Of a stretch of DNA of 64,000 nt, positions 1-64,000 are shown piece after piece (the first letter of the stretch is position 1; each line of letters starts with the position of its first letter). Location of the stretch: assembly GCF_004379255.2 (NCBI RefSeq), contig NC_056037.1, positions 496,001-560,000 on the forward strand. Direction: 5' to 3'. The position numbers were made by a program, and so were the translations under genes. This DNA is from Salvia splendens (Eukaryota > Streptophyta > Magnoliopsida > Lamiales > Lamiaceae). The notes beneath the pieces are model-generated. The model saw nothing but the letters and a program-made list of their open reading frames with translations, ran no database searches and was not told the origin of the DNA.

Positions 1-1209
1 ATTGGACGACAAGATTAATTTTTTTTGTGGAAGACTCCTTTTTGCCCACCATGACTTCCTTTAAATCTGTTGTCGTTTTAGTGTTAGTGTTAGGAAGCAA
101 TTTAATGTTCAAAATCTATTTATAGATATTGCCTAATCTATTGTTGAATTCTGCCGCCAACTTGAAATGTTTCAAAATGAAATAAATGAAATCCTCTATT
201 GTTAAATCTGCCGCCAAGTTGAGATTTCCAAAATTGAATTAATGGATCTGCCGCCAAGTTAAATTCAGGTTTTATATTCCATGTCGATTTTAAATTCACA
301 TAATTTTACACTTTATGTAATTTTTGAATTTATTGTTTTTCACACTTTAATTAAATGAAAAATCAAATGGACAATATTGAAAACTACAATCATGTTTTCC
401 GTTTTGATAACTCATTAACTTAGAAAATGACAAACTCATTTCCTAAATTTCAAAATTTTTGATCCAGCATATCATTAATGAAAAAAATTCGATGATATTG
501 TCAATATTTAATTGTGTATTTTGAGAATTTCTCTCTCTTACTTAAAACTTCCAATTATATTTTTTTCTTTTACGTTATTTCTCTCTCATACTTAAAACAC
601 CCACTAACCTTCTCTCTTTCTACTTAAACATCTTAAATAAGTCTGCATAAAATCTTGTTCCGTCCCAGGAACGGGTCATCTTCCCTGGGACGGAGAGAGT
701 ATATAGTTTCCTTCTTCAATACTAAAATTTCTTGTAACCTTGTTCCCTTTTCTTGCCTTTTAAGCATTGGCTGATGGACATAAACCTCTATTACCATTTA
801 AAAGTTATTATCTCAAAATTTAAAATATAAGGCTCATAGTCATAAATTTCGGTCAAATTTCAGTTTATCTCATGGAGTAACTTTTAAAATCGACCATGAA
901 AACCTTTTATATTTTTCACAAATTTTGGTCAAAAGTTATTAGCACAATTATGTTTTAAAATTGGTAGCGTGATTGAGTTTTGTGTTGAATATGTTAAGAA
1001 AATACTGATAAAATTCAGAAAAATTTGATAAAAATGTTAAATATATAATTATTACAGCTGCATTTTAAATTGCATGATAGACGGTATTTGATTAGAATTT
1101 ATAAATTTTCTAGTAATTTATTATAGTAGTAATTTATGTTTGTAAATGGAGTATGTATTTAGAAGTTTGAAATGTACGGTTTTTTAGGTTCACATCGAAA
1201 AGAAGAGTA
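1..1209. other. AT-rich intergenic sequence
   Basis: No gene is visible. Positions about 140-270 hold three imperfect copies of a short unit built around TCTGCCGCCAA. Positions 655-702 contain a palindromic CCGTCCC...GGGACGGAGAGAGTA motif that resembles the end of a CTCCCTCC-type MITE, but I cannot find its partner end. Confidence 0.5.
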
Positions 1210-1804
1210 GGGAGATAGCTTAACCACAAAGCCAAATGTGAAGGAGGAATACAAGGAAGCCTTTTCAACCAAGTCTTACATAGAAATATCCGACAAAGTC
1301 GAGAGCCATCTCATCAAAGCAACAACTTATGACGAGGAGAATCGCCAATTCCACGTCATCATCTCCGCCGCCATTTCCTCCCATCCATCTCCCCCCTTAC
1401 TCCTCACCCTCCACTTCCGATTTCAACCATTTCTTCACCAACTACTTTGAGATCACTCTAGAAGCTTCCAGAATCTGCGAATCCCTCCTCACAAACATCA
1501 ACCAAGCACAGCAGGGCTAGCGATCGCGCCAGCTATGGCTGTGCTAGCGCTAATGGCGAAGAAGATGAGGCGATTGGAGCGGAGCTGCGACGAGAAACGG
1601 CTCGAGGGCTTGGCCGCGAAGGTGGACGTCGCGGCGAGAGGGGTGTTCATAATGATCAATGACTTCACGACGATGAGGATGATCGTGAAGAGGCTTGAGG
1701 ATGAGATTGAGCATAGGAGATTTGTTGCAGATGTTTGTGTTAGGAAAGGGAAGAAGGAGACGTTGAGGAACAGTTGGAGGAGTTGGAGAGACAGATTTGT
1801 TTGA
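1210..1804 (+). pseudogene. UPF0496 family protein, broken copy
   Basis: Three pieces of a plant UPF0496 protein (function unknown) lie in order but not in one frame. From about 1229, frame 2 reads a PNVKEEYKEAFSTKSY segment typical of the family N-terminus. From about 1390, frame 3 carries a FFTNYFEITLEASRICESLL helix. After a stop at 1518-1520, frame 2 resumes at 1535 with the family's C-terminal helical region (VAARGVFIMINDFTTMRMIVKRLEDEIEHRR) and ends at 1804. The first piece has no ATG, and an in-frame stop lies at 1208-1210. The central part of the family protein is missing. I read it as a pseudogene with at least one frameshift and an internal deletion. An unusual exon structure is possible but less likely. 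Confidence 0.65.
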
Positions 1805-2686
1805 GTTTCTTGGACAGATAGATCCAAAAGGCTTCTTGTAAGAGAGATGGTTAAGAGATAGTTAGTGCCATGTTGTGTTTGAATAGTTTAAATGAATGTC
1901 AATATTTGGGCTAGGATTAGCTAGTTTTATGAATTATTTGGATAAAAGAGAGTAGTATATATAAATCAAGTATATTGCAGAATGTATAGATATGAATCAT
2001 GTTTGTTGATGCCTAGATCTTGATCACTTAATTGGTACTCTCGTGTCTGCAATTACTACATGCCTCATTTTGATCCGTCCGTTATTGTTGGTCGCATTTC
2101 ACTTTTACTATGTATGTTCAAGTAGATATATAGTTTTAGGAGTACTTTGGTTTAGTTTTCACTCTTCTTCATTGATGCTCGTTTTTCTTGCTATCTAGAT
2201 ATGAATTGTCAAAAGTATCAAACTCTAATTCTATCTTTATAGGAATTGAGTTGGGCCTGAATATAAACTATACAAAAACTAAAATTGTCACTTTGCTATG
2301 AACTGATTCACTTTCCTTTCAAGCTCCATACTCCAACAAATAAGAGGCAAACTTCATAGTGAGATTGAATGAGCATTGATGTGTAAATTAAATCCTATTT
2401 TGGGGAAGTTAGATCATAGTTGGTGGGGGCTATTTATTAGTTTACTCATATAGCAACTACATCATAATTAATATAATGAATTCAAAAGAAATATATGCCC
2501 TCGCTTCTTGGTGAAATTTAGTAATTTTGAAAATGAACACACATTGTTTCAAGATGCATTTACAAATCACAGTCGCATTTCATCGGTACATATCACACGT
2601 ATATATCGACAAACTACAAAGCCAATCTATACAACAATAACATAACATAACATAGCATAACAATCGAAACATCCTGATCAATATAA
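1805..2686. other. intergenic sequence
   Basis: AT-rich sequence with no supported gene. The right end, from about 2500, is probably the 3' UTR of the peroxidase gene on the minus strand. Confidence 0.4.
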
Positions 2687-4365
2687 TCAATTAGCAACTC
2701 TGCAATTCAACCTTATCTCAGTCCCACCACCACTACTTATGGAGCTCATCTTGATCATGGACTTGGAAAATGCCTCAAAAAAGTGTTGTTGAGAGGCTGC
2801 ATATTTTCTGACCAAACCTTTGGTTTTAGAAGTTGTGAGCAGCGCTTGATCGGAAGAGAAAAGGCTCTTTCCTTGAAGAAGCAGTTTGTAGTATGCATTG
2901 TCGAATACAGTTGGTGAAGAGTCCATGTTGGCTCCTGCGCTCCTGACCTTGTTGTGGATGGGGCAAGTCCTCTTCAGGGCGCCTGCGAACGCAGGGCTCA
3001 TTGTTGGGTCGACGTCGTTTAAGTTGTCAAAGTTGTGGATCCTGTTCTGGAAGGATGAGCAGTGGGAGAATCCAAGTGTGTGCCCTCCTGCATAAATATG
3101 TTATGCATGGTTTAGTATACGGTTATCAGACTAAACATGAGAACTCATTTTAGGAGAGTGTTTATTTTATTATGTTCAAAGAGAAAACAACTCCATTTGA
3201 TCTGTATAACACAAACGAGGTGGAGTTGGTAAGAGTTCCACTCCTATATATGAAAATAGAGGATCAATGGGAATTGCTTAACTACCTGAGAGTGCAACTA
3301 GGTCCTCCCAAGAAAGGCCTCTCATGGAGAAGCTTTGGTGCAATTGAGAGATGTTGAATGTGGGAAATGGCAATTGCAATGACTCATTGGCCTTTGAGAT
3401 TCTTCCATCTTTCCTCCCTTTAGGCACATCCCATGTTGGTCCTCCACACTAGTTAGTTAACATAGATAAGAACAAACCAATTAATCACACTACAATACAT
3501 AAGTTCCTGTTTTAGTAATCACCCTAAATTCCTGTTTGTCCCCTACCTTTAAAAACTAGTCAAATAACCTTGAATTTTAACATTGTCCCACGTGTCTAAT
3601 TTTGGTGAAATGGTATCTAACGCGGCAACCGAAATTTAGGTTTATATCTCCCTCAAAATCTTCATATTTAGAATCTTCATCAGTTAAGCAACATACTTAA
3701 CATCTACTTAGCCACACCATCAATTTGAGATATGTATCTGTCACATCAACAATATATTACACATAGAAGACTTTTCATGGTTTTTCAAACTGATTTTTAG
3801 AGTTGTGGGACAAACCAGAATTTAACCAAATTTCATGGTTTTCAACAATATTTCCTGATAATTAAGATGAAGCACCACGTCATAATAACTTAATGAACTT
3901 ACAAGTGCAACAGCATCCCTAGCAGCAAGAGCCAAAATGTCAGCACAAGAGACCACACCAGGGCACATCCTCTCCAATTCCTCCTTTGCATTATCAATCA
4001 CATAAAATGCATGCAATGAAATATTTGGAGCACCATCTTTTTCAGCCTTCTCTTTCCCACTTGAATTCAGCAGCACAGAGGCATCACAACCCTTCAAACC
4101 ATACACAAAGTTACACACATGTAAAACAATTCTATCAAGAAAAAAGAAAGAAAATTATTTATACCCTAATGAAACAGTCATGGAAGTGCATTCTGAGTAG
4201 TGCTGCTGGCACAGTCTTGTCATTGATCATGCCCTTATGCACAATCTTGGAGATCACCGGCTCCGCCTCCGGGCATGTTTGCTTATAGTAGTCCACACTA
4301 ATTGAATTTGAAGAGCTCATGAAAATAGATGAAATGATGAGAATAATAGTGATCAAGGAGGCCAT
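2687..4365 (-). CDS. class III peroxidase (PER64-like), 4 exons
   Basis: Secreted haem peroxidase that oxidises phenolics with H2O2 in the cell wall. Exons on the minus strand are 4365-4165, 4091-3903, 3448-3286 and 3087-2687; all introns are GT-AG, the sum is 954 nt, giving 317 residues. A hydrophobic signal peptide covers about residues 1-23. The distal haem site reads LLRMHFHDCF (catalytic Arg and His). The proximal His lies in GGHTLGFSHC. The eight family cysteines are present. The sequence closely resembles Arabidopsis PER64, which is linked to Casparian-strip lignification (family knowledge from memory). Oddity: exon 3 begins with TGT, so the usual SGGPTW motif is CGGPTW, adding a ninth cysteine. 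The start is the only ATG before the signal peptide. Orthology to PER64 is inferred, not tested. Confidence 0.93.
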
Positions 4366-6432
4366 TTTTTTTGTTTACTCTCTTCTTTGACCTTGAGTAA
4401 GTATATGTAAGGACACCACCCCTCCAATAGGGCGGACAGGAGGTTTAGGGTAATGGCATGTTAGGTGAGCTAGAACCACTTTGAGATTCACAAGAGTGGT
4501 TAAGGGAAGATAAGAACATTATTTATAGTAAGCTTTATATTGCAAGCCATTATGCTTGAGACTGAAATAATGTAGTTGGAACTTGGATTAATTGCTATAA
4601 TTAAGTGTGACTTGATAAGTAGTTCAATGTGAGGCACATGGAATTTGGTCAAAAGAGAGGAATTTTGGTTATTTACAACTTCAACTCACCCTACTGATCA
4701 TTAACCACTTCATATAAAAATTCTTAGCCAGGAATTCTAAAAAGAAGGAGACATGAAACTATTTGGTGGATGAGGTACAAGAAATGAAGAGTCAACGTGA
4801 AATATACTATACACACCCACATAAATATGTATGACCTGGTAAATAATAGTAAAAATAATTATACATTTTTTTGATTTAGAATTATTGAGTCATTAACATA
4901 TTAATTAAATGTGTGAGGAACATAGATGTGTGATCAAATACAAACCCCTATCTATAATACAAACTACAAACTTTAATCTTACACACTCCTTGTAAGTAAT
5001 CAACGGTTAGCAATAAGATTCATATGTCAATGTCAACGCCTTATACAAATTCTGTCACTGGGGGAATGTCAACGCATAATACAAATTCTGTCACTGGAGG
5101 AATGTCAATAATGTCAACACCTAAAGTTTGTATAGTTTGTATTATAGAGAGTTTGTAGATTATGATGACCAGAGGAACATATAAGTAGTGCATATGCAAC
5201 ATATCAGCGTGATGTATATATGCATATCGGCTACGTGTACGGCAAAGAATTGCACACGTCCTCAAAAACGTGGGGTTATAATAGGATTTTACATTGTTGA
5301 AACTAAAGTTAAATGACTAAATTTTAGGTTAAATTGATATGGAAAATTAAGCTTGTCATGGCATGTTTAAAGCATCTAGATTGCCAATAAATCAAATAGT
5401 AGGTATTTATAGCTCTTATCATTTGAAATATGATTATTTTTTTGCTACAAATTAATAAAATATTCATATGGATTATGGACCACACACTAGCGGTGTTCAT
5501 AAATGTGGGGGTTGTATGTAGCTTACAATAAAAGATTCAACATATATATAGTTCTAGATTAGTGTAAACATATAAATGAAATAAATTGCGTGCAATTAAA
5601 GATCAAACATATATCCTTGTTTCATTTAGTCTAAATATAAGGTATGCCACAGTTTTGACGCAACCGATTATTATCGACGAGATTCGTTAATTTATTCAAT
5701 TTGGGGAAAAAAGAATATTGGAGATAATGGTTTCCAAATTAATAAACTCCATTATTAGTGCTATAACATTCCTTTTCCATTCAATAATTGGTGCGTCGTT
5801 ATCTCATAAGTCGCATAGTTATTAATATTTGATAAAACAGTGATTTGAGTGGTACATGCTGTCAACTTAATTAATAGTAGTACTGAAATTACAAAATAGA
5901 TAGGCCATAATTGAGATTTATTTGGAAATTTCTCTAATAACTAATCATATATCAATTGATCTGCGTTAATATTTGTAGTAACTTAATTTAATTGGTAACT
6001 TTGCTTTGGTGCAAAGTTAAATATGGTTTGGACTAAATTTGAGTTAATATTTTGCAAAAACAAGAGCAATCTCTTGAAAATGCCCTTAATATCTGTAGTT
6101 GCAAAATAGTATTAACACTTTTATTTGAGTTGATATCTAATAACTAAACGAGCTCAGGATGAAAAATAGTATTAACACTTTTATTTGACTTATTCATCAA
6201 AACTAAATAGCCTAAACACTAAATTACAAACCAATAATTTATGTTTCAAAAATATTAAACTCTTTTGAAGCTTAACCATAGCCAAATTGCCATTTCTCTC
6301 AATCACCATTACCAAAATGCATATCAATTCCTTTAGCGGGCTGCTTTTCGTATAAAAGCACACCACGGCCTTTTTAAAAGCAGCAAAGCCCAAATTGTAA
6401 TTTGCTTTGGGCCTCAAAATGTACTAATGGGC
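4366..6432. other. intergenic sequence with short repeats
   Basis: This holds the peroxidase promoter side (TATAAAT-like on the minus strand near 4521-4528) and no other supported gene. About 5027-5110 contains a near-40-bp direct repeat around ACAAATTCTGTCACTGG. Segments at about 4945-4980 and 5120-5157 are inverted relative to each other (CTATAATACAAACT and AGTTTGTATTATAG), which could be a small palindromic MITE. A 25-bp segment repeats at about 6105 and 6164. Confidence 0.4.
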
Positions 6433-7729
6433 CTAGAATTGGGTTGGACTTGAAAATGTCTGTCCAAAAGCCCAATTAGAGGGCACAATATTGTTGAAAA
6501 TCTTTGTGATCCCATCACTTGTGGTCACCTTGAATGAGAGTGATTGTCCATCTAGTTTTGAGCTTGATTGCCAATTTGCACCCCAATTTCTTGACATGGA
6601 CATCCACCCTGCTTTGCTGCCTTTAATTTGGACCGATTGTACCGAGCCACCGTTGGCGACATTGCTGATGAGAACTAGCTCGAAGTAGTCCCGGCCATTG
6701 ATCGTGAACCGAACCCCGCCGTGCTTCTTGCATGGAACCCTGAGGTAATGTTGGAATTACGACAAGAAATTAGGAATTTACACATAAATAAATCGAGAAC
6801 GTCGATCGATAAAATTTTATAGGACGATAAAGCACAACTTAATTGGTAAGATGTTGAGCCTCCAACCATCAAATTTGGTAATTTGATATCAAAGTGGGTT
6901 ACCAATTATGGGTTGCAACTTAACTAGCCCTAAACATAAATATAACAACCCAATAGTATCTAAGCTTTTAATCTAGGCTCAAGTCAGTGTTAGACTAGTC
7001 TAACATAATTAGAGAAAAAGTCCATCGCTTCGAAATGCACTTTGAATGATCTGAGGGAAGTTGTTGCCGAATAAAATAAACAAATATCTTAAATCAATCT
7101 AAATGCATGGGATACTTGAATCTATCACCAATTAAAAAAAATATACTTCCTCTATTCATGAAAATTTGTTACTTATTTTCATTTTCGTTTGTCCTTAACA
7201 ATTTGTCACCTTTCATTTTTACCATTGTTAGTAGTAGACTCATATTCCACTGACTTATTTCCGCTCACATTTTATTATAAAACTAATATATAAAAGTAGG
7301 ACTCACATGTCACTAACCTTTCAATACATTTTCTATTACTGTTCTTAAATCTGTGCCGGTTCAAATGGTGACAAATTATTATGGATGGAGGGAGTAGTAT
7401 AAATTACCTCTGGTAGATGACGGGGACAATCCCGCCCCTATAGATCCCGATCTTCTCCCAAGCCGGCTGCGCCATGTCAAAGTGCTGGCGCGGCGGGTTG
7501 CACCAGCCGCCGTTGTCGCTCGGGAGATCGAAGTTGGGGGGGCAGAAGTTGGTGGCGGTGACGGTCACCGACACCCCCTTCTTGCACCACTTGGGGTCCG
7601 CATTGTAGTCGCATATGATCTTGAAGCACTGCCCACACGACGCCCCGTCGTTGAACAGCGCCGTGCTCAGCGCCGCCGTCCTCGTCCCGTACCCGGCCGA
7701 GTACAAGTTCCCGTACCCACACGCACCTC
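6433..7729 (-). pseudogene. alpha-expansin lacking exon 1
   Basis: Expansins loosen cell walls non-enzymatically. Exon 2 is 7729-7408 and exon 3 is 6739-6433, joined by a GT-AG intron and in one open frame. Exon 2 starts with [15 protein letters not shown] and carries the GH45-like domain cysteines and the HFDM motif (HFDMAQPAW). Exon 3 carries the C-terminal carbohydrate-binding domain with [19 protein letters not shown] and a normal stop. The acceptor at 7730-7731 leaves only 22 nt of intron 1, then the LTR of a retrotransposon begins. The first exon (signal peptide and the segment around HATFYGG) is absent both before and beyond the element, up to 16.6 kb. The remaining codons are intact, so the loss looks recent. 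Adjacent UPF0496 suggests an EXPA11-like locus, an inference. Confidence 0.85.
7144..7396. mobile_element. CTCCCTCC-type MITE in expansin intron 2
   Basis: The left end TACTTCCTCTATTCATGA and the right end (reverse complement TACTCCCTCCATCCATAA) are imperfect inverted repeats about 250 bp apart. No coding content is seen. It lies entirely in the expansin intron, just downstream of exon 2. The superfamily (Stowaway-like) is a guess from the TA-rich flanks. Confidence 0.6.
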
Positions 7730-7751
7730 CTATAAAACAAAACAACCTTAC

Positions 7752-8441
7752 TGATGAATCGGCGAATTTTTGATGGTGATGAATGCTCGTAAAAATAAAG
7801 GAAGATCAACACACAGAGATTTACGTGGTTCGATTTACTGAGGTAAATCTACGTCCACGGGAAGAAAAGAGGGCAGAGTTGTATTGCTTGATCTGTTTTC
7901 TACAGCTAACAATACAGACTTGCTATTTGCTATTTTCTCTCTAGAGAGCTTAACAGAAGTTAACAGAAGGGGCTTATCTATCTGACCTAGGTTCTATTTA
8001 TACATTGAACCAAGATCGTGGCATGCAGCATTTATTAGGTAGTGGATGTCGTGGAGGTCGTGGCGACCTTGCATGGGTCCACTATCCTGCATGAGTTAAT
8101 GACTGCTTGACACCACTAAATAGATCGTCGGTGTAGCGGAGGTGGAAATCTTGCATGAGTCCACTATTTCCTAGTTCGGTCGAATACTGAGACCGGACTG
8201 CTGAATTATTGCCGAGCAGCTTTTGCCGATCTGAGAGTAGAGCTTGATGCCGACCAGAGAGCAGAGTTTGATTGGTTGGCTTTTACCGAGCTGTAGGCTG
8301 GGGCCGAACTCTGTGGTTGTGCCGAACTGAACTCTTGAGTCATGCCGGACTGATACTCTTTAGCCATGCCGAACTGATACTCTTTCTTGGGTTTTACTGC
8401 TGTTGGGCTTGTTTAGTATTTGTTTAGTACGTACTCCATCA
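7752..8441 (-). repeat. 3' LTR of retrotransposon copy 1
   Basis: 690 bp with TG...CA ends. It contains a minus-strand TATAAATA at 8002-7995. In minus orientation its outer end sits 22 nt upstream of expansin exon 2. Confidence 0.93.
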
Positions 8442-8721
8442 CTACCCCCCCCCGAAAAGTGAAGTGAATCACTTCGGCATTCTGGATAAAGGTACGGGGT
8501 AAGTTGATGTTTGTCCTCGGTCTGATGAAGTGAACTCTTCTTTGACCGGACTTGGTTTGTGTCCTAATTTGGCGAGTTTTATCGCTCGGATCGAACTTTC
8601 CGTTGTCCTAATTTGGGGATCGGACTTTCCCTTGTCCTAATTCGGCGAGTTTTATCGCGTGGATCGGACTTTCCCTAGTCCTAATTCAGGCAAGTTTTAT
8701 CGCGAGAATCAGACTTTTGTT

Positions 8722-8990
8722 GCAGTTCGTTTCAGACGAAGTGCTTGATTCTTAAGCCGAATTGTGGTCTTGTATCCTCTTTAGAAGCTTGGACTTCACA
8801 ATCGTTGGCTTATTGCAGTTCGTTTCAGACGAACTGCTTGTTTAAGCTGAATTGTGGTCTTGTATCTTCTGTAGAAGCTTTGACTCACAATCGTTGGCTT
8901 GTTGCAGCTCGTTTCAGACGAACTGCTTGTTTAAGCTGAATTGTGGTCTTGTATCTTCTGTAGAAGCTTTGACTCACAATCGTGTGCTTG
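8722..8990. repeat. tandem repeats (about 90 bp) in the 3' untranslated region of copy 1
   Basis: About three copies of a unit containing TTGCAGTTCGTTTCAGACGA and AGAAGCTTTGACTCACAATCG. Before them (8562-8720) lies a second repeated unit around GGCGAGTTTTATCGC. The same units occur in copy 2 at 38985-39245. No coding role is apparent. Confidence 0.8.
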
Positions 8991-9175
8991 TATATGTTCT
9001 AAGAAGGGGATCAGCCTTCGAAGAACAAGATACCTCAGTAACATTTGTAAGAGACGACACACACAGAGACAGACAAAACACACAGACAAAACGCACAGAG
9101 ACAAATAAAGACCAAGCAAACAAAATAAAGCACATTGAGCAAACAGGACTCAAGACTGACTGACCGGACTGTCTC

Positions 9176-12100
9176 TTACAAATGGAACTTTTTGAGGTTG
9201 GAAATGTGCCATGTTCGGGGCACCTGTTCTCCTGACATGTGAGCCAATTTGTAAGACCCTTTGCCGAGGACTTCTGACACCCGATACGGACCTTCCCATG
9301 TGGGTTCGAGCTTGCCCAGCTTTTCTGCTCGGCTTACTTCGTTGTTTCTCAGGACGAGATCTCCCACTTGAAATTGCAGCTTCTTCACCCTTTGGTTGTA
9401 ATACCGGGCTACTTGCTCCTTGTACTTGGCTGCTTTTATGCATGCCAATTCTCTTCTTTCTTCGGCAAGATCTAGCTCGGCTCTCAGTCCGTCATCATTC
9501 ATTTCTGAGGAGAAATTTAGAGTTCGGGGACTGGGTACGCCGATCTCCACCGGAATCACGGCTTCAGTGCCGTATACCAGACTGTACGGAGTTTCACCGT
9601 TGGAGGTTGTGGGTGTAGTTCGGTAGGACCATAGGACTTGAGGGAGATTTTCTACCCATTGTCCTTTGGCTTGTTCTAACCGAGCTTTTAACCCTTTCAC
9701 CAGGATACGATTTGTTACCTCCGTTTGTCCGTTTGCTTGTGGATGAGAGACCGAAGTGAACCGCTGTTGAATATTCAGCTCTTGGCACCAATTCTTGAAC
9801 GTCTTGTCGGTGAACTGAGTCCCGTTATCCGAGATGAGGATGTGGGGTATGCCAAATCGGCACACTATGTTCTTCCAGACGAAATCCAATGCCTTCGAGC
9901 TCGTTATCGTAGCTAATGGTTCAGCTTCCACCCACTTCGTAAAGTAGTCCACGGCAACGATTAGGAATTTCATTTGCCGAGGAGCTTGAGGAAGTGGTCC
10001 CACTATGTCTATGCCCCATTGCATGAAAGGCCAAGGGCTCTGCATAGTGGATAGATCGGTTTGCGGCATCCTTGGGATATTTGCATGGATTTGGCACTTC
10101 GGGCAGGTCTTGACGAGCTGCACTGCTTCTTGTACCAAGGTTGGCCAATAATATCCCCATCTTAGAACTTTTTTAGCTAAAGCTCTAGCTCCGATGTGGC
10201 TGCCGCACGATCCTTCATGAACTTCTCTGAGGATGTAGTCCGTCTCTTCTGGTCCTACGCACCGCAATAACGGCTGGAGGTAAGACTTTCTAAAGAGGAC
10301 TCCTTCATGAAGTTCGTACCGAAGTGCTCGGCACGTGATCTTCCGAGCTTCTCTCTTATCCTCGGGCAATTGTCCTTGATCCAGATACTGCAAGATCGGC
10401 GTCATCCAGTTCGGCGAGCTGGATACTGAATGTACCTCGGCTTCATCAATGCTTCGATGCATTAATTCTTCCGCCTTTGAGCTCGGATCTGAGGCCAACT
10501 TACTTAAGGTATCTGCTCGGCTATTTTCCGCTCTGGGAACGCGGATTATCCGAAAATAGGAGAAACTTCGGCTGATGCTTTGCGCTTTGTCCAAATACTT
10601 CTTCATTCTCTCGTCACGAGCTTCACTCGTACCCAACATGTGATTTACTATGACTTGTGAATCACAATGGACTTTGAGAGATTTGACGAGCAGACTTTGC
10701 GCTAACTGGAGTCCGGCCAGGAGGGCTTCGTACTCGGCTTCATTATTAGTAGTGGGGAATAGGAACCGAAGTGAGTAGGTTACCTCGTGTCCGTCGGGAG
10801 CGACGAGTAAAATACCAGCTCCACTTCCCATCTTGTTTGAAGCTCCATCTACGAATCCGCTCCAGCAGTCTGGCGGCTCTACTTCGGATTCCAAGGGCTG
10901 TGCTAGTTCGGCATTGGCAGACTTTTTCTGTTCGGCAATGACAGGGATTGCTTGATCGAACTTGGCTTCTGTAAGAAAATCTGCCAAGGCTTGTCCCTTG
11001 ATGGCTTTCCGAGGTAGGTACTCGATTGAGTGTTCTCCCAGCTCTATGGCCCATTTGGCGATTCTGCCTGATGCTTCTGGCTTGGTCAAAACTTGCCGAA
11101 GAGGCAGATCGGTTAAGACGCATACCTTGTGAGCATAGAAGTATGGCCGCAGTCTCCTTGCTGCATTTACTAACGCCAGAGCAATTTTTTCCAGAGGTTG
11201 ATACCTTGTTTCTGGACCTCTTAATGCTCGGCTTGTAAAGTAGATGGGAAACTGCTTTAGGCCTTCTTCTCGTACAAGCACCGCGCTGATGGTTTGATCT
11301 GATGCCGCTAAGTATAAGAATATTACTTCGGCTTCGGTTGGAGCAGAGAGAATAGGAAGCTCGGCTAGATAACTTTTGAGCTCGTCAAAGGCCTTTTTCT
11401 GCTCGGCTCCCCACTCGAACTTGGGTGCCTTTTTCAACACCTTGAAGAACGGCAGTTGCTTTTCGGCTGCTTGGGAAAGGAATCGATTCAGTGCGGCTAG
11501 ACATCCGGTTAGCCTTTGCACGTCATGTATGGACTTCGGCATTGCCATGTGCTGAACGACTTGAACTTTTGAGGGATTTGCCTTGAGTCCGTCCTTTGAA
11601 ACCCAACAACCCAGAAATTTTCCTGAATCTACCAAAAAGGTACATTTTTGGGGGTTGAGTTTGAGGTTGGCTTTTCGGAACACGTCGAGAGTGGATTTGA
11701 GGTTGCCTTCGTACTCCGAAGTGCTTTTGCTTTTGACAACTATGTCGTCGACATACACTTCAACCTGTTTCCCGATTAGGTGCCGAAAAAGCTTGTCTAC
11801 CATCCTTTGATAAGTGGCTCCGGCATTCTTTAAACCGAATGGCATCTTTTTATAAGCGAAAATGCCGAAATCGGTAATGAAAGCTGTTTTCGGAGCGTCA
11901 CTCTCATCCATCAACACTTGGTGATATCCTTTGTATAAATCAAGAAAACAGAAAATTTCGAAGCCGATCAAAGCTTCTACTTTTTTATCTATATTCGGAA
12001 GGGGATAGCAATCTTTTGGACAGTGCTTGTTTAGATCGGTAAAATCTATGCACATCCGCCATCCTCCTCCTTTTTTCTTGATCATCACAGGATTGGCCAC

Positions 12101-12472
12101 CCAAGAAGGATATTTCACCTCGAATAGTACATCCGCTTTTAGTAATTGGCGGACTTCGTCATGGATGACTTGGCTTCTTTCTGCCGCAAAGAGTCTTTGC
12201 TTCTGTTTTACTGGCCGGATTGAAGGATCAATATTTGACCGATGAGTGATTACCTCGGGGGGCACTCCGGTCATGTCCAACGGAGACCATGCAAAGACAT
12301 CTTTGTACTCCTTGAGGAGCTGAATGGTCTTTTCCCGGAGTAGAGGCGTTCCTGCGAAGCCGACCTTGACCGTTCTGGATGGATCATCTTCGTATAACTG
12401 AACGGTCATTGAGTTCGGCTCTGAAGTGACTTCGGTCATCTCGCTTGCCTCTGACTCCGGTTGCTGTGATTG
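9176..12472 (-). CDS. retrotransposon pol: RT, RNase H, archaeal-type RNase H, integrase (copy 1)
   Basis: Makes and integrates the element's cDNA. The ATG at 12439 gives 1,087 residues, but the same frame is open from 12472, directly after the gag TAG, so translation by readthrough is the likely route. Numbering from the ATG, reverse transcriptase carries the YVDD box at about 229-232, with FDL-type and PFGL motifs upstream. A gypsy RNase H follows, then a second RNase H (FVDGASN, TNNEAEYEALLAGL) of the archaeal type typical of the Tat lineage. The integrase has an HHCC zinc finger (H...H, CPKC) and a D-D-E core (GIDIVGPL, SDNGTQF, HPQANGQTE). There are no internal stops. It differs from copy 2 at about 31 of 1,087 positions by my count. 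Confidence 0.95.
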   Translation of the reverse strand, partial: QSQQPESEASEMTEVTSEPNSMTVQLYEDDPSRTVKVGFAGTPLLREKTIQLLKEYKDVFAWSPLDMTGVPPEVITHRSNIDPSIRPVKQKQRLFAAERSQVIHDEVRQLLKADVLFEVKYPSWVANPVMIKKKGGGWRMCIDFTDLNKHCPKDCYPLPNIDKKVEALIGFEIFCFLDLYKGYHQVLMDESDAPKTAFITDFGIFAYKKMPFGLKNAGATYQRMVDKLFRHLIGKQVEVYVDDIVVKSKSTSEYEGNLKSTLDVFRKANLKLNPQKCTFLVDSGKFLGCWVSKDGLKANPSKVQVVQHMAMPKSIHDVQRLTGCLAALNRFLSQAAEKQLPFFKVLKKAPKFEWGAEQKKAFDELKSYLAELPILSAPTEAEVIFLYLAASDQTISAVLVREEGLKQFPIYFTSRALRGPETRYQPLEKIALALVNAARRLRPYFYAHKVCVLTDLPLRQVLTKPEASGRIAKWAIELGEHSIEYLPRKAIKGQALADFLTEAKFDQAIPVIAEQKKSANAELAQPLESEVEPPDCWSGFVDGASNKMGSGAGILLVAPDGHEVTYSLRFLFPTTNNEAEYEALLAGLQLAQSLLVKSLKVHCDSQVIVNHMLGTSEARDERMKKYLDKAQSISRSFSYFRIIRVPRAENSRADTLSKLASDPSSKAEELMHRSIDEAEVHSVSSSPNWMTPILQYLDQGQLPEDKREARKITCRALRYELHEGVLFRKSYLQPLLRCVGPEETDYILREVHEGSCGSHIGARALAKKVLRWGYYWPTLVQEAVQLVKTCPKCQIHANIPRMPQTDLSTMQSPWPFMQWGIDIVGPLPQAPRQMKFLIVAVDYFTKWVEAEPLATITSSKALDFVWKNIVCRFGIPHILISDNGTQFTDKTFKNWCQELNIQQRFTSVSHPQANGQTEVTNRILVKGLKARLEQAKGQWVENLPQVLWSYRTTPTTSNGETPYSLVYGTEAVIPVEIGVPSPRTLNFSSEMNDDGLRAELDLAEERRELACIKAAKYKEQVARYYNQRVKKLQFQVGDLVLRNNEVSRAEKLGKLEPTWEGPYRVSEVLGKGSYKLAHMSGEQVPRTWHISNLKKFHL

Positions 12473-12475
12473 CTA
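12467..12475 (-). promoter_or_regulatory. UAG CAA UCA stop-codon readthrough site (copy 1)
   Basis: The gag-protease frame ends in TAG (12475-12473), followed in the same frame by CAA TCA. This fits the tobacco-mosaic-type readthrough consensus UAG CAR YYA. The reading frame continues without a stop into pol. The same nine bases occur in copy 2. Confidence 0.8.
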
Positions 12476-14551
12476 TGCTTGATGGTGCCGAACTGATTGC
12501 TCGGCACTTTTAAGCGCAATCTGTAGACATTCTTTTGCTCTCTTTTGATCACCTCGGATGACCGCTATCCCACCTTTAGTGGGGATCTTGATGGTGAGGT
12601 GATAAGTAGAGCAAACGGCCCGAACTGTGTTGAGCCAGTCTCTCCCCAGGATGATGTTGTACGGAGACCGAGCTTTTACCACAAAGAACTCGATCATCGT
12701 ATTGGAACTTGTAGGCGCCTTTCCCACCGTGATCGGAAGGCTGATAATACCTTCAGGGCGGGTGTCCTCCTGGGCGAAACTTTTCAGAGGAAGTGGAGCC
12801 GGACTGAGCCGAGCTGGATCCACTTCCATTTTATCGAAACATTCTTTAAAAAGAATGCTGACTGACGCTCCTGTATCCACAAATACTCTGTGGATCAGTT
12901 TGTTTGCCACTCCGGCTTGAATGACAATAGCGTCTTGGTGAGGAGAGATGGCTGGGACGGGATCGGCATCTGAAAATGTAATCACTTCGTCTTTCTTCAG
13001 CCTTTTATGTGTTGGCTCCTCTTGATTGGAACCTCTGCGTTCTGCTTTTAGGGACGACTTAGTCTTCCCGGCAGGGAGAGCATCAATAGTCAGGATTACT
13101 CCATCGTATTGCGGCTCGTCGTCGTCTTCGGGATCCTCATGCCTTTTCGGATCCTGAGGATTGCAGTTCGCACCTCTCTGCCTTTTGTTCTTTTTCGGCT
13201 GCTTGCTTTGATATTTTTTTAACGTTCCTGTTTTCACAAGAACATCAATACCTGCAGCCAAATCTCGGCACTCCTCGGTATCGTGTCCGTGGGCTTGATG
13301 GAAGGAGCAATATTGATCCTGAGGTCGCCGCGCGGCCGATTTCGTCATCCGCCTTGGTTTATCGAACATATCGGAATGTAGTTCGAAAATTTCCGCTCTT
13401 GACTTGTTTAAGGGTACGAACTGAGCGGGCGGCTTCTCAGGATTGAGACGTGGTCCCAATCTGCCTTGTACCGGTGCCCTTTGAATTCTTTCAAAAGGAG
13501 TTCGGCGAGGAAGCCTCTGATCGCTATGATCGGGCTTCTTTTCGTCTCCTCGGGATGAGCTGTCTAAAGACCGTTTTCGACGGTCTGCCTCATCCGCACG
13601 GGAAAACTGGTCCGCAATGTCCCACATTTCTTGAGCTGTTTGCGGACCGCACTCCACGAGCTTTCTGTAGAGAGCTCCGGGCAGGATTCCATTTTGGAAT
13701 GCCGAAATGACAAGTAGATCATTGAGATTATCTACTTGTAGGCATTCCTTATGGAATCTCGTCAAGAAATCGCTGATCTTTTCGTCGCGACCTTGACGTA
13801 TAGAAAGCAGCTGAGCCGAAGTGATCCGGGCTTCCGCTTTCTGAAAGAACCTCCTGTGGAAAGCATCCATTAGATCTCGGTAGGATCTAATGCTGCCTTG
13901 AGGAAGGCTGTCGAACCACCTTCTGGCGTTCCCGATGAGCAGCTCGGGGAACAGCTTGCACATATGGACCTCATTGAGACCCTGGTTCGCCATATTATAT
14001 TGATAGCGTCCCAAGAAGTCATGAGGATCCTCTAGCCCGTCATAAGTCATTGACGGTGTCCGGTAGTTCCGCGGCAAAGGAGTTCGGGTGATGTCGTCCG
14101 AGAACGGAGTCTTTAATGCTCCGTACATGGCGAACCCGACATCTCTTCGGTACGGAGGAGATGGAGTTCTCCTGTGGTTCCGGTACCGAGGAGGAACAGG
14201 AACATGTCGGGGTTGAGGATTCTTTCTCCTGGAAGACACGTCACTACTGCGGTAGTGACTTTCATGTCTGGATGAGGAAGGAGAATCCGCCGTTGTCTTC
14301 TCCGGCTGTTGGCTCTTCTGCAGGAAGGTTAAGAACTCCTCCTGCTTCTCGGCCAAGAACAGCTTGACAGCTTCATTTAAATCGGGCTGCTGGGAAGACT
14401 CGGTGCGATGACTCCTGGAGTGGCTTGTTCCTTCTTCGTGAGAACCGGAGGTAGATGTCTCCCGAGGCCGTTTTTCAGACCTGCGAGCTGGACTAGCTTC
14501 CTCACGGTTATTGCGAACGGTATTATGGGTGTTATGTGATCTGGTATGCAT
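12473..14551 (-). CDS. retrotransposon gag-protease (copy 1)
   Basis: Encodes the capsid/nucleocapsid protein and aspartic protease, 692 residues. The N-terminus (1-130) is charged and low-complexity. A Retrotrans_gag domain follows (YDGLEDPHDFLGRY, NARRWFDSLP, FHRRFF). The zinc knuckle is the variant C-x2-H-x4-H-x4-C (CSFHQAHGHDTEEC), as is common in Tat elements. The protease active site DTGAS lies at about residue 559 and the partner motif ILGRDWL about 75 residues later. It ends with a TAG in readthrough context and is in frame with pol. No lesions are seen. Start: ATG at 14551, about 60 nt inside the primer-binding site. Confidence 0.94.
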   Translation of the reverse strand: MHTRSHNTHNTVRNNREEASPARRSEKRPRETSTSGSHEEGTSHSRSHRTESSQQPDLNEAVKLFLAEKQEEFLTFLQKSQQPEKTTADSPSSSRHESHYRSSDVSSRRKNPQPRHVPVPPRYRNHRRTPSPPYRRDVGFAMYGALKTPFSDDITRTPLPRNYRTPSMTYDGLEDPHDFLGRYQYNMANQGLNEVHMCKLFPELLIGNARRWFDSLPQGSIRSYRDLMDAFHRRFFQKAEARITSAQLLSIRQGRDEKISDFLTRFHKECLQVDNLNDLLVISAFQNGILPGALYRKLVECGPQTAQEMWDIADQFSRADEADRRKRSLDSSSRGDEKKPDHSDQRLPRRTPFERIQRAPVQGRLGPRLNPEKPPAQFVPLNKSRAEIFELHSDMFDKPRRMTKSAARRPQDQYCSFHQAHGHDTEECRDLAAGIDVLVKTGTLKKYQSKQPKKNKRQRGANCNPQDPKRHEDPEDDDEPQYDGVILTIDALPAGKTKSSLKAERRGSNQEEPTHKRLKKDEVITFSDADPVPAISPHQDAIVIQAGVANKLIHRVFVDTGASVSILFKECFDKMEVDPARLSPAPLPLKSFAQEDTRPEGIISLPITVGKAPTSSNTMIEFFVVKARSPYNIILGRDWLNTVRAVCSTYHLTIKIPTKGGIAVIRGDQKRAKECLQIALKSAEQSVRHHQA

Positions 14552-14610
14552 TTTTTTGGGGTGGAAAAAGGGTCAAAAATTCGCTTTATCACAAATTTGG
14601 TTCTCTGTTT

Positions 14611-14626
14611 CCCACAGACGGCGCCA
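14611..14626 (-). other. primer-binding site of copy 1
   Basis: TGGCGCCGTCTGTGGG reads on the minus strand one base after the 5' LTR. This is the usual position for tRNA-primed minus-strand synthesis. The priming tRNA is not assigned here. Confidence 0.75.
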
Positions 14627-14627
14627 G

Positions 14628-15317
14628 TGATGAATCGGCGAATTTTTGATGGTGATGAATGCTCGTAAAAATAAAGGAAGATCAACACACAGAGATTTAC
14701 GTGGTTCGATTTACTGAGGTAAATCTACGTCCACGGGAAGAAAAGAGGGCAGAGTTGTATTGCTTGATCTGTTTTCTACAGCTAACAATACAGACTTGCT
14801 ATTTGCTATTTTCTCTCTAGAGAGCTTAACAGAAGTTAACAGAAGGGGCTTATCTATCTGACCTAGGTTCTATTTATACATTGAACCAAGATCGTGGCAT
14901 GCAGCATTTATTAGGTAGTGGATGTCGTGGAGGTCGTGGCGACCTTGCATGGGTCCACTATCCTGCATGAGTTAATGACTGCTTGACACCACTAAATAGA
15001 TCGTCGGTGTAGCGGAGGTGGAAATCTTGCATGAGTCCACTATTTCCTAGTTCGGTCGAATACTGAGACCGGACTGCTGAATTATTGCCGAGCAGCTTTT
15101 GCCGATCTGAGAGTAGAGCTTGATGCCGACCAGAGAGCAGAGTTTGATTGGTTGGCTTTTACCGAGCTGTAGGCTGGGGCCGAACTCTGTGGTTGTGCCG
15201 AACTGAACTCTTGAGTCATGCCGGACTGATACTCTTTAGCCATGCCGAACTGATACTCTTTCTTGGGTTTTACTGCTGTTGGGCTTGTTTAGTATTTGTT
15301 TAGTACGTACTCCATCA
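14628..15317 (-). repeat. 5' LTR of retrotransposon copy 1
   Basis: 690 bp, appears identical to the LTR at 7752-8441. The promoter TATA box (TATAAATA) lies at 14878-14871 on the minus strand, so transcription would run leftward through gag and pol. Confidence 0.93.
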
Positions 15318-16649
15318 TCGAGCAAAGAGTACGGCTCGGTATATTTTTCTCCTCCTGATGAAAGGATTTTAAGCCGTTTTCTAAATATGGATGTTCATAA
15401 CAAACAAATGTAAGCATACACTAAAAAGATAATGTTACTTAACCAATTTTGTGAAAATTGTAATGATTAAGTGTAACTCAATTAGTAGAACATTTTTCTT
15501 TGATCAATAAATCAGAAATTCGAGTCATTATTAAAAGAAAGAAATTAACCAAAATAACAAAATTAGATTTATTGGTTATGTACAAAAAGAGTATATATGA
15601 GGGAGATCTCATGCTACAACTTTATTGTTCCTTTCCACTTCGAAAAAGGTGAAATTATGATGGTCTTCAACTTGCAAATAGTATACCTTTTGTTGGTATG
15701 GAATGTGACGTAATTTAGAAATGGAAGTGGACAAATCGCCGACTACTGTGATGTTCCATAAATGAATATAGGAGAGTATGATAATTTAAGAAAAATAAAT
15801 AAAATAATGGTGTGATTTCTCCATTTCTTCGTTTTCCATTGGGATGCGTAAAAAGGAATAACATATCGCATGTAAAAGGGATTATGTGTATCACAAGTTG
15901 TCACGTTCTTGAACTGTCAAAAACTTATCCATGTGAAGACACCAACGTAGGCAGCAATATCCTAGAGATTACTATTGCAATACATCATACATAAATCGTA
16001 TTCCGATTCTCAAAGTTCCAATCATTGCTTCAAAAGACAATCCCTCCGTGAATTAAAAAAAAAAAAAAAAACTACTACGTATTTTCACACAAATGGAGTA
16101 TATAAGTTATACTAGTATTCAATAAACCTTTTCAACTAGCATGTGCCAGCATCCCAAAAGAATAAGATGTAAATCTAGACATACTTACATAACTATTTTT
16201 ATTAAGAAAATCAAAATTGATAGATAAAGAACCTCATGAATTTGGTAGAAAGTTTCGAAACCAAATAACATGGGTTTTAAGCATCAGAAAACAACAACAA
16301 ACCAATACAATTCAAGGTTGTTTACCTAGAGAAGAAATAGAGAGGAAGTCAATTTATAATAAATCAGAGAGCAAATTTATCCAATCCAAGCATACAAATT
16401 AAAGAATGTGCTTCATAACAATCAAGTCACACTTGATCAAAGCAACTAAAAAGCTATGGAAGTATATAAGGTGAATGAGAAAACAAAAAGGCTAACCACG
16501 CAGACGCGGCACAAGTTAGTTAGTCTTTCTACTTCGAATGATTACACAGATGACTTCCTACTGTTAATTCTAGCAAATATCTCGGAAATACATAGAAAGG
16601 GAGATGAACGACGTATTGTCCTCACGCAATAAACACCAAGCTCTCGCAC
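15318..16649. other. sequence right of retrotransposon copy 1
   Basis: Expansin exon 1 would be expected here but is not found on the minus strand. The first 60 bp read open on the minus strand (for example SSGGEKYTEPYSLLD), possibly a fragment of another gene cut by the element; I do not recognise it. The rest is AT-rich, and the right end, from about 16400, is probably the 3' UTR of the Alba gene. Confidence 0.35.
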
Positions 16650-19346
16650 TCAACTAGTGGCGGCGATGGCAGGGCCGTTAGGTCTGAATCCACGACCCCT
16701 GCCACGGAAACCCCTACCACGACCACGGCCTGCGTCAAAAGAAACTCATCAATTACCATCCCATAGAAGATCAGCAGTAGCAAAACAAATATAACTGCTC
16801 TACTATTATTTTGAGATGCACGGAATTGGGCAAGGGGCGGAGATAAGCAGAATCATTGTTGCGAAAAATTGAAGGGTTCTTTTGAACACAAAAGGACAAG
16901 GAATAAGAGTTGCTGATCAAATCTATGTCAAAATTTGTGAAATAAATGAGGTTAGTGCTTGGGCCAAATTGAAAAATGCTATTGGAAATCAACTAAAACA
17001 ACTCTATGAAATCAAATATTTCTGAGAAAACAGCAGGTAAGAGCCATGAAAAAGAAGAGCATCGGGAGTGGGCGTGCTTGGGCTCAGCCAAGAAGTGCTT
17101 CTTAGTATCTAACAAATCCATCACAAACTATTTCCCAACAAAAATTAATAAACAACTAACATAATAATACTAAGAAGTAAGAATGACAGCAACAACAACA
17201 AAAAACAACAATAATAATAATAAGGGAACAGTTTAAATGGCTGCTGCAGTACCTCGAGGTGCATCTTGGTTGTAGCCACCTGCGTCATTCTGAGCATCTG
17301 ACTGATAATATCCTCCCCTGCCACCACGGCCACCAGACTCATACTGCGCATCTGACTGATAATATCCGCCCCTGCCACCACGGCCACCAGAATCATACTG
17401 AGCATCTGACTGGTAATATCCGCCCCTGCCACCACGGCCACCAGCATCATTCTGAGCATCTGACTGGTAATATCCTCCCCTGCCACGTCCACGGAAATTG
17501 CGGCCTCTACCTCGCCCCCTGCCCCTGGGGTAACCACGACTCCGGTCATAGCCCACATCGTCAAACTCAGCAGGCGCATATCCATTCCCTAAAGTAGAAT
17601 GCAGCAAAAACAGATTATACAGCTGCAAAATTATCAGCTTCTATAATCTTTAATTGTGTTTATCTAAAAACAAGAAAGAAAAGGTTTCAGCAGTAATACC
17701 AGCAGGTCCACCTCTAGGCCTTCCCCTCCCTCTACCACCTCTGCCTCTTCCACGGCCCATAGGTGACCCCTCTACATAGTAAGAATATTGCAAAATATAA
17801 GCTTTGTCGTCAAACTAAAAGGTACCGGACAAGACTAAATGACAAAATGCCACACCTCCTCCTTCATATTCGAGCTCTGTTGACACCTTCACCTGGTCAA
17901 CTGGTATGGGGGGTTGATACCTGTTGCACATAACAGACAATTATCAAAAACAGCTTCCATGAATTAAAACAGGATAAAATAATGGTTTAGAAATTATCTT
18001 TTAGATATCCATAATTTTGAAGCAGATCTATAAAGTTGCTAAAAATCAGATAGCACCTCAAAATATAAAATAAAACAACATAAAGATCAAGTCAACATAA
18101 ACATATAGTAGATGCTACCCACCCAACATTATTCAGGTCCAAGTCCTTTTTGGAGAGAGTAATAGTGACCATTGACACTTTCCTTGTCGTTTCCAGACTG
18201 TATGATCAGTAAACAGTGTCAATTAGTCCAGTAATATATGGATGCTTCACTGTGATGATCTAAGGATAGGAAATATTATTTTGAATTTCTAAATTGTAAA
18301 ACATCTGAAGTAAACTTACATTTGGAGGCCTTCCTCCAGAGGTTCCCATGTGTCAGTGATATCAGTGGACTGAATTGATGTAATTTGGTGAAGACCAACA
18401 ATTCTCCTCTGAATTAAGAAAGATACCATAAATTCAGACCACCATCAGCAATAAAGAAAAACAGTTAAGGAAACCATGAAAAATCATCAGCTAAGGAGAC
18501 CTTGATTAACTCCACAATTGTGACAGTTTTATTGATGGCTCTGCCCATTGCCTTGAATACTACTTCATCTGAGCCCTTTTCCTACAGTTACCACATAGTA
18601 AATGAAATATATCAGCCTCTGTATGAAACTATGGGCACAGATCCAAACATTGAGTGTTACGAGAAATGACAAAGTATGTGAATAATCATGTCAACAAGAC
18701 AACAAAAGTGCAGGAGAGTATACAATCCCACACAGAACAGCTTATAGTGCTAAATATAACATCATTATTCCATGTAACAAGATAACTTGTTCCAGGAAAT
18801 CCTTTATATGTATCTTTCCTTCATAGCGGTCTGTATAAAGACATTCACACAATTGGCAATTACATGGATTCCACTACATAATAGAAAAAACTATAGTAGA
18901 AAAGATCAAGATACTACAAAAATATATGTTCGAAATTTCATATATATACACCACAAGCTGAAGTATATTATTCATCACTAAATTTAAATCATAACAAAAT
19001 CTACTTAAGAATCATATAACCAGTTTTGAAGCATTTACTTAATAAGTACAAAAAAAACATACACTACTAGTCTAACAAAACTCACATAAACAAATGCATA
19101 CCGCAATAGTTAAGACAGTGAAACTACACGCTAAATAACTTCACTTCATCAACAATAAAAGCAGTGCGGATACATAAATTCACGAACCAATACACTACCA
19201 CAAACAGTACAGCAAATTCATACCTGAAGCAGAGTCATGGCGTAAGTGATGTAGCTCCGCATCCTGCCCTGGCTTGTAATCCGAATTTCATTCTCGTCGA
19301 TGGGCGTCTCCACCTTTGGCTTCTCCACCTTCTGGTACCGATCCAT
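16650..19346 (-). CDS. Alba-domain RGG RNA/DNA-binding protein, 8 exons
   Basis: Alba proteins bind RNA and DNA and act in mRNA storage and chromatin. Exons on the minus strand: 19346-19224, 18581-18501, 18408-18320, 18197-18123, 17920-17856, 17771-17700, 17588-17253, 16729-16650. All junctions are GT-AG and phases agree; the total of 921 nt gives 306 residues. The Alba domain spans about residues 15-105 (NEIRITSQGRMRSYITYAM, FKAMGRAINKTV, RRIVGLHQITS, VSMVTITLSKKDL). The rest is an Arg-Gly-rich tail. Exon 7 encodes four near-identical 18-residue units (GGRGGRGGYYQSDAQ plus three variable residues). The start is the ATG of MDRYQKVEKPK. A donor-like AAG|GTATTC near 19544 and an acceptor just before the ATG suggest an intron in the 5' UTR. 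Resembles Arabidopsis ALBA4-6. Confidence 0.93.
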
Positions 19347-20960
19347 GCTCTACCAAATCCAGAAAACACAAATTACATCATCTCATTAAAATTACATAAA
19401 CGAAAACGCGAAACTGACAAACTAAATTCAAGCAGTAAGTGAATCAAAAAACTGGAAATAACAGCGAACATCAGCTAGGGTTTTGTTGGTGAAAACAGGA
19501 ACAACGGATCCGCAAAATACACATAATACACACATGGAATACCTTGACGAAGTGTACGTGTACGTATTTATGTACGGAAGGATGAGATGGTAAAGGGATT
19601 ATCCTTCTTCTCCGGCTTCGTTTCTTCTTTGCTTAGCTCACGACCATTTTGCTGCTTGCTCCGTAGCTATTTATAGTCCGAGCCCAAAAGCTATGCCCTA
19701 GCTCATTTTAATTGGTCAAACCGGTTTTTGGGAGCTGCTTTTTCTTTTTCTTAATCTTTTTATTTTTATTTACTCTTAATTAATTCAATGTGTCCTTTAA
19801 TTTTAATAATCAGTTTTAAAATTTTATAAATTTTAATAATTTTATCAGAAATTTGAAATATTCTGATTTCTCACTCATAATACTGCATTTTTTTATTTGG
19901 TGACACGTGTTTCAAATTGATGACATGGTTGTGTTATTTGTTAAATTTATTAAAAAAATTAATAAATTTACATGTTGTGATCTTTTTGTGAAATTTTTGG
20001 AATGCCACACAAGATAAGGTGGATTTTTAAAACTGGATCACAAACACCAAAAATCATTATTTTTCTGATAATTTTCCATATTTTATAGTAAGTAGTATAA
20101 TATCATTGATACATAGTTCATATATTTTTTTTCTACCACAATAATTTGCGTTCATATTGATATTTAGATTTTTTAAAATTTCTTGTTGTAAAAGAAAAGA
20201 ACAATTTTTTCTGACCAAAATCTGGCAAATATGAGAATTAATTGCAATTTAAGCTAGGGTAATTTATTAGACATGATTATGAATTGTAGTATAATTTTGT
20301 ATGGTTCACATAATTTGCAATAATATTGAGTATGAAAGAAATAAAATAATACAAAATCTACATTTTACATTACAATCTGTGCTGGGCTCTTAATGGACTT
20401 ATTATTGGCATGTAGAATCTGGGCTGGGCTCTTGAATCTACTTCATACTATAATGGTTTCTCTATGTATCAACGATCAAGCTACAAATGGTTTTGATTTT
20501 GAAAAATGAAGTTGCCCCATAAGACAATATAGATGTAGCCCAATAACACTCGGTCCCATGAACCTAGTTCATTAAGGGTGGGTTCGATTAGTAGTTATAT
20601 TTTGTTGCGATAATGCCCCTTCCATTTGGATTTGGTGTTACTAGTTCGTTTTTCCATTTTGGCATGTCGGTCAATAGAGTTTCATTTGACTTTCCACTAA
20701 CTCATCTCATTAACCTTTCATTACAAAATTCATATACTTATAAAAGTATGACTCTTTTACTATTTTATTCAATTCACATTCCTCAAAACATTTGTCATAA
20801 AGAAATGAGACTTTTCATTGTATAATTTATTCTGACGAAACTTATTTTTGATATGCAAGATAAATTACCAGCCTATCTATGTTAGTCTTTTAGCCCGCCC
20901 GTTTCCATATTTAGTTGGATTAAAATTATTCTACCAAATTTGCGAGCATCCTTAATTTTA
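19347..20960. other. Alba gene 5' region and intergenic sequence
   Basis: 19347-19640 is probably the 5' UTR (with a likely intron) and promoter side of the Alba gene. The remainder is AT-rich with no supported gene. Confidence 0.45.
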
Positions 20961-21202
20961 TACTCCCCTTGTCCCAATAAATAAACTAGTTTTTCAGCTT
21001 GGGCCGTCCCCAAAAATTCGACAAAGTTTAAATTAAGAAAGTTTTGAACTAGTAATAACATGAACCTTTCAATCCACTAATCCTACTTTCACTACTTCCC
21101 CCCTCTCTTTTATGTTTTCCTACATCATTCTTACTTTACTAATTACACATTAAAAACCGTGTCGTATACAACTTTGTCAATTTTGAAGAGATGGAGGGAC
21201 TA
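20961..21202. mobile_element. CTCCCTCC-type MITE
   Basis: Left end TACTCCCCTTGTCCC and right end (reverse complement TAGTCCCTCCATCTC) form imperfect terminal inverted repeats about 240 bp apart. No coding content. Confidence 0.55.
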
Positions 21203-21464
21203 CTTTTATAGCCCACTCTTCTTTTTATGAATTCTAATCGAGTCAATCCATCAGTTTTTAATCAGTACCACTCAAATTATGGGCTAATCAAACTGACAAA
21301 TTCTAAAGTTAAATTTTGTGCATGTTAATCGGGTCAGCCCATCAACTTTCCCAATTGCTCTACTTAAATTACATACATTGAACTATAATTTTTAATTAAA
21401 ATCTTCTAATTTTATAAGCTATCCAGGTTAATCCACAAATTTGAAACCGAATTCACATTCCTAA

Positions 21465-23536
21465 GGCCATCCACAATAGGAATAGCCCAGCAATAGCCCA
21501 GCCATAGCCTAGCCACAAACTCCTCCTGCCACATCATCAACACCAAAAATCCTCCTGCCACATCATAAATAGCTCAGTCATAGCCTAGCCACATCATAAA
21601 TAGCTCAGCCACATCAATAGCCACATCACTAATAACAATTATATAAAAATGAAATAATTAACAATCACACAATATACGGAATTTAATTTACGAGACATAT
21701 ACGAGAAACATTAATAATACTATTAAAATTTTAAAAATTACAATAATTTTAAAAAAGTACAATAATTTAAAAAATTTACAATAATTAACAAAAAAGTACA
21801 ATAATTCACTCCTTTGCTCCGTCGTCGTCTCCTCCGTTGTTGTCGGCACCATCGCCTCCGCCTCCGCCTCCGTCGCCACCATCGCCTCCGCCTCTACTCC
21901 CGGTGGCTTCCCTCCGTGCCGCCTCCAAATCCTCCTGCATGCTCAGGAGCAATGTTTGAAGCAAACTCTTCTCCACGGGGTCCACCGCCGCCCGCCATTT
22001 GGCCATCGTCTTGACCATCTGAGCGCGCGTTTGTTGACGCGCGAAGAATTTGAGATCCGCTGTGGATTGGCCAAGGGTAGATGCCGACTGGACCTCTTGG
22101 GAACCCCCGGCGACCCCCCTCGCCTCCCGTTGAGCCCGCTTGTGCCCAACCGGGTGAGTTCGGCGAGCGAACGAACGAGGGGTCGGGACCTCCTGGGCCG
22201 TCTCGGGGAGGTCGTGGGAACCACCGCTGCTGCCGCTGAAATCACCGGTATAGTTCAGTCGTTGCTTCTTCGGCCAGCCAGCGTCGACACCTACTCGGAA
22301 CTTCTCCGAGTCGTTCAACACAAGATAGCAGTTCCAGTAGGTGAAGCCCTTATACACCCCCTTCAGGGGGAAGGCTTTCTCCGCTATCCTCCTACAGTCT
22401 TCCTCCGTTTGGCCACTGCTCATCATGCGGAGGGTGTTGGTGTACAAGCCCGAAAATCGGGAGACCGCAGCCCTGATTCGGTCCCACCCCTTCCGGCAAT
22501 CCTCCTCGGTCCATCGCCTCCCCTCCGGGCAAAACCTCTGGTAGGCTGCTGCTATCTTGCCCCACAAGTTGACGATCCTCTGGTTGTTCGAAACGAGAGG
22601 ATCGTCGCAAACACTCACCCACGCCTTGGACAGCGCGACGTTCTCCGCGTCCGTCCACCTCCTCCGTACCGAGTTGTCGTCCTCACCCGACTGCGAGGAC
22701 TCGCCGACCCTCTTCCCCTTGCTTTTCTTCTTTGGGGCGCCATGACCCCGCCCTGCGCCCCCCGTTTGAACGGGAGCATCCGGAACACCGAGAAGATCTA
22801 ACCCCAAGTCATTGAAGGAGAAAGTGTCAAATTGGGGCAACGGCTGCGCCTCCGTTGGGGTCGATGTGTGCGACGAACCAGTCGAAAAATCAAAACTAGG
22901 GCGATAGACGTCCCCCGGCGTCCCCTGTGTCGCCTGGGATCCCCCCGTCGTCGACTGCGTCGCCGGTACCCCCCCCCCGGCGTCCCTTGCGTCGCCTATA
23001 CCCCATCGGGCATCATCTGGGCACTGGGTGCCCACCCCGGTATCGCCGGAAACCCCCCCGGCGGACTCCCCCCGGCTGGCATCCCGGGCATTATCTGCTG
23101 CCACAGGTACATGTTGTAGTATGGTGGCATCTGACTCCATCCACTTCCCACGGGGACCGGGGGAGTTTGAGCTTGAGACCCGCTACTCCCTGAAGTAGGC
23201 TCGTTGTTGAGATCCATTTACCGTTGTTGATCTTGTACAGAAATTTAGATAGAGAGAGTACTCGTTAAAACAAGTGGTGCGAATGAAAATGACGTGCAAG
23301 GCGCGTATATATAGTGTTTCGGAAAAAAAAATCGCGCTAGGCGGTGCGCTAGGCGATCCGGACGCTGCAATAGCGCCGAGCGGATCGCCCAGCGCACCGC
23401 CTAGAGCCACGTAACCGCCGAGCGTTAGGCGGTTTTTAATTCCGGAAATGGCTGGGCGGTTGCAATAGATCGCCTAGCGCACCGCCTAGCGCCGGCGCTC
23501 GACTAAGCGGTGCGCTAAGCGCTATTGTGGATGGCC
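21465..23536 (-). mobile_element. PIF/Harbinger element with ORF1 only
   Basis: 2,072 bp, with a 15-bp perfect terminal inverted repeat GGCCATCCACAATAG at both ends and a 3-bp TAA target-site duplication (21462-21464 and 23537-23539). The left subterminal region repeats ATAGCCCAGCC-type units. The right subterminal region is GC-rich with repeats of GCGCTAGGCG type. Inside is a Myb-like ORF1 on the minus strand; there is no room for, or trace of, the transposase ORF2, so it is a non-autonomous derivative. Confidence 0.85.
21806..23217 (-). pseudogene. Harbinger ORF1: Myb/SANT-like DNA-binding protein, broken
   Basis: In PIF/Harbinger elements ORF1 partners the transposase in binding the element ends. 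The N-terminus starts at ATG 23217 (MDLNNEPTSG) and reads to a TAG at 22998-22996. After a run of about ten G (minus strand, near 22970-22980) the downstream sequence is open in another frame to the stop at 21806. The Myb/SANT-like trihelix domain is in the second part (RRRWTDAENVALSKAW, WGKIAAAYQRFCP, RRWTEEDCRKGWDRI). It is followed by a conserved region (GVYKGFTYWNCYLVLNDSEKF) and an acidic Gly/Asp tail. One nonsense codon plus a homopolymer frameshift make it a pseudogene. Similar proteins are often mislabelled glutathione S-transferase T3-like in databases. Confidence 0.82.
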
Positions 23537-23539
23537 TAA

Positions 23540-24416
23540 ACTGCCAAGTGATATGCAACTGCTAAGAAAGTAAGACATAATGCATCATTTTAATTTTTGC
23601 ACTCCTAATTACTATTTTAACTAACAATATCATTCGCAACTACCATACTCGCACGAGTGACAAATTCATTTAAATTAATCATTGCTTATCAATTATTAAT
23701 ACTAGTGGACGGCACTACATGACCATATCATTGTCGTGTAATAATATGTAAAAGTCAAATTTCCAATGTTCAACATTTGGAGATTATCAAATTTAAACTA
23801 CTACTACTATACATCACAATTTAAATAACTGATCCACGAGTAAAGTTCAAAGCCTGCCGTTTAGTATGACTTTGTTTTATCCAATAATATTAAATCACCA
23901 AATCGCAGGCCACGTCCATTAATTTCTATATTTCATCACGTTGAAAAAATCAAATTCAATTATCTATATTTAAAACATTGGAACCACCTTCATGAATATT
24001 GTGGCACTTTGAATTGTTTTTCAATTTTCCAATATAAACACAACTGCGTATAGACTATACAAATTCAGTCTAATACTATGAACTAGTATTATGTTGGTTA
24101 ATAGACATATATATACTCCCAAACACTAGTAACGTGATAAAAGGTCTAATAGAGTACTCCACTATATTATTATTCTTATTATTATTAGGAAATATAGTGC
24201 TTGACCAATTTAGTTACCTTTTACACCACCCAAACAGACAAGTCAAATATAGAGCCATAATTCCATTATCTCGTCTAAGCAAACGCATTCTGTTTTCTTG
24301 TACTCCTCATTGATACACACACCCGCATGTATGTGTGTGTGTTTTGCGCACACATATATACACACAAACATACCTATTGTGAGAGAGAGAGGAAAAAAAA
24401 AGAGAAGTGGTATCAA
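23540..24416. other. intergenic sequence and promoter region of the syringolide-like gene
   Basis: AT-rich. A TATATA at 24355-24360 lies about 60 nt upstream of the next ATG, followed by a GA-rich leader. Short CA/TG repeats precede it at 24315-24345. Confidence 0.45.
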
Positions 24417-25136
24417 ATGGAGAAGGCAGCACCTAATAACAAGAAGCTCAAAAACAAGATTTTGAAGCTTCTTCCAAAGGCGATCTCATTCCAAAACATC
24501 CCCTTCAGCCCGCGCCGAGACACCCGGCCCGATAGGCCCAAAACCCACCACAACAAAGCTTTCTCCGGCCCGATCATCCCGGCCGAGGCCCGTCGCAAGC
24601 TCAGGAGCTTCGAAACGTTCACACACGAGCCGACTTCTCCGAAGGTCACGTGCACGGGCCGGGTCAAGCACAAGGGCAGGATTTCAGAGAAGACGAAGAC
24701 GAAGAAGAAGCAAGTTTCTTTACCCAAAGAGTTCAAGCCCGTTTCTCTCCCACAACCCGCGAAGAAGAAGAAGAAGAAGAAGGCGGGGGTGATAAAGAAG
24801 TTTTTGAGGGGAGAGAGGAAGTGCGTTGAGCCCTCGGATCGGGCCGGGCCGGAGGGTGGAAGCGCGCCGAGCCTGAGCCACATGAGGAAATTCGCGAGCA
24901 GCCGCGACACGTTCGCGAATTTCGATTGGGCGACGGCGGCGCAGATTGCGCCGGAGGATTGCTCCGATGGAGAGAGGGCCTATAGCGACGGCGACTATGA
25001 CGACGACGAGTGCGGAGTACCTTTCTCGGCGCCGATATTGACCGGCGGCGAATTGGAGCCGAAGAAGGAGATTAATTTGTGGAAGAGAAGGACCATGGCT
25101 CGGCCTAGGAGTCTTGAGTTGGACTTGGATGAATAA
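24417..25136 (+). CDS. syringolide-induced protein 14-1-1-like, intronless
   Basis: 239 residues in a single exon. The N-terminus KLKNKILKLLPKAISFQNIPFSPRR matches the conserved start of plant proteins related to syringolide-induced protein 14-1-1 (Arabidopsis At1g76070-type). Their function is not known; the soybean founder was induced by a bacterial elicitor. Very Lys/Arg-rich middle (KTKTKKKQ, a KKKKKKK run, likely nuclear targeting). A conserved FANFDWATAAQIAPEDCSDGE block lies at about 180-200, then an acidic stretch, then a conserved C-terminus LWKRRTMARPRSLELDLDE. I chose the ATG at 24417 rather than the upstream in-frame ATG at 24327, because the earlier codons are low-complexity leader and overlap the TATA box. 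Confidence 0.85.
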   Translation: MEKAAPNNKKLKNKILKLLPKAISFQNIPFSPRRDTRPDRPKTHHNKAFSGPIIPAEARRKLRSFETFTHEPTSPKVTCTGRVKHKGRISEKTKTKKKQVSLPKEFKPVSLPQPAKKKKKKKAGVIKKFLRGERKCVEPSDRAGPEGGSAPSLSHMRKFASSRDTFANFDWATAAQIAPEDCSDGERAYSDGDYDDDECGVPFSAPILTGGELEPKKEINLWKRRTMARPRSLELDLDE

Positions 25137-27858
25137 AGAAAATTAATTAGGATAAATTATGAATTTTGTTTCTTTTTTTTTGATGATAATATTTGATTTT
25201 GTCGTTCGTTGTAGGTTCATTTAAAAGTTTGTAAAATCTTGTTGTACATATGGCTAGAGGAGGGTGGTAACTAATTTACCGTAATAACTAATAACTCTCA
25301 ATTCTGTGTATTAAAATTATCAACACAAAAATATAATTATATCAATACAACTTGTAAATTTAAATATCAATACAAAGACATACGTTTATTAACACAAAAA
25401 AATTGATAAATTTAGTTATTAGTTATTACTGTAAAAAGTTAGTATTTGATCACATACCTATGACTAGATGTATATTTTTGAAACTATACTTTTTTGGTGC
25501 GAACGAGTTTGAGTTTTTTTAACTTGATCATATTCGAAACTATATGTTTTTTTATTAAAGTGAACGAGTTTGAGTTATATTCTCTTTTGTCGGGTTAATT
25601 GTCAAGTAATGAATTTTCATCTATTTTTAAGATTTAACATGTTATTTAAAAAAGTTGTGAATAATATAATTATCCTTCAATTTATTGTAAAGTATATAGC
25701 GTCATCCTCTATTATTTCCCGATCATTGAAATATCGATGTTTATTTGTGACATATCAACTTTTCAGTAGTTGGAAAAGTTTAGGAGGATGATGTGTGCTG
25801 TGAATTTACATATGGTGACATATAGCACCGTTCAAATCGGTATTGGATCTATAAGATTGAGAAATCAACAAGTATAAAATTCATTAAAAATATTAATGAT
25901 CTAAATATTTGAAAAAATAAATGAGAAATATACATTCTCAATAAAGTAATAAAGCATGGAATAGTCAATCTAAAAGGTATAATAGTAATTACTTAAACAA
26001 ATTACATTTAGTTATTACTACTCCATAATATTTATTGAAACAAATTATATTTAGTTATATATGTAATATAACATCAAATAGGGAGTATATATAGTACAAC
26101 TTGTCTCCACGTTACCGATCTCATTCTAGTTTACTAGTATCATATCTCTTCATAAATATTCTCCAACAACGATAGGTTTGGAAGGAAATCTAAAAGCAAT
26201 GCCTAAATAGTGATCCTTTTTTCCTTCATCCCTTCTCATTCCAATCTCTAGCTAGATAATTACTATATCTAAATCAGGACTTTTCTTCCACCGCTCATCC
26301 CAATCTCTAGCTAAAGTATCTTCGATTGGCTGCAATATCTAAATCGTGTTTCTTTTTCACTTTTCTCTCTTCTCTTCTAATCTCTATTGAGAGCATCTTT
26401 TCAACCTTTTCCTCTCGTATTCAACGATTGACAATTTTTATATCTCAATTATGTTTTTTTTCACTTTTATCTCGTGTCATCGCAATCTCTTACATGAATG
26501 ATTCTTACTAGTCTTGATGAAATGTCTAAATATTTAAATTTACTAATCTAAACTTTATGTAAATGGTAGTAACTCCCTCCATTTCACTTTAATAGGGACG
26601 TTTCCATTTTCTGCACGCGTTTCTTCAAGACGAGTGTAGGAAATGAACTCCCTCTATTAACATGGAACGGAGGAAGTACTATTAAGTTTTTTTTTTCTTA
26701 TTAAAGATTATTAATAATAGTTTTTATCTATTTTTGTAATGTCTCAACATCCTATTCTACTAATTGAAGGAAAAACTTACCGGCTGAGTTAGGCCATTTA
26801 GTGAGTTTAAGGGAGTAAATTTTATGCATTAGTTGTTGATTACCCGTGCTTATGTGGCCGACACGTTTACGAGAAAACATGCTAAGAAATCAATCATTCT
26901 TTTTGCGAAATTATTGGGTAATTTAGTGAAGATTCGGGTGGCAATCATGAAGTTATTTTGGATAATTATCAAACTAAACACGCAATTTTCAACATTATGA
27001 TTAATATTATCGTATACAGTTTCTTGGGTCATCATTTCTACCAACTGCCGTTTTCTCAATAAAAATTTCTCACAATCAAGAGATTGTTTTCAATTTCGGT
27101 ATATTCTTTTTTTACTTTTTACCGTATACTAACTTTTATTCATAGAAATAAAATTACTCTTATTAAATTGAGGATTGCGTATGTGTAAATAAGAGATGAA
27201 TAATTTTAACTAAAAACAAATTAGGCTACGAATTGGAGTCACAATGGAGATATCCTTGAATCAAATTCCCTAATCTATAGTACTTATTATTTTTGTGTTA
27301 TATGATCAATTGATGGCAAAATTATGGAATTCAATTAAATTTTGGACTAGTCCACAACTTTTTAAAACTCTTTGAAAATTTGTGAAATTTTAATTTGTAT
27401 TTAATATAATTACCACAGCTAAGTTAAACAGTCTAATTTATTCATTTAATTATAAAAATATCGGCAATATATATTACATGGAAAAAATTCCAATATTTCA
27501 ACAATACATCATATGTTGGCCTTGGGTATCGAATTTTTCGTTTTGGAAGAATAATTGTGAACTAGTCCAAAATTCATGTTTCATCGACTGATTTTTAAAG
27601 TTGTTTGATGCAACAGAATTCCATTAATTTCAAGATTAGCCCAAAAAATACTTATACTCCAAATTATAGAATCTCCAGCTATATATAAGCAAGACTAGCA
27701 AAATAAATTTACATAATCCGATAAAATAAATGTGTAATAAGTGCAGAGGCACAGCAGCATGATCATGATCATAATCATCATCTCATGCATAGAGTTCAAA
27801 TACAAAAATGAGATGATTCAAATAAGCATTAATTTCCGGAGGCAGGATACGACGTCGT
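25137..27858. other. intergenic AT-rich sequence
   Basis: The 3' UTR of the syringolide-like gene occupies roughly the first 120 bp. The region is otherwise AT-rich with scattered short open frames of no recognisable family. One MITE at 26568-26681 is listed separately. The right end, from about 27700, is the likely 3' UTR of the plastocyanin gene. Confidence 0.45.
26568..26681. mobile_element. short CTCCCTCC-type MITE
   Basis: About 114 bp flanked by AGTAACTCCCTCCATTTCA and the reverse complement AGTACTTCCTCCGTTCCA. An internal GAACTCCCTCTATTAA copy near 26645 suggests a compressed or rearranged element. Confidence 0.5.
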
Positions 27859-28359
27859 CTATTTAACGGTGACCTTTCCGGCCATGCCGGCCCCTTGGTG
27901 AGGAGCGCAGTAGAAGGAGTAAGTCCCCGGCGCCGTGAGCGTGACGGAGTACGTCTCCCCCTTGGCGTTGAGGAGGTCCTCCTCCGGCATCGAGATCTTC
28001 GACGCGTCGACTCCGGCGGGGATCTCGTCCTCGTCAAACACCACGTTGTGCGGGAACCCGGCGTTGTTCTTGAACACGATCTTCTCCCCCGCCGCGACCT
28101 CGAAGTCCTGCGGGATGAACACCAGCCCCCCGTCGTCGCTCCCGAGGGTCACCTCCAGGGCGAGAGCGTTGCTCGCCACGATGGCGGTGGCGGCCGTGGC
28201 TGCCACCGCCAGGCCGAAGTCCTTGAGGGACGCCCGCACGGACGCCCTGGGGGCGGCCATGCGGACCGAGACGGGCTTGGCGGAGGTGGAAGAAGAGGCG
28301 GCGGACTTCAAGCCGGTGAAGGATGGGATGGAGACGGCGGCGGAGGTGATGGCGGCCAT
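27859..28359 (-). CDS. plastocyanin, chloroplast precursor
   Basis: Copper protein that carries electrons from cytochrome f to P700 in the thylakoid lumen. 166 residues, no intron. A bipartite transit peptide of 67 residues comprises a Ser/Thr/Ala-rich stroma-targeting part and a hydrophobic lumen-targeting segment ([20 protein letters not shown]). The mature protein has 99 residues, the standard length, starting [10 protein letters not shown]. The four copper ligands are in place in mature numbering: His37, Cys84, His87, Met92 (motifs PHNVVFDED and [10 protein letters not shown]). I chose the ATG at 28359 ([10 protein letters not shown]) over the in-frame upstream ATG at 28392, because it gives the typical transit-peptide start. 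High GC at third positions stands out against the surroundings, as in many photosynthesis genes. Confidence 0.97.
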
Positions 28360-28467
28360 TGTTTTTTGTTGGTGTTGGTGGTGGGAAATCAAGTAATACG
28401 ATGGAGATGAAGTTGGGATTAAATATTTGGTGGACTTTTAGAGTGTATGGTGTGTTTTTGTGGATGA

Positions 28468-28473
28468 GATAAG
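28468..28473 (+). promoter_or_regulatory. I-box-like GATAAG upstream of plastocyanin
   Basis: GATAAG, the core of the light-response I-box, lies about 110 bp upstream of the plastocyanin ATG. A second GATAA in opposite orientation and a CCAAT motif are close by (28500-28512). A TATA-like AATATTTAA lies at 28419-28430. Function is inferred from motif and position only. Confidence 0.4.
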
Positions 28474-28539
28474 GAATGTATGGTTGGAGAAATGGGGATT
28501 TATCTCATTGGGTCCTTTGGATAATAGTACTATCCAATA

Positions 28540-30067
28540 TCATGAGATGTGAGGTGTGAAATAAACGAATTAAATCGAAGAGGATATGAGATGTGGTTTT
28601 CATCTATTGCACTACTTCCTAGCTTGCTACAGGTGGATTTTATTTAGAGATTTCAGCTATCAAATAACGAGTAAAGATTATTTGAATAATAGTAGTACAT
28701 CATAAATGACTGATGACATTTAATAATGTCACATGTACATCGACAACACATTTTCGTGTGTGCTAGTATAAAAGACTTGTGGCATACCCACGATTTATCT
28801 AATTAAATTAAGAGTAATTGCCAAAAACAAAATCATACTCTTACATTTTGTTTGAATTCTAGTCTAACCAACAATTTCTAAAACCAGTCAAAAAAGTAAA
28901 ATTTTTATTTATCCATCCCAAAATGAATTTTTTGGGTGAATAATTTCTACTCATATACACACTGATTACATTGTTATATTTAGACACAATTTAAATAACG
29001 ATAAAACAAACATTTCAAAAGAGTGTGAAAATAGCCCGAAAGTGAAAACGAGCCCAAATATGATAAACCGAGTCTTACAGGAAGTAGAAGTGGAAATAGG
29101 CTCCATTTGGTAAATAAAAGTAAATTTTAAGTAGAAGCAATACCTCAGAAAGAAAAGAATATAGAAGTGATGGAAAGAAGTATAGTAGAAGGAAATTGAA
29201 ACAATAGAAGAAATATATAGGGGATTAAGCAATAGATTTTTCAAGTACAAACGGGCAAAGGTGTAGTACTTAGTGGTACAACACAAATACAACATTGTGG
29301 TTTTGGCAAAAGAGTCGTACAATTCGAACAAGGACAACGTTTATTGAGAAATCGTAGTAACAATATATTATTCCCTAATAATTTCTATTTATCTTAATTA
29401 TAATTAATGAACCAATTGCAAACGTGGGCAGTTCAAGGTTTTGTATAAATATATTACGAAAATTAACTTTTGGTTGATGGTTCCTCGTAAATTTATAAGT
29501 TACTCCATATATGTAGTGTTAAGGGCATTAACAACTACGTTCGTGCTTATCCGTCAGCCAACATCGTGCCGCGTACAGAGCACGTCGATTTCCCATTCCA
29601 TTGTGACCCATATTTATGTTTCAACAAATAGCAAATTGCTAGAAAAAACCATAAAGTCCAGCCAAATTTTTGTTCGTCCCGCAACTTCAAAACGACATTA
29701 TTTAATTGAAAAACACCAACAATATAGAGGTAATTTGATTTTTTTTTCTTGTGAAAAAACCTAACTTCATGACTTTTGCAGCTCATTTTTTTAAAGTTGC
29801 GGGACTCTAAGATTTGACCAAAACTCATGGTTATTCCCAAATTGTCTTTCAACAAAACCCCAGACATTATTTATGTGAAGAATAGAATGATGCAATACCT
29901 AAACTGGGAACTGGAGAAACCCAAGTATATTGATATATGTCGAACACTAATCTTTACACAGGTATGCTATTTATTGTGGCAACACCAAGATCACATTATC
30001 ACTATCTACAAACACTATGTAACAGTAATAGAATGTCGAACAAAGTTGAGTATACAAGTCACACCTC
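28540..30067. other. intergenic sequence
   Basis: AT-rich; no supported gene on either strand. The right end, from about 29900, may be the 3' UTR of the DNL zinc-finger gene. Confidence 0.4.
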
Positions 30068-31324
30068 TCATATGCCCGGAAAGATATCATCGCCCTTGTC
30101 CTCGTCAAAGAAATTGAAGCTCGTGCCATCGTTCACGTTTGGATTGAAGCTTGGATCCACATAGCACTTCATCTCGTGGAAAAGATTCAAATTGTCCACC
30201 AGCTTATGGAATAGATTGCATCCACAACACTATATCCACAAACAAGAACAAGTGAACAACACCATATAAGTGCACTTTCACCCAGTGAATCAACACCGGT
30301 ATTGCCTAAAACCTATTGGTTAAAAAAGGTATAACCTTCCAACTATCAAGGATACTATACTACTAGTTACCATGTACAAGTGCTTGAATTGTAGATAGGT
30401 TTTGTGAGTATGGAGTCTGAAAGAAAGTGAATAGATCTAGGACCACAATTTAGACTTTCGCATAGTTTATATTTAGGTCCAACTCATTCATATTATGGAT
30501 AGGATTATAGTTCGCCCTCTCTCACTGTAAATTGAATCCTAAAATATGGAGTATAGTGAAATCGTAGGCTTCACATCACCCCAATGTAGATACCATACCT
30601 ATCGTATCGAACTAGGTAAAAAATTCTTATGCTTATTTCGATTATGTTCATGATTAACTTCTCCAAGATAATAGTGCTAGAAAATGGCAGCTCATTTGGT
30701 GCACCAACAAATTGGGAATTTTACAATTGCACCAAAAAACTTGAAGTTTGGTTAAATTCTGCCAATCGGGATAAGTTAAACTACCAAATTCTTTGCCCGG
30801 AAACAGTTGTAAATAAATTTAAACTTCATAGTTTTGTCGGCTAATTATCTAAGCTTTGGAGCAAAGCAGAATTTAACCAAAAAATTCATAATTTTTCGGG
30901 AATTTGCGATAAAAATACCTGAACGAAAACGGTGCCGTCGGTATAGGCATGTGGGTTGATCGCCCGGGTTGTGCGCTGGCCGCAGACGTTGCACGTGAAG
31001 GCCACGCGCATCCGCCGCCGCGGCGATTTAGTGAAGAGTGACCACGGGAAAGTGGACACACGTTCCATTCCCGAATCAAGGTCGGACCCGGCCGGCGACG
31101 ACGGGCCTTCCATACCCGACCCGGTCGTCCATCCCCTCACGTTGGCCGCGCTCAGAACCAGCCCCATCGCCGCATCCTACAAATCCCCAAATTCGAGATT
31201 GATGAAATTTGCAGCTCAACTGTTCGACCAAATTACTGACCCAACTATTTCAACTTGAGATAACGAATCTTACCTCCGAAAGCGTATGATTTCTGAGGAT
31301 TGGGACGAGCTTGAGATCGGGATC

Positions 31325-31358
<34 letters not shown>

Positions 31359-31429
31359 CTGCTGCTGTTTCTATCATCTACGGAATAAACAACATCACAA
31401 TAAGATCAGAAAAATCCGATGGTGGAAGA

Positions 31430-31499
<70 letters not shown>

Positions 31500-31621
31500 T
31501 GCTGACTTTTGGCTGAGGTGGAGAAGCGCAGAGCACGCCGGGAAGAAGGGTCTCTGAATTTATCGGGGGGAAACATCGCCAGCGATACGGCGGCGGCGGG
31601 TGTGGTGGTGAGGGCCTCCAT
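30068..31621 (-). CDS. DNL-type zinc-finger protein (HEP1/TIM15-like), 4 exons
   Basis: DNL zinc-finger proteins escort organellar Hsp70 chaperones and keep them soluble. Exons on the minus strand are 31621-31507, 31377-31274, 31176-30919 and 30229-30068; the total of 639 nt gives 212 residues. The zinc ligands are Cys135 and Cys138 (TCNVCGQRTTRAINPHAY) and Cys160 and Cys163 (CCGCNLFHKLVDNL), separated as in the family. The first 70 residues are Ala/Ser/Thr-rich, consistent with an organelle transit peptide, probably plastid. Exon 2 encodes an Asn-Gly repeat from a GCCGTT hexanucleotide repeat. The C-terminus is acidic (FFDEDKGDDIFPGI). The exon 1 donor (AAAA|GTCAGC) is the least certain junction; intron 1 is short and almost filled by a GA/CT microsatellite. 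Confidence 0.88.
31435..31494. repeat. (GA)n microsatellite in intron 1 of the DNL gene
   Basis: About 60 bp of uninterrupted GA repeats (CT on the gene's strand), close to the predicted donor at 31506. Open frames crossing it are repeat artefacts. Confidence 0.95.
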
Positions 31622-33040
31622 TTCTGATTAATTTTATGCGTGATTGAGTGTAGAACGCTTTTTAATTTGGGAAGGGAAGTAGGAGTATGTGATGGAGAGA
31701 TCGAAGATTGAAAAGCTGAATTAGATTGGGTTTGTGAGTAGGTGGTTGATCGCCGCTTTGATCGGAGAATGAAGCTGATTTTTTGAGAGATTTTTTCTAG
31801 GAATTTTGGAATACTGCTGTTCTGATAGGAACAAGAATACTGGTTCTGATGTTGGGCTTAATTTGGGCCCAATTTAGTATGTGATTTGGGCCTCGTTTTT
31901 AATAGTAGGTGACTGATAAAACAGTACTAATTGAGATGTCTTGACCATTGACCAATTATTGGAGGGAAATGGTGGCTAAGATAGAGTGGCGATCATATAA
32001 ATTGGATACATTTCAATTTTAGGTTCTTAAATATTGTGAGCTTGGAGGAATATTTTTAATTTTTCAATCGAGAAGATTCATAATGAATGTATTAACTTGC
32101 TAGATATTGTGAGGTTGGAGAATTTTTTTTAATTTTTCGCTCAAGAAGATTCACAACGAATGTATTAAAATGCTAGATGAACGTATCATTAAAGTTCGAA
32201 GACCTTTAACGCTAAAAAATCTACTTTAACTGCTAATTTCATGGTAAATGATTGATATTATGAGTACACAAAGTATATTTCAAGCACACCTCCATTAATA
32301 TCACTCAAGTTTATTTTGTTAAGTTCGAAGTCCTTAAGCGCTAAAAATTCTGCTTGGTCCTTCAACTTTGAAAATCAATCGAAAAGACTATGAAATGTTG
32401 ATTTGTGTGCAAGTGCAATTATCTCATAGCAAAAAAATGGTGGAAGTCGATGACTTATACGTGGATGTCAAAGGTAAATAGTTAAATGATATCGTTTATT
32501 CATAATGAAAATGACGTTGTCGTCTAACAATATGTTACTCATATTTAAAAGACTATGAAATGTTGATTTGTGTGCAATTATTTTATAGCAAGAAAAATGG
32601 TGATAGTCATGACTTATACGTGAATGTCAAAGGTAAATATTAAATGATATCGTTTATTCAAAATGAAAATGAGGTCGTCGTTTAACAAAAACATAATTAG
32701 TTTCACACATAGACGGCGATTCATAAATCATAGTAATTCATATAATTAGTTTTACAAAAACATAACATTCATTTTATTTTATTGTTTGTTCATTCACTAA
32801 CAAATACTAGTAAAGTATTTAATAAAAATATAGAGAATCAAACTTGAATTTAATGCACCTGTCCCACTCTTCACTCCTACCTCTTCTTAAATGCCCATAT
32901 TTCCTCCCATTTCAACTCCACCGTTATGTTCTCACTCTCCATATATATCTATATATCTCTCAACATTCTCTGTTCATCATCCTATATACCGCAAATATTA
33001 GAGATAGTGTGTGTTTCTGTGTGTGAGAGATGTTGAAATA
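31622..33040. other. intergenic sequence with local duplications
   Basis: Two direct duplications are visible. A roughly 75-bp unit (AGAAGATTCA...AATGTATTAA) repeats at about 32065-32100 and 32142-32180. A roughly 150-bp unit (starting GACTATGAAATGTTGATTTGTGTGC) repeats at about 32387-32530 and 32551-32690. The right end, from about 32930, is the likely promoter of the MIR171 gene, with TATATATC motifs at 32941-32960. Confidence 0.5.
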
Positions 33041-33134
33041 GTCACTATGATGTTGGCTCGGCTCACTCAGAAATGACATTATATTCATCGTGACATTCAA
33101 CCTTTCTGATTGAGCCGTGTCAATATCTTAGTGC
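33041..33134 (+). ncRNA. MIR170/171 microRNA precursor
   Basis: The 3' arm 33107-33127 is a 21-nt sequence (TGATTGAGCCGTGTCAATAT plus C) that I recognise as identical to ath-miR170, a miR171-family member. The 5' arm 33051-33071 (TGTTGGCTCGGCTCACTCAG plus A) is its star. I paired them base by base: 17 of 19 positions pair (two are G-U) with mismatches only at star positions 8 and 16, leaving 2-nt 3' overhangs as Dicer-like cleavage requires. The lower stem continues (CACTA with TAGTG). The loop is 35 nt. miR171 cleaves mRNAs of HAM-type GRAS regulators (SCL6/22/27), controlling shoot meristem and branching. It lies alone in AT-rich DNA, with a TATA-like motif about 95 bp upstream. Confidence 0.96.
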
Positions 33135-34079
33135 GTTTTTCACTTACCATAGTTGTTCTTCATTTTGCTACCATAGTATATACTCAGCTTCTTCAGGTTT
33201 GGGTTTTACATCTATTTAATTTTGAAGAAAAAAACACAGACATATTATAGGAGAATGTATTTTAATGATTCCTCCTTCGTGGTAGTATTATTTTGGAAAT
33301 TGTATACTGCTACATTTTTGTTTATTTTGCTTGAATACCATGGCTAATACAACGTTACTACTTACTGCTGATCAAAATAATGAATATATATTGATTTTTC
33401 TTAATTACAATGTTAAAACATTATTCCACCGCTAGATAAATAGTGGGCACACCTTTCTCTGTATAATTGATTTTAATTGGAAATCTATTTTACTTCATTT
33501 TTCACTGCGCTTTAAATCTATGGATTTTCAAGATATAAATGACCAAATTTCACTCTAAATGTATATTTTATGATATATTTGTGATAAAATCATACGAAAA
33601 GTTGTGATATTTTTATGGTGAATATTTATTGCTATTTTTATGGTGAATATTTGTGATAAAATCATACGAATATTAATTACCCTTTTGTCCATAAAAAAAA
33701 TCAGATAATATGTGATTATTAATAACCATTAGATATTTTTATGGTGAATATGCAATTATCTCAAATGATATCGTTTATTCCAATTTATTTCTATTTTTAT
33801 GGTGAATATTTATTTCAACTTTTCAACTAGTATTTGTTACGCATTTCACCTTCTCACGCACTTCCTTTATGTAGATTTCAAATTTTATTTTTTATAAAAA
33901 CAAAAGAGTTAGTTGCAAAGAGTAAATGCGAGAGGTGGTATTGTTGGCACAACCATAAATGTTAAGAACAACTTACACTGCAATGATTTATGACACAAAA
34001 GAGAATCTCTGCAAAAAATTGTTTGTCTAACCTTAATAAAATAATGCAGACAAATTATCACTGTGAATATAAAACTTAT
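33135..34079. other. intergenic sequence left of retrotransposon copy 2
   Basis: No gene. TTTTTATGGTGAATAT occurs about four times between 33610 and 33810. The segment 33675-33734 is one arm of an inverted repeat whose other arm is at 45721-45778. Confidence 0.5.
33675..33734 (+). repeat. left arm of an inverted repeat that brackets retrotransposon copy 2
   Basis: Starts AATTACCCTTTTG and ends with AATAACCATTAGAT. Its near-exact reverse complement is at 45721-45778. With the retrotransposon removed the arms are about 570 bp apart, the size of a MITE or small DNA transposon. Confidence 0.7.
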
Positions 34080-35215
34080 TGATGGATCCGCGAATTTCTG
34101 ATGTTAGTAAATGCTGGTAGAGAATGAAGATTACGACACAAAGAATTTACGTGGTTCGATTTACTGAAGTAAATCTACGTCCACGGGAAGAAGGGAGGGC
34201 AAGATTGTATTGCTTGATCTGGGATTACAGCTTACAACACAGACTTGCTATATGCTATTTTATCTCTAGAGAGCTTAACCTTTTTCTATCTGATCTAAGT
34301 TCTATTTATACATTGAACTAGGATCGTGGTTTGCAGCCCCACTAACAAGATCGTGGGTGAGCAATAACTGCTCAATAACTGCTCAATAACTGCTTCGTAC
34401 CACTAAATAGATCGTGGGTATAGTGGAGGTCGTGGAGGCCTTTCATGAGTCCACTAACTCCTAGTTCGGTCGAATGCTGAGACCGAACTGCTGGACTTTA
34501 CCGATCAGCTCTTGCCGATTTGAGAGGAGAGCTTGACTGGTCGGCTTTTACCGAGCTGTAGGCTGAGTCCGAACTCTTTGGTCGTGCCGAACTCTTTGGT
34601 GCCGAACAGATACTCTTTCTTGGGCTCTGGGCTGATGGGCCGTCACTGTTATTGGGCTTACGACACAAAGAATTTACGTGGTTCGATTTACTGAAGTAAA
34701 TCTACGTCCACGGGAAGAAGGGAGGGCAAGATTGTATTGCTTGATCTGGGATTACAGCTTACAACACAGACTTGCTATATGCTATTTTATCTCTAGAGAG
34801 CTTAACCTTTTTCTATCTGATCTAAGTTCTATTTATACATTGAACTAGGATCGTGGTTTGCAGCCCCACTAACAAGATCGTGGGTGAGCAATAACTGCTC
34901 AATAACTGCTCAATAACTGCTTCGTACCACTAAATAGATCGTGGGTATAGTGGAGGTCGTGGAGGCCTTTCATGAGTCCACTAACTCCTAGTTCGGTCGA
35001 ATGCTGAGACCGAACTGCTGGACTTTACCGATCAGCTCTTGCCGATCTGAGAGGAGAGCTTGACTGGTCGGCTTTTACCGAGCTGTAGGCTGAGTCCGAA
35101 CTCTTTGGTCGTGCCGAACTCTTTGGTGCCGAACAGATACTCTTTCTTGGGCTCTGGGCTGATGGGCCGTCACTGTTATTGGGCTTGCCATTAGGGTTTA
35201 GTTCGTACCCCATCA
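34080..35215 (-). repeat. 3' LTR of copy 2 with internal 527-bp tandem duplication
   Basis: The first copy runs from TGATGGATCC at 34080 to 34659; at 34660 the sequence jumps back to ACGACACAAAG, which already occurred at 34133, and runs to CATCA at 35215. The length is exactly 609 + 527. The junction has a 2-bp (TT) shared base match. The two units are nearly identical; one difference is GATTTGAG in the first against GATCTGAG in the second and in the other LTR. Confidence 0.93.
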
Positions 35216-35407
35216 CTACCCCCCCCGAAAAGCGAAGTGAATCACTTCGGCGAGGTGAGTCACTTCGGCATTCTGGATAACGGTAAGGGGGAGGCTGACG
35301 TCAGGGGACGTGCCTTGCATTAAATGCGACAGTAAAATCAGGCCGTTGAATCCTGAAAAGGTGGGATTCGAAACGGTGCGACGATCTTGAAATCTTCGCC
35401 GAATCTG

Positions 35408-35414
35408 ATAAATA
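35408..35414 (+). promoter_or_regulatory. putative TATA box of the antisense gene in copy 2
   Basis: ATAAATA lies about 130 bp upstream of the antisense gene's ATG on the plus strand, 193 bp inside the LTR edge. Supported by motif and spacing only. Confidence 0.35.
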
Positions 35415-35538
35415 CCTCCTTTCTTCATCATTGAAGCACTTTTGCTGTTGCGTCTTCTATACTCTCTCTTTCTCGAGAAATTTTCTTCCGCTTTCAAGAG
35501 CTTCCTCAGACTTTCTTCACCTTCAAAAAGTAAGAAAA

Positions 35539-37398
35539 ATGTCTTCTTCTTCTTCTTCGGAGTCGGGTAGCGTTAGGAGAGGCGGTAAGGGGTCTTCTGG
35601 CCGGAAAGAGTCCGGGGAGAAGACCGTAGAGTATTTCCATAGTATTTTGAGTAAGGATACTGTGATATCCCTACCCGAAAAATACTTTTTTCCTGGGGGG
35701 AAGGCGGTGGTACCTGACGGTGATCATAGGGCTGACTCCCCGCCGGAGGGGTACGCCACCGTGTACGAGGCCTGCTTAGAATGCGGGCTTCGTTTCCCCC
35801 TCCCTTCTGCCTTTATAGATTTACTAGATTTTTTTCAGCTTCCTTTAGGCCAAGTGACTCCGAACTCTTGGAGGCACTTGTCGGCCTTCGCTGCCGAACT
35901 CCGTAGGTTAGGAAGGGATTTGTCTTTGAAGGCGATCCTTAAATTCTTTCAATTTAAGAGGAAGGGGTCTTGGTTTTACTTGATCCCTTTACAGCCCTTT
36001 AGGGCCTTTTGTAAAACGAAGTGGCCGAAGTGGCAAAATCGCTTCTTCTACTATGATAGGACCGCGGCTCCTAGTTTTCCCTGGAGAGGGCCGGAGTCCG
36101 TTATCCGTCATCCTCGGCCTGAACCGTTGGACGAGCTCGATGGCGAGCTCAACAAGATTCCCATAGTTAGGAAACAATACACGGAGTCTGAGCTCGTCAA
36201 GGGCGACGTCGTGTTCGACATCTCGTCTTCGGACGAAGAGGCCGAGGGTGAGGATTTCTCTTTATCTTTATGCTCTACTGCTTTAACGAAGAAAATCTGA
36301 CTTTGCTTTCTTGCTTTTTGGCAGTGTACATGCTGAATAAGGCTAGCCGCAAATCTTCGGAGTCCAAGGAGCCGGCGAGGCCGAAAACCACCAGCTCGGC
36401 GTCTGATGCCGAGAGGACTCCGAAAAGGCAAAAAACCTCTTCGGATCCGAAGAAGCCGGAGTCGACTTCGGCAAAGGGGAAGGGGAAGGCCCAGAAGCCC
36501 CCGAGAGCGCCAGAGAAAGATGTGGTCTTGGCGCCTCCTTCGGAACATATCTGTGAGCCGTTTTTATGGCCCACGGACTTCGCCGAGGTGAATTCTCTTC
36601 TTGATTTTCTGGCCTTGCTTTTTTCCTGTATTTTTTGTGGCCCCTTTGTTGACTTTTTTCTTTATCCATTTTCAGAGGAACGATATGCTCTCCAAGCTCG
36701 TCGCCGTCGAACTCTCCAAAGCGTCCAATGACTATGCTGAGATGCAGAGGAAGTTGGCGGCTGCTTGTCATCGGGCCGAACAGGCTGAGGCTAACTTTGA
36801 GAAAGCCAGAGCTGCTAGGATTTCGGCCCAGGATGAAGCTCAGTTTGCCAAAAACCAGCTCGTCATCCAGCGAGAGCAGACGAAACGGAGGGATGCTGCC
36901 GCCGTGGCTGCCCAGGGGGAGGCTCTCCGTGTTTACACGGAGAAACTCTTTTTGAGCAGCCAGTTCTCGGCCTTTGTCGGTAGTCTGGTAAGGCTAATTG
37001 CCGATAAGGGCGAGCAGGGGGCCGACGTCGTGCTGCCTCTGTACAGCCGAGAGATAGCAGCTCGGCTTCAGAATCTGCCGCTCCTTGAGGAGCTCGCTTC
37101 ATCCTCGGTCCTGCTTTCTGCAGACCGAGTCCGGAGTTGTCGAGCTGATCGGGACGAGAACCTGGAGGCTATCTTTGCCTCCGTGGGACCCGTTTCACCC
37201 GCTTCGACTTACAACGGAGAGGGTGAGGCCGAGCCGCTGGAGCTGGAGGCCGAAGTCGAGCGGGCCGGGCATCCGGAGAAGGAAGCCGATCAGGAGGCGG
37301 AGGCGAGGCCGGCAGGAGGCGAGGCCGAGGCTGAGGTAGCTCAGGAGAAAGAAGCTGAACCAGACCAAGGAGCCGGAGACGAAGCTGGTGGAGTATGA
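35539..37398 (+). CDS. antisense retrotransposon gene 1: Transposase_28-like protein with two introns
   Basis: Runs opposite to gag-pol. Exons 35539-36247, 36325-36587 and 36676-37398 join with GT-AG introns of 77 and 88 bp; the sum of 1,695 nt gives 564 residues with consistent phases. Residues about 30-175 match the plant domain known as Transposase_28 / putative gypsy-type transposon (PPEGYATVYEACLECGLRFPLP, GQVTPNSWRHLSAF, GSWFYLIPL, KWQNRFFYYD). The middle is basic and Ser/Pro-rich with a likely nuclear signal (TPKRQKTSSDPKK). Exon 3 begins with a long coiled coil (about residues 325-400) and ends in an acidic Glu/Ala tail. Function is unknown; the name does not imply transposase activity. 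Start: ATG before the Ser run. An in-frame ATG 108 nt upstream lies nearer the putative TATA box. Confidence 0.82.
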
Positions 37399-37599
37399 TT
37401 TCGTCTCCCTTCTCTTAGTCTAGTTTCTTCCTTGTAAAATGGCCTTGAAGCCCTCTTAGTGTAAAAATTTTCCTTGTGAATGAAAAATTCTCTACACTTG
37501 TCTTCGTATAGCTTTTCGTACTCGCCTTTATTCCTGTTGTATTTTACTATCTGCTCGGTACAGCTGCCGAACTAATATAGCTGCTTTGTACTCAAGGAG

Positions 37600-38388
37600 A
37601 TGGAGATACTTCACTGGAAACGGCTGTACTCTTCGGCTTTAGACGAAGCTGAGAAAAGAGCTATAGCCGATCAGACGAAGAATGACGAGCTTCTGGCTCG
37701 TTTAGTGAAGCTGGAGGCCGATAATAAGGACTTAGAGTCCGATAAGAAGGATCTGGAGGCCGAGCTGAATACGACCATTGCTGAGAGGACTGCGTACGAG
37801 GATTACATCCGTGTGCGCGGGGGAGTGACCATATCAGATGTTCAGAGTCGAGTTGACGAACTGTGGGAGGAATATCATGTACTCCGGAGGAACAATGCGC
37901 TGGAGAGCTCGGCTTGCCAACAAGTTGTGAAATCATTGCGGCGCTGGGCTTCTCGGTACAACATTGTTCTTTCTCGGCGCCCCTCCATAGAAAGATTCCT
38001 TCGGCATATCGTGCCAACAGATGCTCGCACTCCAGATCAAACCTCTGGTTCCCTTGTTCAAAATCCTACTCCCAGTCAACAACGAACTCCGGAACAGCCG
38101 GAAACGTCAAGACGAGAACGGGCTCAGGAGCAACCGGAATCGTCAAGACAGGGACGGACTGAAATTCGCCGAGGAGTTGTGACTATGAGCGAGCAAGATC
38201 AGCAGATGCTTATTGCAGAGACTCTTCATCGCCGAGGTGTTAGGACTTCTCGGGCTCGGGGAAGAGGCGTTGGGTCGAGGATAGCATCTCGTCGACCTGC
38301 TTATTCTTCATCTGCTCGGAACAACCGAACTCGGCTTCCAGAGGATTTTGCAGATAGGTGGCTTAACTTCAGCAACCCTGGACAGTAG
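37600..38388 (+). CDS. antisense retrotransposon gene 2: coiled-coil basic protein, unknown
   Basis: 262 residues, same strand as antisense gene 1 and about 200 bp behind it. I do not recognise a domain. Residues about 15-70 form a strongly heptad-patterned charged coiled coil (LLARLVKLEADNKDLESDKK). About 150-185 hold two similar Pro/Glu/Arg units (QPETSRRERAQ, QPESSRQGRTE). The C-terminus is Arg-rich with RTSRARGRGVGSR, suggesting nucleic-acid binding. It could be a separate transcript or the 3' exon of a longer antisense transcript; no convincing splice link to gene 1 is visible because gene 1 ends in a TGA at 37398. Absent from copy 1. Confidence 0.6.
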   Translation: MEILHWKRLYSSALDEAEKRAIADQTKNDELLARLVKLEADNKDLESDKKDLEAELNTTIAERTAYEDYIRVRGGVTISDVQSRVDELWEEYHVLRRNNALESSACQQVVKSLRRWASRYNIVLSRRPSIERFLRHIVPTDARTPDQTSGSLVQNPTPSQQRTPEQPETSRRERAQEQPESSRQGRTEIRRGVVTMSEQDQQMLIAETLHRRGVRTSRARGRGVGSRIASRRPAYSSSARNNRTRLPEDFADRWLNFSNPGQ

Positions 38389-38529
38389 AATAGTCCTTTG
38401 TAATAGCGTAACGCCATTTTGTAGGGTAGCGGAGTTGTATGCCGAACAAGATTTGAAAAATGAAATTTTGTTTTCGCTTCTAACACTGTATTTACAGCTT
38501 AGCGAAAAAATTTCATCGTACTTGTCCTC

Positions 38530-38764
38530 GGTCTTATGAAGTAAACTTCTTTGACCGGACTTGGTCCTTGGTCTTATGAAGTAAACTTCTTTGACCGGAC
38601 TCGTCTTTGGTCTGATGAAATAAACATCTTTGACCGGACTCGTCTTTGGTCTGATGAAATAAACATCTTTGACCGGACTCGTCTTTGGTCTGATGAAATA
38701 AACATCTTTGACCGGACTCGTCTTTGGTCTGATGAAATAAACATCTTTGACCGGACTTGGTATG
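38530..38764. repeat. 39-bp tandem repeat array in copy 2
   Basis: Six units starting at 38530, 38570, 38609, 38648, 38687 and 38726; the core is GGTCTGATGAAATAAACATC followed by TTTGACCGGACTCGTCTTT. Because 39 is a multiple of three, both strands stay open across the array. Two further diverged units lie at about 38860 and 38906. Copy 1 has a single unit near 8518. Confidence 0.92.
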
Positions 38765-38984
38765 TGTTCTAATTTGGCGATTTGCCGCCGGGATCGAACT
38801 TTCCCTTGTCCTAATTCGGCGAGTTTTATCGCGTGGATCGGACTTTCCCAGTTAACCGAAGTGGTCTTATGCAGTAAACCTCTTTGACTAGACGTGGTCG
38901 TCCCCGGTCTTATGAGGTAAACTTCTTTGACCGAACTTGGTCGTCCTAATTCGGCGAGGTTCATCGCGTGGATCGGACTTTCCC

Positions 38985-39245
38985 TTATTGCAGTTCGTTT
39001 CAGACGAAGTGCTTATTTCTTAAGCCGAATTGTGGTCTTGTATCTTCCTGAGAAGCTTGGACTCACAATCGTTGGCTTATTGCAGTTCGTTTCAGACGAA
39101 GTGCTTGTTAAGCTGAATTGCGGTCTTGTATCCTCCTTGGAAGCTTGGACTCACAATCGTTGGCTTATTGCAGTTCGTTTCAGACGGACTGCTTGTTAAG
39201 CTGAATTGTGGTCTTATATCCTCCTTAGAAGCTTGGACTCACAAT
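38985..39245. repeat. about 90-bp tandem repeats next to pol in copy 2
   Basis: Three units of about 88-92 bp, each starting TATTGCAGTTCGTTTCAGACG and ending in ACTCACAATCGTTGGCT or a variant. Homologous to 8722-8990 in copy 1. Confidence 0.85.
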
Positions 39246-39489
39246 AGTCTTTAATAATCGATCTAAAAAGGGGATCAGTCTTTAAAGAACGATATACCTT
39301 GGTACCATTTGTAAGAGACGACAAGCACATAGAGACAAAACACATAAAAAAAAATGAAAAAGATGAAAGAAAAAAAACTTTAAACTTTTTATAAAACGAC
39401 AAGTAAAAGGTGCAAGTAAGAAACAAACAAATAAAAACATATACCCCTATGACCGAACTAGACACGAGACGGACTGACCGGACTGTCTC

Positions 39490-42400
39490 TTACAAGTGGA
39501 ACTTCTTGAGGTTGGAGATGTGCCATGTTCGGGGTACTTGTTCTCCTGACATGTGAGTCAATTTATAAGACCCTTTGCCGAGGACTTCTGACACCCGATA
39601 TGGACCCTCCCATGTGGGTTCGAGTTTGCCCAGCTTTTCTGCTCGGCTTACTTCGTTGTTTCTCAAGACGAGATCTCCCACTTGAAATTGAAGCTTTTTC
39701 ACCCTTTGGTTATAATACCGGGCTACTTGCTCCTTATACTTGGCTGCTTTTATGCACGCCAATTCTCTTCTTTCTTCGGCGAGATCTAGTTCTGCTCTCA
39801 GTCCGTCGTCATTCATTTCTGAGGAGAAATTTAGAGTTCGGGGACTGGGTACGCCGATCTCCACCGGAATTACGGCTTCAGTGCCGTACACCAGACTATA
39901 CGGAGTTTCACCGTTGGAGGTTTTGGGTGTAGTTCGGTAGGACCATAGGACTTGAGGGAGATTTTCTACCCATTGTCCTTTGGCTTGTTCTAACCGAGCT
40001 TTTAACCCTTTCACCAGAATCCGGTTCGTTACTTCCGTTTGTCCGTTTGCTTGGGGATGGGAGACCGAAGTGAACCGCTGTTGAATGTTCAGCTCTTGGC
40101 ACCAATTCTTGAACGTCTTGTCGGTGAACTGAGTCCCATTATCCGAGATGAGGATGTGGGGTATGCCAAATCGGCACACTATGTTCTTCCAGACGAAGTC
40201 CAATGCCTTTGAGCTCGTTATCGTAGCTAATGGTTCAGCCTCCACCCACTTCGTGAAGTAGTCCACGGCAACGATAAGGAATTTCATTTGCCGAGGAGCT
40301 TGAGGAAGTGGTCCCACTATGTCTATGCCCCATTGCATGAAAGGCCAAGGGCTTTGCATAGTGTATAGATCGGTCTGCGGCATCCTTGGGACATTTGCAT
40401 GAATTTGGCACTTCGTACACTTCTTGACGAGCTGCACTGCCTCTTGTACCATGGTTGGCCAATAATATCCCCATCTCAGAACTTTTGTAGCTAAAGCTCT
40501 GGCTCCGATGTGGCTACCGCACGATCCTTCATGAACTTCTCTGAGGATGTAGTCCGTCTCTTCTGGTCCTACGCACCGCAACAACGGCTGGAGGTAAGAC
40601 TTTCTAAAGAGGACTCCTTCATGAAGTTCGTACCGAAGTGCTCGGCACGTGATCTTCCGAGCTTCTCTCTTATCCTCGGGCAATTGTCCTTGATCCAGAT
40701 ACCGCAAGATCGGCGTCATCCAGTTCGGCGAGCTGGATACTGAATGTACCTCGGCTTCATCAATGCTTCGATGCATTAATTCTTCCACCTTTGAGCTCGG
40801 ATCTGAGGCCAACTTACTTAAGGTATCTGCTCGGCTATTTTCCGCTCTGGGAATGCGGATTATCCGAAAATAGGAGAAACTTCGGCTGATGTTTTGCGCT
40901 TTGTCCAAATACTTCTTCATTCTCTCGTCACGAGCTTCACTTGTACCCAACATGTGATTTACTATGACTTGTGAATCACAATGGACTTTGAGAGATTTGA
41001 CGAGCAGACTTTGCGCTAACTGGAGTCCGGCCAGGAGGGCTTCGTACTCGGCTTCATTATTAGTAGTGGGGAATAGAAACCGAAGTGAGTAGGTTACCTC
41101 GTGTCCGTCGGGAGCGACAAGTAAAATACCAGCTCCACTTCCCATTTTGTTTGAAGCTCCATCTACGAATCCGCTCCAGCAGTCCGGCGGCTCTACTTCG
41201 GATTCCAAGGGCTGTGCTAGCTCGGCATTGGCAGAATTCTTCTGTTCGGCAATAACAGGAATTGCTTGATCGAACTTTGCTTCTGCAAGAAAATCTGCCA
41301 AGGCTTGTCCCTTGATGGCTTTCCGAGGTAGATATTCAATTGTGTGCTCTCCCAACTCTATAGCCCACTTGGCGATTCTGCCTGATGCTTCTGGTTTGGT
41401 CAACACTTGCCGAAGTGGCAGATCAGTTAAGACGCATACCTTGTGAGCATAGAAGTATGGCCGCAGTCTCCTTGCTGCATTTACTAATGCCAGAGCAATC
41501 TTTTCCAGAGGTTGATACCTGGTTTCTGGACCTCTTAATGCTCGGCTTGTAAAATAGATGGGAAGCTGCTTTAGGCCTTCTTCTCGTACAAGCACCGCGC
41601 TGATGGTTTGATCCGATGCCGCTAAGTATAAGAATATTACTTCGGCTTCGGTTGGAGCAGAGAGAATAGGAAGCTCGGCTAGGTAACTTTTGAGCTCGTC
41701 AAAGGCCTTTTTCTGCTCGGCTCCCCACTCGAACTTTGGTGCCTTTTTCAACACCTTGAAGAACGGCAGTTGCTTTTCGGCTGCTTGGGAAAGGAATCGA
41801 TTCAGTGCGGCTAGACATCCGGTTAGCCTTTGCACGTCATGTATGGACTTCGGCATTGCCATGTTCTGAACGACTTGAACTTTTGAGGGGTTTGCCTTGA
41901 GTCCGTCCTTTGAAACCCAACAACCCAGAAACTTTCCCGAATCTACCAAAAAGGTACACTTTTGGGGATTAAGTTTGAGGTTGGCTTTCTTGAGCACGTT
42001 GAGAGTGGACTTGAGGTTGTGCTCGTACTCCGAAGTGCTTTTGCTTTTGACGACTATATCGTCAACATACACTTCGACCTCCTTTCCAATCAGGTGCCGA
42101 AAAAGCTTGTCTACCATCCTTTGATAAGTGGCTCCGGCATTCTTTAAACCGAATGGCATCTTTTTATAAGCGAAAATGCCGAAATCAGTAATGAAGGCCG
42201 TTTTTGAAGCGTCAATCTCATCCATTAAAACTTGATGGTATCCCTTGTATAGATCAAGAAAACAAAAAATTTCAAAGCCTATCAAAGCTTCTACTTTTTT
42301 ATCTATGTTCGGAAGGGGATAGCAATCTTTGGGACAGTGCTTATTTAGATCGGTGAAATCTATGCACATCCGCCATCCTCCTTCCTTTTTCTTGATCATG

Positions 42401-42780
42401 ACAGGATTGGCTACCCACGAAGGATACTTCACTTCGAATAACACATCCGCCTTCAATAATTGACGGACTTCGTCATGGATGACTTGACTTCGTTCTGCCG
42501 CAAAGAGTCTTTGCTTCTGTTTTATCGGCCGGACTGAAGGATCAATATTTAACCGATGAGTGATTACCTCGGGGGGCACTCCGGTCATGTCCAACGGAGA
42601 CCATGCAAAGACGTCTTTATACTCCTTGAGGAGCTGGATGGTTTTTTCCCGAAGTAGGGGCGTTCCCGCGAAACCGATCTTAACCGTTCTGGATGGATCG
42701 TCTTCGTACAGCTGAACTGTCATCGAGTTCGGCTCCGGTATGACTTCGGTCATCGCCTCTGACTCCGGCTGCTGTGATTG
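39490..42780 (-). CDS. retrotransposon pol: RT, RNase H, archaeal-type RNase H, integrase (copy 2)
   Basis: Intact pol; the frame is open from directly after the gag TAG, and the internal ATG at 42753 gives 1,087 residues. YVDD reverse-transcriptase box, two RNase H modules and integrase (HHCC finger with CTKC, D-D-E core) as in copy 1. The leader between TAG and the ATG is two codons shorter than in copy 1, an in-frame difference that fits translation through the stop. Inference: the element could be autonomous. Confidence 0.95.
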   Translation of the reverse strand, partial: QSQQPESEAMTEVIPEPNSMTVQLYEDDPSRTVKIGFAGTPLLREKTIQLLKEYKDVFAWSPLDMTGVPPEVITHRLNIDPSVRPIKQKQRLFAAERSQVIHDEVRQLLKADVLFEVKYPSWVANPVMIKKKEGGWRMCIDFTDLNKHCPKDCYPLPNIDKKVEALIGFEIFCFLDLYKGYHQVLMDEIDASKTAFITDFGIFAYKKMPFGLKNAGATYQRMVDKLFRHLIGKEVEVYVDDIVVKSKSTSEYEHNLKSTLNVLKKANLKLNPQKCTFLVDSGKFLGCWVSKDGLKANPSKVQVVQNMAMPKSIHDVQRLTGCLAALNRFLSQAAEKQLPFFKVLKKAPKFEWGAEQKKAFDELKSYLAELPILSAPTEAEVIFLYLAASDQTISAVLVREEGLKQLPIYFTSRALRGPETRYQPLEKIALALVNAARRLRPYFYAHKVCVLTDLPLRQVLTKPEASGRIAKWAIELGEHTIEYLPRKAIKGQALADFLAEAKFDQAIPVIAEQKNSANAELAQPLESEVEPPDCWSGFVDGASNKMGSGAGILLVAPDGHEVTYSLRFLFPTTNNEAEYEALLAGLQLAQSLLVKSLKVHCDSQVIVNHMLGTSEARDERMKKYLDKAQNISRSFSYFRIIRIPRAENSRADTLSKLASDPSSKVEELMHRSIDEAEVHSVSSSPNWMTPILRYLDQGQLPEDKREARKITCRALRYELHEGVLFRKSYLQPLLRCVGPEETDYILREVHEGSCGSHIGARALATKVLRWGYYWPTMVQEAVQLVKKCTKCQIHANVPRMPQTDLYTMQSPWPFMQWGIDIVGPLPQAPRQMKFLIVAVDYFTKWVEAEPLATITSSKALDFVWKNIVCRFGIPHILISDNGTQFTDKTFKNWCQELNIQQRFTSVSHPQANGQTEVTNRILVKGLKARLEQAKGQWVENLPQVLWSYRTTPKTSNGETPYSLVYGTEAVIPVEIGVPSPRTLNFSSEMNDDGLRAELDLAEERRELACIKAAKYKEQVARYYNQRVKKLQFQVGDLVLRNNEVSRAEKLGKLEPTWEGPYRVSEVLGKGSYKLTHMSGEQVPRTWHISNLKKFHL

Positions 42781-42783
42781 CTA
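42775..42783 (-). promoter_or_regulatory. UAG CAA UCA stop-codon readthrough site (copy 2)
   Basis: TAG at 42783-42781 followed by CAA TCA in the shared gag-pol frame, the same as copy 1 and matching the UAG CAR YYA readthrough consensus. Confidence 0.8.
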
Positions 42784-44865
42784 TGCTTGGTGGTGCCGAT
42801 CTGACTGCTCGGCACTTCTAAGCGCAATTTGCAGACATTCCTTTGCTCTCTTTTGGTCACCTCGGATGACCGCTATCCCTCCTTTAGTAGGGATCTTGAT
42901 GGTGAGGTGATAGGTGGAGCAAACGGCCCGAACTGTGTTGAGCCAGTCTCTTCCCAGGATGACGTTGTACGGGGACCGAGCTTTCACCACGAAAAACTCA
43001 ATCATCGTACTGGAGCTAGTAGGCGCTTTCCCCACCGTGATCGGAAGGCTGATAATACCTTCAGGGCGGGTGTCCTCCTGGGTGAAGCTCTTCAGGGGAA
43101 GCGGAGCCGGACTGAGCCGAGCTGGATCCACTTCTAGTTTGTCGAAGCACTCTTTAAAAAGAATGCTAACCGACGCTCCTGTATCCACAAACACCCTGTG
43201 GATCAGTTTGTTTGCCACTCCGGCTTGGATGACAATGGCGTCTTGGTGAGGAGAGATGGCCGGGACGGGATCAGCAGCCGAGAACGTAATCACTTCGTCC
43301 TGCTTCAGCCTTTTATGCGTTGGCTCCTCTCGATTGGAGCCTCTGCGTTCTGACTTTAGGGACGACTTGGTCTTCCCGGCAGGGAGCGCGTCAATAGTCT
43401 GGATTACTCCATCATATTGCGGCTCGTCATCGTCTTCGGGATCCGGCTGCCTTTTCGGATCCTGAGGAGCGCAGTTCGCACCACTCTGCTTTTTATTCTT
43501 CTTTGGCTGCTTGCTTCGGTATTTTTTCAATGTCCCTGCCTTCACAAGAACATCGATACCTGCAGCCAAGTTTCTGCACTCCTCAGTATCGTGACCGTGG
43601 TCTTGATGGTAGGAGCAGTAGCTATCCTGTGGTCGGCGCGCAGCTGATTTCGTCATCCGCTTTGGCTTTTCGAATAGGTCAGAGTGCAGTTCGAAAATTT
43701 CCGCTCTCGGCTTGTTCAGCGGTACGAACTGGGCGGGCGGCTTCTCGGGATTGAGACGAGGTCCCAATCTGTCTTGCACCGGAGCCCTTTGAATTCTTTC
43801 AAATGGAGTCCGGCGAGGATGCCCCTGATCGCTATGATCGGGCTTCCTTCTGTCTCCTCGGGTCGATGAGCTGTCTAACGACCGTTTGCGACGGTCTGCC
43901 TCATCGGCCCGGGAGTACTGGTCCGCAATGTCCCACATTTCCTGAGCTGTCTGCGGACCGCACTCAACGAGCTTCCTGTAGAGAGCTCCGGGCAGGATTC
44001 CATTTTGGAATGCCGAGATGACAAGCAGATCGTTGAGATCGTCTACTTGCAGGCATTCTTTGTGGAATCTTGTCATAAAGTCGCTGATTTTTTCGTCGCG
44101 ACCTTGACGAATGGAAAGCAGCTGAGCCGAAGTGATTCGGGCTTCCGCTTTCTGAAAGAACCTCCTGTGGAAGGCATCCATTAGATCTCGGTAAGATCTG
44201 ATGCTGCCCTGGGGGAGGCTATCGAACCACCTTCTCGCGTTCCCGATGAGCAGCTCGGGAAACAGCTTGCACATGTGGACCTCGTTGAGACCCTGGTTCG
44301 CCATGTTATATTGATAGCGCCCCAAGAAATCGTGAGGGTCCACGAGCCCGTCGTAAGTCATCGACGGAGTTCGGTAGTTCTGTGGTAGGGGAGTTCGGGT
44401 GATGTCGTCCGAGAACGGAGTCTTCAGTGCTCCGTACACGGCGAATCCGATATCTCGTCGGTATGGAGGAGATTGAGTTCTCCTGTGATTCCGGTACCGA
44501 GGAGGAACAGGAATATGTCGGGGTTGAGGATTCTTCTTCCTGGAAGACACGGCACTACTGCGGTAGTGACTTTCTTGTGCGGAGGGAGAAGGAGAATCCG
44601 CCGATTTCGTCTCCGGCTGCTTTTGGCCTTTTCGCAGGAAGGTTAAGAATTCCTCCTGCTTCGCCGCCAAAAACTGCTTGACAGCCTCATTCAAATCGGG
44701 CTGCTGGGAAGACTCAGTGGGACGATTTTTGGAGCGGCTTGTTCCTTCGCCATGAGAACTGGTGGTGGATTTATCCCTAGGCTGTTTTCCAGACCTATGG
44801 GATGGATTGGCTTCCTCCTGGTTCTCACGGGCAGGAATACGGGTACTCTGCGATCTGGTATGCAT
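42781..44865 (-). CDS. retrotransposon gag-protease (copy 2)
   Basis: 694 residues: charged N-terminus, Retrotrans_gag domain (YDGLVDPHDFLGRY to FHRRFF), zinc knuckle C-x2-H-x4-H-x4-C (CSYHQDHGHDTEEC) and aspartic protease DTGAS with ILGRDWL. Most differences from copy 1 sit in the first 130 residues and in the linker before the protease. No stops or frameshifts. Confidence 0.94.
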   Translation of the reverse strand: MHTRSQSTRIPARENQEEANPSHRSGKQPRDKSTTSSHGEGTSRSKNRPTESSQQPDLNEAVKQFLAAKQEEFLTFLRKGQKQPETKSADSPSPSAQESHYRSSAVSSRKKNPQPRHIPVPPRYRNHRRTQSPPYRRDIGFAVYGALKTPFSDDITRTPLPQNYRTPSMTYDGLVDPHDFLGRYQYNMANQGLNEVHMCKLFPELLIGNARRWFDSLPQGSIRSYRDLMDAFHRRFFQKAEARITSAQLLSIRQGRDEKISDFMTRFHKECLQVDDLNDLLVISAFQNGILPGALYRKLVECGPQTAQEMWDIADQYSRADEADRRKRSLDSSSTRGDRRKPDHSDQGHPRRTPFERIQRAPVQDRLGPRLNPEKPPAQFVPLNKPRAEIFELHSDLFEKPKRMTKSAARRPQDSYCSYHQDHGHDTEECRNLAAGIDVLVKAGTLKKYRSKQPKKNKKQSGANCAPQDPKRQPDPEDDDEPQYDGVIQTIDALPAGKTKSSLKSERRGSNREEPTHKRLKQDEVITFSAADPVPAISPHQDAIVIQAGVANKLIHRVFVDTGASVSILFKECFDKLEVDPARLSPAPLPLKSFTQEDTRPEGIISLPITVGKAPTSSSTMIEFFVVKARSPYNVILGRDWLNTVRAVCSTYHLTIKIPTKGGIAVIRGDQKRAKECLQIALRSAEQSDRHHQA

Positions 44866-44924
44866 TTTTTGGGTGGAAAAAATGGATCAAAAATTCGCTT
44901 TATCACAAATTTTGTTCTCTGTTT

Positions 44925-44940
44925 CCCACAGACGGCGCCA
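44925..44940 (-). other. primer-binding site of copy 2
   Basis: TGGCGCCGTCTGTGGG one base inside the 5' LTR, identical to copy 1. The priming tRNA is not assigned. Confidence 0.75.
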
Positions 44941-44941
44941 G

Positions 44942-45550
44942 TGATGGATCCGCGAATTTCTGATGTTAGTAAATGCTGGTAGAGAATGAAGATTACGACA
45001 CAAAGAATTTACGTGGTTCGATTTACTGAAGTAAATCTACGTCCACGGGAAGAAGGGAGGGCAAGATTGTATTGCTTGATCTGGGATTACAGCTTACAAC
45101 ACAGACTTGCTATATGCTATTTTATCTCTAGAGAGCTTAACCTTTTTCTATCTGATCTAAGTTCTATTTATACATTGAACTAGGATCGTGGTTTGCAGCC
45201 CCACTAACAAGATCGTGGGTGAGCAATAACTGCTCAATAACTGCTCAATAACTGCTTCGTACCACTAAATAGATCGTGGGTATAGTGGAGGTCGTGGAGG
45301 CCTTTCATGAGTCCACTAACTCCTAGTTCGGTCGAATGCTGAGACCGAACTGCTGGACTTTACCGATCAGCTCTTGCCGATCTGAGAGGAGAGCTTGACT
45401 GGTCGGCTTTTACCGAGCTGTAGGCTGAGTCCGAACTCTTTGGTCGTGCCGAACTCTTTGGTGCCGAACAGATACTCTTTCTTGGGCTCTGGGCTGATGG
45501 GCCGTCACTGTTATTGGGCTTGCCATTAGGGTTTAGTTCGTACCCCATCA
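44942..45550 (-). repeat. 5' LTR of retrotransposon copy 2
   Basis: 609 bp, starts TGATGGATCC and ends CATCA. TATAAATA promoter motif on the minus strand at 45172-45165. No internal duplication, unlike the other LTR. Confidence 0.94.
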
Positions 45551-45720
45551 CTTATTTTATGTATGATGTATAAATTAATAATACTCCACTATTGCTAATT
45601 TTGCTCAGATATTATTTGCTCATATATTATTTATAGTATTATAAAAAATGTGTTGTGATCAATGTCAAACCCTTCTTAAAGACTGAACTAGAGACCAAAT
45701 ATCATTCACCCATTAATCAC

Positions 45721-45778
45721 ATCTAATGGTTATTAATAATCACATATTATCTAATTTTTTATTGATAAAAGGGTAATT
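45721..45778 (-). repeat. right arm of the inverted repeat bracketing copy 2
   Basis: Reverse complement of 33675-33734 with a few differences; ends GGGTAATT. See the left arm. Confidence 0.7.
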
Positions 45779-46001
45779 TTGGAAGATCAAATCTCTCTTT
45801 TTGCATCCTTCCTTCATCTCACCGCTGCCTTCCCTTTACGACGCCGCTGTTGTCTCGATTTAAATTTTGTAAAAAGGTTAAACAAATTCATAGTAGAATG
45901 AATTAATAATCTACTGAAATGAAGTAATTAACTATTGAAATTAAGTAATAAAGAATAAATACTTCATTTTGATCGATTGTTACACAAAAACGTTTTGTTT
46001 T

Positions 46002-46082
46002 GCTTTCATTGAGAGTTGAAAGCAAGACATCCGGCTTACTAAACGGGTGCTGAGGTGCTCTAACCAAATGAGCTATGAAAGC
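46002..46082 (-). pseudogene. tRNA-Thr(AGU) pseudogene
   Basis: On the minus strand the acceptor arms GCTTTCA and TGAAAGC pair fully, with discriminator A. The D arm GCTC...GAGC is intact and the anticodon loop TTAGTAA gives AGU (Thr). A 7-nt insertion (CTCAGCA type, looks like a local duplication) separates the D and anticodon arms. The anticodon stem has one mismatch, and the T stem has lost two pairs (TTGCT against CTCAA). The loop TTCAACT remains. The total of 81 nt is too long for a normal tRNA-Thr. No SINE body is evident after it. Confidence 0.75.
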
Positions 46083-46820
46083 TTTTAGTCACTAAATTGA
46101 TGTGTCCTTTAGAAGTCTTTATTTATTAGAATATGAATGCCAATTACTACTATAATTTATGATTTCATTCAGTTCGTTATATTAGGGTATACTGCACAAT
46201 GTTACAAAATACACACCGACCGTATTTTAAGGATTTCTATACAAACACAATGTTAAAATACTTCGAAGGTAGATTACAAGGCCCAAAAGATTAAATTGAG
46301 ATGTAAATATTTCATGTGACTAGGCCCATGATTATAAACGAGCCCAGCCAAACAATACGAGCCTCAAACTTATTTCCTCATATAAAAGAGTCGAGTATAT
46401 GAATGTTGATAACATATTAATTAGGTCAAGTTCTAATTTATTTTGCAACTTTAATAATTAGCCTGAAAAATTATAAAATTTGGGTCTGTTCGCAACTATC
46501 ACACGGCGAAAATATAATTAGGCCTATATGCATTTTTTATGTTTGTCAATCAAACGGCATCGTTTAACTCACCGATAGTTACATCAAGATATGATTCTCC
46601 GACTGTCATATCAAACGAAATTTCATCAAAAAAATAGTTGTAAATTAATTGGAAACAAATTCAAATTTCCTTATTTTTCTAGCTTATTTTTAAAGTTAGT
46701 GTCAATTGTGGAGTATTAATTAAAATACATATTGTCATTTTGATCCATTCTTCTATAAAACTCTCTTTTTATTTTTCTTATTATTAATAATCAGACGTTA
46801 TATTTGTTAACTCATTTAAG

Positions 46821-47073
46821 TACTCCCTCCCTCCGTCACAACTAAATTGATACACAACTTTTGGACATCGAGATTAAGAAATTGTGTTGAATATAATAAA
46901 TGAACGTAAAATAAAATAGGAGATAGAAAAAAGTAAGAAAAATAAGAGAAAGTAAAGTATGTTATGGAATAAAGTAAGGGTGATTGGTTATTTTGTTTTT
47001 TTATTAAAAATGACTTAATTTTATTGGGATGTTAAAAAAAAATACGAATCAACTTAGTCACGACGGAGAAGTA
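46821..47073. mobile_element. CTCCCTCC-type MITE
   Basis: Left end TACTCCCTCCCTCCGTCACA and right end (reverse complement TACTTCTCCGTCGTGACT) are imperfect inverted repeats about 250 bp apart, with no coding content. Confidence 0.6.
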
Positions 47074-47348
47074 CATTAGGGTTTAGGAGTAAGTTTTAAA
47101 CCCATTTTTCACATTTCTTACGGCAAAAACATAGAAAAGCAAAACTCCAATAGGATGAAGTAGTTAACATTTTTGCAGGAACAAGGATGATACTATGAAA
47201 GAGAAGAAATAAACATCGTGTATTGGAAAATGAAGAGGAAATCTAGAACGATATGGAAGAGAGAAAATATATTGAAAAGACGAGTCGAATAAAAGCTATG
47301 AATTAAGTATGATCACTATAAACAGTCATCGTCAATGTACTCATCATA

Positions 47349-48128
47349 GGCCATCCGCAATGGGCGGACGATGGCACGCCCGATGGCGCGCATCGTCCGC
47401 GCCATCGATCGTCCGCGCCCATTGCGGATACGGACGATAGGTCGCGGACGATCGTCGCGGCCGATACTAAGGGCGCGGAGGATGGCGCGCCCGATGCCTA
47501 TCGTCCGCGCCATCGTCCTCCCCATTGTGGCGTACACGGACGATGGCCGCGGACGATAGGCATCGTCCGCGCCATCGTCCTCCCCATTGTGGTTCAAGGA
47601 TGTCATCGCCGATGTCATATATGCGTGCATAATCATGCACAACATGATAGTCGAGAATGAAGGCGGAAGCATCACCGATTGGAATGAAGATGATCGTGCA
47701 TCTAGTTTGGCCGGCGCGTCGACCGAGCCACCCGATAGAGGGTTACCGTTAGGCTTCAACGAGGTTCTATCTAGACAGGCCTCAATGCGCAACCAACAGG
47801 ATCATGCGCAGCTCATGAACGACATGATCGAAGAAGTGTGGGCTCGCAACCGCCGTTGTTGAGTTCGCGTTTTTTTAATTCGCATTGTAATGTATTAATT
47901 TTTATTCAATGAAATGAAGTTTTTGAAATTCGTATTTTAATGTATTAATTTTGTTAAATTCGTATGAGTTTTGTAATAAATATTAAAAAAATGATGATGT
48001 GGCGCGCCATAGGGCGCGCCTTAGGGCGCGTCTTAGGGCGCCCCACTGCAGGTGAGGAGGTAGGAGGATAAAACTGCTGACGTGGCGCGCCATAGGGCGC
48101 GCCTTAGGGCGCGCCATTGCTAATGCCC
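47349..48128 (+). mobile_element. PIF/Harbinger relic with transposase 3' end only
   Basis: Left end GGCCATCCGCAATGG and right end (reverse complement GGGCATTAGCAATGG) are related Harbinger-type inverted repeats. Flanking trinucleotides are ATA and TTA, a decayed target duplication at best. The left 240 bp is a dense array of GC-rich palindromic words (GATGGCGCGC, CATCGTCCGCGCCATCG). Internal deletion has removed nearly all of the transposase. Confidence 0.7.
47587..47862 (+). pseudogene. Harbinger transposase C-terminal fragment
   Basis: Reads WFKDVIADVIYACIIMHNMIVENEGG, then RGLPLGFNEVLSRQ and HAQLMNDMIEEVWARNRR before a TGA, the end of plant Harbinger-type DDE transposases. It starts abruptly at the GC-rich repeat, with no ATG and no catalytic core. 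Confidence 0.85.
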
Positions 48129-48483
48129 TTAGGCCTTAGAACTCCATGCACCTCTCTCTCTCTATCTCTATATCTATCTCTCTCTATCTCTCTCAATAAT
48201 TTTTTAATGTTACATTACAAAAGTATCGATCCTATAACTACATCATTCTCTAGTGTAGTAGTGCAACTCTTTTATTCTCTCACGTGATAAACACAGTATA
48301 ATCATTATGCATGTGAGATTATTAGTGAGAATCAATTTTATTAATTCATTGGTTGATACATTTTTAATGGAGCTCGAATCTTGCTAAAATTAAAATATTA
48401 TACTACTATTATTTTAGATGTAATTAATCACAGATTCTCAGTGCAAAATTCATTGTTTAATAACTTTATAATTAATGCAATGC
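48129..48483. other. short intergenic sequence with CT microsatellite
   Basis: A CT/CTAT-rich microsatellite lies at about 48150-48196. Nothing else is recognised. Confidence 0.5.
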
Positions 48484-48486
48484 TTA

Positions 48487-50272
48487 GAACATCCACAATC
48501 GTCCGCCCACTGTAGCCATGCGGACGATGCCCGATGCATCGTCCGCGGACGATAGGTGTTGGAGCACGCATCGTACTCGGTATCGTTCGCCCCACTGCGG
48601 GCAACGCGGCGATGCACAATGCATTTTCCTTTTTTTCGAATTTTTTTATCTATTTAAACCTTCATTTCTCTTTCATTTCCCACACCAATTCTCTCTCATC
48701 TCTCACTTTCCCCACATATCAATATTTCACTCCATATCACTAAAAAAAATGAGCAACCGCGACGACTGGAGTACATCGGAGGGCATTACACGGGCCTTGA
48801 CTCGGGCCTTATTCGATTGCGTTCATGAGGCTGCGGCGGAATGCTTAGCCGAAATGGAGCGCGAAGCGGCGGAGCAGGCCCAGGCAGCGGCGCAGATCCC
48901 TAGGCCGATTCGACGTTGGACGTTTGTCTGCCGCGAGCACGACGTAGCTCACCAACGTCTGTTCGCAGACTATTTTGATGAGCAACCACGGTGGGGCCCG
49001 ACGGTTTATCATGGCCGTTTTAGAATGCGGCGAGATCTTTTTCTCACCATTGTCCAAACGTTGGAGGCACGTGATGAATACTCCCAGTATCGGGAAGATG
49101 GCATCGGCAGACCCAGACTTACGCCGTTGTAGAAGTGCACGGTTGCGCTCCGGCAGTTGGCCTACGGCACCACGGCGGACATGTTCGACGAGTACCTTCA
49201 CGTCGGGGAGACAACTGGCCGCGAGTGCTAGAAGAATTTTTGTAGGGGAGCTGTGGAGGCTTATAGCAGCACATATTTGCAAAAGCCGACTGCTGTGGAT
49301 TGCCAGACCCTAATGAAGATGCACGAGATGGCGCACGGCTTTCCTGGTATGCACTGGGAGTGGAAGAATTGCTCGACGGCGTGGAGAGGCCAATTTACTA
49401 GTGGATGCAAGGGTAGCCACCCGACGATAATCCTCGAAGCCGTCGCTGACCATCGACTCTGGATCTGGCATGCTTACTTCGGTGTAGCGGGGTCGAACAA
49501 CGACATCAACGTCCTCAACTCATCCAACCTCTTCACCGAGCAATGCAATGGCAACGGCCTGGCCATCGAGTTCACTGCCAACGGACACCAATATCATATG
49601 GGGTACTACTTGGCCGATGACATATACCCAAGGTGGCCTGTTTTTGTAAAGACGATCAGCTGCTCAATAGGTGACAAGAGTGTTTTATTTGCGCAAAAGC
49701 AGGAGGCTGCGCGGAAGGATGTGGAGCGGGAATTTGGTGTGCTCCAAGCGCGGTGGGCAATAGTGAAAGGTCCGGCGCGTTTCTGGTTCAGGGAAGTCTT
49801 CGTCAATGTCATGTATGCGTGCATCATCTTGCATAACATGATAGTCGAACACGAATGTGGAAATGTCACCGATTGGGGTGATGATGAAGGTGGATATAGC
49901 TCCAGCACGACGAACCCGCACCACGTTAGAGGATTACCGATGGGCTTCAATGAGGTTCTATCTAGATAGACCTCAATGCACAACCAACAAGACCCATGCT
50001 CAGTTTATGAATGACATGATTGAAGAACTTTGGAATCGTAACCGCCATTGAGAATTTGTAGTTTTTTTCGTACGGTAATGTTTGAACTTTTAATGAAATG
50101 AAGTTTTTTTTCTAATTTTTATAGTGTTTTGAATATTCAAATTAATAAAATGCTTAGAGTGGCTTATATGGCATCCTACTGAAGGTAAATTGGTATGAGG
50201 ATAAAATGCTGATGTAACGGAGCATAGAGCGCCCTATAGGGCGGATTATAGGGCGACACATTGTGAATGCTA
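48487..50272 (+). mobile_element. PIF/Harbinger element with degenerate transposase
   Basis: 1,786 bp with flanking TTA on both sides (48484-48486 and 50273-50275). Terminal inverted repeats GAACATCCACAAT and (reverse complement) TAGCATTCACAAT are diverged. It contains a near full-length but broken transposase; there is no ORF1. Confidence 0.75.
48749..50051 (+). pseudogene. Harbinger DDE transposase (plant transposon protein), inactive
   Basis: ATG at 48749. The same frame reads 48749-49132 and ends in TAG at 49130. After another TAG near 49228 it is open again to about 49969 in the shifted frame. Recognisable blocks: RRDLFLTIVQTLEARDEY, CTVALRQLAYGTTADMFDEYL, GMHWEWKNC, LWIWHAYFGVAGSNNDINVL, GYYLADDIYPRWPVFVK, EREFGVLQARWAIVKGPAR, ACIILHNMIVEHE. 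Where the family has about seven residues between GFPG and MHWEWKNC, including the first catalytic Asp, this copy joins them directly. Premature stops plus loss of that Asp make it inactive. Similar to the fragment at 47587-47862. Confidence 0.9.
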
Positions 50273-50295
50273 TTATAGATTTGGGAAAACACTAA

Positions 50296-52089
50296 GAGCA
50301 TCCACTGCGCGTCCCGCGCGCGGCTCGCGTTCCGTCCCGGAGGGACGGTTCCGCCGCGGGACGCGTTGCAACCCTCGTCCCGTCCCGTAGCCAGTCCCCA
50401 GCCCGTCCCGTAGCCCGCATCCGCGAGACAAGGGACGCGCCGGCCCATCACGCACCCGGGCGACGTGGCGCGCCCCCGATGCATGCGTGACGCCCACTCG
50501 CTGGCCCGCGAGTGGGCGTCGTCACGGATGACGCAATAATTCAAATTTTTTTAAAAAAATCAAATTTTAATAAAAAAAAATTTTGAAACGGTAATGTTAC
50601 CGTAAATTTTTATTTTCTTTTTTTATTAATTTTATTTATGTATTTACTCTATAAATGATCCTATTTCATACTCATTTCATAAACAAACACACATCTATTC
50701 ATCTCAAATCCTCTCTATCACTCCAATTTCCATCTTAAATCAACTCAAACAAATGGATCCTTTTGAGCAAATGCGTCAATTAATGGAACAATCACTTGAA
50801 GAAGATCGACGACGAGAGGCAGAGGAAGCCGCGCCACCCCCACGACGCTCCCTGAAGTACATCAATCGGAACCGGGAGGAAGCCGCCGCACGGTTAGTAC
50901 GCGACTACTTCTGCGATAACCCGATTTGGGAAGATACCTACTTCCGTCACCGTTTCCGCATGAGTAAACCGCTATTTCTCCACATAGCGAATACTTTGGC
51001 GGCCCGGGAAGAGCCTTCAGTGACGAATTTCTCCGGAGGCCAAGCACGGACGATTGTCAGTTCCTTCTCAACCTGCACGAACAAGTGCACGGATTCCCTG
51101 GGATGCTTAGTAGTGTCGATTGCATGCACTGGCAATGGAAGAATTGCCCGGTGGTTTGGAGGGGATCCTACACGAGCGGCCACAAAGGCACCCACCCAAC
51201 CGTTGTACTCTAGGCCGTTGCCGACTACCGGCTTTGGATCTGGCACGCGTACTTCGGGGTCCCTGGCTCGAACAACGACGTAAACGTGCTCCACCAGTCT
51301 GATCTCTTTACCGAAGTTTTGGATGGTAAAGCGCCGGCCATCAACTTCGTCGCCAACAACCGGCTGTATAAAATGGGGTACTATCTCGCCGACGGCATCT
51401 ACCCGAAGTGGCCGACCTTCGTGAAGACGTGAGGCAGGCTTGCGAACCCAAAGCAAGCTCTTTTTGCGCAGAAGCAGGAGGCCGCGCGCAAGGATGTGGA
51501 GAGGGCGTTTGGGGTTCTCCAAGCGCGCTTCAACATCATCAAAGCCCCGGCTCGTTCCTGGTTCATGGAGAGCATGATCGACATCATGTATACGTGCATA
51601 ATCTTGCACAACATGATTGTCCGAGATGAAGGACCCGATGCGGGAAATTGGTTCGACCCCGAATCTCCCGGAAGCTCAACCGCAAGTAGTCCGCCGCGAA
51701 GTGGAGCGCATCCGTCTATACAAGAACGGTTGGCTATTCGGGTAAGGACACGCGACTCTAGCGCCCACACCCAACTCCAAGAGGATCTAATTGAGCACAT
51801 TTGGGAAAATTTTGGCGGAGAAGATTAAATTATGTCATTTTTTATTTTTTTAGAATTTTAATTATGTCTTTTTTTCTTTTTTTTTTTAAAGTTTAAGTTG
51901 TAATGTTGTTTTAATTTTAATGAATTGTGTTTGTTTAAATTTAATTGGGTTGTAAAAAAAATAAAAAATGAAATTGAATGAATATTAATTAAGGGACGGA
52001 ATAAGGGACGGTTAAGAGATGGAGCGTTGCAGGTTCCGTCCCTTAGTTAAGGGATGGAGGAAAAAAGGACAATAGCGTAGTGGATGGTC
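50296..52089 (+). mobile_element. third PIF/Harbinger element with degenerate transposase
   Basis: 1,794 bp with a TAA target duplication (50293-50295 and 52090-52092) and terminal inverted repeats GAGCATCCACTGCGC and (reverse complement) GACCATCCACTACGC. Its left 250 bp is GC-rich with GTCCCG repeats. It begins only 20 bp after the previous element's target duplication. Confidence 0.85.
50753..51828 (+). pseudogene. Harbinger DDE transposase, internally deleted and frameshifted
   Basis: The N-terminus is intact from the ATG at 50753 (MDPFEQMRQLMEQSLEEDRR, FRMSKPLFLHIANTLAARE). Near 51010-51050 a large deletion removes the helical middle and changes frame. The following blocks (HGFPGML, CMHWQWKNCPVVWRG, LWIWHAYFGVPGSNNDVNVL, YYLADGIYPKWPTFVKT) are in another frame and interrupted by TAG near 51210 and TGA near 51430. 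The last part (AARKDVERAFGVLQARFNIIK, LHNMIVRDEGP, EDLIEHIWENFGGED) is open to 51828. A different subfamily from the copy at 48749. Confidence 0.9.
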
Positions 52090-52092
52090 TAA

Positions 52093-53640
52093 TCAGGTCA
52101 GCATCCCCTCAAGAAATATATTGATGAAAAATAATTACTAATAGAATCTTGAGTAATAGTAGTACTGTTCATGAAAAGCCAGTGGTCATTTTATTTTAGG
52201 GTGTCAAAGTTGTTCTGACACAGGTGACTGAAAATGGATTTTACAACACAACTTCTACCGGATTACTTAAAAGTAACCCACACCTAGCTGATCTTTCTTG
52301 AAATCCATTTGAATAATCCATATCAAGATTACTCTTGATATTTTATAAATTCAATAGCTAGGCGATTAATTATTAGTACTCCACAGGATAATTTTTTAAT
52401 CTATTCATGGAAAAGTATAATTGCTGAAAATATGTTCTACATAAATTCATAATGATGTAGCAGAATATTTTTAATAAAGTCCAGCAATTTGATAGGTTAC
52501 TTTTACCATAAAAAAAAACTGAGGTTTTATACCAAGCCTTAAAATTATAATGTGCCCTAAGAAAGAGACTTCTTGCATACCAAATCTACTCCCTCTTCCG
52601 TCTTAAGGTAATTGAGACAATTCTTTTGTACACATGAATTAAAAATTTGATGTGTTAAAAGGTTAAAATGAAATTTGAAAAATAGCCATTAAAGACGATG
52701 GAAATTTAAATTATGAAATTTTCGCCCGTGGAGTAATCTTCTAGAATTTAATTGTGTAATTTTTATTTTCTAGTAATTAATGTATATTTTTTCTCTAGGA
52801 TTTTAATTATGTTTGTTTTAAATTATGCAATTTATAATTTAGATTTTAAATTGTACTCCTATTTTTCAGTTTTTAATGAATTGTTTTTTAATTAAATGTT
52901 TATTTTAATTAATTACATTTTAAATTGAAGAATAAAAATAGTGGAACACATGAATAGTAGAGGGATGAGACGGATAAGGGATGAGGGTTGCAGATGTTGT
53001 CTCTTAAGTAAAAAGTGTTATAGGACTCAAAAATAATAAAGGGATGAGATAGTTAAGGAATAAGACTATGGATGGTCTAAGAAAAAGACTCCGTACACAA
53101 ATAAGCCAGATAAAGACCTTTATCTTGCTTTAATAAGATAGCTATCAAATGCTACTCCTATATAGCAGTAGTACATAAAAATATTTTACTAGAACTTAAA
53201 AAGTGTATGTGAACTTTATTGTAAACATTAAACATGTAATTGACCATTATTTTCCCTAGTCTAACATCCTTCTACCCAAACCCCAAAACCTTTTACTTAA
53301 GTTCTTTTTTCTCTACAGAGATTGAGATTGAGATAGAGATAGAGATAGAGATAGAGATAGAGATAGAGGAAAAAGTGTGATGGATATAGTCATATAGAGA
53401 GATGGTGGTGGTGGGCGAGGGTGTTATAATGACAGAAGCAAGAGCAATAGGGTTTTATCATCAGAAACGAGGACTTCACAATCATCATTCTTTCCTTCTA
53501 AATAGAGTATACCCCAAAGAATGAACCATCTAATCTGATTTAATCACTCATATATCCCTCTCCCTCTCTCACTCCCACTCCCATTAATTAATTATACCCT
53601 CTCCCTCTCTCTCATTTACTGTGCCTCACCTCTCTTCTTA
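52093..53640. other. intergenic sequence with Harbinger-like debris
   Basis: About 52740-53080 resembles a diverged right end of the element at 50296-52089 (AAGGGATGAG units, TATGGATGGTCTAAG end), without a matching left end. A GAGATA/GAGATT hexanucleotide microsatellite lies at 53324-53371. The right end is the probable promoter side of MIR394 (TTAAATAG near 53638). Confidence 0.5.
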
Positions 53641-53691
53641 AATAGACCCACCAACTCCTCCTTTTCTCCATCTCTTTCCCCATCTACTTCT

Positions 53692-53716
53692 TCTCTGTGT
53701 GTGTGTGTGTGTGTGT
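53692..53716. repeat. (TG)n microsatellite upstream of MIR394
   Basis: About 12 TG units in the presumed 5' part of the MIR394 primary transcript. Confidence 0.9.
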
Positions 53717-53776
53717 CCATGAAAGAGAGGGGGGAGGATGAGGGTTTTGTGAAGGGCAAATTCATGGAGGGCTTAT

Positions 53777-53935
53777 CAAAGTGTTTCTAACAGTGTTTAT
53801 TGGCATTCTGTCCACCTCCTCCTATCATTTTTAGAGAAAAAAAAATATTACATAATGTGAAAATTCTATTTAAAAAATTGTTAGTTAGAGGAGGTGGACA
53901 TACTGCCAACTGATCTCTGTTGGCTTCACTTTGTT
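53777..53935 (+). ncRNA. MIR394 microRNA precursor
   Basis: The 5' arm 53800-53819 is the 20-nt miR394 sequence (TTGGCATTCTGTCCACCTCC), which I recognise exactly. The 3' arm 53892-53911 pairs with it at 16 of 18 positions, with mismatches opposite miRNA bases 7 and 9, and leaves 2-nt 3' overhangs. The stem extends outward (CAAAGTG at 53778 pairs with CACTTTG near 53929; TAACAG with CTGTTG). The loop is 72 nt. miR394 targets the F-box gene LCR and sets stem-cell competence in the shoot tip. Nothing else is coded nearby, and it sits between Harbinger debris and the RopGEF gene. Confidence 0.97.
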
Positions 53936-55813
53936 AAAACTCTCATGAATAACATAATTATCCACAACTGTCTGAAAATCAAGGTATGTTTGATCTCAAA
54001 TTTTGTTATTTATTTATTTATTTATTTATTTATTGTAGTGGCCAATAACCCTATATTTATCTTTCATTTTGTTTATGACAGTGTTTCAAGAGCGCTGACT
54101 GATTCAGTTTTTGTTGAATTTGTTTAGGTTTTGATGGAATCTCTATGTGAAAATCCAATCAAACGGAGATGAATATTGATGCGTGTTATCATTCATTTAT
54201 TTCCTCTAATGGATTTTGTGTTTGTTTTCTACAAAACTGAATATTCTAAAAACATCAAGAAATATTTTTTAAAAATCAAGTACAGGAATGTAATTGCAGG
54301 AAGGTTGATGAAGATTTTGCCCTTTTCCAGAAAATAAAAGTTAACATGGAAAAAGCTTATGCAAATTACATTGAGTGGTAGGGCAAAAAGGAAGAATATA
54401 TTTTTAGTGCTTTTGGTTTTACATAGGCTCATGATTGATTTTCTGACAATTTAGATTATATAATCCTAGCATCTAATGCATTTATATTTAGGTTATTAAT
54501 CTTCTCAAATCTACATGGCTAGTTCATGATCATTTATGTGAATGCATCTTTTGGTTTAATTATGTTACTTCAGTTGATAAAAGTTTTTGAGCCTTATATT
54601 CTGAAGAAGTAATTAATGTTTTATATATCTTGTGCTTTCAGTTTACGTGTACTGGAAGTATTTTCTTGTTTAATGTAAATTTGAATATGACAAGGACAAG
54701 AAATTTTTCTTGGATTATTTTGAGTAAAAATCTGCCAGGAATGTAATTCAAAATAATTCTCAAAATTGTGTTTCATGTGAATAATTTTGTAATAATCGTA
54801 CACGAAAAAGGGAATAGATAGAGGATTAAGAAGTAGTAGTAGGAAATTGGATTTAGAAAATAAATATATCAACATTCCTAGAAAGTCTAAGAAAAGAATT
54901 TTACTCAAAATAAATAGATCACCCCCACATAATCTTTCAAAATTATTCCATTTTATTTTTCAAGCATGTTTATTTTCCCTATATGATTTGCATATAATTA
55001 TATCAGTAATGAAACTTTACCTGGTGTATATATTTAATTTTTTCCACCAATAATTTTTCAATCTCAACCCCAAGTTCAATTATTTTGTCGAGTCATCAGT
55101 GGCTGAAATCATTTTAAGTGAGTTTGGAAGAGGTAAAAAATTTCTTTACTGGTTAAATAGATTACAGAAGTAGAATCCACTCTATCAAATCATTAGGGCT
55201 TCTGTTGTTACGATTTTTTCCATAAGCACGCATGAAGCTTTTATTCGTATTTAAACCTTCCCTGTCAACTCATAATAACTCTCCCCTTAAATGTGGAGCC
55301 AAACCTGTGATTATATATACACCTACCGCTTATTAATATCGTATATATATAGATCGTTACCATTTTCAATATATATGTGCTGGTCCTACCTGCTTGTTCC
55401 CGATGGTGCACACTCTAATAATCCTACCAAATAAAACCCCCATGACTTTTGCTCATTAAATGGGTCAACAACTCACTATATAATATTCTTGCATGAAAAA
55501 CACAACACATCATCTTCTTATCAAGTAAAAACAGCTTTAAATAAACAAACATGCCAAATTCTACCGTGATGATGCGTGGAAATAGTTGTCTAATTTTTTT
55601 TATAGATACTTTAAAATTAGACTCACAAATATTTCGGTATATAAAGTCTTTGAGAAATTTATAAAATCACCATGAGTTATTGTAAGCGTTATATCAAGAA
55701 TTGCACATATACAAGAAAAACAGAAGCAACGAACATCACACGTCATGGAAAGTTATCGTAATAACTAGACTTCGATTAACCAGGCTGATCTCAAAATTAT
55801 CTATAACCGTGGA
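53936..55813. other. intergenic sequence
   Basis: AT-rich. TTTA tetranucleotide microsatellite at about 54006-54035. The right end is the 3' side of the RopGEF gene. No gene supported. Confidence 0.45.
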
Positions 55814-55863
55814 TTACAAACTATAATCATCGTCACGTCTAATCCGTTGATTCAGATTCACGA
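55814..55863 (-). repeat. duplicate of the RopGEF stop-codon region
   Basis: On the minus strand this 50-bp segment, 127 bp after the RopGEF stop, aligns with the last codons and stop of the coding sequence (both contain GATTAGAC...GAT..TATAGTTTGTAATCC). It would encode a similar IR..D.YSL end. Confidence 0.7.
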
Positions 55864-55940
55864 AATATCGAAAAAAGGAAAAAAAAAATAAGGAAGAAAT
55901 TCTAAGCACGGACGGAATACATAAAGAATTTCCGTTCGGA

Positions 55941-58192
55941 TTACAAACTATAGCCATCACTGTGTCTAATCTGTTGGCTTTGTGAACGGCGTAATCTACT
56001 GGGCCGCTGCGTTACAGGGACTGAGTAACGGAACGGAGACCCTACGAGCGATGATGATGATGAGAACGAGCTTTGATTCGAGAAGAATTTCTGGCTATAC
56101 AGATCATGATGAGCACCCACTGATCCTCTGCGGCTGAGCATGGCGTGTGACTCTGCCATGGCGCGTTGTCTGGTGGCATCGTCTACGTACAGAAGATCAT
56201 CAATCCTTGCCAACAAATTGAAGGCTATGCTCTCCAGCACCCTCGAGTAGCTTTCAAGAATTGACTGCCCAACATCCTACATCATAGCAATAATCATTAC
56301 TCGGACAAATTCAACATGTGTTTAATGCATCGGATTCATAACACGAAATCCTTACCATGTTATATTGAATCTTGTTCGTGTCGAGAGATGTCTGAGGAAG
56401 GCCGGGGAAGTGGAGCTTTAAGTTCTTGAGGAGCGTTTCAGCTCGATGAGCGAAGAGTTTGCTCTTTTCAGCATCACCTGTGGGGCCCTTCACCGTGCTT
56501 CCCCAGAATAAGCTCGTTTTCGAGTGGTTTAGCTTCTTCTTCTTCTGATATCTCAGCCTCCAGAAGTGAATGGCGGCCTCAAGCCTATTTGCTACTTCCA
56601 AAGTAGTATATTCTGATGAAAGATCGAAGTGGTCAAGAAGACGATCCGGGGAGAACTGATCTGCAGTTATGTAACGGTATAGGACATCGCCTAAACACAC
56701 CTTCTCACTCTGCCAAATAGAACAAATAGTAGATCAGTAAACAGCAACATAAGATACAACAGAGAATTCAGCAATGCCTAACTAACAAATTGAGTTTAGA
56801 TAGTAGCCGAAGAGACATAAATGAGATACCTTAGGCAAGCTGTTGAGGTAGACTTGTGGCACTTCCATATCTGAAAGAACACTGCCATTGATCGCGAGAG
56901 CAGCTTTGAATATCTGCTGCGTGCATTCCTTGCACTGCTGCAAAACCATTCTTGACTCGTCCGAAAGACCATTTGCCGGAACCTTTGGGAAAGGCAGCCA
57001 CCATTTTTCCTCGAGTGTTGTGGAAGGCCTACTTGAAGGTGGTGAACTTTGATATGGTTTGATGTGTTCAGCATCACCAACGATGATACCTCGATCAACA
57101 TAACGAAACTCAGTGTCGTGAAACCTGTCTAAAATACTGATCAACATCCCGTCTAGCTTCTTGAGCGCTGGAAGATTCAGGTACAGGTCGGATCTCTGCT
57201 GAGTCACCATGATCTCGAAGCTCCCACTACCAGGGAATTCTTGAACAGACGGAACAAGCTCAACAATGGAGTCGCTAACGCACAAAAGCCACTCCATCTC
57301 TCGCTGCCACATTGATCTCCTCTGTGGAGCCAGGGGCTCCAACTTCCAGAGCTCTCCAAATACACTAGCTGTAGATTTACAACGAACGAGTGTAAAGAGT
57401 AGAGACAACGAAACCATCTCACGAACCTTATTGTGAAATAGAGTTAGTGAAATGTACTAACCAGCAAGATTAGTTATTGCATTGGAGATTGCTAGAGCAC
57501 TGCTTACTCCCTTCCCTCCACCAGACATGTCCTCACCAAGCAACAACTTCGCAAACCGTTCCTTCATGAATTCAACCTCTGTAACCATTCAATCAGGAAA
57601 GACTTAGCTAATCCACAGATCAAATCATCATAATTTTCTATCCGAAATCAAAATCAAAACCAAATTGTTTCGCACTGCTCCTTTTCTAATTGATTCTTCC
57701 TCGAGAAGAGACAAAGATCTAGCTTCAAACATTTTGCATATCGACATTGTAAATCTAACTAAAACCTAAACAGCAAACAAGCATTTTCCTCGAAGAAGAT
57801 GATATACGAACGAATTCCACATACAATTCCAAACAAGTATGCCATTATACGTACAATCGACGATCCCATCCTTCAATTCAACAATCAAATCAGCTAAAAA
57901 CCTAAAACGAATTGGAAGCTGAAAACTCACCGGAAAGCTCAGGCGGCTCAGGCTTATCCGTATCCCGCTTCTCCGCCGCATAGACGACGTGTCTACCCCC
58001 GACAACCGGCAGCATGATCGGCGGTGGCGTCAAACACTCGGAAGCCAAATCGCGGCGGCGATCGGAAGAAAACGTGGCTGCGCTGGAAGTGGAGCTCTCC
58101 GACTCACTGACGTCGGCGTCGTCGAAACGGCGAGATTGCAGGTCCTCGAACTCTTCATCCGACTGAGAAACGACGTTATCAGTATCAGCCAT
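55941..58192 (-). CDS. RopGEF: Rho-of-plants guanine nucleotide exchange factor, 5 exons
   Basis: Activates ROP GTPases at the plasma membrane in polar growth and receptor-kinase signalling. Exons on the minus strand are 58192-57931, 57578-57462, 57368-56830, 56709-56356 and 56276-55941. All are GT-AG with consistent phases; 1,608 nt gives 535 residues. The PRONE catalytic domain spans about residues 88-440: [20 protein letters not shown], the substrate-binding [18 protein letters not shown] and [16 protein letters not shown] segment, [33 protein letters not shown] and [11 protein letters not shown]. The N-terminal 87 residues are acidic and Ser-rich, and the C-terminal tail is Ser/Arg-rich; both are regulatory in the family. 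The start is the first ATG ([10 protein letters not shown]). The subfamily number is not assigned. Confidence 0.95.
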
Positions 58193-60839
58193 TTCACAGA
58201 GCAAAATTCACCGATCTTCTTAAGCAGCAAAAGCAGTCGAAATTGGGGAAAATGTGCCCAATGCTTCAACGGCACAATTTCGACAGGAGAAAGCATAAAA
58301 AGCAAGTGCGTGTTAGTGTGTGAGAGAGAAAAGTAGTGAGCGAGAGGAAGAGGAGGAGGAGCCCCACCGTTACATGGTGGAGCTCGACTTTATACCGCCA
58401 TTGTCGTCTCTTTAATTTGTTTCTCTTTTTCTTTTTTTTCTTTTTAAGGGAATTAACTGAAATTTGTTGACTAGAAAATTATACAGTAATCACAGTTTTA
58501 GTCAAACATTCAAATGACTTTATATTTTGGGAGGAATTCCCTGTTTTGCCACATAAAATTTCTTTAAGTAAACATTACTATATCTATCCATTATCCACCA
58601 TTTTAATAATGAATAATGTGAGTTTTAATCAAAATTAATAGTTTGGGGATGAATAACATGTTCTGCCACACTAATTTTATTTTTGTAAATATTACTTTAT
58701 CTATCCACGATGAAAATTTTAATAAATAAGAATATGAGTCTTAATCATAGTTAATAGTTTTAACAATGAATAATAGTATCAATTTTAATTAAAAATAATT
58801 AAATATGAGAAAAATAGAAAGAAAATTAGTTAATATTAGTGTTAGTGAAGAAAAAGTTCGCTTCATTAAGATTTGACGAATATAATGAATTGAAAATTGG
58901 AAAACATAACTATTGATTATGGATGGACTAATAAAAACAATACAATCTTCGTCCAAAACTAATAAGGTAATATCTTTTTTCTACTTTGATCCTTCTAAAA
59001 AAAATTAATTTCTTTTCATTTTCAATGATATTGCCCTCCATTTTCATTTGTAATGATATTTATTTATATTTTCTTTTGAGAGATGTGTGGGGAGTTATAA
59101 AGTGATTGTTTAACTTAATTTACCCGTAATTTTATTAATCAGATAATGTTTCACTCCAAGAATATTATTCTAATACTCCATTTAATTTATCAACTAAAAA
59201 CCAAAGCAAAAAATTATAGATAAATTTAATATTGAATAACCAACTTTAATAAGTACTATCAACAAAAATTTAAAATTTGAACGCTCTGAAAAGCAACATT
59301 GATGTAGCACTTCAGCACTAGTGTAGATGAAATTATTGCCAACTTTAGGTGAAATTTTGATATGCAAAACCACATGTATATTCAGTCTCAGCCATTATCA
59401 AAAAGCATCTAATTTTTTCAATAATGTTCTTACACGAATTGTGTAACGGTTCATTTATTAGCTTTGGATAAATAAGATCACATAATATAGAAGAAGATAT
59501 TAATTCAAGAAAAAAGGACATTTGGTAACAACGCACATAAATATAGTTGGGCTACTAAACCTAACTAAAACATAAACATATCCTAAAATGAGAGTTTTTA
59601 CGAATCATGGGCTGATTAACTAATTTAATTGGGGGGAATTTAGTTGGGCTGACTGCGTAGGTTCTTAAAAAGAAAAAGAATAATTAATTAATCTATAAGT
59701 AATTGGTAGTATTAACAATAGGGTTCTACCAATGGCCAAGAACATTTATTGAACATTTTGAAATACTAGTATTATTTTATTCACAAACTTTGAAATACTA
59801 CTAGTATTACTATTAAATGTGGACAATTCGCTATGGATCGAATTATATTCAATCGTGTATGATTTAAGGCTTCAACTTTTGACTGATTGAGGCTTAAATT
59901 GAAATTTGCCTCATCCATTAAATCGTCCATATTCTATATCATCAAATGAATGTCACTCAATTGTCCGCATCCTTTAATTTTAACTAGAACATATCATCGA
60001 TGTGAAATTAACATCTCAACGTAAGTTCATAATATTATATACTAACTTCTAAATTTGTGTAAAAAATAATATTTCAAAAAATTACTACAGTACATGATAT
60101 TAGGCGCAATAATTATTCTTTTTTCATTTGAGGGGAGATTTTACAAATTGATCCTAATATAACGTTTATAATTAGTACTACAATGTAATGCAATTATTAA
60201 ATCATCAAATTTTGCATTGCATAGTAATCAAGTACCACTATTATATAACTTATGGGTTTGTTGAAAGTTTGTGGATTCAATCATAGAGAAGAAATTAATG
60301 TTTAAAAACTAACCCAAACAAAAAGGAAATTTCAATTACAAAAAGTATTAACTGAATGACAAAGTAATAATACTACTCTCACCTACAACGGAATTAATAT
60401 GTACTACATTATATACAGGTGCAACAAACATATACATATAGCATTTAATTTAAAATCAGAAAAGAAAAATACATTACGTCAAATAATATCAAATATTCTG
60501 TACTCAATGAATAGTGCATTATTGCATATTTAATTTGTGGAGCCATTGCCTATTGGAAGGCTGGTTTTAGTGGTACCAAGAATTTAATTTTTGAAGCCAC
60601 CATGATCACTAAGAATTTAAAGTGCCATTGAATTTCTGAATTATTATTTTATTATAACAGAGGGTTTGTTGCAAAGTAATTGAGGGCAGTTATAAAATTT
60701 AAGCACTCATCAATATTTTAGATCCAAGCATTATATTTTTGTTGATGTGCTATTTAATTGATTATAGGGTTCTATATATGTTATCAAAAATGCCTACCAA
60801 TAGAATTGAAATATTTATTGATTGATAACTATTGGCATT
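58193..60839. other. RopGEF 5' region and intergenic sequence
   Basis: The first 200 bp is the probable 5' UTR and promoter of RopGEF. The remainder is AT-rich with no supported gene. Confidence 0.45.
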
Positions 60840-61240
60840 ATTGGCTGATCAAGGCATAAACTTGGGGGCATACATGCGTACGGTGAAGCGGACTGCGGTG
60901 GAGCTGCAGCTTGATCAAGGAGCAGTTTGATCAAAGGAAAAGGGAAACAACTTGATCAAGGAGAAAGAAGAAAGCTTGATCAAGGAGAAAGGAAGATGGC
61001 CGTTTGAGGCGGTTATCAACTACGAACTGACTCAACAAGATCTTGTGAAAGATCTCATTCACCCGATCTCTAGTATAAGTAGTTTGTTTTGTTAGCTCGA
61101 AAGAGAGTGCAGTGAGTAGAAATCAATTGTAAATTTTACTACTCGATCAATAAGAGTTTTCCATTCGGTTTCTCAAAGAGTGTTCATCTTCTTCAGAACA
61201 TGCGTTCTTGCAATTTGTGCTTCGCTCATAGTTTTCAACA
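60840..61240 (-). mobile_element. possible solo LTR or LTR fragment
   Basis: Read on the minus strand it starts TGTTGAAAACTATGAGCG, as many copia LTRs do. It contains four copies of CTCCTTGATCAAG-like units and, on the plus strand, AGTATAAGTAG and AATAAG motifs. No second LTR, internal domain or target-site duplication was found, so the boundaries are uncertain. Confidence 0.3.
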
Positions 61241-61693
61241 AACATATTGAAACGGAATGATATTCACTACTCCATACATTTCGGATTTCGGACTAACTCG
61301 TCAAACCAATCAAGTTCAAAAAAAATATATGAATGTTATTACCTAATAGTAATCTTTCTCTTGATGATTTTATATTTGTGATAAATAAACGCACCCATGT
61401 GTCATTTAAACTAGAAAATAATATGCAACTCTTGGAGAATTAAGAATACACATTTTTCCTAAATGATTGTTGGTTTTTATTTTGACATAGTACAAAATTC
61501 ATAATGAGTCACTCATTTTTAGGATGTCATGTCTTGATCATATTTTCACAAGATGACATGAAATTGATAGCCAAGATAAGGCCTTTGACTATTGGTATCA
61601 AAGAGAGGCTACGTTTGGGGAAGGCCCAAGGTAGAAAGCCCTCAAAATCACGGTTTTGGTCTGATCGCGATAGCCCAGCTAGTTCACACATTA

Positions 61694-63951
61694 TTAATTC
61701 AAGAAAAAGACTTCATAAAATAGAACCAAAATTGAATGTTTACAAGATGATGGCTTGTGTTTGAAATGAAAAAGAAAAAAGTCTGAAATGAAAGTTTGGA
61801 AGCAATCCATCTTCACATCTGTGTCATCAAGTTGCAATATTTCTGCTCTGCATCCCAGGATCGAAAAAAAAAACACAGTGTAAAATGGGTGAAAAGAACT
61901 GATGTTGGGATCTGTCGAACAACTTGAAATTCGATATAATACTAAATTTTTGGAGTAGCTATTCTCTGACATTATATGTATCCAACCAAGTAAGATAGTA
62001 GAAAGAAACACTGATCTGGAGATTTAAGACAAGCGAATCCAGCTAAAATCTAAGATATAGATGATGACTACATAAAAGTGGTTTCATACTTGGGATATGT
62101 ATGTCCGAGATCTCCATGAACGAATTCCTTGATGTAAGTTCCAGCCTGGTCGAAGATAAAAGCATCAACTTATCCGAAAATTCAAGAAAAAATAAGATGC
62201 AAATTTCTACTATGATTATCACTTTAATGGGATAAGTCAATCATACATTAAGTGTAAGAGATTACTTAACCTGAGTGCACAAGTGCAAAAGGAAATATTG
62301 AGAACTACCAGCTATCTTCTCTATTTTCATCCTGAAATATGAGATAAATGTAAATAAATCTGCAAAGGAGAAGGATAGGGAAACATTTATGTAAAATATT
62401 TCTTATCAATGTATGACTTTTTCACGTTCTAGTGGACTTCGACGATGGAGGACTCTCACTGGTGTTTTCTGCACAACAAAATGGAACCGCTAACCAGCTG
62501 TTTTGCCAAAGAACAAGCTCCAGAATAAAAACAGAAAAAGACGTAGATAATAAGCAAACCAGATCCGTGTTTTTGCACAACGATGATAACTTTTGCTCAT
62601 CTTCATTTTCAAAGGGACGAGAAATCCACACTAGTGCAACATACTGTTTCTGCATATACAAATTGAAACCTTTTAGGACTACTGGTCATCGCATGTCCAG
62701 TGCCCAACTATTAAAAGCTAAAGGCATACCTGCTTTTCTGCTTCTCCTTCACGCATCAGGTCCCAACCCTGACTACCCAAAAACCTAAGATTCTTCACTT
62801 GCACCTGCACAAGCCAGTTCGTTTTCTACTTCATAATTCATTACGTGTATGATAAGCAGGAAAAACATAATCAACTTTACTAGGGCATACGAGCTTGCTT
62901 TCCAAGCTATTTATCTTCGTTTCAATCTCCTTTATCAACAGATCAGAAGGGAATTGGTGTGCATTTAGGATCTCAACCAGAAAAGGTCGCCCAGTACCCA
63001 GCATGCACACCTGCGTAGATATTTACTAAATGCATGTAAGAGAGCTACAAAAGAGAGGGGCAGATGTTCAAATAAGAACTGCCAACTATTAGTGGTGATG
63101 ATAAGATTGAGTTCTCTACATCAATGTCTTCTCTACCAGCAGCATGGAACTTGTACTTGTACCCTGAGAGATGGGGAGGATGTTGCTACCAACAATTTCC
63201 TGCAAAACAAGGAAAAACTTATGTGTCATGTTCTGGATAGTGATAGTCCAAAATAATAAACAGGAAAATTACAAATTTCAATCTTGAGGCTTCTTCACCT
63301 CAACAGATGCTTCACCCATTTTTTCATCATCTATAATCCAGCGCGACTGGCTGACATTTCTAGAGTACTGCATCAAAAAGAGTAATAGCATAATTCAGGG
63401 AATTTCGCCCAGGTTAACCCAAACTGAATTTACTTTTTAATAATAGCGAACATTATGAATAATGAATAGGTTAGAATAATGCCAAAGTGCCATCGCTGTA
63501 GATGAAACTCAAATGGCAAAAGAAAATTAACCCAAGGCTTTTAATAATCGAAAGGTTGACTGTCATCGGAGTTCAGCAGCATACATAGAGAATCAAATAT
63601 GTTTGTGATAGATATCTCCCACCAACATAGACAGAAGTCTTGTAGCATTGAAAAACCAAGGAGCAGCACCCATTTCCATTGACCTGAAAATAACAAAATC
63701 ATCATTCATAAAGCGTTGATATTTGAAATTCAGTTGGCATGGCAATAAATAAAATAGAGAACTTAAGCTCCTTGTAAAAGATAAGTTGGAAAAGAAGGAA
63801 ACAAGGAATCAGGACTCAGCGCATACCTTCTCTAGAGAGAATTTTGACAAACCAGCCTGATCATCTTTGCACCCATTTGAAGTATTGGAAGTGGGGTCAT
63901 GGCTTTCAACCTTTTGCAAGTCAGTAGAGTTCTTCAAGATATCAGTGTCAT
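61694..63951 (-). pseudogene. PUS10-like tRNA pseudouridine synthase, 3' part, decayed
   Basis: PUS10 makes pseudouridine in the tRNA T-loop. Exons on the minus strand, right to left: 63951-63827, 63683-63609, 63367-63299, 63199-63120, 63010-62891, 62804-62730, 62649-62560, 62468-62407, 62331-62271, 62145-62090, and a last one ending at 61694. Family blocks: SVYVGGRYL, YSRNVSQSRWIIDDEKMGEASVE, KFHAAGREDID, MLGTGRPFLVEI, KQYVALVWISRPFE, KTPVRVLHRRSPLERE, AGTYIKEFVHGDLGHTYP, CRAEILQLDDTDVKMDCF. Lesions: exon 63199-63120 is 80 nt between two phase-0 junctions (one base short, frame lost after ISQG); the donor after 62407 is AT instead of GT; no GT follows the exon ending at 63609; the last exon has no clear acceptor and its frame runs 34 residues past the usual end. 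Upstream exons lie beyond the window. Confidence 0.8.
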
Positions 63952-64000
63952 CTGCCAATTTAACAGGATGAACATAAATAAAGTGCAGAATCCAAGACAA

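Follow-up and report, generated by a model that had tools for sequence, protein, structure and literature searches.

Does a retrotransposon of Salvia splendens carry, on the strand opposite to its own genes, a true intron-bearing gene, and what might the product of such a gene do for the element? The question arises from a 64,000-nucleotide stretch of contig NC_056037.1 (assembly GCF_004379255.2, positions 496,001 to 560,000; hereafter the window), in which an initial annotation, made from the letters alone, had proposed a spliced antisense module of two genes inside a retrotransposon. That interpretation is partly supported here: the intron-bearing antisense gene stands, while the description as two genes is weakened.

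The module lies in an LTR retrotransposon, element B, whose flanks were read directly. Its components are as follows:

34080..45552, minus strand: element B, LTR retrotransposon
44942..45552, minus strand: 5' LTR of element B, 611 bp
42781..44865, minus strand: gag-protease
39490..42753, minus strand: pol, with reverse transcriptase (RT), RNase H, a second RNase H-like domain (RVT_3) and integrase
38389..39489: tandem-repeat arrays with 39- and 88-bp units and nine same-orientation GACCGRACT sites
34080..35213, minus strand: 3' LTR, tandemly duplicated (34080-34659 and 34658-35213)

The LTRs of element B are 99.8-100% identical and a 5-bp target duplication, CTTAT, flanks both ends, which argues that the element is young. 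The gag-protease frame scores above the cut-off for Retrotrans_gag and weakly for a protease model (E 1.9e-4, below its cut-off), and the domains found in pol are RVT_1, RT_RNaseH, RVT_3 (at 530-648) and rve. We take the RVT_3 match to be an archaeal-type RNase H (aRH). In the available text of PMC6317226, aRH is given as a Tat feature. Element B combines the reverse transcriptase, RNase H, second RNase H and integrase of Tat/Retand elements with a long region between pol and the 3' LTR that holds an antisense TRP28 frame (4,276 bp; PF04195, E 5.6e-12). The LTR measures 611 bp, the internal region 9,728 bp and the pol-3' LTR region 4,276 bp, for which the published Retand range is 2,933-6,566 bp (PMC11963269, in the part available). 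Because of its pol and gag domain content and of sizes that fall inside the published Retand ranges, element B belongs to the Tat group and is probably a Retand element.

Between pol and the 3' LTR, on the opposite strand, a gene with junctions 36247/36325 and 36587/36676 had been proposed, and position, strand and junctions all prove exact. Gene 1, on the plus strand at 35539-37398, needs two GT-AG introns, of phases 1 and 0, to give a product of 564 residues in one frame:

35539..36247, plus strand: exon 1, 709 nt, with the Transposase_28 domain at residues 75-138
36248..36324, plus strand: intron 1, 77 nt, phase 1; GT-AG in 70 of 70 loci, lengths 71-97 nt
36325..36587, plus strand: exon 2, 263 nt, basic linker with KRQK
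36588..36675, plus strand: intron 2, 88 nt, phase 0; GT-AG in 70 of 70 loci, lengths 75-91 nt
36676..37398, plus strand: exon 3, 723 nt, coiled-coil segment and acidic tail

The product has the three features that the initial annotation had ascribed to it. Exon 1 matches Transposase_28 (TRP28, PF04195) in Pfam with an E-value of 5.6e-12 and 46.2 bits, above the curated cut-off of 26.2; a coiled coil near residues 338-370 is supported by a crude heptad score, which reaches 0.80 where the 95% value of shuffled sequence is 0.68; and 21 of the C-terminal 70 residues are D or E. No Pfam match was found for exon 3. In composition, the introns (GC 0.35-0.36, T 0.44-0.56) are distinct from the exons (GC 0.51-0.60, T 0.16-0.28). 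Chance open frames were rejected as an explanation: among 500 first-order Markov sequences of the region, read on both strands, ATG frames of at least 262 residues never arose and frames of at least 253 residues arose once. By codon usage, which gives weak scores here, gene 1 and, narrowly, the downstream frame termed ORF2 beat all 1000 shuffles, and for exon 1 alone the coding frame was not the best of six. A search of ORF2, exon 1 and the 564-residue product against a set of 5.8 billion proteins gave no match at E 1e-3, with one search scoring only the 7,995 candidates that shared most words. Exon 1 had no relatives among IMG/VR and GTDB contigs, as expected if those collections hold few plant sequences; the best E-values in a search of solved structures were 0.35 and 0.69, and the single-sequence AlphaFold model of exon 1 (pLDDT 42.6) was unusable.

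The introns were compared across copies in the same 806-Mb genome that holds the window. Both GT-AG pairs are present at all 70 loci, which comprise 28 near-identical copies (the window copy included), 30 TRP28 loci, eight further loci and four RT-less elements. Of 2,743 first-look TRP28 candidates, the best 150 were scored, all above the Pfam cut-off, and the 30 loci were drawn from these in descending order of score, a choice that favours intact copies. At each of the 30, the introns start with GT and end with AG at homologous positions, intron 1 measuring 71-97 nt and intron 2 either 75-78 or 86-88 nt, and the spliced frame is fully open in 24 and broken in six. The eight further loci all retain both splice-site pairs, with an intron 2 of 78-91 nt and indels that sit in pyrimidine tracts; a canonical open model was found in four of them, the others being L059, L060, L062 and L064. 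Both pairs are likewise kept in 28 of 28 near-identical copies, where gene 1 has no stops, though its start codon is damaged in one copy and ORF2 contains a stop in a different one, and in four of four RT-less elements, whose open products have 564-568 residues. Intron-length changes are not multiples of three, yet most spliced frames stay open; splice sites, phases and frame are conserved across diverged copies. The invariant GT-AG pairs, the drifting lengths with the frame mostly kept and dN/dS ratios below 1 together support the introns strongly by comparison, and gene 1 is very probably an intron-bearing spliced gene under selection.

For gene 1, dN/dS is 0.24-0.51 in 24 pairs (with the six broken TRP28 loci left out) and 0.20-0.49 in eight pairs (three shared with the 24-pair set; L032, L059, L060, L062 and L064 left out; bootstrap upper limits at most 0.70), pooled values that mix histories, since synonymous divergence differs between exons and makes gene 1 a mosaic. 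Between subfamilies, dS is 0.02-0.09 in exon 1 and 0.40-0.69 in exon 2, and such closeness of one exon beside divergence of the other is a sign of recombination between lineages. For ORF2, comparison with six divergent copies gave dN/dS of 0.41-0.51 (upper limits 0.64-0.78); two close pairs (0.44 and 0.98, limits above 1) are uninformative, and three pairs among other loci gave 0.44-0.48, with one limit above 1. Judged from their codons, both reading frames are under purifying selection. Neutral codon evolution with frequent stops, which would have spoken against the proposed module, is not seen in these copies, which were taken best-scoring first. At 0.2-0.5, the module is less tightly constrained than the enzyme-coding part of the element, for which the comparison of element B with a second element of the window, element A, gave 0.06 in pol and 0.12 in gag.

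A promoter of its own had also been suggested for the antisense gene, and conserved promoter-like motifs next to the 3' LTR are consistent with this:

35214..35538, plus strand: predicted promoter and 5' UTR of the antisense gene, with paired GTGAATCAC/GTGAGTCAC motifs, TGACGTCA, GGGGACGTGC and GATAAATA

Within these 325 bp from LTR to ATG, GGGGACGTGC occurs in nine of nine aligned copies, and about 130 bp 5' of the ATG seven of the nine have GATAAATA and two have GAAAAATA. The element-A lineage keeps only the start of this stretch. The accompanying argument, that introns can persist in such a position, is sound in its logic: the genomic RNA comes from the opposite strand and so carries the introns in antisense, where retrotransposition would leave them in place.

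Antisense TRP28 genes are already a published hallmark of Retand elements, and the Salvia splendens module refines that kind. According to the available text of the Vicient 2025 survey (PMC11963269), antisense TRP28 ORFs occur in 97% of Retand clusters, their function is called unknown and probably DNA-binding, and TRP28 is predicted to bind DNA. Like gene 1, these ORFs carry the PF04195 domain, run antisense and sit between pol and the 3' LTR with tandem arrays nearby, in elements whose reported size ranges include the sizes of element B. They differ in having been described as ORFs, called with ORF Finder, whereas here one gene has two conserved introns, so that ORF calling would split it into several ORFs; in the survey's available text, no word begins with 'intron'. 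In maize, Grande GENE23 (gene23) is likewise antisense between pol and the 3' LTR, with transcription from its own promoter and a nuclear product reported (PMC7264820 on Gomez-Orte 2013, in the part available), and the same text calls for examination of antisense and spliced transcripts. A further parallel is HBZ of HTLV, a deltaretroviral gene that runs antisense close to the 3' end of its LTR element and has a nuclear regulatory role (PMC11963269, in the part available); no homology to it is claimed, and the promoter-like motifs sit here in the internal region adjoining the LTR. In the literature searched, which did not reach to the primary Grande account, we found no description of conserved introns in antisense Retand/Tat genes. 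What is new is the comparative intron evidence, two reciprocal partial families and a motif, GACCGRACT, common to LTR and tandem array.

Downstream of gene 1 lies the frame that had been described as a second gene, encoding a coiled-coil, Arg-rich protein of no known family:

37393..37596, plus strand: candidate third intron, GGA/GTATGA ... CTCAAG/GAG, phase 0 to phase 0, or intergenic leader of ORF2
37600..38388, plus strand: ORF2, 262 residues, with a long N-terminal helix and an Arg-rich tail; ATG not conserved

The Arg-rich character is confirmed (20 R and no K in the C-terminal 100 residues), and a profile search of the 262-residue protein returned no Pfam match above a cut-off. The coiled coil, however, finds no support in the heptad score (0.55 against a shuffled 95% value of 0.62); a single-sequence model has one helix at residues 2-74, with block-mean pLDDT of 91-97 over residues 1-60 and of 69 and 61 over residues 61-80. 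The reading frame itself is conserved. A homologous ORF lies downstream of gene 1 in eight of eight further loci, seven of them without internal stops, and among the best 146 scored of 3,019 first-look candidates in a genome search, 143 have no stops, at 97-100% identity. It is the unconserved ATG that weakens the second-gene label.

In favour of ORF2 as an independent gene, translated from ATG or CUG and served by its own promoter, are the ATG found in 28 of 28 near-identical window-family copies (window included), an ATG or CTG at this position in 12 of 13 distinct copies (G at both -3 and +4), and a conserved inter-ORF segment with AATGAAA-like and TATAGC-like sequences. Among those 13, however, the first codon is ATG in only five (CTG in seven, ACG in one), and in six of six aligned CTG copies an AAATGCC lies 5' of the start, in what would be the leader. 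The segment is moreover intron-like in composition (GC 0.39, T 0.40), with a phase-0 donor at 37392 and a phase-0 acceptor at 37596 conserved in nine of nine aligned copies, both of them weak (3.1 and 4.6 on an approximate PWM, by which introns 1 and 2 reach 5.9/7.6 and 8.4/10.0). Coding conservation begins abruptly at AAG/GAG; immediately 5' of this point the families differ in length by 8 or 9 nt. Two other splice sites were rejected, a TATAG acceptor 5' of ORF2 whose phase differs between families in the alignment, and the conserved AGG/GTGAGG at 37222, which as a donor has the wrong phase. Given the unconserved ATG, the phase-0 sites at 37392 and 37596 and an intron-2 donor that is also phase 0, ORF2 would be a cistron that starts at CUG/AUG or else one more exon at the end of the gene-1 transcript unit, and we slightly favour the exon. 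Two independent genes come near to an even chance, falling a little short of it.

The window also holds a related element that has no module:

7752..15317, minus strand: element A, with open gag and pol, identical 690-bp LTRs and no module

Module loss in element A is a deletion common to many copies. A genome-wide count of the LTR dyad, GTTCGGTCGAATRCTGAGACCGRACTGCT, gave 5,848 sites, against 0 for its reversed control. The first 100 of the sites listed (C1, 11.8 Mb) include 51 same-strand neighbours within 20 kb, at spacings of 6.3-7.2 kb in 23 cases, 9.0-10.8 kb in 13 and other values in 15; the 11 plus-strand members of the 23 and five of the 13 were sampled. In the short class (about 6.9 kb), seven of 11 run from the 3' LTR straight to pol and share the element-A junction, and the other four carry gene 1. 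Those four have the same breakpoints, two deletions having removed the protease region, reverse transcriptase, RNase H and the integrase core, and they retain Gag 1-354, a 173-bp piece around the gag-pol boundary, about the last 120-145 residues of pol and an open gene 1. All five sampled members of the long class carry gene 1. For the A-type junction there were 1,955 first-look candidates; 40 places, one of them in the window itself, were scored, and all 40 have the junction whole at 99-100% identity. Two partial families are reciprocal to each other: the first has gag-pol and lacks the module, the second has the module and part of Gag and lacks reverse transcriptase. Because module-less elements are abundant, in both the sampled elements and the scored junctions, the module is not needed in cis. 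Table 1 of PMC11963269, in the part available and as we read it, has the same pattern among Retand elements: rows with NO in GAG, AP, RH or INT are all YES for TRP28, and both rows without TRP28 have complete gag-pol.

A candidate target for a trans-acting product is the motif GACCGRACT, which occurs 15 times in element B, always in LTR or array and never in gag, pol or the module exons; 41.5 kb of window sequence beyond the elements has 0 sites. In the LTRs it forms a dyad:

34463..34489, also 34990-35016 and 45325-45351: LTR dyad, AGTTCGGTC-N9-GACCGAACT

The dyad was found upstream in 29 of 30 loci. Across six LTRs, 21 of its 25 positions do not vary, where the LTR mean is 53%, a conservation that another LTR block exceeds (24 of 25) and that is to be read in the light of the shared ancestry of the compared families. 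In the arrays, 63 of 63 sites from seven copies (the window and L067-L072) have one orientation, which stays uniform although at least two of the seven arrays use other unit lengths. VANC proteins of VANDAL elements recognise same-orientation motif arrays in non-coding parts (PMC5735166, in the part available). The likeness is of a protein encoded by a transposable element together with a dense, short, one-orientation motif in tandem arrays in the non-coding parts of that element; the differences are that VANDALs are DNA transposons and that binding and demethylation were demonstrated for VANC, while for gene 1 they would follow only by inference. The analogy is one of working; Pfam gave only Transposase_28 for exons 1 and 3. 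That GACCGRACT is the DNA target of the spliced protein is a tentative and rather doubtful suggestion.

The best explanation as a whole, to which we assign a probability of about 0.6, is a spliced antisense accessory gene whose TRP28/coiled-coil product regulates the LTRs of the family in trans; retention of the module in the RT-less family counts in its favour and the abundance of module-less elements against it, a sister family having amplified after losing the module. The plus-strand gene would be transcribed from the internal promoter-like region and spliced at its two introns, and ORF2 would be expressed with CUG/AUG as its start or else be joined to the same transcript unit as a further 3' exon. 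The product would enter the nucleus and bind DNA, as a published predictor suggests for TRP28, and might recognise the GACCGRACT sites of the LTR dyad and of the same-orientation array adjoining the module; by analogy with VANC, it may counteract silencing by the host or activate transcription from the LTR. For the product as a nuclear trans-acting regulator, taken alone, we would give even odds. The fullest version is a split system, in which a four-exon antisense gene (TRP28, basic linker, coiled coil, and ORF2 as an alternative or extra last exon) would make an anti-silencing regulator that recognises GACCGRACT in dyad and array and serves, in trans, both gag-pol-only elements and RT-less module elements as mutual parasites; so complete a picture is improbable.

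A role away from the LTR, with the proteins acting in the particle or the pre-integration complex (nuclear import, packaging), would suit the RT-less elements, which keep Gag 1-354 and the module as if these were parts worth keeping, and a role like that of retroviral accessory proteins has been suggested (PMC7264820, in the part available). Yet A-type gag-pol elements amplified without the module, so that any such role would be in trans or dispensable, and we think it unlikely. The module might instead act mainly as antisense RNA that pairs with genomic RNA and feeds silencing or limits transposition, its proteins mattering little. Antisense transcription with siRNA production has been proposed for such elements (PMC7264820, in the part available) and the promoter-like motifs are conserved, but a non-coding unit would not be expected to show selection at the protein level in both frames, nor exons that keep their frame next to introns that drift, which makes this very unlikely. 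That the introns are an artefact of decayed frames, as the six broken TRP28 loci and the four further loci without a canonical open model might suggest, is almost certainly wrong and was rejected, since the GT-AG positions are the same at every locus and intron indels lie in pyrimidine tracts.

A spliced antisense accessory gene acting in trans thus remains our preferred reading, and an intron-bearing antisense gene explains how introns can persist in a retroelement. Surveys based on ORFs only would cut the spliced gene into unrelated pieces; the intron-bearing unit gives the right protein to express and test. The partial families, together with a candidate motif, make the function of the antisense protein directly testable and, if the VANC-like reading is true, the module would represent an anti-silencing system in an LTR retrotransposon.

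Apart from element B, the Tat-group LTR retrotransposon that carries the antisense module, the window holds the following features:

7752-15317, (-), element A, a related element that lacks the module; its gag and pol frames are open and its two 690-bp LTRs identical
27859-28392, (-), gene of the plastocyanin family (PF00127, E 4e-37), located between elements A and B
48518-49969, (+), region with a match to the DDE transposase family Plant_tran (PF04827) at 49253-49969
56782-57417, (-), piece with a Pfam match to the PRONE domain (PF03759), probably from a host Rop exchange factor gene

No matching target duplication flanks element A (CTTAC on the left versus TCGAG on the right), a pattern suggestive of recombination between copies. 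A fragment at 50753-51283 looks related to the Plant_tran transposase region, and a Pfam scan of this fragment gave no match.

The 3' LTR of element B (34080-35213) is itself duplicated in tandem, and the first of the two copies stops short, at 34659. When six LTRs were compared, the most conserved block was found at about positions 72-110, counted from 44942; it has 24 of 25 positions invariant and contains GATTTAC-TGAA-GTAAATC, a perfect short hairpin.

Four RT-less elements sampled in the same genome (L079+L093, L084+L095, L085+L096 and L086+L094, each pair being one element) retain the antisense module together with Gag 1-354 and the tail of pol, and their deletion points are identical in all four. 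Among the gene 1 loci L029-L058, synonymous divergence is strongly unequal between exon 1 and exon 2, a pattern that an exchange of exon 1 between subfamilies would produce.
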